A stretch of 44,890 nucleotides of DNA, taken from contig JADFMS010000006.1 of the NCBI GenBank assembly GCA_022563775.1, forward strand, positions 1 to 44,890, read 5' to 3'. The stretch is from Fidelibacterota bacterium (GTDB taxonomy: Bacteria > Marinisomatota > SORT01). Below the pieces are notes generated by a model. The model searched no databases. It saw nothing but the letters and a program-made list of their open reading frames with translations, and was not told the DNA's origin. Position numbers and translations under genes: made by a program. This document shows, one piece after another, positions 1 through 44,890 of this stretch (position 1 is the stretch's first letter; each line of letters begins with the position of its first letter).

Positions 1-477
1 CTTCACGGCAAAACTCACAGCCTCTACCGTGTGGTTTACCATCTTCTCCAGGGTCCATTCCTCGGCGTATACCCTAATCGGACTGCTTCCTATGAATGTG
101 CACAGTTCGATCGGTATCCCCACTTTCTGAGAAATTTCAACAACGGGAGTAACATCGGCGAGAAGGGTTCGCGCGGCGCAATTCGGAGTGATATTCATCT
201 CAGTGTCCGCAATTTCCTGCACGAGAGCGAGAACGTCTTTTCTTGCTCTTGGTCCGGCACCCGGAAGTCCGACATCCGCCGTATGAATACCAAGATCTTC
301 CATCAGGTGCAGCAGTTCTTTCTTCTGCTCGATGGTTGGGTTTTGAACGGAGGGTGATTGAAGACCGTCACGCAAGGTCTCATCGTCAAATTCTATATCT
401 TTAAGAGCTGAGGAACTTGCATTTCCCGCCGTGTTCCAGTCGTATATAAGCTCCCCAATATCTTTTTCTTTACTCAT
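1..477 (-). CDS. DRE-TIM metallolyase (HMG-CoA lyase / isopropylmalate synthase-like), N-terminal part
   Basis: The frame is open from an ATG at 477 to the window edge, giving 159 codons of an incomplete gene. The N-terminal region carries DDETLRDGLQSPS, the substrate and metal-binding start of the HMGL/DRE-TIM barrel that groups 2-isopropylmalate, citramalate and homocitrate synthases with HMG-CoA lyase. Further on are GIHTADVGLPGAG and the strand IPIELCTFIGSSP, as expected for barrel strands 2 to 4. It follows the enoyl-CoA hydratase gene by 15 bases on the same strand, so the two are probably co-transcribed and may share an acyl-CoA or branched-chain pathway. The exact substrate cannot be read from this part; the family call is secure, the reaction is not. 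Confidence 0.75.
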   Translation of the reverse strand, partial: MSKEKDIGELIYDWNTAGNASSSALKDIEFDDETLRDGLQSPSVQNPTIEQKKELLHLMEDLGIHTADVGLPGAGPRARKDVLALVQEIADTEMNITPNCAARTLLADVTPVVEISQKVGIPIELCTFIGSSPIRVYAEEWTLEKMVNHTVEAVSFAVK

Positions 478-492
478 CAAAACTGTCCTCGC

Positions 493-1275
493 TTATCTGC
501 CTTTAAATTCCGGTTCTCTTTTCTCAAGAAACGCATTCATACCTTCTTTCATATCTTCCGTTCCGCAAAGTAATCCAAACCTGTCGGATTCTATGGCAAG
601 TCCTTCGTCAAGCGTCATGTTCATCCCTCTATTAACAGCCTCGATACACATCTTTATAGAAAGAGGCGCTTTTGACAGGATAACTTTCATCATTTCTATT
701 GCCGACTCAAGGGATTTACCTTCAGGTACTACTTTACTTAACAGGCCTATATTCATTGCCTCTTCGGCATTTATCGTCTTCCCTGTGAGTATAAGCTCCA
801 AAGCCCTCGAACTGCCTATCAATCGTGGAAGCCGCTGTGAACCGCCGAATCCGGGCATGATTCCAAGTCCTACTTCCGGCAGTCCCATCTTTGCGTTTTC
901 CGCCGCAATACGAATATGACATCCAAGAGCGAGCTCGAATCCGCCTCCAAGAGCATAACCGTTTATCGCCGCTATCACCGGTTTTCCCATTAGCTCAAAG
1001 ATCTGCAGAGTCTCCTGTCCCCGAATTGATGTCTCTCTTCCACTCAAAACGCTTTCTCTTGCAAGCTCGTTTATATCCGCACCTGCCACGAATGCTTTGT
1101 CACCCATTCCGGTGACTATCATACCTCCTATCGAAGCATCGTCTCTAACAGCGAGCGCAGCTGCCTTGAGCTCTTTTACGGTCTCCTGATTGAGCGCATT
1201 CATAACATCCGGGCGGTTTACGGTCACAACCGCAATTTTATCTTCTACCTCAAACAGTAAATTTTTATACGGCAT
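493..1275 (-). CDS. Enoyl-CoA hydratase/isomerase family protein (crotonase fold)
   Basis: This 260-residue protein is full length for the crotonase superfamily and would hydrate a trans-2-enoyl-CoA in the cytoplasm. The first oxyanion-hole segment is FVAGADINE (about residue 63) and the second is INGYALGGGFELALGCHIR (about 104-122). The two glutamates used for general acid/base catalysis in hydratases are both in place: FELA and the later GLPEVGLG. The C-terminal KAPLSIKMCIEAVNRG helix is typical. It sits 15 bases downstream of trkH and 15 bases upstream of the metallolyase. The Trk neighbours do not explain it; the metallolyase does better. Hydratase is more likely than isomerase because both acids are kept, but chain-length preference is unknown. 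Confidence 0.9.
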   Translation of the reverse strand: MPYKNLLFEVEDKIAVVTVNRPDVMNALNQETVKELKAAALAVRDDASIGGMIVTGMGDKAFVAGADINELARESVLSGRETSIRGQETLQIFELMGKPVIAAINGYALGGGFELALGCHIRIAAENAKMGLPEVGLGIMPGFGGSQRLPRLIGSSRALELILTGKTINAEEAMNIGLLSKVVPEGKSLESAIEMMKVILSKAPLSIKMCIEAVNRGMNMTLDEGLAIESDRFGLLCGTEDMKEGMNAFLEKREPEFKGR

Positions 1276-1290
1276 TTTTTCTCCTAATTC

Positions 1291-2736
1291 TCATTTTCTC
1301 TTCCAGAAAGTCCTGCTAAACAGCACTATTACGGTAAAAAGTTCAAGTCTTCCAAGAAGCATACAAAAATTCAATAGCAATTTACCCGCCGCCGGCAGAT
1401 GCGAGTAATTGTCCGTGGGTCCTACACTCCCGAGCGCGGGACCTATATTGCCGATAGCTGATGCGGTTACAGAAACGGCGCTAACGAGGTCCAACCCCAA
1501 CCCGGCCATCAGTATACTTGCCACGACGAATATAGCCATATAAAATAGGAAAAAGCCAAGAACGTTCTTTATAACATCATCTGATACGATACGATCACCT
1601 AATTTGACAGGATAGACTGCGGTTGGATGAACGAGCTTCCTTATCTCATGTAAGGCGTGCTTAATAAGGATAGTCACCCTTATAACCTTCATTGAACCGC
1701 CTGTGGAACTTGCGCAAGCTCCCACGAACATCAATGCGACCATCAATAACTGCCCTACCGGCAGCCAAAGTTCATAATCCGCGGTTATATAGCCGGTTGT
1801 GGTAACTATAGAGACTACCTGAAAGATAGATTGCCTCAATGCCAATTCGGGGGAAAATGTATCGCTCAGAAAAATAATCACAAGAACAATAGCAGAGAAT
1901 ACTGAAATTATAACTAAATAAAAAGTGAATTCATTATCACGAATATGCGCTGTTAAATCTCCCTTAAACATGCGAAAATGAAGAGCGAAATTCGATCCCG
2001 CAAGTATCATGAAGAATATTATCACATAATCGAAATATGCGCTATTGTAGTGCGCTATATTCGCATTCTTTGTAGAGAATCCACCGGTAGCCATCGTCCC
2101 GAATGTGTGACAGACGGAATCAAAGAGATCCATACCGCCCGCCCAAAGCATCGTGGCTTCCACAACGCTTATAAGTATGTAAGTAATCCATAATAATTTT
2201 GCCGTTTCTCTAATCCGGGGGGTAAAACGGTCTTTTGTGGGACCGGGCGCTTCTGCCTTGTAAAGTTGAGAAGCTCCTATGCCCAACAGCGGAAGAATAG
2301 CGAGTGAAAAGACTATAATACCCATCCCTCCGAGCCACTGAGTCAGCGACCGCCAGAAAAGTATACCGTGAGGCAGCGCCTCTATATCAGTAAGAATAGA
2401 GGCGCCGGTTGTCGTAAATCCGGACATTGACTCAAAAAATGCGTCTACGGGACTCTGGATCGCAGAAGATAAGAGAAAAGGAAGCATCCCGAATAAGGCA
2501 CTCGTTATCCAGCCGAACGTTACTATTGCAAAACCGTCTCTAACCCTGATATCAGAACCGCCTCGAGTACTTACCCAGAGAAGAAAACCTGTTCCGACGG
2601 TTATTCCCGCTGAAAGAAGAATAGCGATAGCATCACCGTCACCGTAGTAAATGGAAAAAGGCAGCGCAAGAAGCATTGTTGCCCCGAGGAAGATCCATAA
2701 TGCCCCGAGAACATTGAATATTTGTTTTATATGCAT
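1291..2736 (-). CDS. trkH: Potassium uptake protein TrkH, channel subunit
   Basis: The 481-residue integral membrane protein matches the usual length of TrkH/KtrB K+ channels. Four M1-P-M2 repeats are visible, with the filter loops recognisable as GFTTTGASI (about 105), GTMATGGFST (about 215), VSIVTTTGYIT (about 312) and SAIGNIGPALGS (about 427), each with the selectivity-filter glycine. It is the membrane partner of the TrkA protein encoded immediately upstream, forming a Trk-type potassium importer in the inner membrane. The 215 bases between trkA and trkH carry a repeat hairpin, so expression of the two may be uneven. No frameshift or missing filter glycine was seen. Confidence 0.95.
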   Translation of the reverse strand: MHIKQIFNVLGALWIFLGATMLLALPFSIYYGDGDAIAILLSAGITVGTGFLLWVSTRGGSDIRVRDGFAIVTFGWITSALFGMLPFLLSSAIQSPVDAFFESMSGFTTTGASILTDIEALPHGILFWRSLTQWLGGMGIIVFSLAILPLLGIGASQLYKAEAPGPTKDRFTPRIRETAKLLWITYILISVVEATMLWAGGMDLFDSVCHTFGTMATGGFSTKNANIAHYNSAYFDYVIIFFMILAGSNFALHFRMFKGDLTAHIRDNEFTFYLVIISVFSAIVLVIIFLSDTFSPELALRQSIFQVVSIVTTTGYITADYELWLPVGQLLMVALMFVGACASSTGGSMKVIRVTILIKHALHEIRKLVHPTAVYPVKLGDRIVSDDVIKNVLGFFLFYMAIFVVASILMAGLGLDLVSAVSVTASAIGNIGPALGSVGPTDNYSHLPAAGKLLLNFCMLLGRLELFTVIVLFSRTFWKRK

Positions 2737-2761
2737 TCTGATTTACTCAAATTCAAACGGC

Positions 2762-2779
2762 GTCAGGGCAAGCCCTGAC
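2762..2779. repeat. Perfect 8-bp-arm hairpin between trkA and trkH
   Basis: GTCAGGGC-AA-GCCCTGAC is a perfect inverted repeat, followed by TGCCAC. Partial versions (GCTTGCCCTGAC next to a GCAC or GCAA flank) recur near 13887, 29027, 35911 and 41113, so this is a short copy of the dispersed stem-loop family of this genome and not a gene-specific regulator. The rest of the 215-base gap shows nothing recognisable. No T-run follows on either strand, so it is not an obvious terminator. Confidence 0.6.
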
Positions 2780-2951
2780 TGCCACGGTAGACAGCCAACC
2801 CTTAGTGCCCTCCTTAGAAAGGATGGGAAAGTCATCATCATAAACATATTTTCACGTCGCCTCGACTCTGACTTAATCAGAGAATTTCATAATGTATTGC
2901 AGTGTTTATCAGGCAGTAGCATAATTCTATTAAAGTAAAATATTAATATTA

Positions 2952-4295
2952 TTAAGGGCTGAAAAGCTTCTCTAAATCAGAGATCGCCTCGGTACGAGTG
3001 AAGACTATTACCTTGTCCCCTGGAACTATCATGCTTTCACCTGTAGGAATCGTTATTTCGTTCACATGAATTTGAGCACCCACAATCGAGTCATCGGGGA
3101 AATTACAATCCTTAATCGGTTTCTGAGTCACCTTACTGTCCAATTGAGGAATTAGCTCTATCCCCTCGATATCCGTTCCTTCAAGCGAGATAACAGACAC
3201 TACCTCTCCTTTGCGAATATATTTTAATATAGCGTCTACAGTCGCTGCGCTCTTACTGACGACCGATTCGATTCCAATCTGATTGACGACAGGTATAAGG
3301 TCGTTTCTGGTAACATGAACTATAGCCTTTTTTACTCCCAAGTCTTTTGCAAGGATACCCGAAATGACATTCTTCTCATCCGTTTGAGTAACAGCAATAA
3401 ATGCGTCAACATCACTGATCCCCTCATCTCGCAAAAGCTCGATATCAGTACCGTCACCTTTTATTATCAAGGTGTTCTTAAGCATTTTGGCTGCTATTTC
3501 GGTCTTCGACGCACTCATTTCAATTAGTTTTACGGAGATCTTGTCCTCTAACATCTGCGCAACACGTCTGCCTATCTTGCCGGCGCCGAGTATCATGATA
3601 TTTTTGGCGGGTTGCTGTTCTTTACCTGCAAATGTTAAAACTTCAGGAATATCCTCCGTCTTAGCAATAATATAAACATGATCCTTGAGGTTAAATGTGT
3701 CTGCCCCTGAAGGCATCAGAGTCTCTCCATCCCTGCTGATAGCAACTGTTCTATATTGAATATCCGGATGTTCCGATGCAATTTTTTGCAGCGATTTCCC
3801 TATAATTGGAGATTCTTCTCTGAGTTTGATACCGACGAGCTGTATCCTGCCGCCTGAAAATTCAGCCACCTCGCTTGCGGCGGAACGTCTGATAAGATTT
3901 TTTATCTGTTTCGCAGCTTCCTCTTCCGGGTGAATCATCTTATCGATCCCGAGCTGCGGCGGCGTTATAAGAGCCCGCGGTTTTGAATATTCGGCGTTTC
4001 TGACTCTCGCTACCTTTGTTTCAACTCCGAGTCTGTTAGCGAACATACATGCCATTATATTAACTTCATCGATACTTGTAACGGCAATCAGCATGTCCAT
4101 TTTTTTTATTCCGGCTTCGGAGAGTGTTTGCGCGCTCCCCCCGTTTCCTTCAAGTACAAGAACATCAAGATGCTCCCGCGCTCGCTGGCATTTTTCAGAA
4201 TCTTTATCAAGCAGTGTGACGTCATGATTTTCTTCCGATAACATTTTAGCAAGGTGAAAACCTACCTCACCGGCTCCGACTATAATAATCTTCAT
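2952..4295 (-). CDS. trkA: Trk system potassium uptake regulator TrkA
   Basis: The protein has 447 residues and the duplicated layout RCK_N-RCK_C-RCK_N-RCK_C of full-length TrkA. The first Rossmann motif is IIVGAGEVGFHLA (residues 3-15) with an acidic end of strand 2 (LLDKD), and the second is MILGAGKIGRRVA (about 234). RCK_C domains follow each half, with GKSLQK and GDKVIVFTR-type endings. TrkA binds nucleotides on the cytoplasmic side and gates TrkH, which is the next gene downstream. Its start codon overlaps the stop of the threonine aldolase gene (ATGA), so the two are translationally coupled. Confidence 0.95.
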   Translation of the reverse strand: MKIIIVGAGEVGFHLAKMLSEENHDVTLLDKDSEKCQRAREHLDVLVLEGNGGSAQTLSEAGIKKMDMLIAVTSIDEVNIMACMFANRLGVETKVARVRNAEYSKPRALITPPQLGIDKMIHPEEEAAKQIKNLIRRSAASEVAEFSGGRIQLVGIKLREESPIIGKSLQKIASEHPDIQYRTVAISRDGETLMPSGADTFNLKDHVYIIAKTEDIPEVLTFAGKEQQPAKNIMILGAGKIGRRVAQMLEDKISVKLIEMSASKTEIAAKMLKNTLIIKGDGTDIELLRDEGISDVDAFIAVTQTDEKNVISGILAKDLGVKKAIVHVTRNDLIPVVNQIGIESVVSKSAATVDAILKYIRKGEVVSVISLEGTDIEGIELIPQLDSKVTQKPIKDCNFPDDSIVGAQIHVNEITIPTGESMIVPGDKVIVFTRTEAISDLEKLFSP

Positions 4296-5347
4296 TCGCT
4301 GTTTCCTGTTTTTTTCACGCTTTTTGCATGAACATTACAAAATTTGGTCAGGGCATCGGCTGTTTCTTCGGAACTTACATCAAGGTGAAACACCGCGCGA
4401 AGTCGTTGGGTTGATACAGACAGTATTGCGACTCCCATTTCAGCTAATTTCAATATCCAATCGGCAGCAGTTCCGAGAGATTCATCAATATCTATCATAA
4501 CGATATTCGTTTGAACCCAATCAAGCTCAATATTTATACCCTCAAGAGAAGCGATTCCCTCCGCAAATGTCCGGGCATTGGAATGGTCGTCAACCAATCG
4601 TTCAACGTTGTGTTCAAGCGCATATTTCCCTGCCGCCGCCAATAAACCTGACTGTCGCATTCCACCGCCATAAGTTTTCCTATAACGGTGCGCCCTTTCA
4701 ATAAATCCTTTGGTGCCGGCAACCACGGAACCGACAGGCGCTCCAAGTCCCTTTGACAGACAAATAGATACGGAATCGAAATACGATGCCCATTCGATTG
4801 CTTCGACAGCTGTGGCGACAACGGCATTCATTAACCTTGCTCCGTCAAGATGCATTTTAATATTATGCTTCTTCGCAACTTCTGAAATCTCTTTTATCTG
4901 CTCGATTGGAAATATAGTTCCTCCCGCTCTGTTATGAGTATTTTCGAGGGCAATAAGAGCGGTCTGCGCAAAATGGGCATTGGTCGGACGTATATTGGCT
5001 TCCACCTGTTCGGCGGTGATGGCGCCCATAACTCCCTCTATCGTCCGCAACATAACCCCCGAGAGGAGCGCGGGAGCGCCGGATTCATAATTATACAGAT
5101 GACACCCCGCTTCGCATATAATTTCATTACCGGGTTGTGTATGAGCATTGATGCTGACCTGATTTGCCATCGTTCCACTGGGAACATAAAGCGCAGATTC
5201 TTTTCCGAAAAGTTTTGCAACCGATAACTGAAGTTCATTGACATTCGGGTCCTCCCCGAAGACATCGTCACCAACCTCCGCCCTTGAAATCACATTCCTC
5301 ATCTCTTCGGAGGGTTTTGTGACTGTATCGCTCCTTATGTCGATCAT
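4292..5347 (-). CDS. ltaE: Low-specificity L-threonine aldolase
   Basis: The 351-residue PLP enzyme splits L-threonine or L-allo-threonine into glycine and acetaldehyde. It begins IDIRSDTVTKPSEEMR, the hallmark N-terminus of the family, followed by VGDDVFGEDPNVNELQ. The internal-aldimine lysine lies in CLSKGLGAPVGSVV (about residue 200), and the LDGARLMNA segment supplies the conserved Asp and Arg. Length is normal. It is the first gene of the minus-strand run ending at the window edge and overlaps trkA by four bases. The 199-base gap to the divergent acetyltransferase gene must hold promoters for both directions. Confidence 0.92.
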   Translation of the reverse strand: MIDIRSDTVTKPSEEMRNVISRAEVGDDVFGEDPNVNELQLSVAKLFGKESALYVPSGTMANQVSINAHTQPGNEIICEAGCHLYNYESGAPALLSGVMLRTIEGVMGAITAEQVEANIRPTNAHFAQTALIALENTHNRAGGTIFPIEQIKEISEVAKKHNIKMHLDGARLMNAVVATAVEAIEWASYFDSVSICLSKGLGAPVGSVVAGTKGFIERAHRYRKTYGGGMRQSGLLAAAGKYALEHNVERLVDDHSNARTFAEGIASLEGINIELDWVQTNIVMIDIDESLGTAADWILKLAEMGVAILSVSTQRLRAVFHLDVSSEETADALTKFCNVHAKSVKKTGNSE

Positions 5348-5546
5348 TATGAGCTTTTTTCTCCCACAGTGTGTAAAGTTTATTACGCTTTGAATTAAAA
5401 GGCAAGAGATTCGACGGAGAGAGAAAACAATTTATATTCTCCGATAAGAAGCACTATAACTAATAGTTGAAGATCGTGCAGGGGACTTGATTGGAAGTAA
5501 GAATATTTATGATTATTATTGAGCTGTAATAAAAGAATGGGTTACT

Positions 5547-5972
5547 ATGATTAGGAAATATGAAGAAAAGGATCTTGCTGAACTTATTGATGCATGGTAC
5601 TCCGCATCCAAAGTGGCACACACGTTTTTAAGTGAAGATTTTTTCAAACAAGAGAGAAGAAACATCGCCGAGGTTCACATCCCGAACGCGGAAACATGGG
5701 TTTATGAAAAAGATAATAAAGTAATCGGTTTTATTTCGCTTATGGAGAATGAGGTCGGAGCCATTTTCGTGGATCCTGAATTTCATGGTAAAGGAATCGG
5801 AAGAAAGTTGATGGAGCATGCGAAGTCAATTCGATCATTTTTAGAACTTTATGTCTTCAAAGATAACATGATAGGTAGAAATTTTTACGAAAAGTGCGGG
5901 TTTATATTTATGTCGGAGCATTTACACGACGAAACAGGTTTTATGCAGCTGCGATTAAAGCTTACTTGGTAG
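5547..5972 (+). CDS. GNAT family N-acetyltransferase
   Basis: This 141-residue protein matches single-domain GNAT acetyltransferases, which move an acetyl group from acetyl-CoA to an amine. The acetyl-CoA pyrophosphate loop is visible as VDPEFHGKGIGRKLMEHA (about residues 85-102), matching the Q/R-x-x-G-x-G/A signature with His in first place. The C-terminal NFYEKCGFIFMSE is the usual motif B. The N-terminal IRKYEEKDLAELIDAWYSAS and the overall length resemble YjaB-type enzymes, but the acceptor cannot be predicted. It stands alone, divergent from ltaE; no strong Shine-Dalgarno is seen ahead of the ATG. Confidence 0.85.
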   Translation: MIRKYEEKDLAELIDAWYSASKVAHTFLSEDFFKQERRNIAEVHIPNAETWVYEKDNKVIGFISLMENEVGAIFVDPEFHGKGIGRKLMEHAKSIRSFLELYVFKDNMIGRNFYEKCGFIFMSEHLHDETGFMQLRLKLTW

Positions 5973-6140
5973 CATACAACTAAGTGTTAGGGAAAACCTA
6001 AACCGGTATACTCATGTAGCGGTCTATGCGGGGATTTCCAGACTTTCTCGCTAAGACTTTGATTCGAATCTCATCTTAGGGCGGTGATACTGAACTATAG
6101 CATAAAAGAGTGTGCATTTTAAAAAAAAATAAAAAAAAGC

Positions 6141-6171
6141 TTGACAACAATACTTTATAGTATTATACTAT
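6141..6171 (+). promoter_or_regulatory. Sigma70-type promoter with embedded palindrome ahead of the PadR gene
   Basis: TTGACA at 6141-6146 and TATACT at 6164-6169 are separated by exactly 17 bases. A perfect palindrome, ATAGTAT-T-ATACTAT (6157-6171), covers the -10 box. This is the expected site of an autorepressor. The same half-site (ACTATA/TATAGT) makes up the larger palindrome just after the gene. Because the promoter occupies 6141 onward, a TTG reading start at 6141 can be excluded. Confidence 0.8.
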
Positions 6172-6179
6172 ACAGTAGA

Positions 6180-6755
6180 ATGAATGATTTAAAACTCAAA
6201 TTACATATGTCGACCATTGACTTAATCATATTAGGTATCTTATTGGATAAGAAAATGAATGCATATGAACTGGCTAACTTTATTGAGGATAGGGGCATTG
6301 ATAAATTTTTAAAGGTTAGCGTGCCCGCTATCTACAAGAACTGTAAACGTTTATATCAATCCGGATACCTGAACGGGCAAAGAGTGCGGGAGGGCGAGAT
6401 GCCTGAAAAATTAGTCTACTCAATAAATAAAAAGGGGAAGGAGCACTTCCATGATCTAATGAAGTATTATTCTTCAAGTATCCATCACGATCCCACTCCA
6501 TTCTTCATAGATTTCAATTCGTTTCTCTGGAATATTGAAAAATTAGAAATGTCTGAGGCAATGGAAATGCTGGAAAACCTGCAATTTCAACTTTTGAGAA
6601 CAGAAAAATGGATAATCCAGCATGAAAAAGAGGCGCAATCCAGTGAACCCTTTTCAAGCAGAATGATCATAAAACAGTACCGTATGATGGTAGCCACTTT
6701 GGTTATATGGGTAGGAGAGACTATCGAGGAGTATAAAATAGAGATGAACGAGTAA
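6180..6755 (+). CDS. PadR family transcriptional regulator
   Basis: From the ATG at 6180 the protein has 191 residues. An N-terminal winged helix (MSTIDLIILGILLDKKMNAYEL) with the PadR signature VSVPAIYKNCKRLYQSGYL is followed by the wing and a C-terminal helical region with SSRMIIKQYRMMVATLVIWVGETIEEYK for dimerisation, as in PadR proteins with a Vir-type C-terminal domain. PadR proteins usually repress themselves and a nearby efflux or detoxification gene. The start is ambiguous: the transcription start predicted from the promoter would leave almost no leader for the ATG at 6180, so translation is either leaderless or begins at the ATG at 6207. The palindromes on both sides are likely its operators. 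Confidence 0.9.
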   Translation: MNDLKLKLHMSTIDLIILGILLDKKMNAYELANFIEDRGIDKFLKVSVPAIYKNCKRLYQSGYLNGQRVREGEMPEKLVYSINKKGKEHFHDLMKYYSSSIHHDPTPFFIDFNSFLWNIEKLEMSEAMEMLENLQFQLLRTEKWIIQHEKEAQSSEPFSSRMIIKQYRMMVATLVIWVGETIEEYKIEMNE

Positions 6756-6767
6756 TTTTTTTTCTCA

Positions 6768-6790
6768 TACTACTATAAATTATAGTAGTA
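6768..6790. promoter_or_regulatory. 23-bp perfect palindrome, probable PadR operator
   Basis: Arms TACTACTATAA and TTATAGTAGTA flank a single A, with no mismatch in 11 bases. It lies 12 bases after the PadR stop codon and ahead of the downstream plus-strand genes. It shares the TATAGT/ACTATA core with the palindrome over the PadR promoter. No T-run follows on the plus strand, which argues against a terminator and for a regulator site controlling the downstream genes. Confidence 0.7.
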
Positions 6791-6814
6791 TAGAGTAATG
6801 TAAAAGGAACGAGT

Positions 6815-6868
6815 ATGAAATTTAAGAAACCGAATGAAGAGGGTACAAAAAGGGAAATGCAGTCATAA
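6815..6868 (+). CDS. Very short ORF (17 codons), possible leader peptide or gene scar
   Basis: An ATG at 6815 preceded by AAAAGGAAC opens a 17-residue frame (MKFKKPNEEGTKREMQS) that stops before the response regulator gene. It resembles no known protein. It is listed because three further gene starts in the next 2 kb show the same arrangement of a ribosome binding site plus a tiny frame. It may be a translated leader or the 5' scar of a deleted gene. Confidence 0.3.
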   Translation: MKFKKPNEEGTKREMQS

Positions 6869-6899
6869 CATCGGAGCATAATAACAAAAGGGTGTCACG

Positions 6900-7391
6900 A
6901 TGATGAGAACGGAAAAAATGGAATCAAAACCAAATATAATAATAGTCGATGATGATAATAGAGTTCTTACAAAATTCAAGAAATTGCTGAGCAATAAAGC
7001 CAAATACAATGTGAATGCATTTGTCTCAGCCGAAAAGGCCTTCGCATATTTAAAATCTAACAGCATAGATCTTATATTTTCAGATTTTCATATGCCTAAA
7101 ATGAACGGAATAACATTTTTATCGAAAGTTGGAAAGATTTGGCCGGAGATCCGAAGTATCATTCTGGCCGAAGCTTCTAATAAAGAAATAATGATGAATG
7201 TTGTGAATGAAATTGGAGTGTTTCAATATTTAGAAAAACCCTGGAATGATGATGATCTGTTGATAGTCTTAAGAAACGCACTTGAAAATCAGTATCTGAC
7301 AAAAACATTAGGAGAAAAAGTCAGCGAGATTACAAAGGCTAATTCGGAATTGGACGGCCTGCAAAATGAAATCATTAGAGCATTCGTATAG
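6900..7391 (+). CDS. Response regulator with a lone receiver domain
   Basis: The 163-residue protein consists of a CheY-like receiver (about residues 10-130) and a short helical tail. The acidic pocket is IIVDDDNR, the phosphoacceptor Asp is in FSDFHMPKMNG, and the conserved Lys is in QYLEKPW. No output domain follows, so it would signal by protein contact, as single-domain regulators do. Oddly, the usual Thr/Ser of the switch (the LTG/LTA stretch) appears replaced by Ala in IILAEASN. No histidine kinase is nearby, so its partner is orphan. It lies downstream of the PadR operator and may belong to that regulon. Confidence 0.85.
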   Translation: MMRTEKMESKPNIIIVDDDNRVLTKFKKLLSNKAKYNVNAFVSAEKAFAYLKSNSIDLIFSDFHMPKMNGITFLSKVGKIWPEIRSIILAEASNKEIMMNVVNEIGVFQYLEKPWNDDDLLIVLRNALENQYLTKTLGEKVSEITKANSELDGLQNEIIRAFV

Positions 7392-7455
7392 GAAGCACGT
7401 GTATGGTAGTTATCTAATTATCTAAATCATAACACATGAATAAAGGAGATAAAAC

Positions 7456-7554
7456 ATGAATACAAACAAAGAGGCAGCAAGATTTGCCGAATTATCACCG
7501 CGCAAAACTGCAAAAATCGCAGGATGGAGGATGAAAGATATTGAAGTTATTTAA
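7456..7554 (+). pseudogene. 32-codon ORF resembling the N-terminus of a DUF4386-type membrane protein
   Basis: A strong AAAGGAGAT site precedes an ATG at 7456. The frame reads MNTNKEAARFAELSPRKTAKIAG and stops after 32 codons, overlapping the start of the hydrolase gene. ELSPRKTAKIAG looks like the conserved beginning of DUF4386 membrane proteins just before their first membrane helix; here the helix is missing and the frame runs into the next gene. A deletion that fused this 5' end to the hydrolase region is the simplest reading. That resemblance is from memory of the family and needs a profile search. Confidence 0.4.
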
Positions 7555-8416
7555 GCTGATGTTTGCACTTATGAGAATTCTGTTTGGAATTCTCAGCGTG
7601 CTTGCGCCCCGGCTTGCAGCCCGATGGGCGTATAAGATGTTTTTTACGCCTATGGGACTTCCGAGACCAGACTCGGAGATGCCGCAGTATGAATCGGCTA
7701 ACCATTCGAGTATGGCATATAACGGAAAAAAAGTTGCGCTGTATACGTGGGGGGATGGCGCTGAAACTATCTTATTGCTTCACGGATGGGCAAGCCGCGG
7801 AACAAGGATGGGGCATTTGGCAGAAGCTTTGGTTGAAAGGGGGTACAAGGTCATCGCATTTGACATGCCGGCTCATGGTGATTCGGAGGGAAAAACCACG
7901 AACCTTTTTGAAATCTCGGAGCTTACAGCCCAAATTTGTGATATGAACGGTCCGATTCACTCGGTAATAGCGCATTCATTCGGCGGAATGGCTTTGTGCA
8001 ATGCGGTTCATCGGTACAATCTGAATGTGAACAGGGCGGTCTTAGTAGCATCTCCGTTCACGATGAAATATATATTCGAAAGTTTTGCAGCTATGATGAA
8101 CATCACTCAAAAAGTTTCGGATATGATGGTCGAGCGAATCCGCAGACGTTTTTTGGAAGAACGGAAGGCAGACGTTTATGAACTTTCCGTAGATTCGTTT
8201 GCAAAGACATTAAATTTTCCGTTCCTCGTTATACACGACAGAGATGATAAAGACATATCGTACAGTCAGGGGGAAGGGTACGCAAATAATCTGCCTGATG
8301 TGGAATTCGTGACTACGGAAGGATTGGGACACAGACGGATACTGAAAGAGCCGGAGATCATGAATAAAATTATCAAATTTGCCTCTGCCGGAAGATTAAT
8401 AAATGAAATAAAATAG
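7541..8416 (+). CDS. Alpha/beta hydrolase
   Basis: The 291-residue protein has an alpha/beta hydrolase fold. The oxyanion-hole strand is ILLLHGWASRG (about residue 77), the nucleophile elbow is VIAHSFGGMAL (Ser about 145), the acid is in FLVIHDRDDKDI (about 232) and the catalytic His is in TEGLGHRRIL (about 262). The hydrophobic N-terminal stretch (LMFALMRILFGILSVLAPRLAARWA) could anchor it to the membrane. The TTG at 7541 has GGAGG ten bases upstream; an ATG at 7559 is an alternative. The gene overlaps the short DUF4386-like frame. Substrate unknown; it heads a plus-strand group with DUF1330 and YHS proteins. Confidence 0.85.
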   Translation: MKLFKLMFALMRILFGILSVLAPRLAARWAYKMFFTPMGLPRPDSEMPQYESANHSSMAYNGKKVALYTWGDGAETILLLHGWASRGTRMGHLAEALVERGYKVIAFDMPAHGDSEGKTTNLFEISELTAQICDMNGPIHSVIAHSFGGMALCNAVHRYNLNVNRAVLVASPFTMKYIFESFAAMMNITQKVSDMMVERIRRRFLEERKADVYELSVDSFAKTLNFPFLVIHDRDDKDISYSQGEGYANNLPDVEFVTTEGLGHRRILKEPEIMNKIIKFASAGRLINEIK

Positions 8417-8427
8417 GAGGTGGAAAA

Positions 8428-8493
8428 ATGAAAACAACAAACCAGAAAAAACAGAAGGAGGGAAAGGATTATGGCAGCGTATATAATCTTTGA
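8428..8493 (+). CDS. Very short ORF (21 codons) overlapping the DUF1330 start
   Basis: TAGGAGGTGG is followed by an ATG at 8428 and 21 codons that end 22 bases inside the next gene. The frame carries the ribosome binding site of that gene (GGAGGGAAAGG) within it, which would couple translation of the two. The sequence is Lys/Gln-rich and unlike any known protein. It may be a coupling leader or a remnant of a lost gene. Confidence 0.3.
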   Translation: MKTTNQKKQKEGKDYGSVYNL

Positions 8494-8758
8494 TGTAGAA
8501 GTCACCGATCCGGCGAAGGCGGATGACTATGCCAAACTTGCTAACGAGTCCCTGGCACCTTTCCAGTCCAAGATAATACTTCATGAAGGTATGGTAGAGG
8601 TATTGGAGGGAGACTGGGAACCCAAGTCGTTGGTAATGGTGGAATTTGAAAGCATGGAGCAAGCTCGGCAGTGGTACAAGTCGCCAGCATACACCAAAGC
8701 AAAGGATATTCTGCACAGGATAGCGTCCTTCAATGTAATCTTAATTGAAGGCGTATAA
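8471..8758 (+). CDS. DUF1330 family protein (dimeric ferredoxin-like fold)
   Basis: The 95-residue protein matches DUF1330, small homodimeric proteins of the alpha+beta barrel type. Diagnostic segments are AYIIFDVEVTDPAKADDYA at the start, the central EVLEGDWEPKSLVMVEF and the SMEQARQWYKSPAYTKAKDI helix, followed by a final beta strand. Biochemical role is not established for the family. It starts inside the preceding short frame and is followed 16 bases later by the YHS gene. Confidence 0.88.
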   Translation: MAAYIIFDVEVTDPAKADDYAKLANESLAPFQSKIILHEGMVEVLEGDWEPKSLVMVEFESMEQARQWYKSPAYTKAKDILHRIASFNVILIEGV

Positions 8759-8774
8759 ATAGGAGGTGTTACGA

Positions 8775-9011
8775 ATGAAAAAGCAAACCGTAGAAAGAGG
8801 AACAATAATGGCAAAAGACCCTGTGTGTGGAATGCAGGTAAACAAAGAGAAGGCGGCAGCGACTAGTGTGTATAAAGGAGAGACCTACTACTTCTGTAAA
8901 TCAGGATGTAAAGCACATTTTGACAAGGACCCGGAAAAGCTATTAGAAGAAGGTCCAATGGGAATGCTCTCGATGATGCGTGAGCTTATACTGGGTATAT
9001 TTAAGAAGTAA
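8775..9011 (+). CDS. YHS domain protein
   Basis: Starting from the ATG at 8775, which has AGGAGG at 8761-8766, the protein has 78 residues; an internal ATG at 8808 would leave the YHS core alone (MAKDPVCGMQV). The domain shows DPVCGMQV, YKGETYYFCKSGCKAHFDKDPEKLL, with the three cysteines of heavy-metal-linked YHS domains. Such small proteins accompany copper or other metal efflux ATPases and RND systems, and here a TolC/RND pair follows after a 221-base gap. Metal binding is a family-based inference. Confidence 0.9.
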   Translation: MKKQTVERGTIMAKDPVCGMQVNKEKAAATSVYKGETYYFCKSGCKAHFDKDPEKLLEEGPMGMLSMMRELILGIFKK

Positions 9012-9162
9012 GCATAAGGAGGAGATACGAGGTCGAAAACCCATCACCACCACCATCGAAAATATTCGCGCATTGGTATATGGCGGCTTAACGTTTAGTG
9101 AGGAGAGAAATTAACAGACGGACATCATGCGGGTGGACCACACAGAATATGAAATACTGACA

Positions 9163-9191
9163 TTGACTTAAAACCGATTGAAACATAGTTT
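9163..9191 (+). promoter_or_regulatory. Probable sigma70 promoter for the TolC-RND pair
   Basis: TTGACT at 9163-9168 and TAGTTT at 9186-9191 lie 17 bases apart, about 40 bases ahead of the TolC-like start, which has its own GTAGGAGAT site. The spacing is ideal; the -10 box is weak. The remainder of 9012-9162 has no gene. Near its start, an AGGAGGAG site at 9017 precedes a frame without a start codon that contains five consecutive His codons. Confidence 0.5.
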
Positions 9192-9232
9192 ATTGAAACC
9201 AATTTTTCTATAACACGTAGGAGATAAACAAG

Positions 9233-10699
9233 ATGAAATTGAAAGAATTAAATTCCGCTGTTCAGATACCGACACTGATTTTGCTCTTTGCACTTGTGAG
9301 CAATGCAAGCATCGCAAACGCTCAGGAAACCGAGTCTTTGCAATCCGTTACGCTGACAGAATTTTTAAGTCAATTGAAAAACGAACATCCTCTATTTACT
9401 AAAGAGAACTTGACCTCTGAAATATTCCGAACCCGGCAACAAAGTTTAGCGGGAGTTCAAGACTGGAATTTTGCTACTTCTCTCGGCTACTTTTCCCAAG
9501 AGCCTGTCATAAATTTTTCCGGTCCCGATAAGACGGTCGGCGGTTCCTTTAACAGCGGCATAGAGAAAATATTTTGGGGCACGGGTGGGCGATTATCAAC
9601 AACTCTTACTACAACAAGCCTGAAATTTACCCTACCGGATTTACCAGAATTTGCAGCTTTCCCCACCGACTGGTATCAAAGCGAGATTGCTCTTACCTAC
9701 ATCCACCCTCTTATGAAAAACCGAAGGGGCTTCCTCGACAGGTTGCAGTATAATCTCATGCAATTCGATATTGACGCCTCAGAGATCAATGCTCTTGAAA
9801 ATGAGGAAAACTTTCTTACAGAATCCGCAAGTAAATTTCTTAACTGGGTATTCCTTGTCGAACAACGGAATATAATTGAAGAGCGCCTCAACCTAAGCAG
9901 AACCGAGCTCGAACGAACCGAGCGTAAAAGAAAAGCCAATCTTGTTGAGAAGGTCGATCTCATCCGTGCGGGCGACGCTGTCCGGATCGCGGAGCAGAAC
10001 TTGTTCTTAACTGAATCACGGTTAAAGGGACTGAAAGCCGAGTTGGCTGTCCTTACTCAACAAAGTGATTACGATAACATAACCCCTAAGTATGAACTTT
10101 ACATTACGGAATCACTTCCGCCTTTGGAGGAGGTATCGGCACAAATTGAAACAGATTCTCGTTTAGTCAGAATGTTGAGCATCCGTATAGAACAGTTAAA
10201 TCTCGCCCGAAGGGGGTTCAAAGAGACCGCTAAACCGAATTTAGGCTTGGTCGCTCAGGTCAGCAAAAAAGAGTTGGATGAAGGCTTGGGCGGAAGTTTC
10301 GGTCTGGAAAAAACAGACGCATTGGTCGCTATTCAGTTCAGCGTTCCGTTAGGCAACAACAGAGCGAAATCGAATATCAGCAGGACCGATGTTCAGATAG
10401 CGCAACTTCAAAGCCAGGTTAAAGAAGTGATCATAGGATTAAATTCAATGATCTCAAATCTTCATACGCAAATGACCGAGATGGAGAAAGTGCTTCAGCT
10501 TAATATTGAGCAAATAAATTCTTCGCGTGAAAAAACCGAAGAAGAATTGAAACTATATAATCAAGGGCGGGGTGATCTCACTTTTGTGATACAGAGCAGG
10601 GATAATGAACAGAATGCCAAGCTGCTTTATGCGGTAAACGCTTTTACTTATCATACATTATTCATCCAATATCGCTCACTCACCGACCAACTTTTATGA
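9233..10699 (+). CDS. TolC family outer-membrane efflux protein
   Basis: The 488-residue protein starts with a signal peptide (PTLILLFALVSNASIANAQ, cut near residue 30). Two long helical OEP repeats follow: about 170-290, with LSRTELERTERKRKANLVEKVDLIRAGDAV, and about 390-480, with SSREKTEEELKLYNQGRGDLTFVIQSRDNEQNA. The latter is the typical end of TolC-type trimers that form outer-membrane exit ducts. It is followed 36 bases later by an RND permease, its likely partner. No periplasmic adaptor gene is found between or beside them, which is unusual for a tripartite pump. Confidence 0.88.
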   Translation: MKLKELNSAVQIPTLILLFALVSNASIANAQETESLQSVTLTEFLSQLKNEHPLFTKENLTSEIFRTRQQSLAGVQDWNFATSLGYFSQEPVINFSGPDKTVGGSFNSGIEKIFWGTGGRLSTTLTTTSLKFTLPDLPEFAAFPTDWYQSEIALTYIHPLMKNRRGFLDRLQYNLMQFDIDASEINALENEENFLTESASKFLNWVFLVEQRNIIEERLNLSRTELERTERKRKANLVEKVDLIRAGDAVRIAEQNLFLTESRLKGLKAELAVLTQQSDYDNITPKYELYITESLPPLEEVSAQIETDSRLVRMLSIRIEQLNLARRGFKETAKPNLGLVAQVSKKELDEGLGGSFGLEKTDALVAIQFSVPLGNNRAKSNISRTDVQIAQLQSQVKEVIIGLNSMISNLHTQMTEMEKVLQLNIEQINSSREKTEEELKLYNQGRGDLTFVIQSRDNEQNAKLLYAVNAFTYHTLFIQYRSLTDQLL

Positions 10700-10735
10700 C
10701 TATTTTCAGATATTAAACGTTATGGAGCATCATAA

Positions 10736-13700
10736 ATGAAGAGACTTATTCGATTTTTTGCCGAACGCCATCTACTTGCCAATTTACTGATAGTTGTTAT
10801 TCTAATAATTGGGTTAGGTTCTGCCCGAACCATCAAAAGAAATATGTTCCCATCCGTGGACTTTGGTCAGTTGATGATCACGACCCGCTATCCCGGCGCC
10901 TCACCGGAAGATGTGGAACTCAATGTAACGAATCCGCTTGAAAAGGAACTCGGCAGTGTCGACGGAATCGACCTGATGACTTCGTATTCTATGGAGAATA
11001 TATCTGTAATCAGCATAAACATTGACACTGATGTAGATGATAGCGAAAAAGTTAAAAGAGATATCAGAGATGCCGTTAACAGGGTTACGGAATTTCCCCC
11101 GGAGGTAAGCGAATCACCATATATATTCGAGATTACAACTGATAATATAGAAATTATCTGGATCGGAGTTGCCGGTGAAGTGCCTTACCCGGAGCTGAGA
11201 GAATACGCCAAAGGGTTCAGGAAAAAACTTGAAAACGTCAATGGTGTATCTCGTGTTGATGAAAAAGGGCTTCATGACCGCGAGATAAAAGTTGAGGTCT
11301 CAACTGCGGCGATAGAGGCATATCAAATTCCACTCAAAGATCTTGTATCTGCTATCCAAGGGCGAAATATTCGCGCTACAGGAGGATCATTTGAATCATA
11401 CACAAGCGATAAGAATATCGTCACGTTGGCTCAATTCAGAACACCCGAAGAGGTAGGTGAAGTTATAGTCCGTTCAACATTTGAGGGTCCTCATATCCTG
11501 GTCAAGGACCTCGCTACGATTGACGACGGCTTCGAACCGGAAAAGGTGCGATTCAGAATGAACGGTAAACAGGCTATCGGATTCACCGTCTTCAAAAAGG
11601 GGAATTCCGATATCATCAGGGTAAACGATGCCATATTGCAATTGATGGAAGACGAAAGAGATAAAGTTCCTAAAGGAATTGAATTACTGCATGCGTCTGA
11701 AAAATCACGATTTGTAAAGAACAGACTAAACATTCTCGCTAATAACGGAGCTATAGGCCTGATAATGGTCAGCGTCGTACTCGTTGTGTTCCTGAATTTC
11801 ACTACCGCTTTTTGGGTAGCCATGGGGATACCGTTAGCGATGATGAGCGTACTCATCCTGGCGCCGCTGTTTGATATAACCATCCAACTGATATCGCTTA
11901 TGGGAATGGTTATTGTCATCGGACTGATAGTTGATGATGCCATTGTCATCGCCGAAAATATACACCGCCACCGTGAAAAAGGTAAATCGGCCCTTGATTC
12001 GACAGTTGACGGGGTCTACGGTGTCATTAAACCTGTTTTTGCTACTATCATCACAACAGCGCTTGCATTCGGAACAATGTTTTTTATGACAGGTATAATG
12101 GGCAAATTTATCGTTTCAATCCCCATCGTTGTCATACTCGCTTTAGGAGTTTCATTTTTTGAATCACTCATCATTCTTCCCTCCCACATTATGAAAGGGA
12201 TGGAAAAGAGGGAGAAGAAGCGTTTGGCGAAAACAGGTTCAGCTGATAATCCCAAACTCAAAAATGATTGGTTTATCCGGGTGAGAGTTAAGTTTCAGCG
12301 ACTCATGGCAATTACACTTACTTATCGGTACGTCATTTTCTTAGTGTTTATAGTTATGTTGATTGGTGCGGTCAGTTTTGCATATCTGCATATGCAATTT
12401 ATTTTGTTTCCGGGCAATACTGCCGAAAACTTCTTCATCACGGTTGAGCTCCCTACAGGCTCCTCTCTCGATGCGACTGAAGACAAGATAAAAGAGATAG
12501 AAGCTGTCTTACAAGCTCTGCCTGAAGATGAAATACAGTCGCATATGGCAATTCTCGGAAGTCTCGGAGGGGGCGGATTCTTTACACCGGGTGAAAGCGA
12601 AAACTGGGCATTCATAATCGTAACGTTGACTCCTTATAACGAGCGAAAAAGAAATGCCAACATGATAGTGGCGCATCTTAGAGAGCAGACAGACAAACTC
12701 GAAGGCTTCGATGCCGTAAGATATAGGGTAGACGCAGGAGGTCCTCCCGTCGGTCGCCCGATCGCCATTCGTGTAATTGGCGCAGACAATGATATGAGAA
12801 CTTTGCTCGCCGATTCTGTGACCGCATATTTAGCGAGCATCAAAGGCGTTACGGATATTGACAGAGACGATAAACTCGGTAAAGAGCAAGTAGAGATAAA
12901 GATTAACTATCCGAGGCTTTCGGAATTAGGACTCACAGTCGCCGATATAGCCCAAAACGTCCGGCTCGCATACGACGGACAGGTCGTTACGAGAGTTCGA
13001 TACGGTGACGAAGATGTCGGTTTCCGTGTCATCCTCGAAGAATCTACCCGCAATAAACCTGACTACCTCAGCGAGCTGAAGATCCCCAACAAGAGCGGCA
13101 GATTGATTCAGCTGAAAGAAGTGGCGCAATTTGAAATTGGACCGGGTCCCTCCCGTTATTTTCATTACGAGGAGGAACGCACTGTCACTATCACCGCAGA
13201 CATCGCTTCGGGTGATCTAACTCCTCTTCAGGCAACTCAAAAAGCCGTCGACCATTTTGACCTCACTACAGACTGGCCCGGAATGAGATTCGTAATCGGC
13301 GGAGAAGCCGAAAAGACACAGGAATCTGTCGTCAGTCTCGGCATAACCATGTTGACGGCTCTCGTAGGAATTTACTTTGTTCTGATACTCCTCTTTAATT
13401 CAGTGACCCAACCGTTATTGGTCGTGATAGCAATCCCGTTCGGACTCATCGGAGTCATCGGCGCATTTGCGATGCACGGAGAACCGTTAGGCTTCCTGGC
13501 GATAATGGGGGTCATCGGTCTTATGGGTGTTGTGGTGAACGATTCGCTCATACTTGTGAATTATATTAATATCCATCGTGAATCTGAACCCGATAAGAAG
13601 ATCAAGCGGATAGTCGCCGAAGGAACCGCAACACGTCTGCGTCCGATAATTCTTACTTCGATAACGACCATTGCCGGTGTTCTTCCTTTAGCTTACGGAC

Positions 13701-13864
13701 TTGGCGGTTCTGACCCGTTCATAGCTCCGATGGCATTGGCGCTCGGATATGGTATACTGTTCGCAACACCACTTACTCTTATACTCCTTCCCTGCCTTTA
13801 CATGATATTGGATGATATAGGCAGAGGATTCGGATTTTTGAAAGGTTTTGTTTTTAAAGGTTAG
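10736..13864 (+). CDS. RND efflux transporter, AcrB/MexB-type inner-membrane permease
   Basis: The 1042-residue protein has the full RND length: one N-terminal membrane helix, two large periplasmic loops and two blocks of membrane helices. The proton-relay helix 4 carries the paired aspartates in LIVDDAIVIAENIHRHREKG (about residue 403). The second half has the matching GVVVNDSLILVNYIN. Porter-domain landmarks MFPSVDFGQLMITTRYPGASPEDVE are at the start. It would export small molecules with the preceding TolC protein. Lack of an adaptor gene and the long first periplasmic part make an AcrB-like function likely but the substrate unknown. The PadR regulator upstream is a plausible controller. 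Confidence 0.92.
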   Translation: MKRLIRFFAERHLLANLLIVVILIIGLGSARTIKRNMFPSVDFGQLMITTRYPGASPEDVELNVTNPLEKELGSVDGIDLMTSYSMENISVISINIDTDVDDSEKVKRDIRDAVNRVTEFPPEVSESPYIFEITTDNIEIIWIGVAGEVPYPELREYAKGFRKKLENVNGVSRVDEKGLHDREIKVEVSTAAIEAYQIPLKDLVSAIQGRNIRATGGSFESYTSDKNIVTLAQFRTPEEVGEVIVRSTFEGPHILVKDLATIDDGFEPEKVRFRMNGKQAIGFTVFKKGNSDIIRVNDAILQLMEDERDKVPKGIELLHASEKSRFVKNRLNILANNGAIGLIMVSVVLVVFLNFTTAFWVAMGIPLAMMSVLILAPLFDITIQLISLMGMVIVIGLIVDDAIVIAENIHRHREKGKSALDSTVDGVYGVIKPVFATIITTALAFGTMFFMTGIMGKFIVSIPIVVILALGVSFFESLIILPSHIMKGMEKREKKRLAKTGSADNPKLKNDWFIRVRVKFQRLMAITLTYRYVIFLVFIVMLIGAVSFAYLHMQFILFPGNTAENFFITVELPTGSSLDATEDKIKEIEAVLQALPEDEIQSHMAILGSLGGGGFFTPGESENWAFIIVTLTPYNERKRNANMIVAHLREQTDKLEGFDAVRYRVDAGGPPVGRPIAIRVIGADNDMRTLLADSVTAYLASIKGVTDIDRDDKLGKEQVEIKINYPRLSELGLTVADIAQNVRLAYDGQVVTRVRYGDEDVGFRVILEESTRNKPDYLSELKIPNKSGRLIQLKEVAQFEIGPGPSRYFHYEEERTVTITADIASGDLTPLQATQKAVDHFDLTTDWPGMRFVIGGEAEKTQESVVSLGITMLTALVGIYFVLILLFNSVTQPLLVVIAIPFGLIGVIGAFAMHGEPLGFLAIMGVIGLMGVVVNDSLILVNYINIHRESEPDKKIKRIVAEGTATRLRPIILTSITTIAGVLPLAYGLGGSDPFIAPMALALGYGILFATPLTLILLPCLYMILDDIGRGFGFLKGFVFKG

Positions 13865-13875
13865 GTGGTTTTGGA

Positions 13876-14130
13876 GTGCGAGTAAGGGCTTGCCCAGATC
13901 GCCACTATCTGTGCTCTTTACACACCCCGTCTTTTGGCTTCGCCAAAATCCACCCCTCTTGATAGAGGGGAATAGTTCGCATCAAAGATGCGAAGTGCAT
14001 GGTCAGGATGCCGCCGCCGATGGCGGGACTTTGAAAATCCTGACTCGCAAAGTAATCTCATTCAAAGATAGCATATCTTTTGGAGTGCATTTACTGCGTC
14101 AATGCGACATCAACACAGTTGATGTACTCT
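13876..14130. repeat. Composite multi-hairpin repeat element, copy 1
   Basis: This stretch fills the gap between the RND gene and murA. In order it shows a GTGCGAGTAAGGG tag, the ACACCCCGTC block with a TTTTGGC-TTC-GCCAAAA hairpin, a CCCCTCTTGATAGAGGGG hairpin, TTCGCATC-AAA-GATGCGAA, CCGCCGATGGCGGGAC, the reversed tag AATCCTGACTCGCA, and an end module containing CATCAACACAGTTGATG. Positions 13913-13973 are identical over 61 bases to 22073-22133. The end module (14079-14130) recurs inverted at 22203-22260. It is non-coding. The hairpins may also end transcription from both converging genes. Confidence 0.85.
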
Positions 14131-14173
14131 AAAATTACACACCATACGGTTTATCGGTAACAATGATAGTATT

Positions 14174-15436
14174 CTAAATCTCCGGGCCGCTCTCTCTTCT
14201 GATATCGGCGCCGATGCCGCGTAATTTATTTTCGAGATCCTCATATCCTCTATCCAGATGATAGATGCGATGAAGTTCTGTTCGTCCTTCAGCCATCAGC
14301 CCGGCGATTACCATGCTTGCGCTCGCCCTTATATCCGTTGACATGATCGGCGCTCCCTTCAACTTTTCAACGCCGTTGACGATAGCGGAATTCCCTTTAA
14401 GCTTCACGTCAATACCAAGCCTCACGAGTTCAGGCACATGAGTAAAGCGGTCTTCATAAACAGTATCTGTAACAACGCTTTTGCCTTCTGCCGTAGCCAT
14501 CAGCGCAATCCATTGCGCCTGCATATCGGTCGGATAACCGGGATAGATATCTGTTACAACATCCGTGGCTTTGAGTCGAGCGCCTGAAGTTACTCTAATG
14601 CTCTTCTCATTCAGCTCTAAATTCACACCAGCTTCCTTTAGCTTATCCGTCAGTGCTGTGAGATGGTTCGGGTCAAGACCGTCAACCAAGACGTCCCCTC
14701 CTACTGCCGCCGCCGTGAGTAGATATGTGCCTGCTTCTATCCTGTCTGGTATCACGTCAAATTCAATCGGTCGGAGTTCACTGACACCGTTGATATGCAG
14801 AACGTTCGTCTCTCTTCCCCTGATCTCCGCGCCCATCTGATTCAGAAAATCAATCAGGCAGACTATCTCCGGTTCGCGGGCGGCGTTCTCTATGATCGTC
14901 TCCCCTTCAGCCAATACAGAAGCCATCAAGAGATTTCCGGTTGCGCCGACGCTTGAAATATCGAGATGAAGCAATGCGCCTTTAAGTCCGTCGGTTTCTA
15001 TATTTATGTAGCCTTCTTCGAGTGTGATATTACCGCCTAATTTTTCTATGCCTTTGAGATGAAGGTCTACGGGTCTCGGTCCCCAGGCGCATCCGCCCGG
15101 TAGGCTTATCTTCGCTCTTCCGAATCGAGCTGTAAGCGGTCCGAGCGCATAAAATGACGCCCTCATGGTTTTGACTAAATCGTACGGAGCTTCGGGATTG
15201 TCCGCGTTCGTGGCGTCTATCTCCATCACGCCGTCTTCAAAGGTCAGTTCCGCTCCGATTATCCTGAGCAGTTTTGCCATCGTCCAGGTGTCACGAAGAT
15301 TCGGAACGTTACGTATCACGTTCTTGCCCTTGACGAGTAGAGAAGCTGCCATCAGGGGCAGACACGCATTTTTCGCCCCGCTGATATTGATCGTGCCGTT
15401 CAATGGTTTCCCGCCGTGAATCACAAATTTATCCAT
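14174..15436 (-). CDS. murA: UDP-N-acetylglucosamine 1-carboxyvinyltransferase
   Basis: MurA catalyses the first committed step of peptidoglycan synthesis, adding enolpyruvate from PEP to UDP-GlcNAc. The 420-residue length is standard. Substrate-binding ISGAKNACLPLMAASLL (Lys about 22) is present, and the active-site loop LPGGCAWGPRPVDLH keeps the catalytic cysteine, which predicts sensitivity to fosfomycin. The later YPGYPTDMQAQW segment supplies the conserved Asp. It is the last gene of the six-gene minus-strand operon, 12 bases after recN, and is followed by the composite repeat. Confidence 0.97.
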   Translation of the reverse strand: MDKFVIHGGKPLNGTINISGAKNACLPLMAASLLVKGKNVIRNVPNLRDTWTMAKLLRIIGAELTFEDGVMEIDATNADNPEAPYDLVKTMRASFYALGPLTARFGRAKISLPGGCAWGPRPVDLHLKGIEKLGGNITLEEGYINIETDGLKGALLHLDISSVGATGNLLMASVLAEGETIIENAAREPEIVCLIDFLNQMGAEIRGRETNVLHINGVSELRPIEFDVIPDRIEAGTYLLTAAAVGGDVLVDGLDPNHLTALTDKLKEAGVNLELNEKSIRVTSGARLKATDVVTDIYPGYPTDMQAQWIALMATAEGKSVVTDTVYEDRFTHVPELVRLGIDVKLKGNSAIVNGVEKLKGAPIMSTDIRASASMVIAGLMAEGRTELHRIYHLDRGYEDLENKLRGIGADIRRESGPEI

Positions 15437-15448
15437 AATCTCCCCCTC

Positions 15449-17128
15449 TCAACCGATCATATCTTCTGCTTGTTTTCGAGCTGCTGCTGTAATCTCGCTT
15501 CCTGCCAACAGTGAAGCGACGGCTTCCTTCCGCTGTGCGTCATCCAACTCCCGAACAAGCGCGAATGTCCGTCCCTCTTTAACGTGTTTTTCCACTAAAT
15601 AATGATTATCAGCCTTGCCAGCAATCTGAGGAAGATGTGTAATACAGATCAATTGGTGATACTTTGAAAGCTCCTTCAGCCTGTTGCCGACGGCTTCCGC
15701 CACCCTTCCCGATATCCCTATATCTATTTCATCGAAAATGAGAACGGGAATTTTATCCTTGTCGGCGAGAATCGCTTTTATGGCGAGCATTATTCGTGAT
15801 ATTTCCCCGCCTGAAGCTACCTTGGATAACGGCTTCAAGTCCTCACCCGGATTGGTCGAAATATAAAACTCCATATTGTCCATACCCTGCTCATCGACCA
15901 GGAATTTCTTACCGTCAGCCTCGATCCACCCTTTTTCATCCTCGCTATACGAGCTTTCCACTCTGAAGCGGGAATTCTCTATGCCGAGTCCTTTCATTGA
16001 ATCCACAATATCTGAAGAGAGTTGCTTCGAGGCTCTGGTTCTTTTCGCGGAAAGACTCAGGCAGAGTGCTGAGAGTTCAGTCTTTAGCTGCCTGAACTTT
16101 TCTAAAGCATCTTTGGATTCTTCCCCCACACTTTCTATGGATTCGTACTCACTGCGCGTCTTTTCATATTCTAATAACATAGAGGCTTCATTGCCGCCGT
16201 ATTTCAGCGCGAGCGATATAAGAGCGCTCAACCTTTCCCGCACCTGCTCCAAACGCTGTGGGTCGAGGTCTACTTTATCCGCATAATTCGCGAAAAACCC
16301 CGCCATCTCTTTCAATGTAATTGATGCGCTTGCAGCCTCTTTGGTCTGTTCATTCAGACTGTCGTCAATCCGCGCTAGCTCCTGAATTTCTCCCCGTACG
16401 GATTCTATCTGTTCGTACAGCGAAAAATCCTTTTCATAAAGAATCTCGGCTAATTCCCGACTCTTACTCACCATGGTTTCGCCATGCTCAAGCAGTCTTA
16501 CCTCCTCTTCTAAAGCGTCCGTTTCACCCTCTTGAGGAGCTGTTTCATTGAACTCCTTCATCTTGAATTCTAACAGCTCACGTTTTTCTTCTATTAATCG
16601 TTTCCGCTCCAAGAGTAGGTCAAGAGCAGCTTTCGCAGCTTTCGTTTCGAGATATTTGTACTTTACTTTGCCTCTTAGCTCATTGAGTTCCCCGCTCGCA
16701 TCGACAAATTCAACATGGCGTTTTGAATCAAGAAGCGATTGATGTTCGTGTTGTCCGTGCAGGTCGATCAAATGCTTTGAAATTGCCTGAACAGTTCCCG
16801 CCGTGATGGTGCTTCCGTTTAAAATCGATTTCGATCTGCCCGTCGCATTTACAATTCGCGAGAGGTCAAGTTTCTCATCGCCCGGTTCTATATTCAAGTT
16901 ATCCGCCAGCTCCGCAGAAAGGCTGAATTCAGCTTCAACGCTCGACTCCCTCGCGCCTTTACGTACGACATCGGTGCTTGCACGTTTTCCGAGCAGAACG
17001 TTGATAGCGTTGATGAGCATGGATTTTCCGGAGCCTGTTTCACCCGTGATGACATTCAGACCTGAGCCGAATTCGATATCAGCGGACTCGAAGAGCTGGA
17101 AATCCTTAATCTTCAACCGTTTGAGCAT
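15449..17128 (-). CDS. recN: DNA repair protein RecN
   Basis: The 559-residue SMC-like ATPase acts on DNA double-strand breaks. The N-terminal Walker A motif is GETGSGKSMLINAINVLLGKR (about residues 30-50), followed by the DLHGQHEHQSLLD region. Coiled coils run from about 150 to 370. The ABC-type signature is LSKVASGGEISRIMLAIKAI, and Walker B is PVLIFDEIDIGISGRVAEAVG, with the D-loop and the ICITHLPQIA His switch after it. It starts directly after the VanZ-like gene (no gap), inside the operon ending with murA. Confidence 0.97.
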   Translation of the reverse strand: MLKRLKIKDFQLFESADIEFGSGLNVITGETGSGKSMLINAINVLLGKRASTDVVRKGARESSVEAEFSLSAELADNLNIEPGDEKLDLSRIVNATGRSKSILNGSTITAGTVQAISKHLIDLHGQHEHQSLLDSKRHVEFVDASGELNELRGKVKYKYLETKAAKAALDLLLERKRLIEEKRELLEFKMKEFNETAPQEGETDALEEEVRLLEHGETMVSKSRELAEILYEKDFSLYEQIESVRGEIQELARIDDSLNEQTKEAASASITLKEMAGFFANYADKVDLDPQRLEQVRERLSALISLALKYGGNEASMLLEYEKTRSEYESIESVGEESKDALEKFRQLKTELSALCLSLSAKRTRASKQLSSDIVDSMKGLGIENSRFRVESSYSEDEKGWIEADGKKFLVDEQGMDNMEFYISTNPGEDLKPLSKVASGGEISRIMLAIKAILADKDKIPVLIFDEIDIGISGRVAEAVGNRLKELSKYHQLICITHLPQIAGKADNHYLVEKHVKEGRTFALVRELDDAQRKEAVASLLAGSEITAAARKQAEDMIG

Positions 17129-17515
17129 CTAACTTTTTTCTGATAAGTGTTTTTCATAATAATACCCTAAAACTATAATACCAATTGTTACCCCGGAAAG
17201 GTCAGCGAGAACATCGAACCAACTCGAATACCGTCCCGGAATCAGACTCTGATAGAGCTCGTCCAATATAGGAAAGATGAGTCCAATTCTCAATGTATAA
17301 GGAATCCACTTCATCCGCAACCGTCTTTCATCGGAAGTTATATAAGACATTCCGACAAGCAGTATAAATATAAAATATTCTATCATATGGTAAACCTTAT
17401 CCCATGAGAAGAATATTTCCTGAGGCAAATAATTCGCCGGAATACTTGATAATCCCAAGATCAACAGAGCAAACGCAGCGCTCAGTAATTGGAAATTATA
17501 TTTTTCTATGTTCAT
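17129..17515 (-). CDS. VanZ-like family membrane protein
   Basis: The 128-residue protein has four predicted membrane helices. It shows the VanZ-like pattern: WDKVYHMIEYFIFILLVG after the first helix, then DELYQSLIPGRYSSWFDVLADLSGVTIG near the end, with the conserved acidic and aromatic residues. VanZ proteins are linked to teicoplanin resistance, but most chromosomal members have no known role. It overlaps nnrDE by four bases and abuts recN, so it is translated as part of this operon. The location beside murA fits a cell-envelope role but does not prove it. Confidence 0.85.
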   Translation of the reverse strand: MNIEKYNFQLLSAAFALLILGLSSIPANYLPQEIFFSWDKVYHMIEYFIFILLVGMSYITSDERRLRMKWIPYTLRIGLIFPILDELYQSLIPGRYSSWFDVLADLSGVTIGIIVLGYYYEKHLSEKS

Positions 17516-19050
17516 TTCAGGCTCTCATACATTTTCGGAAAATATTTGATCAGGTCGGACGCTTTCATCGTCCGCTCACCCATCTCATTCGATGCAATGT
17601 CGCCCGCAAGACCGTGAAGGTAACTCCCTGCAAACGCTGCATCTTTGGGAGATAACCCTTGTGACAGAAGCGAACCTATCATCCCCGTCAGAACATCACC
17701 GGAACCCGCAGTCGCCAGTCCCGGATTGCCTGTGTTGTTTATGTAAACATTGCCGTCCGGATCGGCAGTGACGGTCGGCGCGCCTTTCAAGACGATATTT
17801 ATTCCATATTTAAGCGCTGTCTCTCTTGCGATCGAAACGGGATCTTTTTTTATCATGTCGACGGTGCATTCAAACAGATTTGCAAATTCAGCGTAATGCG
17901 GAGTCAAAACTGTCGTAGTTCCGAGATGAGCGAATAGAGAGGTCCGTTCATGAAAGGCGGCAAGCGCATCCGCATCTATCACCATCGGTATACGCGTCGC
18001 TTCCGCTACCCTGATTATAAATTCGGCGGTTTTCGGATTGCTGCCCATCCCGGGTCCTATCAGCATCACATCCGCCCATTCATAAAAATCGAGAAGTTGA
18101 CCGCTCGACTCAGCCGTGAAATAACCCTTGGAATCGTCCTTTAAAGGAAGCGTCATTTCCTCGGTAAGTTTAATTTCAAAAATCGGATTGAGACTTGCCG
18201 GTACGGCAGTTATAACCAATCCGCTGCCCATGGAAAGAGCGGCTTGACTCGAGAGCACAATCGCCCCTGTCATACCTCGCGAACCGCCTACCGCGAGTAC
18301 TTTGCCTCTCTTATGCTTATAGCTGTCCCTCGGCAGTTCGGGAATTAATTTTCTGATATCGTCAATTTCGGGAATAAAAGTGTTTATCGCCTCATCTTCC
18401 ATCGCCGAAGCGGGAAATCCGATGTGGGCTATCTTGACCTCTCCGCAAAGTTCTCTGCCGGGAGTGAAATACTGCCCAAGTTTCGGCAATCCCATCGTAA
18501 CGGTCCTGTCCGCTTTCACATATTCCTCGCCAACCGAGCCGTTGTCGGCACTGACCCCTGTTGGCATATCCACAGCTACCACTTTTGCGGATAAATTCGC
18601 GAATTGCTTAACCACAGATTTGGCAGGCTCCCTCAATGCGCCCGAACTGCCTGTGCCGAGTATGGCATCAACGACAATATCAAATGAATCTAACGCCATA
18701 TCTTCCGGTTTTGTAACGATTTCCACCGTATCGGGCTGGGTCTTCAGCAGTATCTCGAGATTGGCAAGAGCATCTCCTTTCATAGCTTCCTTTTTGCTGA
18801 TAAGAAAAACTTTGTTGGATATCCCGGTTGCCGTAAGATGTCTTGCCGCTACAAGAGCATCGCCTCCGTTGTTCCCTTTCCCGCAGACAAGAGCGACCTT
18901 AGGGTTTTCCAATCCGTTCGTCAGATCCATTACCGCCTCAGCGATTTTAAGTCCCGCCGCTTCCATCAAAGCGGTTATGGAGACTTTCTGAGACTCGATA
19001 GAACGCCTTTCGACAGCCATCATCTGCTCGGAATTGACTACCGGAATCAC
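17512..19050 (-). CDS. nnrDE: Bifunctional NAD(P)H-hydrate epimerase / ADP-dependent NAD(P)H-hydrate dehydratase
   Basis: This 512-residue fusion repairs hydrated NADH and NADPH. The N-terminal epimerase half (YjeF_N, about 1-215) has LVCGKGNNGGDALVAARHL and VDMPTGVSADNGSVG. The C-terminal ribokinase-like dehydratase half (about 235-510) has KRGKVLAVGGSRGMTGA, LIGPGMGSNP, VLTPHYAEFANLF, LKGAPTVTADPDG and the catalytic NPGLATAGSGDVLTGMIGSLL. It follows acpS by seven bases and overlaps the VanZ-like gene by four. Both active sites look intact. Confidence 0.95.
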   Translation of the reverse strand: MIPVVNSEQMMAVERRSIESQKVSITALMEAAGLKIAEAVMDLTNGLENPKVALVCGKGNNGGDALVAARHLTATGISNKVFLISKKEAMKGDALANLEILLKTQPDTVEIVTKPEDMALDSFDIVVDAILGTGSSGALREPAKSVVKQFANLSAKVVAVDMPTGVSADNGSVGEEYVKADRTVTMGLPKLGQYFTPGRELCGEVKIAHIGFPASAMEDEAINTFIPEIDDIRKLIPELPRDSYKHKRGKVLAVGGSRGMTGAIVLSSQAALSMGSGLVITAVPASLNPIFEIKLTEEMTLPLKDDSKGYFTAESSGQLLDFYEWADVMLIGPGMGSNPKTAEFIIRVAEATRIPMVIDADALAAFHERTSLFAHLGTTTVLTPHYAEFANLFECTVDMIKKDPVSIARETALKYGINIVLKGAPTVTADPDGNVYINNTGNPGLATAGSGDVLTGMIGSLLSQGLSPKDAAFAGSYLHGLAGDIASNEMGERTMKASDLIKYFPKMYESLK

Positions 19051-19057
19051 TGTCTTG

Positions 19058-19423
19058 TCAATCCGATAATAGCGCTATCGCTATCGCTGAATTAACGGAA
19101 TGAGAAAGGCTCAGGGAGAGTTTGGTTCCGCTGAATAGATTTTCAGCCTTACCGTGAAGCAGAACGGTAGGCGCGCCGTTACCGTCCGAAATTATCTCCA
19201 CATCCGTCCACCTCAAGAAAACCGGTTTATACGCTTTCAAGGCTTTGGCGACCGCTTCCTTCGCGGCAAAACGCGCGGCATAATGCTGAACGGGATTGGA
19301 GCGAGCCTCGCAAAACTCTATTTCCGAAGCTGAAAAAACTAAGTTTCTGAACTTGTTTTCCCATCTCGACAGCGCCGCTCCGATTCGGGCTATCTCGATA
19401 ATATCTATGCCGACTTCGGTCAA
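19058..19423 (-). CDS. acpS: Holo-[acyl-carrier-protein] synthase
   Basis: AcpS moves 4'-phosphopantetheine from CoA to apo-ACP. The 121-residue length is normal. The Mg-binding Asp lies in VGIDIIEIARI near the N-terminus and the Glu in ARFAAKEAVAKAL (about residue 57). The closing beta strand LSLSLSHSVNSAIAIALL is typical. It overlaps the upstream HAD gene by four bases and is followed by nnrDE, a pairing common in many bacteria. Confidence 0.96.
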   Translation of the reverse strand: MTEVGIDIIEIARIGAALSRWENKFRNLVFSASEIEFCEARSNPVQHYAARFAAKEAVAKALKAYKPVFLRWTDVEIISDGNGAPTVLLHGKAENLFSGTKLSLSLSHSVNSAIAIALLSD

Positions 19424-20106
19424 CTTTCGTTTTCCCTGTCTATAATATCGAGAATCTCGTTAAAATCATCTATCTCATAATCAGCGCCCGAAACTATTGT
19501 ATCGAACGTATCGCCATAGCGGGCAAAAACTGATTTCATTCCCACAGATGCCGCTCCGACCATATCACGCTCAGGCCAATCACCTATCATCAAAGCTTCA
19601 TCAGCGGTGACCTGAAGACGTTTTAGTATCTCTTTGAACGGCTCGGGATCAGGTTTTAGTTTTCCCGTATCGGTCAGAGTCACTACCTCATCGAATACAT
19701 TGTGAAGATTAAGATAACATAAACGAAGCCATGCTTCACGGCTTGGAGCATCAGATACTATACCGAGTTTTAAACCTCTTTTTGCTAATTTGAAAAGAGT
19801 CGATATAACCTGCGGATAAGGGACGAGCGAGGCTTCCTTCGCTCTGCGGTACCCGACTATCCCTGAAGCAAGGAATTTATAATCAAGGATTCCGTTATTT
19901 ATCTCAAGTATAAAATCATTGAACACCTCCTGATACTCCCAACCCTTTTCTTCGTATATTTCCATTATTAGCTTATGGGCCTCTTCTTTATCGAATTTCA
20001 ATCCTGCCTCCGCCATCGAAGACAAACCGGAATCAATCGCGTTCTCCTTCAGCCGAACGAAGTCTATAATTGTATTATCGAGATCTAATATTATGGCGCG
20101 TATCAT
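19420..20106 (-). CDS. HAD-superfamily hydrolase (YjjG/phosphoglycolate phosphatase-like)
   Basis: The 228-residue protein carries the HAD motifs in order: DLDNT (nucleophile Asp 8), GIVSDAPSREAW (motif II Ser), the Lys in GKLKPDPEPF (motif III) and IGDWPERDMVGA (motif IV). A helical cap domain lies between motif I and II. This is the pattern of small-molecule phosphatases or phosphoglycolate phosphatases. It is the first gene of the minus-strand operon to murA; its promoter should lie in the repeat-bearing gap upstream. Substrate is unknown. Confidence 0.88.
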   Translation of the reverse strand: MIRAIILDLDNTIIDFVRLKENAIDSGLSSMAEAGLKFDKEEAHKLIMEIYEEKGWEYQEVFNDFILEINNGILDYKFLASGIVGYRRAKEASLVPYPQVISTLFKLAKRGLKLGIVSDAPSREAWLRLCYLNLHNVFDEVVTLTDTGKLKPDPEPFKEILKRLQVTADEALMIGDWPERDMVGAASVGMKSVFARYGDTFDTIVSGADYEIDDFNEILDIIDRENES

Positions 20107-20120
20107 TTATGCTACTGATT

Positions 20121-20410
20121 TTAATTAATTATACAACCGTCAAAACTAACCTCAACTTGTGGATTATTCAAGTGTAAAGTGGGTGAACGCTTAGTTTCTT
20201 TTGTCACCCTCAAGGGAGGAGGGTTAACCTCCCCTCCTTTCTTAGGAGAATCAGTGTCATTGCGAGGAACAGCGTAATTGTGACGTGGCAATCTCGTATC
20301 GTATTTGAAATAGTTTGAGATTGGCTTACGCCTGTCTTCGGCTGCTTCGCCGTTACACTCTTCGCAAAGACGCGAGAGGCAGTGGTCTGTCTGAATCCTG
20401 ACTCGCACGG
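20121..20410. repeat. Inverted-repeat element (GTCATTGCGAGG family) plus hairpins and tag
   Basis: This fills most of the 417-base divergent gap between the HAD gene and the sigma factor gene. It holds a CCCTCAAGGGAGGAGGG stretch with its partner CCTCCCCTCC. At 20256 a GTCATTGCGAGGAACAGC arm runs into GACGTGGCAATCTC; the opposite arm TTGAGATTGGC...TTCGCAAAGAC ends near 20371. The reversed tag AATCCTGACTCGCAC closes it at 20393-20407. Short reading frames across it are byproducts. Promoters for the genes on both sides must lie within or beside it. Confidence 0.75.
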
Positions 20411-20523
20411 AAAACTCAGACCTACACGTTTTTGTTTCCCCGCCTATCTTGACTCTTACTTGCTTTCAGGGTATCTTTGTTCGGTTGAAATGCAACATTT
20501 AACAGCCCTAACCGTAAATTTAT

Positions 20524-21105
20524 ATGAACAGTGAAGAGAAAACCGATTACGAATTGATAGATGAGGCGATCGATGGAAACGAAGCGGCATATGGCATTAT
20601 CATGGAGCGATACAAGAATTCTCTCCATGGAATTTTATACAGAATGGTTCAAAACCAGGAAGAGACGCAAGACCTGGTTCAGGAAGCTTTTATCAAGGCA
20701 TATAATGCCCTTAGTACTTTCAATAAGCAGTATTCCTTCAGTACATGGCTCTTTAAGATCGCATCAAACAATTGTATCGATCATCTGAGGAAAAAGCGAT
20801 TAAACACAACATCAATTGACAGGTCTATTGAAACAAAAGATGGAAGCATAACCCAGGATATTCCTGATTACTCTTACAATCCGGAAATGGACACGGTCAG
20901 GAATGAAATGATCAATACCATTCATGATGTAATTGATCAACTCCCGGAGAAATACAGAGAGGTAATAAATTTGAGACATAAGCAGGACAAGAGCTATGAA
21001 GAGATCTCCACGGAGTTGGATCTGCCTATAGGCACGGTAAAAGCCCGCATCTTCCGGGCTCGTGAGATTCTGAAAAAATCACTTAGGAAAATGAATCTAA
21101 GATGA
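20524..21105 (+). CDS. RNA polymerase ECF-type sigma factor
   Basis: The 193-residue protein is of ECF length. Region 2 (about 25-95) has LVQEAFIKAYNALSTFNKQYSFSTWLFKIASNNCIDHLRKK; region 4 (about 130-185) has VIDQLPEKYREVINLRHKQDKSYEEIS followed by LPIGTVKARIFRAREILKK. It would direct RNA polymerase to a stress or envelope regulon. The next gene overlaps by four bases. That gene encodes a secreted protein and not an anti-sigma factor, so the signal input is not obvious. No clear Shine-Dalgarno is seen ahead of the ATG. Confidence 0.93.
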   Translation: MNSEEKTDYELIDEAIDGNEAAYGIIMERYKNSLHGILYRMVQNQEETQDLVQEAFIKAYNALSTFNKQYSFSTWLFKIASNNCIDHLRKKRLNTTSIDRSIETKDGSITQDIPDYSYNPEMDTVRNEMINTIHDVIDQLPEKYREVINLRHKQDKSYEEISTELDLPIGTVKARIFRAREILKKSLRKMNLR

Positions 21106-22004
21106 GGGTTCTCAAAACCATAATTAACGCAACGATTTTCCTCTCGCTGCTATCCGGGAATCTTTATGCTCAGCGGATGTCCACATTCTCCAAAGAAGTA
21201 GATCTAACTGATCAGAAAAGTCTTGAAATCAATTTGAGTCTGAGCGGCGGGAAGGTTTGGTTCACTAAATCACCCTACGACAAACTCTTCATGATAGAGG
21301 TCGAATATAACAGTGAAGAGTTACGACCAAGATACAGATATGACGAAGATGAACTCTCACTCTCCTTCGGGCTTCAATCAAAAAGCGATCAGTTCGACGA
21401 CGATGAATGGATAAGTTTCAAATTCAATGATAAAGACTTTAACATTGGATTATCGTCGGTAAAAAAGACGTCCTGGGATCTGAAATTCACCGACAAAGTT
21501 CCGCTCGACATTAACCTATCCGCCAGCGCCATAAAAGGGAATTTTGATTTTACGGGCATGATGATAAGAAATCTGAACATCGAAACAGGCGCGAGTAAGA
21601 CATTCATCAGTTTTGATGAACCGAATCCCATCAGGATGAAAGAATTCAGTTTAGAACTCGGATTGGCAAAGTTCAGGGGGAAACATCTCCTCAACGCAAA
21701 TTTCGAGGAGATGACAATTGACGGCGGCATTGGCAAAAGTACTTTAGATTTCACAGGTGAGGTGATAGACAAATCTTATGTGCAGATGGAGCTCGGTTTC
21801 AGTTCCACAACAATAATTTTACCACGAAATGTCGGTGTGAAAATTTACGCTGAAGTATCGTTATTCACTTCATTTGACACAAACGAGCTTATCGAAGTCG
21901 ATGATGACGAGTATGAAAGTCCGAATTGGGGAGTTACGGAAGGCGAATTGGTCATTGATATAGAGGCATCTATCGGGTTCGTGGAGTTCATCTTCGAGGA
22001 TTGA
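21102..22004 (+). CDS. Secreted LiaF/toast-rack-like beta protein
   Basis: The 300-residue protein has a signal peptide (IINATIFLSLLSGNLYAQ, cut near residue 24). The mature part is a series of beta strands with the alternation typical of toast-rack or LiaF C-terminal-like domains: LEINLSLSGGKVWF, LDINLSASAIKGNFDFTGM, LNIETGASKTFISF, MTIDGGIGKSTLDFTG, VQMELGFSSTTIILPRNVGVKI. The repeated G/S-x-x-x-F turns suggest a right-handed beta helix. Its start overlaps the sigma factor stop (ATGA), so it is co-translated and probably part of the same sensing circuit. Function beyond that is unknown. Confidence 0.7.
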   Translation: MRVLKTIINATIFLSLLSGNLYAQRMSTFSKEVDLTDQKSLEINLSLSGGKVWFTKSPYDKLFMIEVEYNSEELRPRYRYDEDELSLSFGLQSKSDQFDDDEWISFKFNDKDFNIGLSSVKKTSWDLKFTDKVPLDINLSASAIKGNFDFTGMMIRNLNIETGASKTFISFDEPNPIRMKEFSLELGLAKFRGKHLLNANFEEMTIDGGIGKSTLDFTGEVIDKSYVQMELGFSSTTIILPRNVGVKIYAEVSLFTSFDTNELIEVDDDEYESPNWGVTEGELVIDIEASIGFVEFIFED

Positions 22005-22072
22005 TTGACTGAAAATACAATTTAGATTTTTTAATTTCTTTTACTTCACAACATAATTTATAATATCCGATC

Positions 22073-22290
22073 GCTCTTTACACACCCCGTCTTTTGGCTT
22101 CGCCAAAATCCACCCCTCTTGATAGAGGGGAATTTTTCGCATTATAGATGCGATGAGAGCGGTCAGTCTGAATCCTGGCTCGCACAATATGAAAAATAGA
22201 AATGTGGAGTACATCAACTGTGTTGATGTTGCATTGACTCAGTCAATGCACTCCAAAAGATTACCATCTAAAATCCCGACTCGCACAGTA
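22073..22290. repeat. Composite multi-hairpin repeat element, copy 2
   Basis: Positions 22073-22133 match copy 1 (13913-13973) without a mismatch. Next come TCGCATTATAGATGCGA, GGTCAGTCTG with AATCCTGGCTCGCAC, then the end module in opposite orientation to copy 1 (GGAGTACATCAACTGTGTTG and CAATGCACTCCAAAAGAT), and another degenerate tag ATCCCGACTCGCAC near 22273. Lying between convergent genes, it is non-coding. The inverted end module shows that the sub-modules move or recombine independently. Confidence 0.85.
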
Positions 22291-22304
22291 CCGAAGTCAT
22301 AGTA

Positions 22305-22336
22305 TAAATAAAAACGGCGATCCGAAGGACCGCCGC
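22305..22336 (-). terminator. Rho-independent terminator after the TPR gene
   Basis: Read on the minus strand, CGGCGGTCC-TTC-GGATCGCCG forms a nine-base-pair stem with one G-T pair and is followed by TTTTTATTT. It begins about 25 bases beyond the TPR stop codon, so it ends the glycolysis-secG-tRNA-TPR transcript. Confidence 0.85.
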
Positions 22337-22360
22337 TCTTACTTCACCTAAGATCTGAGA

Positions 22361-23479
22361 TTAATCTTCCAAATTATATTTAGACTTATTTACGATAATG
22401 TCGATATTGTAAATAGCAAGTTCTCTCCATCGGCTGTCACGTCTGGCTTTTTCAAATGCCGCAATGGCTTCCGCTTCCATCGTAAGGCATTTGTAAGCCA
22501 ACCCGAGTTCTATCCATGAACCGCCGTTGGTCGCTTTTATTCCCGTTGCTGCAAGAGCCGCATCCCTCGCACCCTCACAATTGTTCATCTGATTATACGC
22601 TTCGGCGAGATGAAAGAAGGCTCTCGAATCTCTTTTGTTGAGAGACGTCGCCTTCTCTTGAAGTGAAACAGCTTTTGCCCAATCACCTTTTTTGGAATAT
22701 GCTATACCCTGATCTCTGTATGCCCTTGCCAATTTTGGATCGGCTTTTATCGCTTTCTGAGTGGCTTTGATTACCTTATCATAGTTTTTACGATTGAGTT
22801 CAATCGCGCCTATATTCGTCCATGCTTTTGCGTCCATTGGATTAAGTGAAGTCGCTGTCTCAAAATCCTTGATCGCCATGTCATAATTTCGGTCAGAAAG
22901 ATATGAATTTCCACGCGCATAATAGGCTTTGGACATCGTGGGATCGGCTTTAATTGCCCGGGTAAATTGTTTTATCGACTCTTTATTGTTTCGCTGACGT
23001 TTGGCGATTATACCCTTCATGTAATAAGCGCTGGAATAGTTAGCATCAAACATCAAAACTGTATCGTACTTCTCTAACGCTTTTGCATAACTGCCCTTCT
23101 TATATTCAAGATTCCCATCGTTGTAATTTAAACCGATGATATTTTTAAGTTCTTTTCTGTACTTGTCATTATCGGGATCGAGCTCGATAGAACGACGAAT
23201 ATTACTTCCCGCTTCCACATAATTCTTTTCTCTTACATTGATCTTGCCATAGAGGAAATATGCAGGGGCAAATTGTGAATCTATTCCAAGAAGATTTTTC
23301 AGCGAATCTTTGGCAACACTGATGTTTCCATCTGTAAATGCTTTATTTGCTCCCACCATAAGATTATTGATTATCCGCTCTTTCGCCTCTTCATCTGTTT
23401 CTCCGCTCTGGGCGTAAAGCGGATGTCCCGACAGCATTAGCAGTACGCTATAGATGACTAATTTAGTGGTGATTCTCAT
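22361..23479 (-). CDS. Secreted/periplasmic TPR-repeat protein
   Basis: The 372-residue protein has a signal peptide (LVIYSVLLMLSGHPLYAQ, cut near residue 24) followed by about nine tetratricopeptide repeats, for example ALEKYDTVLMFDANYSSAYYMKGIIAKRQ, SIKQFTRAIKADPTMSKAYYARGNSYLS and AIKDFETATSLNPMDAKAWTNIGAIELN. TPR scaffolds bind other proteins; here it would act in the periplasm or at the outer membrane. It follows tRNA-Leu by 39 bases and is closed by a terminator. No catalytic domain is present, and the partner is unknown. Confidence 0.88.
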   Translation of the reverse strand: MRITTKLVIYSVLLMLSGHPLYAQSGETDEEAKERIINNLMVGANKAFTDGNISVAKDSLKNLLGIDSQFAPAYFLYGKINVREKNYVEAGSNIRRSIELDPDNDKYRKELKNIIGLNYNDGNLEYKKGSYAKALEKYDTVLMFDANYSSAYYMKGIIAKRQRNNKESIKQFTRAIKADPTMSKAYYARGNSYLSDRNYDMAIKDFETATSLNPMDAKAWTNIGAIELNRKNYDKVIKATQKAIKADPKLARAYRDQGIAYSKKGDWAKAVSLQEKATSLNKRDSRAFFHLAEAYNQMNNCEGARDAALAATGIKATNGGSWIELGLAYKCLTMEAEAIAAFEKARRDSRWRELAIYNIDIIVNKSKYNLED

Positions 23480-23518
23480 TCGCTACGATTCCTTATAATT
23501 AACGTTTCTCCCAACTTG

Positions 23519-23602
23519 TGCCGAAGGCGGGATTCGAACCCGCACACCCGTTAGAGCACTGCCCCCTCAAGACAGCGTGTCTACCAGTTCCACCACTTCG
23601 GC
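23519..23602 (-). tRNA. tRNA-Leu (anticodon GAG)
   Basis: On the minus strand the acceptor arms GCCGAAG and CTTCGGC pair fully, with discriminator A. The anticodon stem CTGTC/GGCAG closes a loop TTGAGGG, giving anticodon GAG (codons CUC and CUU). The long variable arm (TGCTCTAACGGGTG region) and the T-arm GCGGGTTCGAATCCCGC fit a class II leucine tRNA of 84 bases. The genome does not encode CCA here (the next bases are CA). It is 9 bases after secG and may be cut from the same transcript. Confidence 0.97.
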
Positions 23603-23611
23603 TAATATCAT

Positions 23612-23959
23612 TCAATTGCCGTAGTTTTGGTCATCTGATAGTGCGGGAGCTGATGGTGCAGGCAGGGTTGCGCCCTGTCCTGTTGTTTGTTCCCTCGCAG
23701 CTTCCTGAATAAGACTGATACTCCCCTTATCAGGATTTGATGTGAAACTAATCATGATGGCTATGACCATAAAAGCCGCTACAAGACCTACTGTCAATTT
23801 TTGCAGGAAACTTGCTGCTCCTCTACCACCGAAAACAGCGCTTGTTCCCGCTCCGCCAAAAGCGCCGGCAAGACCCCCGCCCTTACTCGACTGCATTAAA
23901 ATTGTGATCATAAGAGTCAAACTGACAAAGATGTGAACTGTCACTAAAATTCCGTACAA
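23612..23959 (-). CDS. secG: Preprotein translocase subunit SecG
   Basis: SecG joins SecYE in the inner-membrane translocon. Two membrane helices (ILVTVHIFVSLTLMITILMQ and LTVGLVAAFMVIAIMISF) flank the conserved cytosolic loop QSSKGGGLAGAFGGAGTSAVFGGRG. The 115-residue length is normal; the tail is Gln/Ala/Pro-rich. It follows tpiA by seven bases, an arrangement shared by many bacteria, and lies just ahead of tRNA-Leu. Confidence 0.96.
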   Translation of the reverse strand: MYGILVTVHIFVSLTLMITILMQSSKGGGLAGAFGGAGTSAVFGGRGAASFLQKLTVGLVAAFMVIAIMISFTSNPDKGSISLIQEAAREQTTGQGATLPAPSAPALSDDQNYGN

Positions 23960-23966
23960 ATTATCA

Positions 23967-24740
23967 TTACTCCTTACTTATATCTTCTGCTATAGCTGCA
24001 ATGCCGTTAAACGATTCCTGTTTCAAACTTGCGCCGCCAATAAGCGCTCCGTCGATATCCGGCTGACTCAGCAGCTCTTTTGCATTCGCCAAAGATACAC
24101 TGCCGCCATATAAAATCAAAATACTTTTTCCCGCTTCTTCTCCCGCATTCTCACTTACGATATTCCTGATATATTTGTGCATCTCCTCCGCCTGTTCGGG
24201 AGTAGCATTTTTCCCCGTACCAATCGCCCAGACAGGCTCGTATGCTATAACGAGATTCTTCAGTTCACTCTCCGACAAGTCCTGAAGAAACACATCTACC
24301 TGCCTCTTTACTACCTCCTCCTGCTCCCCGTTTTCCCTCTGTTCGAGCGATTCCCCTACGCATCCGATAGGGTGAAATCCGTTTGAAAGCGCATGCTTCA
24401 TTTTCTTCGCAATCATCTCGTCAGTTTCGCCAAAAAGGGCGCGCCTCTCTGAATGTCCGATAATCACCCAATTCACTCCGGCAGAGCGTATCATATCCAG
24501 GGAAATCTCACCCGTATACGCCCCTGAGTCCTTATAATGGCAGTTTTGCGCGGCAATCAGCAGTGTTGAATCTTTTAGCCTTTGACCTACAACTCCGAGC
24601 GACATGAACGCCGGACTAATCAGCACATCGATATTCTCAAAGGATTTTGTACCTTCCGCGACCGCTTCTGCAAGTTGATAAGAGTCATAAAGATCCAAAT
24701 TCATCTTCCAGTTACCCGCTATGAGCAAACGCCTTTCCAT
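23967..24740 (-). CDS. tpiA: Triose-phosphate isomerase
   Basis: The enzyme interconverts dihydroxyacetone phosphate and glyceraldehyde 3-phosphate. From the ATG at 24740 it has 257 residues. Catalytic Lys is in AGNWKMN, His in VIIGHSERR, Glu in VIAYEPVWAIGTGKNATPEQ (which also begins the mobile loop 6), and the phosphate-binding ILYGGSV follows. The pgk stop TGA shares its A with this ATG, so the two are translationally coupled; a TTG one codon upstream is unlikely to be the start. Confidence 0.97.
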   Translation of the reverse strand: MERRLLIAGNWKMNLDLYDSYQLAEAVAEGTKSFENIDVLISPAFMSLGVVGQRLKDSTLLIAAQNCHYKDSGAYTGEISLDMIRSAGVNWVIIGHSERRALFGETDEMIAKKMKHALSNGFHPIGCVGESLEQRENGEQEEVVKRQVDVFLQDLSESELKNLVIAYEPVWAIGTGKNATPEQAEEMHKYIRNIVSENAGEEAGKSILILYGGSVSLANAKELLSQPDIDGALIGGASLKQESFNGIAAIAEDISKE

Positions 24741-25939
24741 CAATCTTTATCCTGCAGCATCTCAAGCCCGGGCAATGGATTCCCGGAAAGAAGCTCCAAT
24801 GTTGCGCCCCCGCCCGTCGAAATATGAGAGACATCTTCAGAGAGATTCATCTGCTTCATAGCCAATGCGGAATCTCCACCACCTACTACCGTTGTAGCTC
24901 CCGCCTTTGTCAGTTCCACAAGTTTTCTACCGATGGAAACAGTACCGTTAGACCAGTGAGGAACCTCAAAGATACCCATAGGACCGTTCCATATCACCGT
25001 TTTTGCCCCTTCAAGCACATGATCGAACTCCGCAACTGTCATAGGTCCGATATCCACTCCCATTTTGTCGTTGCCGAGTTCGTCTATGAGACATACATCA
25101 CCCAGCTCCGGTGAATCTATGGAGCTGACCGCTACACAATCGGTAGGAAGATGATAATTTATGCCCTTTTTGCTCAACTCTCTTAATATCTCCTTGCAGG
25201 TGTCTACCAAGTCATCATCGACTAAAGACTTCCCTATCGGATGCCCCATAGCTTTCAAAAAGGTAAACGCCATTCCTCCCCCTATGAGAAATGCGTCGGC
25301 AAGTTTCGAAAGATTCTTTATCACAGGTATCTTATCCGAGACCTTTGCTCCGCCAAGCACCACAACCATAGGTATCCTCGGGTTATCTACCAAATCACTC
25401 ATATATTTTACTTCGGATTCCATCAAATAACCTGCGACCGCTGAATCCATAAGCTCAGGGACACCATACGTAGAAGCATGTTTCCTGTGAGCTGTACCGA
25501 ACGCATCGTTGACATAAATATCGCCGTGAACCGCCAATGCCTGAGCAAACTCGCTGCCGTTCTCCGTTTCCTCCTTATGAAACCGGAGATTCTCTAACAG
25601 CAACAGCTCGCCTGCAGCAAGAGATGATGATAGAGCAAGAGAATCGGCTCCAACACAATCATCAGCGAATTTTACCTCTCTTGAAAGTATGTTTGAAAGT
25701 AATTCAGCAACAGGCTTGAGGCTCAGCTTAGCTTCTACCTTTCCGTCCGGTCTGCCGAGATGACTCATTAAGATAAGACTTCCCCCATCCTCCAACACTT
25801 TATCTATGCTCGGAATCGCAGCTTTGATGCGATAATCATCGACAACTTCTCCTTTTGCGGAGAGCGGTACATTGAAATCGGCGCGCATAAGCACGCGTTT
25901 ATTCAAAAGTTTTATATTATCGAGAGTGAGTTTAGCCAT
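24740..25939 (-). CDS. pgk: Phosphoglycerate kinase
   Basis: Pgk makes ATP from 1,3-bisphosphoglycerate. From the ATG at 25939 the protein has 399 residues, typical length. Signature RADFNVPL with the substrate-binding Arg/Asp, SHLGRPDGK, ENLRFHKEE, VVLGGAKVSDKIPVI, the nucleotide loop IGGGMAFTFLKA, and the closing TTVVGGGDSALA with HISTGGGATLELL are all seen. The ATG lies two bases after the pfk stop, and no Shine-Dalgarno is visible, so it depends on translational coupling. Confidence 0.97.
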   Translation of the reverse strand: MAKLTLDNIKLLNKRVLMRADFNVPLSAKGEVVDDYRIKAAIPSIDKVLEDGGSLILMSHLGRPDGKVEAKLSLKPVAELLSNILSREVKFADDCVGADSLALSSSLAAGELLLLENLRFHKEETENGSEFAQALAVHGDIYVNDAFGTAHRKHASTYGVPELMDSAVAGYLMESEVKYMSDLVDNPRIPMVVVLGGAKVSDKIPVIKNLSKLADAFLIGGGMAFTFLKAMGHPIGKSLVDDDLVDTCKEILRELSKKGINYHLPTDCVAVSSIDSPELGDVCLIDELGNDKMGVDIGPMTVAEFDHVLEGAKTVIWNGPMGIFEVPHWSNGTVSIGRKLVELTKAGATTVVGGGDSALAMKQMNLSEDVSHISTGGGATLELLSGNPLPGLEMLQDKD

Positions 25940-25941
25940 TG

Positions 25942-26973
25942 TTAACAAAAAAACGTTTTTGCGAGATCATACAATTCTGCCGGCACGAGCTTCAGCTCGC
26001 CCGTTGCGTCTGAAAGCGGTACCGGAACTATCTCATTGCCCTTAAGCGCAGCCATCTTGCCGAAATCGCCGTCATTCACATAATCCGCCGCCGCTAAGCC
26101 GAAACGGGTTGCCAACATCCTGTCATACGCTGTGGGCGAACCGCCCCTTTGAGTATGACCGAGCACGACCGTCCTAATTTCGTCGCCTGTCTGCTTACCG
26201 ACTTCCTTACCGACATATTCGGCTATGCCGCCGAGTCTTATATTTCCGAAATCATCCAAAGATTCGTCTTTGGTTACCACAGTGTCATCGCCGCCGACTG
26301 CTGCACCTTCCGATACGACGATAATATGAAATTTCTTTCCCGCCTCTTTGCGTTTATCGATTACATCCACTACCTCGGAGACAGACATTGGAAACTCAGG
26401 GAGCATTATGCAGTGAGCGCTGCCGGCAATTCCCGCATGAAGAGCTATCCACCCGGCATGCCTCCCCATAACCTCCACCACTATTGTCCGATGATGGGAC
26501 CTGGCTGTAGTAGTCAATCGGTCGATGGCTTCTACCGCAATCGTCAGAGCGGTGTCGAATCCGAATGTCGAATCGGTAGCCGACAGATCATTATCTATAG
26601 TCTTCGGCACACCGACGCACGCTGTGCCTTCCTCTGTGAGTTTAGTGGCTACACGCAGGGTATCGTCCCCGCCTATGGCGATAATAGCATCAAATTTGAA
26701 TCGCTTAATATTCTCTTTTACGCTTTTAAGCTGTTCATCATCCTTATACGGGTTGGTGCGGGAAGTGCCGAGAATAGTCCCGCCCTCACGAATTATTCCC
26801 GCCATATCGGATGATTTCAACTGATACACGTCACCCTCGACAAGTCCCTTCCATCCATCCCTTATTCCGTACACTTCGTGACCGTGAACATCTACCGACC
26901 GCCTGACAACACCCCTGATGGCGGCGTTCAATCCGGGACAATCGCCTCCACCCGTTAATATCCCAATTCGCAT
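25942..26973 (-). CDS. 6-phosphofructokinase, pyrophosphate-type active site
   Basis: The 343-residue protein belongs to the PfkA family: ILTGGGDCPGLNAAIRGVV at the N-terminus, fructose 6-phosphate segment VEVMGRHAGWIALHAG, and LGHTQRGGSPTAYDR. At the two positions that separate ATP from pyrophosphate enzymes, it has AIGGDDTLRVA (Asp where E. coli ATP-PFK has Gly104) and VPKTIDNDL (Lys where E. coli has Gly124). Both are the residues of PPi-dependent enzymes, so this is predicted to use pyrophosphate and to work reversibly in glycolysis and gluconeogenesis. It heads the pfk-pgk-tpiA-secG operon. Confidence 0.93.
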   Translation of the reverse strand: MRIGILTGGGDCPGLNAAIRGVVRRSVDVHGHEVYGIRDGWKGLVEGDVYQLKSSDMAGIIREGGTILGTSRTNPYKDDEQLKSVKENIKRFKFDAIIAIGGDDTLRVATKLTEEGTACVGVPKTIDNDLSATDSTFGFDTALTIAVEAIDRLTTTARSHHRTIVVEVMGRHAGWIALHAGIAGSAHCIMLPEFPMSVSEVVDVIDKRKEAGKKFHIIVVSEGAAVGGDDTVVTKDESLDDFGNIRLGGIAEYVGKEVGKQTGDEIRTVVLGHTQRGGSPTAYDRMLATRFGLAAADYVNDGDFGKMAALKGNEIVPVPLSDATGELKLVPAELYDLAKTFFC

Positions 26974-27401
26974 TGTTCAGTTCCCTCGCTCTTTTAAAAT
27001 TCTATCATTTACGCCGATTTATCGAAAAAAAATATTACAGCAACAATCAAGAAGATGCAAGAGTTATATTATGGAATCGTCCCAAACGAAAGATAATACC
27101 AAGTCAGGTGCGTCACTCTCGACACACCCCGCCCTGCGGGCACCTCTCTTTTTAGAGGGGAATTATCTAACTCTATCTCATTTGTAAACGATCCGTTGTA
27201 AGGATACGAGAGTGCGAGTCAGGATAAATCACACCCTCGACCGCCAGCTGGCGGACACTCCCCCTCAAGGGGAGAGATATTTTCTCCCCTCCTTTTCAAG
27301 GAGGGGAAATGCTGCAAGCGTAGGGGTGGTTTTCTCTTCTGCGTCTAAATATTCTCTTGTCCGAGCCGTAATGCTCGGGTATATTTAGGCAGAGGAGTTC
27401 A
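26974..27401. repeat. Repeat-filled divergent gap (composite element, copy 4)
   Basis: This 428-base gap between pfk and a small plus-strand gene holds the pfk promoter near 27032-27060. From about 27111 it has a variant of the composite element: CGACACACCCCGCCCTGCGGG, CCTCTCTTTTTAGAGGGGAAT, the tag GTGCGAGTCAGGAT at 27212, GACCGCCAGCTGGCGGAC and two nested C/G hairpins (CCCCTCAAGGGG and CTCCCCTCCTTTTCAAGGAGGGG, read as two arms around TTTTCAA). An ATTCTCTTGTCCGAGCCGTAATGCTCGG stretch near 27349 (in two arms) adds a further hairpin. I see no gene in it. Confidence 0.75.
27032..27060 (-). promoter_or_regulatory. Sigma70-type promoter of the pfk-pgk-tpiA-secG operon
   Basis: On the minus strand TTGCAT (27060-27055) and TAATAT (27037-27032) are 17 bases apart, about 60 bases ahead of the pfk ATG. 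GAGCGAGGGAACTG gives a reasonable ribosome binding site just before the start. Nothing else in the gap looks as good. Confidence 0.65.
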
Positions 27402-27620
27402 ATGACGGTAATACTCGTACTCGTTTACATTGCTCTAACACGTTTGGTAATGTGGGTGTTCGAAGATACAATTTTCAAATGGGGTGTCAAAATGTTTTTC
27501 ATTATTCTCCTCAATGCGGCGGCTACCTATCTCATGTATGATTTCATTGACGATCAGTTTCAATACGTAAGGGACACTCATAAGAATTACTATAAACGTT
27601 ACGATAACCTGACCGATTAG
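27402..27620 (+). CDS. Small hypothetical membrane protein (72 residues)
   Basis: The ATG is preceded by GCAGAGGAGTTCA, a clear ribosome binding site. Two hydrophobic helices (VILVLVYIALTRLVMWVF and VKMFFIILLNAAATYLMYDFI) are joined by a short polar turn, and a charged, Tyr-rich tail follows (QYVRDTHKNYYKRYDN). I do not recognise the family. A reading frame on the opposite strand overlaps it but lacks a ribosome binding site. It is boxed in by repeat elements on both sides and looks like a stand-alone gene. Confidence 0.6.
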   Translation: MTVILVLVYIALTRLVMWVFEDTIFKWGVKMFFIILLNAAATYLMYDFIDDQFQYVRDTHKNYYKRYDNLTD

Positions 27621-27997
27621 CAATGAAGGTAATCAGCGGTCAGGGTTACCGCCGATGGCGGGACTAACGGTAGAAAACCCTCTCCCCTTTAGGGGAGTGT
27701 CCCGTCAACTGACGGACGAGGGGTGTAACTGTCCGGTTACTTCTAAAATAAAAATATATCAACAATTACATCCCCCGCTCCTGTGGAGCACCCTTCAAAG
27801 GGGGAGAAATTCGTCATTGCTTCACCTTTATAAATCAGGTTCCCAAAGACAATAGTTAATGAAGAGTGCGAGTCAGGATTTACTCAGTTCCGACAACGGC
27901 AGTAACCCTAGCCCGCACATCCTACCACATCCGGATAACGTCCGTATCCCCGCATGCTGCGGGATTAAAAAAATCCCTGACTGCCACAAAAAATTCT
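27621..27997. repeat. Repeat cluster between small membrane protein and TauE/SafE gene
   Basis: The 377 bases carry CGGTCAGGGTTACCGCCGATGGCGGGAC (in two modules), CCCTCTCCCCTTTAGGGGAG, CCCGTCAACTGACGGACGAGGGG, a CACCCTTCAAAGGGGGAG block, the tag GAGTGCGAGTCAGGATT at 27863-27879 and CCCCGCATGCTGCGGG at 27949-27964, ending CCCTGACTGCCAC. All are modules of the dispersed families, in a new order. No start codon with a ribosome binding site was found, so it is non-coding. Confidence 0.75.
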
Positions 27998-28786
27998 CTA
28001 AATCATACCGCTGCCAAGCAGCAAAGCGAGAGTGAGCAGCATCCCTCCAACCAAGTTTCGTACGTGACGCATCCTTACCTTCTTAATCAGACGATTACCT
28101 ATAAAAGAACCGAGAAACGCCGTCAACACTGCTGCGGATATTAAATTCACTCCTCCCGAATCAACAATGGTAGTCATAGTTCCTCCGAAAAACAGACTGC
28201 CGTAGACAGCAACCCGCGACAGGTCAACTACAACCGAACAAACGACTCCGGTGCCTATGAACTTGGTTTTATCATCAATAGAACGGATGAGAAATGCGCT
28301 GCGAAGAGCGCCCTGATGACCCGAAAGTCCACCGAAAAATCCCGAAAGAGCGCCGCCAAACGGAATATACTTCTTCGGAAATGAGAGCTCATCGAATCGT
28401 TTAGACAGTTCCAACAGAGCAAAAAACATCATGAGCGAAGCAACAACCAATTTGAGAATCGTTAGTTCGCGAACACCATAGAATTCGTATGAATACAACG
28501 GCGCAGATGAAGCGATCCGAGTCAACAGATAAGCGCCGAAAGCCGAAAAGACGAGTCCTGGGATTATAAAACGAACGGCGATCTTCCAATCAGCATACCT
28601 GCCTACAAGCATTAGTTTGAACAGATTATTAGAGAGATGAACAACCGCTGTCATCGCCACCGCCGCCTCAACAGGAAAGAAAATCGCAAAAACGGGCATC
28701 AGCAGAGTTCCGATACCAAACCCGGAAAAGAGTGTCAAAGCAGCCACCACGAGGGCGGCAGCCATTACAGACAAATACATTAACAT
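27998..28786 (-). CDS. TauE/SafE family sulfite/anion exporter
   Basis: The 262-residue protein has eight or so membrane helices in two related halves, each opening with a glycine-rich motif: ALTLFSGFGIGTLLMPVFAIFFPVEAAVA and GGALSGFFGGLSGHQGALRSAFLIR. The latter, with SGHQGALRS, is the signature of the family that exports sulfite, sulfoacetate or related anions. Length is normal. It stands alone on the minus strand; a terminator hairpin lies 60 bases upstream, isolating it from the genes at 29-30 kb. The substrate is not predictable from sequence. Confidence 0.9.
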   Translation of the reverse strand: MLMYLSVMAAALVVAALTLFSGFGIGTLLMPVFAIFFPVEAAVAMTAVVHLSNNLFKLMLVGRYADWKIAVRFIIPGLVFSAFGAYLLTRIASSAPLYSYEFYGVRELTILKLVVASLMMFFALLELSKRFDELSFPKKYIPFGGALSGFFGGLSGHQGALRSAFLIRSIDDKTKFIGTGVVCSVVVDLSRVAVYGSLFFGGTMTTIVDSGGVNLISAAVLTAFLGSFIGNRLIKKVRMRHVRNLVGGMLLTLALLLGSGMI

Positions 28787-28837
28787 CGGTTCATTCTCAT
28801 AAAATATTAATTAGAGAATGAATATATGACTACTCTA

Positions 28838-28870
28838 ATAAAATAAAAAGCCCCGAGTTTCCTCAGGGCT
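28838..28870 (-). terminator. Rho-independent terminator (minus strand)
   Basis: On the minus strand AGCCCTGAG-GAAA-CTCGGGGCT forms a nine-base-pair stem with a GAAA loop and one T-G pair, followed by TTTTTATTTT. It would stop leftward transcripts from the tail/HicAB side before they reach the TauE/SafE gene. A leader attenuator for the TauE/SafE gene is a less likely alternative. Confidence 0.8.
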
Positions 28871-29264
28871 TAATTTTCTCATTTATTCATCAAATACGGG
28901 TCAATATGCCCACCCGTATGCCGTCCATTTCATTATCTTTATCCTCATTTTTCGTTTACATTTTTATATACGTAAATGTGAAGATTTTGTTCCAATTTGG
29001 TTATTATTTACCGTGCGGGTTAGAGCTTGCCCTGACCGCACGACAAGTTCAAAATTGGTTATTTATGATTAATTGAATAATATTTATCTTATTTACATTT
29101 CATTTCCTGTTCAATTTCCTGATTTTACCGCTAATTAATTACATATTAGCAATTTAAATTAATTTTCATTTCTACTTTCATTTCCGATATTATTTCCGTA
29201 ATGATTCGTCTGAAAACAGTTATAACTTTTTATGATTTACGATGGACTAACTGAAAGATTGGAA
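28871..29264. other. AT-rich non-coding stretch before the tail cluster
   Basis: About 390 AT-rich bases without a credible gene. A single repeat module is visible near 29012-29040 (CCGTGCGGGTTAGAGC then TTGCCCTGACCGCAC, whose ends GTGCGG/CCGCAC pair). The local base composition is lower in GC than the neighbouring housekeeping genes and similar to the HicAB-SecB segment, which suggests that the two arrived together. Confidence 0.5.
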
Positions 29265-29405
29265 CTATTGCAAAGACGGATTCTCCCGCACATTCACTAC
29301 GAGAGTCACCTCTTCTAATTGACGGTCGTCCACCCTTCTGTCCATTAGGTCTACTAATTTCGAATCAAATATTTTGCGGGATTGTTTCCAATTAACATCA
29401 GATAT
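29265..29405 (-). pseudogene. Orphan 3' end of a second copy of the tail hub gene
   Basis: On the minus strand a frame of 46 codons ends LVDLMDRRVDDRQLEEV and TLVVNVRENPSLQ before a TAG. It matches the last 29 residues of the intact tail gene at 30817 with three changes (Gly to Asp, Ala to Thr, Pro to Ser). Over 29261-29352 the DNA matches 30813-30904 at 88 of 92 positions, and the match continues four bases past the stop. Upstream the protein resemblance decays but stays recognisable (KQSRKIFDSKLVDLM against KNRKKTDTYIADLM). This is a relic of a diverged copy, not a fresh duplication. Confidence 0.85.
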
Positions 29406-29425
29406 TCAATTACAAATATAAGAAT

Positions 29426-29869
29426 CTACTTTAGGATCGGTAATGTTAAAGAAGGTAGATTCATTTTTGAGACTACAGATTGAACTAATTCTCGGAAGTA
29501 TGGCCAAATTTGTTTTGGCAATGTAATTTCTTTGTATAATTCCCAAAATTCTTTAGGTATACTACCTTTGAATGAAAATATTGAAGAATACTCTGCTTTA
29601 ATTATCAGAGGATTTTTCCCTCTCCCAGGAATAGGTGTATCAAATATTAAATTTCCCGAGATAATTACCTCCCCATCTTTTTTATTTATGGATTGGACCG
29701 TATACCTATCTTCTATCCTGATACTTACTTTATCTTTATTTACTAGATTCTTCGGAATGACTGATGCCTCTAAATCTATTAGCTGAATTTCAGATAACTC
29801 GACATTTTCTAAGAAATGCCTATACTGTGATGGAGATATTAATTTTTGATATTCCTTAAGTTGGCTCAT
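29426..29869 (-). CDS. SecB-like chaperone of a toxin-antitoxin-chaperone (TAC) system
   Basis: The 147-residue protein has the SecB size and layout. A beta-rich middle part (VSIRIEDRYTVQSINKKDGEVIISGNLIF, IIKAEYSSIFSFKG) is followed by a C-terminal helix, IWPYFRELVQSVVSKMNLPSLTLPILK. That closely resembles the SecB end (LFPYARE...LV...FP.L.L.P). The start overlaps hicB by four bases, so the three genes form one coupled unit. In known TAC systems a SecB-like protein folds and protects the antitoxin. It is not the housekeeping SecB: low similarity, no acidic tail, toxin neighbours. The call rests on pattern recognition and should be confirmed by profile search. Confidence 0.7.
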   Translation of the reverse strand: MSQLKEYQKLISPSQYRHFLENVELSEIQLIDLEASVIPKNLVNKDKVSIRIEDRYTVQSINKKDGEVIISGNLIFDTPIPGRGKNPLIIKAEYSSIFSFKGSIPKEFWELYKEITLPKQIWPYFRELVQSVVSKMNLPSLTLPILK

Positions 29870-30411
29870 ACATACTCTTCCATATTCTTTTTACTTGGAA
29901 TTCCGATGTCATAAATCCTTTGATATCTAGGCCACTCTTCCTCGAGGTACATTGAGGTTTTTTTTATCGATAATTGAACTGTGATTTGATTCATTCTATA
30001 ATTTATCAAGTTACTAACTTTGCTCCAAATATCTTGTGAAGCATCTAATTCGCCAATTTTACGAGAAATGATAGAAGAAATAAATTGATTCACACTAACT
30101 CCATCTAGTTTTGCTGCTTCTTTAATATCTCTGTGGAGTGGTCGTGGGATACGAAGCATTAGATTGCCGCTCGGTAATTCGTCTTCATAGGATGGAGATT
30201 TGATTTTTATTCCATCTTCTAAAAGTAATTCAAATAGCTCTTTTTTATCCTGCTCGAGCAATTTAAGGGCAGCTTCTATCGTATTGGCTGTGGCATAACA
30301 GGTACCACGACCCAAATCAGGATAAAATACAGTCCAGGTATTATCATGATGATTATATTCAGACTGTATGTTATACTTTAGCGCTAAATAATAGTTAATG
30401 TCCTTTTTCAA
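29866..30411 (-). CDS. hicB: HicB-family antitoxin with C-terminal extension
   Basis: The 181-residue protein has the partial RNase H-like HicB fold at the N-terminus (WTVFYPDLGRGTCYATANTIEAALKLLEQDKKELFELLLEDGI). A ribbon-helix-helix DNA-binding part follows (GNLMLRIPRPLHRDIKEAAKLDGVSVNQFISSIIS, about 82-117). Ordinary HicB ends near residue 130 to 140; here about 45 more residues continue, with aromatic clusters MYLEEEWPRYQRIYDIG. That extra tail is where a chaperone-addiction segment would sit, and a SecB-like gene follows at once. It neutralises HicA and probably represses the operon. It begins four bases after hicA. Confidence 0.8.
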   Translation of the reverse strand: MKKDINYYLALKYNIQSEYNHHDNTWTVFYPDLGRGTCYATANTIEAALKLLEQDKKELFELLLEDGIKIKSPSYEDELPSGNLMLRIPRPLHRDIKEAAKLDGVSVNQFISSIISRKIGELDASQDIWSKVSNLINYRMNQITVQLSIKKTSMYLEEEWPRYQRIYDIGIPSKKNMEEYV

Positions 30412-30414
30412 TCG

Positions 30415-30717
30415 TTATCCTCCATGTAATTCTCTAATGCTCTTATATAATACTTTTACACCATCTTCTCTAATAACATCCTTTGTACCTTTTGAGTGAC
30501 CCTTCGAGATCTTAAGAATTCCATACTTAAAGTATTCAGGTGATATATCCAGACAAGAGTGAGACCAACGAGATGAGGTATGGCTTGAACTACCTCCTCT
30601 ATTGGTAAAGCCGAGTCCTTCGAGTACATTTTCTGCTTCATCATATGACAGTTCTTTTGGGGACCGAGACTGACCCAACCACGACTTTGCAATTCTCAGT
30701 GCCTTTTGTTTATTCAT
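30415..30717 (-). CDS. hicA: HicA-family mRNA interferase toxin (divergent)
   Basis: The 100-residue protein has a dsRBD-like HicA core: YDEAENVLEGLGFTNRGGSSSHTSSRW, where the Gly-Ser-x-x-His region carries the expected catalytic His, then LKISKGHSKGTKDVIREDGVKVLYKSIREL, matching the HicA strand and C-terminal helix. The first 20 residues are an extra N-terminal segment compared with the usual 60 to 80 residues. It is the first gene of the set, ahead of hicB. HicA toxins cut mRNA in growing cells. Family assignment is supported by its partner more than by identity. Confidence 0.65.
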   Translation of the reverse strand: MNKQKALRIAKSWLGQSRSPKELSYDEAENVLEGLGFTNRGGSSSHTSSRWSHSCLDISPEYFKYGILKISKGHSKGTKDVIREDGVKVLYKSIRELHGG

Positions 30718-30726
30718 TCATTAATA

Positions 30727-30755
30727 ATGATATCATATATAATATCATTTGTCAA
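30727..30755 (-). promoter_or_regulatory. Promoter and palindromic operator of the HicA-HicB-SecB set
   Basis: On the minus strand TTGACA (30755-30750) and TATCAT (30732-30727) are 17 bases apart. The perfect palindrome ATGATATCAT (30727-30736) covers the -10 box, and ATGATATTAT, a near copy, lies in the spacer. Such overlapping palindromes are typical for antitoxin autorepression. No Shine-Dalgarno is seen before hicA, which suggests a weakly translated toxin. The 16 bases around the -35 box are identical to those at the Fic gene promoter. Confidence 0.75.
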
Positions 30756-30816
30756 GTATTATTTACGGTGTTAACTGAGAAATGTTTAGCTATAAATGAT
30801 ATTATTTTTTAAGGAA

Positions 30817-32730
30817 CTATTGCAAAGGCGGATTCTCCCGCACATTCACTACGAGAGCCACTTCTTCTAATTGACGGTCGTCCACCCTTCTGCCCATTAG
30901 GTCTGCGATGTATGTATCGGTTTTCTTCCGATTTTTGCTTTCTTTTTTAAGTCTGCGCGGAAACCTGTCACTGAAATTATCTATTTCAAACTCCGCATCC
31001 CACGGTTCGAGTACGTTCCAGCGTTTCGATTGTATCCTTGCGGTTATGTCTATCCCGAGTTCGTCATCCTGCAGGGTAATGGTATCACCGACTTCAAGCT
31101 TATCATACGGATACCCGTCCGGATCCGCCTCATAAAGGTCAATCGCTGAAACGGTGTACTTAACCTTTGCGTTCTTGGCTGATTGGAGAGAGTCAAATCC
31201 TTCATCCCAGAGGATTCGCGCGCCGCTTATAGGATAAAATTCGTTGGGAACGCTAATTTTAGAGGACTTTTCGAGAATCACCGAATCTATATAGAAGTCA
31301 GTTCCAATCGAATTGGAGAGTATCTTTATGATTCCTCCGGTTCCCTGTGCCGTGATTCCCTCTACCATAAGTTGAGTCCAGACTCTTGTTACGCTTGTCT
31401 GAGCGGTTTTTCCGGAGCTCGACGGTTGATCAGCGACACCGTCAAACAGTTCGAGTTTTACATTACCTGTAGTTACATACAGCCATACGTATAAGGAATA
31501 TACGCTATCCAGGTCGAGTGTTACGGATTGTTTCATTCCCTCTCCGGGATCTGCATCGTTAATCAGCTGACTCTTGGAACCGTATTTGACGAAATTGGTG
31601 TTTATGTTAGCTGAAACGGGGAATGCCGCCCCAAGCGTCACTACCGACCAGTTATCCGCTATTCCTGAATTGTAATCTCCCGAAAAATCGGTGTTCAAAA
31701 GTAAATTTCTCGCCTCGACCCTTGATCTGTTAAAATACGTTGATTCTATTGTTCCGTAGGAGCCTATCGAACCAGCATCCCTGATCTGTTTGATATCGGT
31801 CCCGGAAGCATCGGCGACTATCTTAAAGTAATCTCCTACCGTAAGTCCCGAAAGCGCCGTAGTCAGAACAACTTGGCTCCCTGCTATCGAGTCCGTTATA
31901 AGCCTCCTCGCTCCGATCGTGGCGCTTCCTAAAGCTCTTGTAACTTCCATATAGTAGTTGTTCCAGGAGTCGTTCGAGGGTACTAACCGCTGATGTGCGG
32001 ATATGGTTGTACCGGATAGCGCGGAAATGATATGTTCTGCGCCTTCCGTGCCGAGAATGGGATCACCACCAATATCGGCTGGCGGTTCTCCACCGCCGAC
32101 AGGATAGACCACGTTAAAGAGTTCCCGTGTATCAATATTCTTACGAATGCCTCTGAGGTTCCGCGCATAACGGATACGAGCATCCCGCAGACCCCCACGC
32201 GTCATTATGCTGACTGTTTTGTCGTTATGCACTATCAGATCGGTTCCAAGCCGCTCCCTTACCTCGTCGAGGAGGTCAAGAATTGAGTTGTAATTCAATA
32301 CAATATCCAATTTCGTTGCTGGGCTTATCGTTCCCACAGAAAAAGACGATTCCCCGAGAATTTCGTTTATCACCGTTGAAGGCTCCGCCTGTACATAAGG
32401 AGTCCATTTCGGGTAGACTTCGTCAAGCATATCGTATTTCAGATGTTCGCATTCAAGCCGTCCTTCCGGGGGACTGTTCCCAATTCGCAATTCGTGTTTT
32501 TGCCGAATCCTGAACGATTCATAACTCTCATCATCGAGGTTTACAACCCGGATCACTTCAAGCAGGTTAATCGAACTCCACAACTCAGTACTGAGTGTTA
32601 TGCCTATGGATAAGGCGTTTATGCCGTTTAGTTCATCGTTTCGTTTAGCATAAATGATCATTGCTGTCGGAAGTACCGCTTCCCTGGCAGAGTTGGCAGC
32701 GTCATACAGCTCCAGTCTGAATTCAGCCAT
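30817..32730 (-). CDS. Phage tail hub / Tal-like protein with inserted carbohydrate-binding-like module
   Basis: This 637-residue protein follows the distal tail gene, the place of the Tal or baseplate hub protein in siphophages. The N-terminal part (1-235) resembles prophage tail endopeptidase/gp37-like hubs, with EVRERLGTDLIVHNDKTVSIMTR and ELFNVVYPVGGGE. A beta-sandwich insertion at about 340-490 (NLLLNTDFSGDYNSGIADNWS up to DFYIDSVILEK) looks like a CBM4_9-type module and resembles one in the neighbouring Dit protein. The C-terminal part ends in VVNVRENPPLQ. No peptidase motif was found. The last 92 bases recur at 29261-29352. Confidence 0.75.
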   Translation of the reverse strand: MAEFRLELYDAANSAREAVLPTAMIIYAKRNDELNGINALSIGITLSTELWSSINLLEVIRVVNLDDESYESFRIRQKHELRIGNSPPEGRLECEHLKYDMLDEVYPKWTPYVQAEPSTVINEILGESSFSVGTISPATKLDIVLNYNSILDLLDEVRERLGTDLIVHNDKTVSIMTRGGLRDARIRYARNLRGIRKNIDTRELFNVVYPVGGGEPPADIGGDPILGTEGAEHIISALSGTTISAHQRLVPSNDSWNNYYMEVTRALGSATIGARRLITDSIAGSQVVLTTALSGLTVGDYFKIVADASGTDIKQIRDAGSIGSYGTIESTYFNRSRVEARNLLLNTDFSGDYNSGIADNWSVVTLGAAFPVSANINTNFVKYGSKSQLINDADPGEGMKQSVTLDLDSVYSLYVWLYVTTGNVKLELFDGVADQPSSSGKTAQTSVTRVWTQLMVEGITAQGTGGIIKILSNSIGTDFYIDSVILEKSSKISVPNEFYPISGARILWDEGFDSLQSAKNAKVKYTVSAIDLYEADPDGYPYDKLEVGDTITLQDDELGIDITARIQSKRWNVLEPWDAEFEIDNFSDRFPRRLKKESKNRKKTDTYIADLMGRRVDDRQLEEVALVVNVRENPPLQ

Positions 32731-32733
32731 CTG

Positions 32734-35700
32734 TCAGAGCCACTTCTTATTATAACTTAACTTTATTCCGGCATTGGCAACTTTATTGAACAGAACAGAT
32801 TCATTGCTATCCATATTCGGGAAGAAAGAACCTGCATCCATTGACGCTATTGCGTTCGTAAACGAGTCCGCCGAGGAATCGGCAAACTCAATCGTTTCTT
32901 TCTCGCTGTCTATCAATAACTTATCACCGTCAGATAAAGTTTTGGTAAGGCTGATTTTAGCGTTGTTATTTTTAATCGGTTTGTTCTGATTCGAGTATTT
33001 CAGCACTTCAGTGGCAGATAATTCTCTTGATAGCAGACAAATTTCATCAATTATCGCATCCGGAAATTGAGTCTGAGTGTTATCGCTCAGATATAACGTC
33101 CCCGGATTTCCTGTGAGTGGAGCAGCATTGGAATTCAGAACACCGCCTAAAACACCGTTGATATATATTCTAACTCCGGTGGAGCCGTAACTGGCTATAA
33201 CAGACAACAGTTCTCCATCTTCGAACGTTTGATTTCCTGCTTCGGCATCATAGTCAACTCCTGCTGCACGTTTTCTGAAAATGAATTTGTCGTTGGTCCA
33301 ATCGTAACTCAGCCGGAGATAGTTATTCGTGTCATACTGAAGTTCATATATAACCGGATCATCGGTTTCATCAGCCCATGTGGCGCCGAATTTCGGTTTT
33401 AACCAGCAGATAACAGATCCCTCGTTCTTATTTCCCGTCATGCTCCACGAAAGCGTGTCTCCCCCGTCCAAACGCAACCCATAACCGAACTTTTCTTGTG
33501 AATATGAATCTATCTCCGTTGTGGCTTTCGATGATGCGTTGGCTGTAACGGTGTCGAGTTTGATTAAAAAGACATCATCAATATAATAAGTTGTTCCAGA
33601 AAGTTGACAACCAATTCTTAAATTTCCCGTACCATCCGAACTTATTTTAAATGTCCATGAAAGTTTCTGATAATCGGTTGTAAGTGTAAACTGTTTTTCT
33701 GTAGAGGTAAGTCCCGTGAAATTTTCTACTCTTATTCTGAAATCTTCCCCCCCGCTTCCGCCTTTTGCCCAAATCGAAACGGTATACCAAGTATTTGTGA
33801 CTAAACTAAGACCAGTTTGTTTAATGCCATCGCCCGTCGAATTATTTACTAACTTTTGAGCCGCCATTCCCGAATGAATCAAACTGTTTTCTTCTGTCGG
33901 TGTTGGAGCACCCCTTAAAGTCCAACCCGGAGCTAATCCCGAAACATAAGTGCCCTCCATTGAGCTATTATTTACTAAACTAACCTGACAATCCATCTGG
34001 TCTATATAAATGATTGCGCTTGCAATTTGGTCGTCTTTTCTGAATCTAAACTCGTGTGCCACCGCCCCGTCAGCCTCGAAAGTTCCCTCGAAATAAAGCC
34101 AAACATCCTCTGCATAACTTGTTCCCATATCATCTGTGCCGGTGTTCAACCGTCGAGTATGAACGGTTGAATTGCCAACTATGTCGAGATATAAATCATC
34201 CGCACCCGTAAACTTATCTACGTATATCCAAAACCTATAAAAATAATCTTGATTGTTCACGAGTGTGCCGGTTGACACATGAGCATAACTATTTACGGGT
34301 GCGAATCCAGCCCAAGCAATCTTAGCGGATTGAGTGTCATATTTTATGATAGTAGATTCGTTTGAGAGAGTAATATCGGCATCGCTTTTGCTCCATTCAG
34401 CAGAAGGATTATTCTCCTGGTCGCCATCTGTGAACTTATTATCAACCCACGGATATTGAACGCTCACAGGATCGCCACTCGACAGTTCTCCGGCAGAAAG
34501 TAATTTAGTATCAGGTGTAACATACGGCTCTACGCCTGCGCCTGAATTTCGCAAGTCTGAAATTTCGGCATTCGTTAAAGCTCTTTCGAGTAATTGGTAA
34601 TGTATCAATCCATCAAATTGTTGGCTGTCCGCCGCCTGATTTATTCCGATTCTCAGTTGAGTGGGCGTTCCCTGCGGAGTTCCTAAAGCTGTAGACTTTC
34701 CTTGAACAGCCGTATCCAATTGTAACCCTGAGAAATTAGTTCCGTCAAATTTATTATTTATATCCCACCTTAACGCTATAAAATACCATTCGCCTGCCGT
34801 AAAATTTGCCGACGTGACCGATATCAAATTATCGATCGGAACATTATTCCATTCTACCCTGCTGAATAAATTATTAGAGTCATTCTTGGCAAGCAGAATC
34901 CGATTATTTGCATCAAACTGAAATTGAAATATGCCGTGTGTTAGACCGTCATCACCGTCAAAATAAGGTTTAACCCATATAATTATAGTCCCTTGATACG
35001 TATTAAGGTTGATGTAATTCTCATTTCTAATTTGTGTTCCTCTGTCGAAATAAACTAAATCCTTGCCTGTTATTTGTATGGCTTTTGACTGTTGACTCGC
35101 GAGAGATTTTCGAGTCCTATATCCAAAAGCCGAAGAGAAATTTCCTGATATGGTCGAGAGAGTCACATCGCTGAGGTTATCGTTATAATCAAAGTGCGCT
35201 ACTCCAACCTTGTCCCCTTCGATCAACATCGGATTCGTGACCGCTCCGCTCAGCTCAATAATCGGTTTACTTTGTACATTGCCGGTACTGAAAACCTTGA
35301 ACTCATCCGCGTTTCCAGTCATCGTAGCTTCCGTAAGAGCGTTGGAGATTGCAAACGGCTCGTCACATCTAAATCTCGCGCGAATAAGTTTCATCTCGTT
35401 ACGCATCCACTGATGAGAAATATCCTGCAATTCAAAAACAGAGTCGAAGACCGCATTGTAATGCCTGTCGGATTCGTCACCGAATTCTAATCTGCCGTAT
35501 TTGAACCCATCCGTGATGGATTCTTCACCCGGCGACACTGTCTCATCTTCCATAGCGAAGAGAGACTTAAGGTTCTCAATATTACTCATCAAAGTCGCAT
35601 GGGAAACACCCTCGATGGTCCCTTCAATCTCAATGATTCTCGGTTTATACGTCTGCTTGAATGCTATTCTTCCATGTCGACCGGGGATGGCGACGCTTTT

Positions 35701-35802
35701 AACCTCAACAGGAGGTTTACCACGCCCGCTGACACGCGTTATCTCCGTAAAGAGGTCGCGAATTGATTTGCCGTTCCACTTGATCGAATCGGTGAATGCC
35801 AT
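32734..35802 (-). CDS. Phage distal tail (Dit)-like protein with two LamG-like and two CBM-like modules
   Basis: The 1022-residue protein begins with a Dit-like domain (WNGKSIRDLFTEITRVSGRGKPPVEVKSVAIPGRHGRIAFK, RIIEIEGTIEG). This ring-forming protein joins the tail tube to the hub. After it come a LamG-like lectin domain (about 255-420), two CBM4_9-like sandwich modules (about 450-750), and another LamG-like domain (about 790-940), with AEWYFIALRWDI and TGVRIYINGVLGG as landmarks. The end (about 960-1022) resembles the start of a second Dit half, split by the lectins. These modules suggest glycan binding on a target cell. It is separated by three bases from the hub gene. Confidence 0.78.
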   Translation of the reverse strand: MAFTDSIKWNGKSIRDLFTEITRVSGRGKPPVEVKSVAIPGRHGRIAFKQTYKPRIIEIEGTIEGVSHATLMSNIENLKSLFAMEDETVSPGEESITDGFKYGRLEFGDESDRHYNAVFDSVFELQDISHQWMRNEMKLIRARFRCDEPFAISNALTEATMTGNADEFKVFSTGNVQSKPIIELSGAVTNPMLIEGDKVGVAHFDYNDNLSDVTLSTISGNFSSAFGYRTRKSLASQQSKAIQITGKDLVYFDRGTQIRNENYINLNTYQGTIIIWVKPYFDGDDGLTHGIFQFQFDANNRILLAKNDSNNLFSRVEWNNVPIDNLISVTSANFTAGEWYFIALRWDINNKFDGTNFSGLQLDTAVQGKSTALGTPQGTPTQLRIGINQAADSQQFDGLIHYQLLERALTNAEISDLRNSGAGVEPYVTPDTKLLSAGELSSGDPVSVQYPWVDNKFTDGDQENNPSAEWSKSDADITLSNESTIIKYDTQSAKIAWAGFAPVNSYAHVSTGTLVNNQDYFYRFWIYVDKFTGADDLYLDIVGNSTVHTRRLNTGTDDMGTSYAEDVWLYFEGTFEADGAVAHEFRFRKDDQIASAIIYIDQMDCQVSLVNNSSMEGTYVSGLAPGWTLRGAPTPTEENSLIHSGMAAQKLVNNSTGDGIKQTGLSLVTNTWYTVSIWAKGGSGGEDFRIRVENFTGLTSTEKQFTLTTDYQKLSWTFKISSDGTGNLRIGCQLSGTTYYIDDVFLIKLDTVTANASSKATTEIDSYSQEKFGYGLRLDGGDTLSWSMTGNKNEGSVICWLKPKFGATWADETDDPVIYELQYDTNNYLRLSYDWTNDKFIFRKRAAGVDYDAEAGNQTFEDGELLSVIASYGSTGVRIYINGVLGGVLNSNAAPLTGNPGTLYLSDNTQTQFPDAIIDEICLLSRELSATEVLKYSNQNKPIKNNNAKISLTKTLSDGDKLLIDSEKETIEFADSSADSFTNAIASMDAGSFFPNMDSNESVLFNKVANAGIKLSYNKKWL

Positions 35803-36038
35803 TTACACCTCTATATTATTGCCGTTAACTCACTGCTTTCACTGTATGCAGAATTGTCAGGTTCGGAAATTATGTGCCGGTTAGGGTCCACCGCCGATGG
35901 CGGGACTTTTGCTTGCCCTGACAGCTACCTATCACGTCTTTGCGAGGAGTCCTGTCAGTTGGCGGACGACGTGGCAATCTCGTGCTATACTCATCTTAAA
36001 GTCTGAGATTGCTTCGACCTGACAGCACTCATTACATC
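35803..36038. repeat. Repeat cluster inside the tail operon
   Basis: At 35884-35925 stands CCACCGCCGATGGCGGGAC with TTTTGCTTGCCCTGAC, nearly identical to 41090-41126. It is followed by a member of the GTCATTGCGAGG family: CACGTCTTTGCGAGGAGTCC, GACGTGGCAATCTC at 35968-35981 and the counter-arm GTCTGAGATTGCTTCGACCTGAC. The internal CAGTTGGCGGACGACG is shared with other gaps. It separates the 266-residue gene from the Dit gene and contains no gene. Confidence 0.8.
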
Positions 36039-36839
36039 TTACCGCCTCATAGACCTCGCAAGTTCTAAATTGTTGAGATAAAGCTGCAGAGCGTTTTTCT
36101 TTTGGGTTACCGGTCCGAGCCTGTCGCTAAGTTTTTTCAGACGCGCGTCACGAAGCTTCGTAAAGTCCGACTCGATGACTTGCATAGAGGCGCTGTCCTT
36201 CTCCATGTCACCTACGGCTAACGGATTGGTCTTCACCTTCACCGTTGGCCAGACCGATTCAAAATAGTTAATGAGGCGGGTGTTGTTCTCCGCAAGTGCG
36301 GTTTTATACGTTTCCAATGCTTCAAGCGGGTAGTGCCGGATCTGTTTGGTGAGTTCGCGCTGTTCCTCTATCTGGGCGATCTTTCGCAGGTTCATAGCCG
36401 TCTCGAGCGCAAGTTTCCGGCTGACCTTATCGTCTGTCAGCACCGCGTCTCTTATAGACGTTTTTGCTTCTTTCAGGAGTTTTTGATACGCCCCTTCTTC
36501 CTCATCATCAGCGTAGATAACAGACTGCTCCTCCGCTCGCAACTCTCTGAGACTGTTTTGTATCTGCGCGAGATGCTTTGCTTCTTCTGCTTCGAAAAGA
36601 GAATTAAAACCGGATTTTATCTTCTCTGATTCCATCTTCGTATACTCTTCCGAATAGCGCTCATCCTTACCCAGAGCCGATAACTCATTCTCTCTTTTAA
36701 CACGCAGTTCTTCGGTGCGCGCATGATGTTCCTCCACCAAACCGGGGAAGAGACTTTTTACTCCGCTTATAACATCCCCGCCGTATATCGGCTCTTCCTG
36801 GTCAGTGACTCCAATCTTCTCTTTCGGTTCTGTAGTCAT
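36039..36839 (-). CDS. Alpha-helical tail-cluster protein, possible minimal tape measure or chaperone
   Basis: The 266-residue protein is almost wholly helical and charged (EEHHARTEELRVKRENELSALGK, EAEEAKHLAQIQNSLRELRAEEQ, LDKLSDRLGPVTQKKNALQLYLNNLEL-type stretches). It has no signal peptide and no membrane segment. It sits between the frameshifted tail chaperone and the Dit gene, where the tape measure gene normally lies. Its length would correspond to a very short tail if it were that ruler. I do not recognise its family; a tape measure, a tape-measure chaperone or an unrelated filler protein are all possible. Confidence 0.45.
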   Translation of the reverse strand: MTTEPKEKIGVTDQEEPIYGGDVISGVKSLFPGLVEEHHARTEELRVKRENELSALGKDERYSEEYTKMESEKIKSGFNSLFEAEEAKHLAQIQNSLRELRAEEQSVIYADDEEEGAYQKLLKEAKTSIRDAVLTDDKVSRKLALETAMNLRKIAQIEEQRELTKQIRHYPLEALETYKTALAENNTRLINYFESVWPTVKVKTNPLAVGDMEKDSASMQVIESDFTKLRDARLKKLSDRLGPVTQKKNALQLYLNNLELARSMRR

Positions 36840-36867
36840 TTATTTACCTCATTATTGATTTTATTTA

Positions 36868-36991
36868 GATGAGATTGCCGCAGTCGTTCTCCAGAGCAAG
36901 TGGAGAACTCCCTCGCAATAACCGTGAATTTTCCTTCCTCCGTCATTACGAGGAATCCGCAGCTTACCGATGACGAAGTAATCTCAGATTC
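36868..36991. repeat. Inverted-repeat element inside the tail operon
   Basis: One arm reads GATGAGATTGCCGCAGTCG...CCCTCGCAATAACCG, the other CCGTCATTACGAGGAATCC...GACGAAGTAATCTCAGATTC. These are the GAGATTGC and GTCATTRCGAGG ends of the inverted-repeat family in a rearranged order; GTTCTCCAGAGCAAGTGGAGAAC forms an internal hairpin (two arms around AGAGCAAG). It lies between two tail genes that would be expected to be contiguous. Confidence 0.75.
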
Positions 36992-37013
36992 AATTCTTAT
37001 GTGTTCCACACTG

Positions 37014-37589
37014 TCAAATCCGCAACCCGGCTGCCCTGAGTTGGGCGATAGTTTCGTTCGCCAAATCCTCCGCTACTTCTGTCAGCTGCGCACTATCTGC
37101 GAGGTTGATCTCTCCGTTGAAAATATTATTTATCTCAATTGCGGGAAGGTTTGTTCCGGATATGTCCGACCCTCCGGCAGGTAGCGATGTTCCCGGCAGA
37201 ATTCCCGAAGAATTGAACCGAGTTCTTATAAACCTCCTCCATATTTCGAGCGACTCCTGCTGAATTGCCCTGCTCGTATTGAGGATACCGATAAGAAGAT
37301 TAGCCTGAATCTCCGTGATACCGACGAAATGCCTGAACGAAGTCGAGCGTTTCGGGTCATTGTCATCCTCCTCATTTAAGCGTTCTCCGCCGTCATCGGG
37401 ATTCGGCTTATGCTTTCTCGGACCGAACAGGCTTCCCTCACGCCTCGCGGACTCTATGTAAAGTCTCAATTCCTCATGCGTACCGGTAACGGAAAGTATC
37501 GCCTCTCTCACATCCGCGAGAAAGAAACCTCGACCGTTAAAATCGCCGACGCTCTCACCGAGCATAGAATTAATCCGATGCTGATTCAC
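37014..37589 (-). CDS. Short tail-cluster protein at the tape measure position
   Basis: The 191-residue protein overlaps the T-frame of the tail chaperone by 20 bases, exactly as tape measure genes overlap gpG-T in siphophages. It has a polar, disordered centre (FGPRKHKPNPDDGGERLNEEDDNDPKRS), then a helix (RHFVGITEIQANLLIGILNTSRAIQQESLEIWRRFIR) and a C-terminal tail with IEINNIFNGEINLADSAQLTEVAEDLANETIAQL, an ending common in tape measure proteins. Typical tape measures are several hundred to over a thousand residues. It may be a much reduced tape measure, or the C-terminal part of one. Confidence 0.5.
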   Translation of the reverse strand: MNQHRINSMLGESVGDFNGRGFFLADVREAILSVTGTHEELRLYIESARREGSLFGPRKHKPNPDDGGERLNEEDDNDPKRSTSFRHFVGITEIQANLLIGILNTSRAIQQESLEIWRRFIRTRFNSSGILPGTSLPAGGSDISGTNLPAIEINNIFNGEINLADSAQLTEVAEDLANETIAQLRAAGLRI

Positions 37590-37806
37590 TCTTACCTCCG
37601 AATTCGGTTAGCGATCCCAACGATGGTTTCTTTATCAAATCATATTCGGGCTGAAGGTCATAGGCAGGATATCTGTCCATAATAAGTAATAACTGCGGAT
37701 ACGATAATTTATTCAGAATATAGTCCACGCGCCAATTGGTCAGCGACACTACCGTAGCTACTATATCCGCCAACTCGAATCTCAAAGAACCCTCAGCCCG
37801 CTGATT
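37570..37806 (-). CDS. Tail assembly chaperone T-domain, reached by -1 frameshift
   Basis: This frame is open from the slippery site at 37812-37806 to 37570 and encodes NQRAEGSLRFELADIV, TNWRVDYILNKLSYPQLLLIMDR and a Lys/Ser-rich end. It has no ATG and no ribosome binding site; only a TTG at 37785 could start it alone. Its position after the G frame and before the tape measure, its size and its frame relation (-1) fit the T part of a lambda-type gpG-T. The frameshift product would be about 209 residues. Confidence 0.75.
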   Translation of the reverse strand, partial: NQRAEGSLRFELADIVATVVSLTNWRVDYILNKLSYPQLLLIMDRYPAYDLQPEYDLIKKPSLGSLTEFGGKSESASD

Positions 37807-38198
37807 TTTTTTAATATGTCTTCTAAGTTGTGCATATTAAGGAGCTTGCCGACAACCTCTTTGAGATTGTCGAAACCGGTCTTCTCGAGTTCATCCGTTT
37901 TCACCGTTGAATTAGCTGCCTCGAAGACTTCATTCTCATCAAGGAACATCTGCACAATGCGTATGATATGGTCGAAAGGCATATCAAGCAGTTTGTCCAC
38001 AGTCGATTCAATCTCGTCGTCATTTTTTGATTTCAGAGATTCAACCGCTATGTATACTCCGTCTCTGTATTTTGCAATTGATTTCGAAATCGCCCGCATC
38101 TGCGTAAGCGTTCGGGGCTTGACAGTGTAGCTGTTCTCCCCTATCGACACCTCTTCAGGCTGAGCCGTGATAACAGCCGCCGCTTTTTCATCTGTCAT
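37782..38198 (-). CDS. Tail assembly chaperone G
   Basis: The 138-residue protein has the properties of gpG-like chaperones: acidic and helical after an N-terminal beta segment (EEVSIGENSYTVKPRTLTQMRAISKSIAKYRDGVYIAVESL). FDHIIRIVQMFLDENEVFEAANSTV lies in the middle. Near its C-terminus it meets an A-run that can shift ribosomes into the T frame. It is upstream of the short tape-measure-like gene and downstream of the toxin pair. The function is to hold the tape measure during tail assembly; the assignment rests on position, size and frameshift. Confidence 0.75.
   Translation of the reverse strand: MTDEKAAAVITAQPEEVSIGENSYTVKPRTLTQMRAISKSIAKYRDGVYIAVESLKSKNDDEIESTVDKLLDMPFDHIIRIVQMFLDENEVFEAANSTVKTDELEKTGFDNLKEVVGKLLNMHNLEDILKKISGLRVL
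37805..37812 (-). other. Slippery site for programmed -1 frameshift
   Basis: Eight A follow TT on the minus strand. Read in the G frame as TTA-AAA-AAA-ATC, the heptamer A-AAA-AAA is exactly in register for simultaneous slippage of two tRNAs. After the slip, reading continues as AAT-CAG-CGG-GCT into the T frame, which is open. The G frame itself stops 22 bases further on. A downstream stimulatory stem was not established. Confidence 0.8.
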
Positions 38199-38317
38199 AA
38201 AAAATCCCTCCTATATTAACGGAGGGAGTAAGGGAGAATCTGTTTTTAAGAGTATGAGTCAGGTTAAATGGAAAATTGTAGGAGTCAGGATTTCGCATTG
38301 ACTGCCTTTATATTACT

Positions 38318-38713
38318 TCAAATTAGATCAAGATGAATTTTTATGCCTTCATCAATAATATTCATCTTATTATTATCCAGATTACCGATACTGCCTATCA
38401 CCCGTGCTTTGGAAATAGTCCGAATCTGGTCACACAGCGCAAAACATTTAATATTGACGCCGCCCTCACCTTTTCCGATAGGAATATGCACTAACGAATT
38501 ACGTTTCAAGTTCGAAGCGGAAAAGGGAACGAAAGTTACATTCGGGCTTAATTCATTCGATATTTCTTCTTGAATGTTTACTGCAGGACGTATTTTCCCG
38601 ATCTCGTACTTGTCAAATGGTGGATCACAATTCACCAGGAATACCTCACCTCTAACAAACTTAGGTGTCGGTAGATTAGAACGTTTTAATTTACCGAATC
38701 CGGTTTTTTTCAC
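38318..38713 (-). CDS. MazF/PemK family mRNA interferase toxin
   Basis: The 131-residue protein shows the PemK/MazF fold signature: FVRGEVFLVNCDPPFDKYEIGKIRPAVNIQEE at the start, VTFVPFSAS, HIPIGKGEGGVNIKCFALCDQIRTISKARVIGSIGNL in the middle, and a closing helix. The residues equivalent to the MazF Arg in RPAV and the Ser/Thr in TISK are kept. It is cut from the antitoxin by a four-base overlap and lies between the tail tube gene and the G chaperone, so it interrupts the tail operon. It would cut mRNA when its antitoxin is depleted. Confidence 0.88.
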   Translation of the reverse strand: MKKTGFGKLKRSNLPTPKFVRGEVFLVNCDPPFDKYEIGKIRPAVNIQEEISNELSPNVTFVPFSASNLKRNSLVHIPIGKGEGGVNIKCFALCDQIRTISKARVIGSIGNLDNNKMNIIDEGIKIHLDLI

Positions 38714-38973
38714 AACCCTTCAACGCTCACATAATCCCAAACTTCGGCTTCTTTCTCCAATATTTCGTTATTTGCATTATACGCTTCTCTGAGATTTTGT
38801 TGAATTCTTTCTCTTTTAGTTTTTTTTACTATACTCCTTATAGATTCACGTAATAGCTCCGCTTTTGAACTATTCAGGTAATCGATTGCCTGCTCGAATT
38901 CAACGTAGAGATCTATCGGCAAACCAAAGTTAATAAACTTTTGCTCTTTTGCAATTTTGGATAAAGTACCCAT
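38710..38973 (-). CDS. Antitoxin of the MazF/PemK pair, ribbon-helix-helix type
   Basis: The start was placed at the ATG at 38973, because AAGGAG lies eight bases before it; the upstream ATG at 38991 has no such site and its codons contain that AAGGAG. The 87-residue product has an RHH-like region (FINFGLPIDLYVEFEQAIDYLNSSKAELLRESIRSIV) and a polar C-terminal helix with EKEAEVWDYVSVEGL for toxin binding. It overlaps the toxin gene by four bases. Upstream, GATATGCATAT, TTGCATATTGATATG and ATATTATATAT form a cluster of inverted repeats suited to autorepression. Confidence 0.8.
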   Translation of the reverse strand: MGTLSKIAKEQKFINFGLPIDLYVEFEQAIDYLNSSKAELLRESIRSIVKKTKRERIQQNLREAYNANNEILEKEAEVWDYVSVEGL

Positions 38974-39102
38974 ATCATTCTCCTTTTTCATATCAAAACA
39001 ATATATAATATTTCATATCAATATGCAATACATAATATGCATATCGGTCTGATATATAACTTTCTTAAGTATTATCATAGATGAGGATGATAACTCTAAC
39101 AC

Positions 39103-39245
39103 TGTGCGAGTCAGGACGTCAATGACGCTCCTCTTAGCCCTGAATGCCTATCGCATCAAAGATGCGATAAGTTCCCCTCTAAAAAGAGGGGTGGATTCGA
39201 GACACAGCAGTGTCGAGAAGACGGGGTGTATAAGGAGCAGGAATT
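39103..39245. repeat. Composite multi-hairpin repeat element, copy 3 (inverted), in the tail cluster
   Basis: Read on the minus strand it gives the same module order as copies 1 and 2: GCTCCTTATACACCCCGTC, a hairpin (CTCGACACTGCTGTGTCTCG), ATCCACCCCTC with TTTTTAGAGGGGAA, ATCGCATCTTTGATGCGAT, and finally GTCCTGACTCGCAC. The first hairpin differs from copies 1 and 2, so the stem has been exchanged while its shape is kept. It separates the tail tube gene from the toxin pair. Confidence 0.85.
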
Positions 39246-39266
39246 TACCGTTATTACAATAGGTAT

Positions 39267-39758
39267 TTAAGCCGTCGCATCGTTTATAGTGAAGAAAGTG
39301 TCTGCGCCGTCTGCCGAAGGGAGTATCTCGAACTCAACGGGAACGAATGTGATACCGTCTCTCTTGAACGGTGATTCGGAATTGCCGAGCGAGACTATCT
39401 TTGCGAAAGTGAGTGTCCGGTCGAAGCCCGCCGGGTTGCCCTTTGACACAACGAAACTTCCCGTTACGGCTCCCCTGTCGGTTCCTCCGAAAGTGAGTGT
39501 CTGTCCCGAGATGCCGCTTGCCGGCAGTCCGTAACCGACTGCGAAGTTTGCCAACGCCGCTTCTGCGACATTCGCCTTTCCGAAGAGTCTTCTCCGGACA
39601 AGTTTCTTCTTCTGAACTCCCACCGACTGGTCAACCATCGCATCGAACCACTCCTGCTCCTGGCTGAGTACGAAACCGCCTTCCGTTGCTCCTAAGGCAA
39701 CTCCGTCGATGCTCAGATCCCCCTGCCCTACAAGTATGTTGTCAGTTGTTATAGCCAT
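39267..39758 (-). CDS. Phage major tail tube protein
   Basis: The 163-residue protein is beta-rich and of the right size for a siphophage tail tube monomer. It starts AITTDNILVGQGDLSIDGVALGATEGGF, then LSQEQEWFDAMVDQSVGVQKKKLVRRRLFGKANVAEA, and ends with TLTFAKIVSLGNSESPFKRDGITFVPVEFEILPS, the usual tube-fold order. It lies after the tail terminator gene and before the G chaperone, as expected. It was probably once next to G; a toxin pair and a repeat element now separate them. Confidence 0.78.
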   Translation of the reverse strand: MAITTDNILVGQGDLSIDGVALGATEGGFVLSQEQEWFDAMVDQSVGVQKKKLVRRRLFGKANVAEAALANFAVGYGLPASGISGQTLTFGGTDRGAVTGSFVVSKGNPAGFDRTLTFAKIVSLGNSESPFKRDGITFVPVEFEILPSADGADTFFTINDATA

Positions 39759-39803
39759 ATTTTCCTCTCATGTTGAAGTTTCATTTATAGACAAGTTGTC
39801 AGG

Positions 39804-39818
39804 GTGCGAGTCAGGATT
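39804..39818 (+). repeat. Element tag GTGCGAGTCAGGATT
   Basis: A solo copy of the 15-base tag that borders composite elements elsewhere (27211, 27865, and reversed at 20393). It is followed by CCTCCTGACCACCAC, which partly pairs with it. It is in the 155-base gap between tail tube and tail terminator genes, which otherwise shows no gene. Confidence 0.65.
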
Positions 39819-39913
39819 CCTCCTGACCACCACAAAATAATCAAAAACCGTAATGCGGCATCCTCCGTTAATCAAGGGGGAATCTGAATTAACGCTCTGA
39901 GGCGCTTGCCGCA

Positions 39914-40345
39914 TCACGTAGATTTTATCGCGAACATCTGAAACGTCAAATCCTGATGATGCTCCTTCTGGTGCTGGGGGTCATACAGCGCTTCGGAGCT
40001 TTTGTCGAGAAAGATACTCCTGATTCTGCCACCGGTGATGGTCATCTCCGCGTTGTGCAGCAGGTCGACCACCCTATCGGTTATATTTCCTAACCGTGTC
40101 ATGTCGACACTGCCGTTATCGCTGTCATCGGCGAACGCTTTGATCAGCAGCTGCCATCGTTCCATTTGCGATTCGTGCAGCTGCCGGCTTCCCTCTATCA
40201 TCAGCAGAGGATTATCGGTCTGCATCGGACGTTTTGAGCCTGTCCATATCTTTCCGCCGCTTCCGAGATACGATGCCCCTTGCAGTGTTGCGTCTGTGTC
40301 GAGCTGCCTCCACACCGCAGACAGAATTTCATTTTGAGCAAACAT
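39914..40345 (-). CDS. Tail terminator / minor tail-like protein
   Basis: The 143-residue protein occupies the place of the tail terminator between head closure and tail tube genes. It has an N-terminal helix (AQNEILSAVWRQLDTDATLQGA) and then alternating strands and helix (NPLLMIEGSRQLHESQMERWQLLIKAFADDSDNGSVDMTRLGNITDRVVDLLHNAEM). This is the alpha/beta pattern of gpU-like terminators. Its ATG shares a base with the TAG or TGA of the preceding gene (40345), so the two are coupled. Call based mainly on order and fold pattern. Confidence 0.6.
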   Translation of the reverse strand: MFAQNEILSAVWRQLDTDATLQGASYLGSGGKIWTGSKRPMQTDNPLLMIEGSRQLHESQMERWQLLIKAFADDSDNGSVDMTRLGNITDRVVDLLHNAEMTITGGRIRSIFLDKSSEALYDPQHQKEHHQDLTFQMFAIKST

Positions 40346-40692
40346 CAGCTTCTACTCCTTTCTCTCAGCAGAACTTCCCAGTGCGAACGCCAGTCCCGCT
40401 TGGCGACGATCTCATACTCTGTTCCCCCGTCGGAAACGATATCGCGTACCCTGAAATCGGAGCTTATTTTCGTGGCGGTGAACATGATGAGGTCAGCGCT
40501 CAGCTCTTCGCCCGAACCGTCCCGCACGATGTCGCTCCGCTTGGTAGTGTACGGCTGAATGTCACACTCGATTGCCGCTTGAATAGTTGTTGTGGAAGGA
40601 ATGTACTCACCGCTGATAGCGTTTTGCGTACCGGCGCTTTTTCGGAGAATGGAAACAGTCCGTTTGGATCTGTCGTCTATAAATGTCATCAC
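40345..40692 (-). CDS. Head closure (stopper)-like protein
   Basis: The 115-residue protein is beta-rich with the pattern of head-closure proteins such as SPP1 gp16 or HK97-type joining proteins: SKRTVSILRKSAGTQ, AIECDIQPYTTKRSD, LIMFTATKISSDFRVRDIVSDGGTEYEIVAKRDWRSHWEVLLRE. The end motif, a strand with DIVSDGGTEYEIV, is common in this family. It overlaps the upstream small membrane protein gene by four bases and touches the tail terminator gene. Such proteins close the portal after DNA packaging, so the cluster derives from a headed phage. Confidence 0.65.
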   Translation of the reverse strand: MMTFIDDRSKRTVSILRKSAGTQNAISGEYIPSTTTIQAAIECDIQPYTTKRSDIVRDGSGEELSADLIMFTATKISSDFRVRDIVSDGGTEYEIVAKRDWRSHWEVLLRERSRS

Positions 40693-40928
40693 TCCTGCTC
40701 TCTCCTTTTTAGGGCTTCCTTTATTTCTATAAGCGACTCTTCGATGTTTTTCAATCGAACGTCCAGGACATCTTTGCGCGCGTAATCTTTTTTTATGTTT
40801 TCAACTTCTTCTTTATATCCTGAGATACCGCCGTAGTTTATTCCCGCCGTGAAGATGACGGAGATTATCCCTATCAGCAGGAAGACACTGTTGAGGTTGA
40901 AACCGCCTCTTAGTTCTGAATTATTCAT
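40689..40928 (-). CDS. Small membrane protein with coiled coil
   Basis: The 79-residue protein has one membrane helix (SVFLLIGIISVIFTAGINYGG) and then a polar coiled coil (EEVENIKKDYARKDVLDVRLKNIEESLIEIKEALKRREQE). This layout resembles small phage XhlA-like or other lysis-linked proteins with the topology reversed. It might be a holin or spanin-type helper, but no endolysin is close, so the role is open. It overlaps the head-closure gene by four bases. Confidence 0.5.
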   Translation of the reverse strand: MNNSELRGGFNLNSVFLLIGIISVIFTAGINYGGISGYKEEVENIKKDYARKDVLDVRLKNIEESLIEIKEALKRREQE

Positions 40929-40974
40929 ATGCTTCCAATAAATTTTGTTTGCGAATCAGGATATCGAAATTACA

Positions 40975-41126
40975 GTCGTTGCGAGGAATGAAATGACGAA
41001 GCAATCTCATAATTAATACTGTGGAAAGATTTGAGATTGCTTCATCCGCTTGCTGACGGATTCGCAATGACAATAAAACCAGGTTAAGAGCCACCGCCGA
41101 TAGCGGGACTTTTGCTTGCCCTGACC
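40975..41126. repeat. Full-length inverted-repeat element plus CCGCCGAT module
   Basis: Best-preserved member of its family: arm GTCGTTGCGAGGAATGAAAT with GACGAAGCAATCTCA, a loop of about 25 bases, and arm TTGAGATTGCTTCATCC with GGATTCGCAATGAC. Nearly 97 bases can fold into one imperfect hairpin. After it comes GCCACCGCCGATAGCGGGAC with TTTTGCTTGCCCTGACCGC, matching 35884-35925. It lies between two neck genes; the reading frame that crosses it is not a gene. Confidence 0.85.
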
Positions 41127-41135
41127 GCAACTCAA

Positions 41136-41624
41136 TCACCCGCGAACCGTCCTGATAGTCTGTGGTCGAAAGCCGATCCGTTCGAAATTGTCCGCTAATT
41201 TGAGCAGATCTCTCTTCTCGAGTTCCACTTCCCCCCGCTCGTACCGCTGCCACGTATCATCGCTGGAGACGATAGCCCTGTATGCCAATGCAAGAGTCAG
41301 AAAGAGATTGTGAGAATAACCTTTCAGACGCAACGGTGTCGATTGAGCCGCTGTGAAACTGAAAAGCCCCTCGACGGGAGAGGAAGCATCCGCCGTGACG
41401 ATGTTATCCCCGCTGTCGATCAGAGTGAACCCGGATTCCACGTATTTGCCGGGAGATTCGAACACCTTCGCGTCAGAGTCATGCGACAGTATCGCTTTGT
41501 CAATATATTTCCTGTTCAGGTCAAACAGATTCTCCACCTGCCCGTCAGTCATTACGGAGGAGGAAATATCACCCCTGAAAAGCCTGAACCGGCTTATAAG
41601 TTCCGTCATTGTGCTTCGCGCCAT
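41136..41624 (-). CDS. Neck adaptor (head-tail connector)-like protein
   Basis: The 162-residue protein is the most upstream member of the tail cluster in the window. It has an N-terminal helical region (TELISRFRLFRGDISSSVMTDGQVENLFDLNRKYIDKAIL), a beta part (YVESGFTLIDSGDNIVTADASSPVEGLFSFTAAQ), and an ending helical part (HNLFLTLALAYRAIVSSDDTWQRYERGEVELEKRDLLKLADNFER), in keeping with adaptor proteins that connect portal and stopper. Identity to known families is low, so this is a context-based call. Normally capsid and portal genes precede it; here a repeat and a Fic gene do. Confidence 0.5.
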   Translation of the reverse strand: MARSTMTELISRFRLFRGDISSSVMTDGQVENLFDLNRKYIDKAILSHDSDAKVFESPGKYVESGFTLIDSGDNIVTADASSPVEGLFSFTAAQSTPLRLKGYSHNLFLTLALAYRAIVSSDDTWQRYERGEVELEKRDLLKLADNFERIGFRPQTIRTVRG

Positions 41625-41739
41625 CTTTTCGCTCTCCTATGTGTCAGCCTACCGACTGATTTCTATCTATTCGATTTATGTCAGGGTTGGTTGGTCTCAA
41701 AGAAAGTTGAGACGGGTGTGTCAGGAGTTGGAAGTTACC

Positions 41740-41812
41740 GTCATTGCGAGAAGTGACATAGTCACGACGTGGCAATCTCTATTTTATGACATTAAAAGAT
41801 GCGAGATTACCC
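41740..41812. repeat. Inverted-repeat element, short copy
   Basis: GTCATTGCGAGAAGTGACAT and GACGTGGCAATCTC (41767-41780) form one arm; the opposite arm is GATGCGAGATTACCC. A tag-like GGGTGTGTCAGGAGTT precedes it at 41714. It occupies the 237-base gap between the neck adaptor and Fic genes, which holds no gene. Confidence 0.7.
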
Positions 41813-41861
41813 GCTTGATTGTAGTCGTGCATGACAAGCAGGGTACAAGTCTTAGTTTATA

Positions 41862-43004
41862 CTATTCACCTAAATATAGTCTATATAAACCGGATTCGGT
41901 TTTAACTATCAATTTCGTCTTTTCAAGTTTAGATAAATCACGACCGGCTGCTCTTATTTTAACTTTTCTGTACAACGATTCAAATGGAGCGTTTTTGAAA
42001 ATACTCTTAGCAGAGAATTCGTATTTTTCATCATCCAAGCTTAGAATAGCCGTAAGTAAGTCATACTGTCGCTGATTTAAATCTCCATCATTCTGAAGCT
42101 CTAAATAATTGCTTTTCAGCGCTAACTTCCTTACCCATATCATTAATTTTGCATGAATATTTTCTAATGACCATATCATTCCATCCATCATAAAACCGAT
42201 GAACGGAGTCAAGTCCTGATTTTTATCTTGAATAGTTTTACTGAATACTATAAAGTATTCATCCAAATTTCGATAATAGTAGTTTGATAACATCTCCGGA
42301 GCATATTTATAGCCCGCGTATCTTAATAAGGAGGCTTCAAGTAATCTTGCCGTTCTGCCGTTCCCATCACTGAATGGATGAATCTTACCTAAATGATAGT
42401 GAGCAATTGCAGCACGATATATCGGATCGATAATCTTTAGATCAGCAGAATTTAACCACTCTTCATTAAATTTCATGAGTCTCACTACATCCTTTGCAAT
42501 CTTAGGAGGTTTATATATACCGCCATGCGCTTTATCACCAACCTCAACACCACTTCTCCTATATTTACCCGGAACATTTACTTCATTTTTTAGTCGTGCA
42601 GTAATTAATTTATGAGATACTAATATAAGATCCTCTTTGATGATTGGCATAACTCCTACCTCGCCATGCTCTTTCAATAAGCTATAAGCCACTCGTAGAT
42701 TTACTATTTGCTGCTCAGCATCATCCAATAATTCCTTTGAATTAGACTTATCCAACAGATCGCCGACTTCATCCTCTGTAAGGGGATTACCCTCTATCCC
42801 CGCCGTGCCGTGTATGGATTTTCTGATAACCTCTTCCTCTAATGCGTCAGCAAATTTTTGACCTATCGGAATTTGGTTAGCGTTATACAGAGTTTTAATC
42901 CTCAGCAATTTTTCGTTCAGTAGAGTTTCATCGAAATAACGGCTGAACTTAAATCGAGCCTTATTTGAGAGTATAACTGTTTTTATTTTATCGTTTTCTA
43001 ACAT
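41862..43004 (-). CDS. Fic family protein (AMP transferase fold) with intact Fic motif
   Basis: Starting at the ATG at 43004 (preceded by AGAGAAGAAG), the protein has 380 residues. The Fic motif is complete: HPFSDGNGRTARLLEASLLR (about 220). An N-terminal inhibitory helix, SIHGTAGIEGNPLTEDEV, has the T-x-x-x-E-G-N signature of self-inhibited class II Fic proteins. A winged-helix-like C-terminal part (QRQYDLLTAILSLDDEKYEFSAKSIFKNAP) follows. The enzyme would add AMP to a Tyr, Ser or Thr of a target protein. A TTG at 43052 is the -35 box and not a start codon. Confidence 0.88.
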   Translation of the reverse strand: MLENDKIKTVILSNKARFKFSRYFDETLLNEKLLRIKTLYNANQIPIGQKFADALEEEVIRKSIHGTAGIEGNPLTEDEVGDLLDKSNSKELLDDAEQQIVNLRVAYSLLKEHGEVGVMPIIKEDLILVSHKLITARLKNEVNVPGKYRRSGVEVGDKAHGGIYKPPKIAKDVVRLMKFNEEWLNSADLKIIDPIYRAAIAHYHLGKIHPFSDGNGRTARLLEASLLRYAGYKYAPEMLSNYYYRNLDEYFIVFSKTIQDKNQDLTPFIGFMMDGMIWSLENIHAKLMIWVRKLALKSNYLELQNDGDLNQRQYDLLTAILSLDDEKYEFSAKSIFKNAPFESLYRKVKIRAAGRDLSKLEKTKLIVKTESGLYRLYLGE

Positions 43005-43023
43005 CTTCTTCTCTTTTGATATG

Positions 43024-43052
43024 AATATAGGACTTAATCTGTAGTTTGTCAA
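43024..43052 (-). promoter_or_regulatory. Sigma70-type promoter of the Fic gene
   Basis: TTGACA (43052-43047) and TATATT (43029-43024) on the minus strand, 17 bases apart, ahead of the ATG at 43004. The 16 bases AATAATACTTGACAAA around the -35 box are the same as those ahead of hicA. The rest of 43053-43216 is AT-rich and shows no gene. Confidence 0.8.
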
Positions 43053-43216
43053 GTATTATTACGTATTTATGGCACGCTGAATGACCCACTTAACCTATTG
43101 TTTATACAGTTTATATGCAATATTATCTTGTTTATGTTGGCATACTGTTTGGCATTCTATTTGGCACCGTTTATGGTATAAGAAACGACATACAAATTTA
43201 CAGATTATCTATTAAA

Positions 43217-43447
43217 TTACTTCCTCCCCCTTTTCACCTTCCCCTCCCACTCGGCGATAGTGACGTTTTCTTCCATCTTGGGCAGTCGCCAGAGACCTGT
43301 AATCTCAGCCTTTATGAGTCTCCCCTTTTCGTCGATGTGATGCACAACGAGGTCGGAAACCTGTTTGATTTGCACTTTCCCTTTCGGCTTCACATCGAGC
43401 TCTAATATAAGTTTACTTCCGTCTACATAATATTTCAGACTGTTCAA
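43217..43447 (-). CDS. Small hypothetical protein, DUF2283-like pattern
   Basis: The 76-residue protein has a run of beta strands: LKYYVDGSKLILELDV, VQIKQVSDLVVHHIDEKGRLIKAEI. The V-x-x-x-DE-G-R-x-x-x-x-E-I ending is reminiscent of DUF2283, a family of small beta proteins often found beside toxins; the match is weak. Its ATG overlaps the stop of the glycosyltransferase gene (ATGA), so it is the second gene of that transcript. Function unknown. Confidence 0.5.
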   Translation of the reverse strand: MNSLKYYVDGSKLILELDVKPKGKVQIKQVSDLVVHHIDEKGRLIKAEITGLWRLPKMEENVTIAEWEGKVKRGRK

Positions 43448-44890
43448 GCTGCCTCCTTATCTGATTTTCTCCCTTTGAGCAGACCCCGTATGCCTTCCAT
43501 CTGCTTCTCTATCGAATAACGCTCGGCGATCTTCCGATAATGCTTTGAATTATAGGGTGAATCAGGCAGTATCATCGCCGCTGCCTCTCCGTCAGATCTG
43601 AAAAGAAACTCCTCTCCCCACAGTTCTTTCGCTCCTGGTCGGTCGATTATAATCGGTTTGATCCCCTTCGCCATCGCTTCGACAATCACATAAGAGAAAG
43701 ATTCCGATATGCTCGCGGAGACGAGATAATCAATGCCCTCGAACCAGCGATCCATATCATCCTGCCACGGTTCAATCAAAACCCGATTCGATAAAGCTAA
43801 ACGTTTGGTAAGATGTTCAAAGAATTTCTGTTCCTTGTCGCACTGCCATTCGCCTGCTATTTTCAGAACATAATCGTTTGGCAATTCGTTCAGAATATTC
43901 AGAATTGACGCTGCGTTTTTCCCTGCCTTCAAATAGCCGGCATGACCGAGCCTTTTGCCGTGCGAGCGTTTTTTGTATTTCCATTTCGAGAGGTCAATCC
44001 CGTTCGGTATGACATGAATATTCGCCGCTTTGGCTGTAGGAAACCGACAGAGGAAATCATTCTTCAGATGCTCGGAAACGAAGATCAGATCGTCAACGCT
44101 CTCCCAGTTTACCCGCTCGCCTACGGAAGTGTCATACGCCTCGAAGCCATGCACGCGACAGATGATCTGCTGCTCCCACCCCGCCATGCGTGTCGCTTCG
44201 GCGATATTGGCATCACAAAAATCAAACCAGAGAATATCCGCCCACCAAGCCAATGACGGATTGAATTCATTGGAAACCACGACGGTCTGATCTCCATCGA
44301 GTGATTCGGCTATCTCGACCGTGAACGAACCGAAGGAATCGAATATGACCAATTTTGATTTCCCGTCATGAATTTTCGCAATTTTCGAGACCTGTTTATC
44401 GGTTGCGGTCAATTGCTCCCGAATCACGCCTCGTAGCTGTACGATTGCGTCCTCCGCCTTATCTCGCAGGTTTGGCGGGAAATCACCGAACTGCCTCGCT
44501 TTCAAAACACAGTAAAGCGCCTGATCATACATGGCGTTCAGCTCATAAAGTTTTCCGAGATTCCATGCGGGCAGCCATGAGTAGAACGCTCCCGGATAGA
44601 ATACGGTCGAATCGGGCATCGGGTTTTCTTCAGCCAATGCTATCGCCCTCTTGAAACAGTCTTCCGCTTCGCTCCACTTCCGTTGAAGTACTTCCTCGTT
44701 GGTCGATTCTTCCGTATCGCCTGCGGTCTCGACCGCCTCGGCCGTGGTTTTAGCCACTTTCACCGCTATCTCTCCGAGCGTAACATACGCAAGCGGTATT
44801 TCGTACCTCATCATGATGCAGTCGTGAAACACTTTTTTTGCCTTCTCTTCCTGACCCAACGCCATTCGACATCTGCCTATCTGCCAGGTG
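43444..44890 (-). CDS. GT4-type glycosyltransferase with N-terminal TPR region (5' end beyond window)
   Basis: The frame is open to the window edge. An ATG at 44865 is possible, but the upstream codons (WQIGRCRMALGQEEKAKKVF) continue a TPR helix, so the gene very likely starts outside. TPR-like helices fill the first 150 residues. The GT-B part has DDLIFVSEHLKNDFLCRFP, IHVIPNGIDLSKWKY, LGHAGYLKAGKN and the E-x7-E signature in SASISESFSYVIVEAMAKGIKPII. GT4 enzymes retain the anomeric configuration and use nucleotide sugars. It may glycosylate a surface polymer or protein. It is translationally coupled to the small gene after it. Confidence 0.85.
   Translation of the reverse strand, partial: TWQIGRCRMALGQEEKAKKVFHDCIMMRYEIPLAYVTLGEIAVKVAKTTAEAVETAGDTEESTNEEVLQRKWSEAEDCFKRAIALAEENPMPDSTVFYPGAFYSWLPAWNLGKLYELNAMYDQALYCVLKARQFGDFPPNLRDKAEDAIVQLRGVIREQLTATDKQVSKIAKIHDGKSKLVIFDSFGSFTVEIAESLDGDQTVVVSNEFNPSLAWWADILWFDFCDANIAEATRMAGWEQQIICRVHGFEAYDTSVGERVNWESVDDLIFVSEHLKNDFLCRFPTAKAANIHVIPNGIDLSKWKYKKRSHGKRLGHAGYLKAGKNAASILNILNELPNDYVLKIAGEWQCDKEQKFFEHLTKRLALSNRVLIEPWQDDMDRWFEGIDYLVSASISESFSYVIVEAMAKGIKPIIIDRPGAKELWGEEFLFRSDGEAAAMILPDSPYNSKHYRKIAERYSIEKQMEGIRGLLKGRKSDKEAA

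What the first reader, a model, noticed from the sequence alone, without database searches (positions are those of the whole stretch)
29426..30755. HicA-HicB-SecB-like set: a probable toxin-antitoxin-chaperone system
Seen: three coupled genes encode a HicA-like toxin, a HicB antitoxin with about 45 additional C-terminal residues rich in Trp/Tyr, and a 147-residue protein with a SecB-like C-terminal helix. Known: in HigBA-SecB TAC systems, the chaperone recognises an aromatic C-terminal extension of the antitoxin that makes it unstable when alone. Inference: the HicB tail (EEWPRYQRIYDIG) is a chaperone-addiction segment. A HicAB-based TAC inside a phage tail cluster would be a rare variant, possibly sensing phage or envelope stress.
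Basis: partly seen in the sequence, partly recalled or inferred. Interest (0 to 1): 0.76.

Follow-up and report, generated by a model that had tools for sequence, protein, structure and literature searches.

The report
HicAB-SecB toxin-antitoxin-chaperone cassette behind phage tail
Three small genes behind a phage-derived tail gene look like a toxin, its antitoxin and a dedicated SecB-like helper that keeps the antitoxin alive; this kind of three-part system is already known, but its place in a phage structural gene cluster and the duplicated gene end around it are unusual.

Summary
On the minus strand at 30717-29426 lie HicA-like (100 aa), HicB (181 aa) and SecB-like (147 aa) genes, tightly coupled. 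The third protein's AlphaFold model has a SecB fold; its best PDB match is M. tuberculosis SecB-TA (5mtw), solved with an antitoxin addiction peptide. HicB has about 62 residues beyond its ribbon-helix-helix, with 7 aromatics (2 Trp).

In relatives the tail goes with the chaperone: 14 of 14 SecB-linked HicBs have tails of 49-78 residues with at least 4 aromatics; of 19 compared HicBs without SecB, 13 have no aromatic in the tail (median length 22), though 7 have 25 residues or more. HicA is the weakest call: profile hits are sub-threshold, the fold match modest.

So it is very probably a HicAB-type TAC. That kind is known (Bordes 2016, Methylomonas methanica). Unusual are its place at the end of a phage tail module, a similar trio between terminase and portal in a viral contig, and a 92-bp duplication of the tail gene's 3' end around the cassette; flanking repeats occur at 5 of 17 other SecB-TAC loci tested. 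Toxicity, chaperone dependence and phage sensing are untested.

The parts
30727..30755 (-). promoter-like site TTGACA-17-TATCAT (extended -10) of the hicA-hicB-secB operon; overlaps a near-palindrome at 30720-30743, a plausible HicB operator
   Evidence: inference for function
30415..30717 (-). HicA-like toxin, 100 aa
29866..30411 (-). HicB antitoxin, 181 aa: HicB N-domain (about residues 12-74), ribbon-helix-helix (about 81-117), C-terminal tail (120-181)
   Evidence: Pfam PF05534 38 bits, residues 81-114; PHROG HicB-like; weak profile matches to solved HicB and Arc, E 0.0015-0.0043
29866..30054 (-). coding part of the HicB tail (last 62 aa plus stop): putative chaperone-addiction region with the WPRYQRIY stretch
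   Evidence: tail comparison; inference for function
29426..29869 (-). SecB-like dedicated chaperone, 147 aa
   Evidence: Pfam SecB E 1.3e-5; AF2 pLDDT 85.9; Foldseek best 5mtw, then SecB of H. influenzae and E. coli
30813..30904 (-). direct repeat, upstream copy: last 88 nt of the tail gene (stop included) plus 4 nt
29261..29352 (-). direct repeat, downstream copy of the tail gene's 3' end (96%, 4 transitions, 3 of them amino-acid changing)
30817..32730 (-). tail protein (Prophage_tail, Tal-like) whose 3' end is duplicated around the cassette
   Evidence: Pfam PF06605; PHROG minor head and tail families

Best explanation
The three genes are a SecB-dependent toxin-antitoxin-chaperone (TAC) module of the HicAB type. 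HicA is an mRNA-acting RNase-like toxin (inferred from family). HicB binds HicA with its N-terminal domain and represses the operon through its ribbon-helix-helix (inferred from family). The aromatic tail of HicB keeps the antitoxin unfolded or protease-sensitive until the SecB-like tetramer binds it. If the chaperone is drawn away, HicB is lost and HicA is freed. The cassette is an AT-rich, moron-like insertion directly behind the stop codon of a phage tail gene, and it probably arrived by recombination that left a duplicated tail-gene end. Shown: the operon, the SecB fold (model), the HicB domain, the link between tail and chaperone across genomes, the low GC and the repeat. Inferred: toxicity, chaperone dependence, trigger and mode of arrival.
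For: SecB: Pfam and NCBIfam similarity, AF2 model with SecB-TA 5mtw as best PDB match, TM 0.71-0.80, E 1e-9 to 6e-9, and export SecBs next. HicB: weakly 80. HicA. Operon: 13 of the 18 genomes with a SecB hit (18 of 391 searched) have HicA-HicB directly upstream. Tail: of 18 HicB matches in those 18 genomes, the 13 beside SecB lie in open frames of 178-208 aa, the 5 others in 89-119 aa; 14 SecB-linked tails of 49-78 residues with 4-13 aromatics versus 19 others, medians 22 and 0. tblastn of HicB covered at least 80% of it in none of 30 phage and 11 plasmid records matched; the listed matches end at residue 111-119, one at 128 (20 of 30 and 11 of 11 listed). Insertion: cassette 34.7% GC, flanks 44.7%; 92-bp repeat.
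Confidence: 0.85

Rival explanations
1. An ordinary two-gene HicAB system beside an independent SecB that serves export or phage tail assembly; the HicB tail is just a variable linker.
For: Some HicBs without SecB have tails of 25-65 residues: 7 of 19 compared. The TAC chaperones tested by Bordes 2016 can also replace export SecB (PMC5105189 passages).
Against: The trio is kept in the same order in 13 genomes and in a viral contig with unrelated neighbours; in the 14 compared the tail is long and aromatic when SecB is present; NCBIfam export-SecB cut-offs are missed widely (16.8-23.7 bits against 102.8-181); the best fold match is SecB-TA.
Confidence: 0.08
2. A decayed module: toxin or antitoxin no longer works and the genes are phage debris.
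For: HicA matches no curated profile; among the tail-module proteins scanned no major capsid, terminase or integrase family was seen (10 proteins); the downstream repeat copy looks unconstrained (3 of 4 changes alter the amino acid).
Against: All three frames are intact and coupled, with promoter-like and ribosome site; 99% and 89% identical HicA proteins are held from other contigs.
Confidence: 0.07
3. The 92-bp repeat is chance or a relic of an older gene duplication and says nothing of how the cassette came.
For: 10 of the 14 HicAB-SecB loci tested show no flanking repeat (3 of these 10 have a flank under 300 nt); random intervals in the same genomes reach 35 bits or more in 41 of 1200 overlapping draws; one of 19 SecB-less HicAB loci, L107, has a 216-nt repeat; for HicAB-SecB alone Fisher against these 19 is only 0.089.
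Against: 6 of 18 SecB-TAC loci have such repeats (4 of 14 HicAB-SecB); without the window 5 of 17 and 3 of 13, rough binomials 2e-4 and 0.009 against the random rate. The repeats are different sequences at each locus, in two cases (window, L019) the 3' end of the upstream gene, ending 4 and 1 nt past its stop codon.
Confidence: 0.35

Closest known systems
Mmet-TAC (HicAB-SecB) of Methylomonas methanica, Bordes et al. 2016 (PMC5105189, abstract and passages seen)
   Same: HicA, HicB with C-terminal extension (residues 119-159 used as its addiction sequence), SecB-like chaperone; shown there to be chaperone-controlled
   Different: no direct sequence comparison was made here; the window cassette lies behind a phage tail gene and its tail is about 20 residues longer
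Mtb-HigBA1-SecB-TA (Rv1955-1957), PMC5105189 and PMC6377645 (passages seen)
   Same: SecB-TA fold (5mtw best match), aromatic C-terminal addiction tail; a W-x-R...Y stretch in both tails, possibly by chance
   Different: other toxin and antitoxin families (HigB, HigA); chaperone identity 17-18% in the fold alignment
CmdTAC / PD-T4-9, PMC11618068 (passages seen)
   Same: TAC with a SecB-like chaperone; window SecB matches PADLOC PD-T4-9_C weakly (E 3.2e-4)
   Different: toxin there is an ADP-ribosyltransferase; here HicA-like
Classical two-gene HicAB
   Same: HicA-like toxin, HicB N-domain and ribbon-helix-helix
   Different: no chaperone and mostly no aromatic tail

Membership tests
SecB-dependent TAC (HicAB type) | toxin, antitoxin and SecB-like gene in one operon | tested here: met
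   same order in 13 further genomes
SecB-dependent TAC (HicAB type) | third gene has the SecB fold | tested here: met
   (predicted model)
SecB-dependent TAC (HicAB type) | antitoxin has a C-terminal extension absent from chaperone-independent homologues | tested here: met
   exceptions: 7 of 19 SecB-less HicBs compared have tails of 25 or more residues
SecB-dependent TAC (HicAB type) | antitoxin needs the chaperone through the tail | not testable with these tools
   needs expression tests
HicB | HicB (PF05534) domain | tested here: met
   38 bits over cut-off 21; PHROG HicB-like
HicA | HicA_toxin (PF07927) profile | tested here: inconclusive
   none for the window protein; relatives L003, L047, L098 at E 0.047-0.22, 12.1-14.3 bits under cut-off 27
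HicA | HicA fold | tested here: inconclusive
HicA | catalytic His in a G-S-H-like turn (recalled) | tested here: inconclusive
   GGSSSH at residues 41-46 fits the place, but the alignment is gapped there in three relatives
Canonical export SecB | NCBIfam SecB equivalog score | tested here: not met
   16.8-23.7 bits against cut-offs of 102.8-181
CmdTAC (PD-T4-9) | ADP-ribosyltransferase toxin CmdT | tested here: not met
   no PADLOC hit for the toxin or antitoxin
Diversity-generating retroelement (for the repeat) | differences between the repeats confined to adenines of the downstream copy | tested here: not met
   4 differences, all transitions; 2 of the 4 sites have no adenine in the downstream copy
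Diversity-generating retroelement (for the repeat) | reverse transcriptase gene nearby | not tested
   ORFs of 27.5-33 kb were only read by eye; none looked like one

The most novel reading that the evidence does not exclude
HicAB-SecB cassettes are mobile phage morons that settle at gene ends in phage structural modules (tail here, terminase-portal in L186), spread by recombination that duplicates the 3' end of the neighbouring gene, and use their SecB-like chaperone as a sensor: nascent structural proteins of a superinfecting phage titrate it from HicB, as T4 capsid protein does with CmdC, and free HicA to abort the infection.
Probability: 0.15. Interest if true: 0.72.

Novelty: new member of a known kind. 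Interest (0 to 1): 0.42.

Why it matters
It adds a set of HicAB-type TACs and shows, by comparison within one class, that the antitoxin tail mostly comes and goes with the chaperone gene. The phage-structural place of two of these cassettes suggests a direct test of the one TAC trigger described in the papers seen here, a phage capsid protein. The flanking gene-end duplications, if they hold up, would hint how such modules move without an integrase of their own.

Tried and rejected
Viral-contig scans with HicB, with the first SecB alignment and with the tail protein found nothing; the wider SecB alignment found L186. tblastn of the window SecB matched 1 of 50,697 phage records (a Klebsiella phage with an MqsRA-like, not HicAB, pair) and 6 of 72,556 plasmid records; of the six only one, Thermus brockianus, was looked at. 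Foldseek with the HicA model gave no match at E <= 0.001; PDB profile searches with HicA alignments gave nothing relevant. Empty-site search for L019 through its neighbouring peptidase gene (48 of 57 genomes matched): the repeated gene was not found near it in the 9 relatives fetched. For L001 the sibling genome G561 has the downstream gene without the cassette and carries its own cassette on another contig, but the sequence upstream differs altogether, so no clean empty site was seen. Integron attC sites were considered for the repeats and judged only by eye; a diversity-generating retroelement does not fit. The W-x-R...Y motif is not shared by the other 13 tails. A DNA search of 38000-44890 against phages found nothing; no Rfam match in 26000-44890. 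Papers: the listings showed no title on a HicAB-SecB cassette in a phage structural cluster, and passages of one candidate (PMC12619734) speak of HicB and SecB separately; listings on flanking repeats (the latter empty) were not read further. Absence in print is therefore not claimed beyond these searches.

Full report
What is there. Three minus-strand genes lie between a phage tail gene and chromosomal genes: HicA-like 30717-30415, HicB 30411-29866, SecB-like 29869-29426. hicB starts 3 nt behind hicA with a ribosome site in the last hicA codons, and secB overlaps hicB by 4 nt. The best-scoring promoter-like site of the region (TTGACA-17-TATCAT, 11 of 12, extended -10) ends 9 nt before the hicA start and overlaps a near-palindrome; the scan found 7 such sites where shuffles give 7.7, so only its place and score speak for it.

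SecB. Pfam SecB scores 25.5 bits (cut-off 26, E 1.3e-5) over residues 33-143; export-SecB equivalogs of NCBIfam score 16.8-23.7 bits against cut-offs of 102.8-181; PADLOC's PD-T4-9_C chaperone E 3.2e-4. An AF2 model from six sequences (pLDDT 85.9, pTM 0.76) matches first the four chains of 5mtw, the M. tuberculosis SecB-TA with its addiction peptide (E 1e-9 to 6e-9, TM 0.71-0.80), then SecBs of H. influenzae and E. coli.

Relatives. Protein searches gave 3 non-self SecB relatives, 2 HicB and 2 HicA. The genome-contig scan gave one locus, L001. Of 395 genomes of that phylum 3 had a hit; of 391 genomes of one class 18, these 3 included. Of the 18, 13 have HicA-HicB upstream (G001, G264, G032, G561, G635, G526, G422, G415, G403, G504, G572, G633, G654); G418 is cut by a contig end; G638 has another small ORF pair; G466 has a HEPN-domain gene and G483 one that looks alike by eye; G547 has a CmdT-like gene.

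The tail. In the 18 genomes there are 18 HicB-domain matches: 13 beside SecB in frames of 178-208 aa, 5 elsewhere in frames of 89-119 aa. In the class draw of 391 genomes, 65 have a match, 77 matches by my count of the table, 13 of them those beside SecB. Of the 64 others I fetched 20, chosen among the longer frames (the ten longest included), which works against the hypothesis. None of these 20 genomes had a SecB hit, and no ORF starting within 200 nt downstream of HicB scored convincingly (best E 0.0038, 3.6 bits; L109 and L111 end at once). L111, cut inside the gene, was dropped. Tails: 14 SecB-linked 49-78 residues with 4-13 aromatics; 19 others 1-65 residues (median 22), 13 of them without aromatics; rank tests 2e-5 and 1e-6, relatedness not corrected for. 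Seven of the 19 have 25 or more residues; even against these the aromatic share differs (0.008). L098 and L103 have HicA genes of the window's kind and may have lost SecB (inference). tblastn of HicB in phages and plasmids covered 80% or more in none of 30 and 11 records. The WPRYQRIY stretch resembles the WHRLSSYR core of Mtb HigA1 (sequence from PMC6377645 passages), but 271 of 20000 shuffles of the tail have such a pattern and none of 13 other tails has it.

Context. Upstream genes are phage tail genes (Tal-like 30817-32730, Dit-like 32734-35802, an Ig-domain protein, a protein matching a head family); among the 10 module proteins scanned against PHROGs none matched a major capsid, terminase or integrase family, and the rest of the window was read only by eye. 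A PemK/MazF-like pair (38318-38991) and a Fic gene (41862-43052) lie in and next to the module. The cassette has 34.7% GC, its flanks 44.7%; 12 of 14 HicAB-SecB cassettes are lower than their flanks, L019 and L040 are not. In viral contig L186 a trio (HicB and SecB by PHROG and tblastn, HicA by eye) lies between terminase large subunit and portal, 52.5% GC in flanks of 69.0%. In L019 the trio lies near a HerA-SIR2 pair.

Repeats. The last 88 nt of the tail gene plus 4 nt recur on the far side of the cassette (92 nt, 96%). L019 has 128 nt (88%) of the upstream gene's 3' end, to 1 nt past the stop; L001 214 nt (89%) of a dispersed small ORF; L046 146 nt (78%); two other SecB-TACs (L049, L050) 50 and 61 nt. 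With 800-nt flanks and cassette limits set by me, 6 of 18 SecB-TAC loci (4 of 14 HicAB-SecB; the cut locus L048 was left out) score 48 bits or more; random intervals from 20 regions of the same genomes reach 35 bits in 41 of 1200 overlapping draws (35 of 1200 reach 50), two-gene HicAB loci in 1 of 19, three of these with short flanks. Fisher against the two-gene loci 0.037 (all) and 0.089 (HicAB-SecB only); without the window, binomial 2e-4 (5 of 17; 0.001 at 50 bits, 4 of 17) and 0.009 (3 of 13). Draws and loci are not independent (L041-L043 share neighbours), so these are rough. Twelve of the 18 show no repeat, three of them with short flanks. I read this as suggestive, not proof, of insertion with duplicated gene ends. 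In G001 the repeat has 10 matches in about 8 places, and the sibling G561 carries the cassette on another contig with the same repeat beside it.

Known or new. Bordes et al. 2016 (PMC5105189, passages) say that SecB chaperones go with HigA, MqsA and, less often, HicB antitoxins, and showed a HicAB type to work. CmdTAC (PMC11618068, passages) is a TAC triggered by a phage capsid protein. This locus is therefore a new member of a known kind in an unusual place.

Noticed in passing
window 29261-29352 and 30813-30904: 92-bp direct repeat: the tail gene's 3' end is duplicated on the far side of the TAC cassette; flanking repeats also at L001, L019, L046, L049, L050 and at the SecB-less HicAB locus L107
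   Followed up: partly
L186 (IMG/VR contig) 1995-3364: HicA-HicB-SecB trio between terminase large subunit and portal gene, much lower in GC than its flanks; no flanking repeat seen
   Followed up: partly
window 38318-38991: PemK/MazF-like toxin with a small, weakly Arc-like antitoxin candidate, AT-rich (36.8% GC), between genes of the same tail module
   Followed up: no
window 41862-43052: Fic-domain gene at the other edge of the tail module; matches several phage families of unknown function
   Followed up: no
window 30817-41624: tail and connector-like genes without a recognised major capsid, terminase or integrase among the proteins scanned: a tail-only remnant or tailocin-like module
   Followed up: no
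window 13913-14006, 22073-22166, 39150-39239: dispersed repeat of about 50-94 nt in three places, both orientations; another pair at 35879-35935 and 41082-41139
   Followed up: no
L015 3431-5770 (G001): a gene with a RecG-C-terminal-like domain flanked by the same small-ORF repeat family that flanks the TAC of L001
   Followed up: partly
L185 2691-4207 (Klebsiella phage 2b LV-2017): unannotated trio next to the phage's regulator genes, low in GC: a toxin-like ORF, an MqsA-like ORF (by eye) and a SecB-like gene
   Followed up: partly
L050 5136-6371 and L051 4877-6392: HEPN (Pfam hit in L050; by eye in L051) gene, antitoxin candidate and PD-T4-9_C-like chaperone: a TAC with another toxin family
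   Followed up: partly
L187 2839-3399 (Thermus brockianus plasmid): SecB-like gene annotated as sigma factor, behind a helix-turn-helix gene, between DUF1156 and DUF499 genes
   Followed up: no
PHROG 20189 and 16879: phage families of unknown function that match the SecB-like chaperones of the window and of L186 and could be named so
   Followed up: no
L098, L100, L102, L103: HicAB relatives without SecB whose HicB tails are shorter or mostly poor in aromatics (L103 has 6): candidates for chaperone loss
   Followed up: partly
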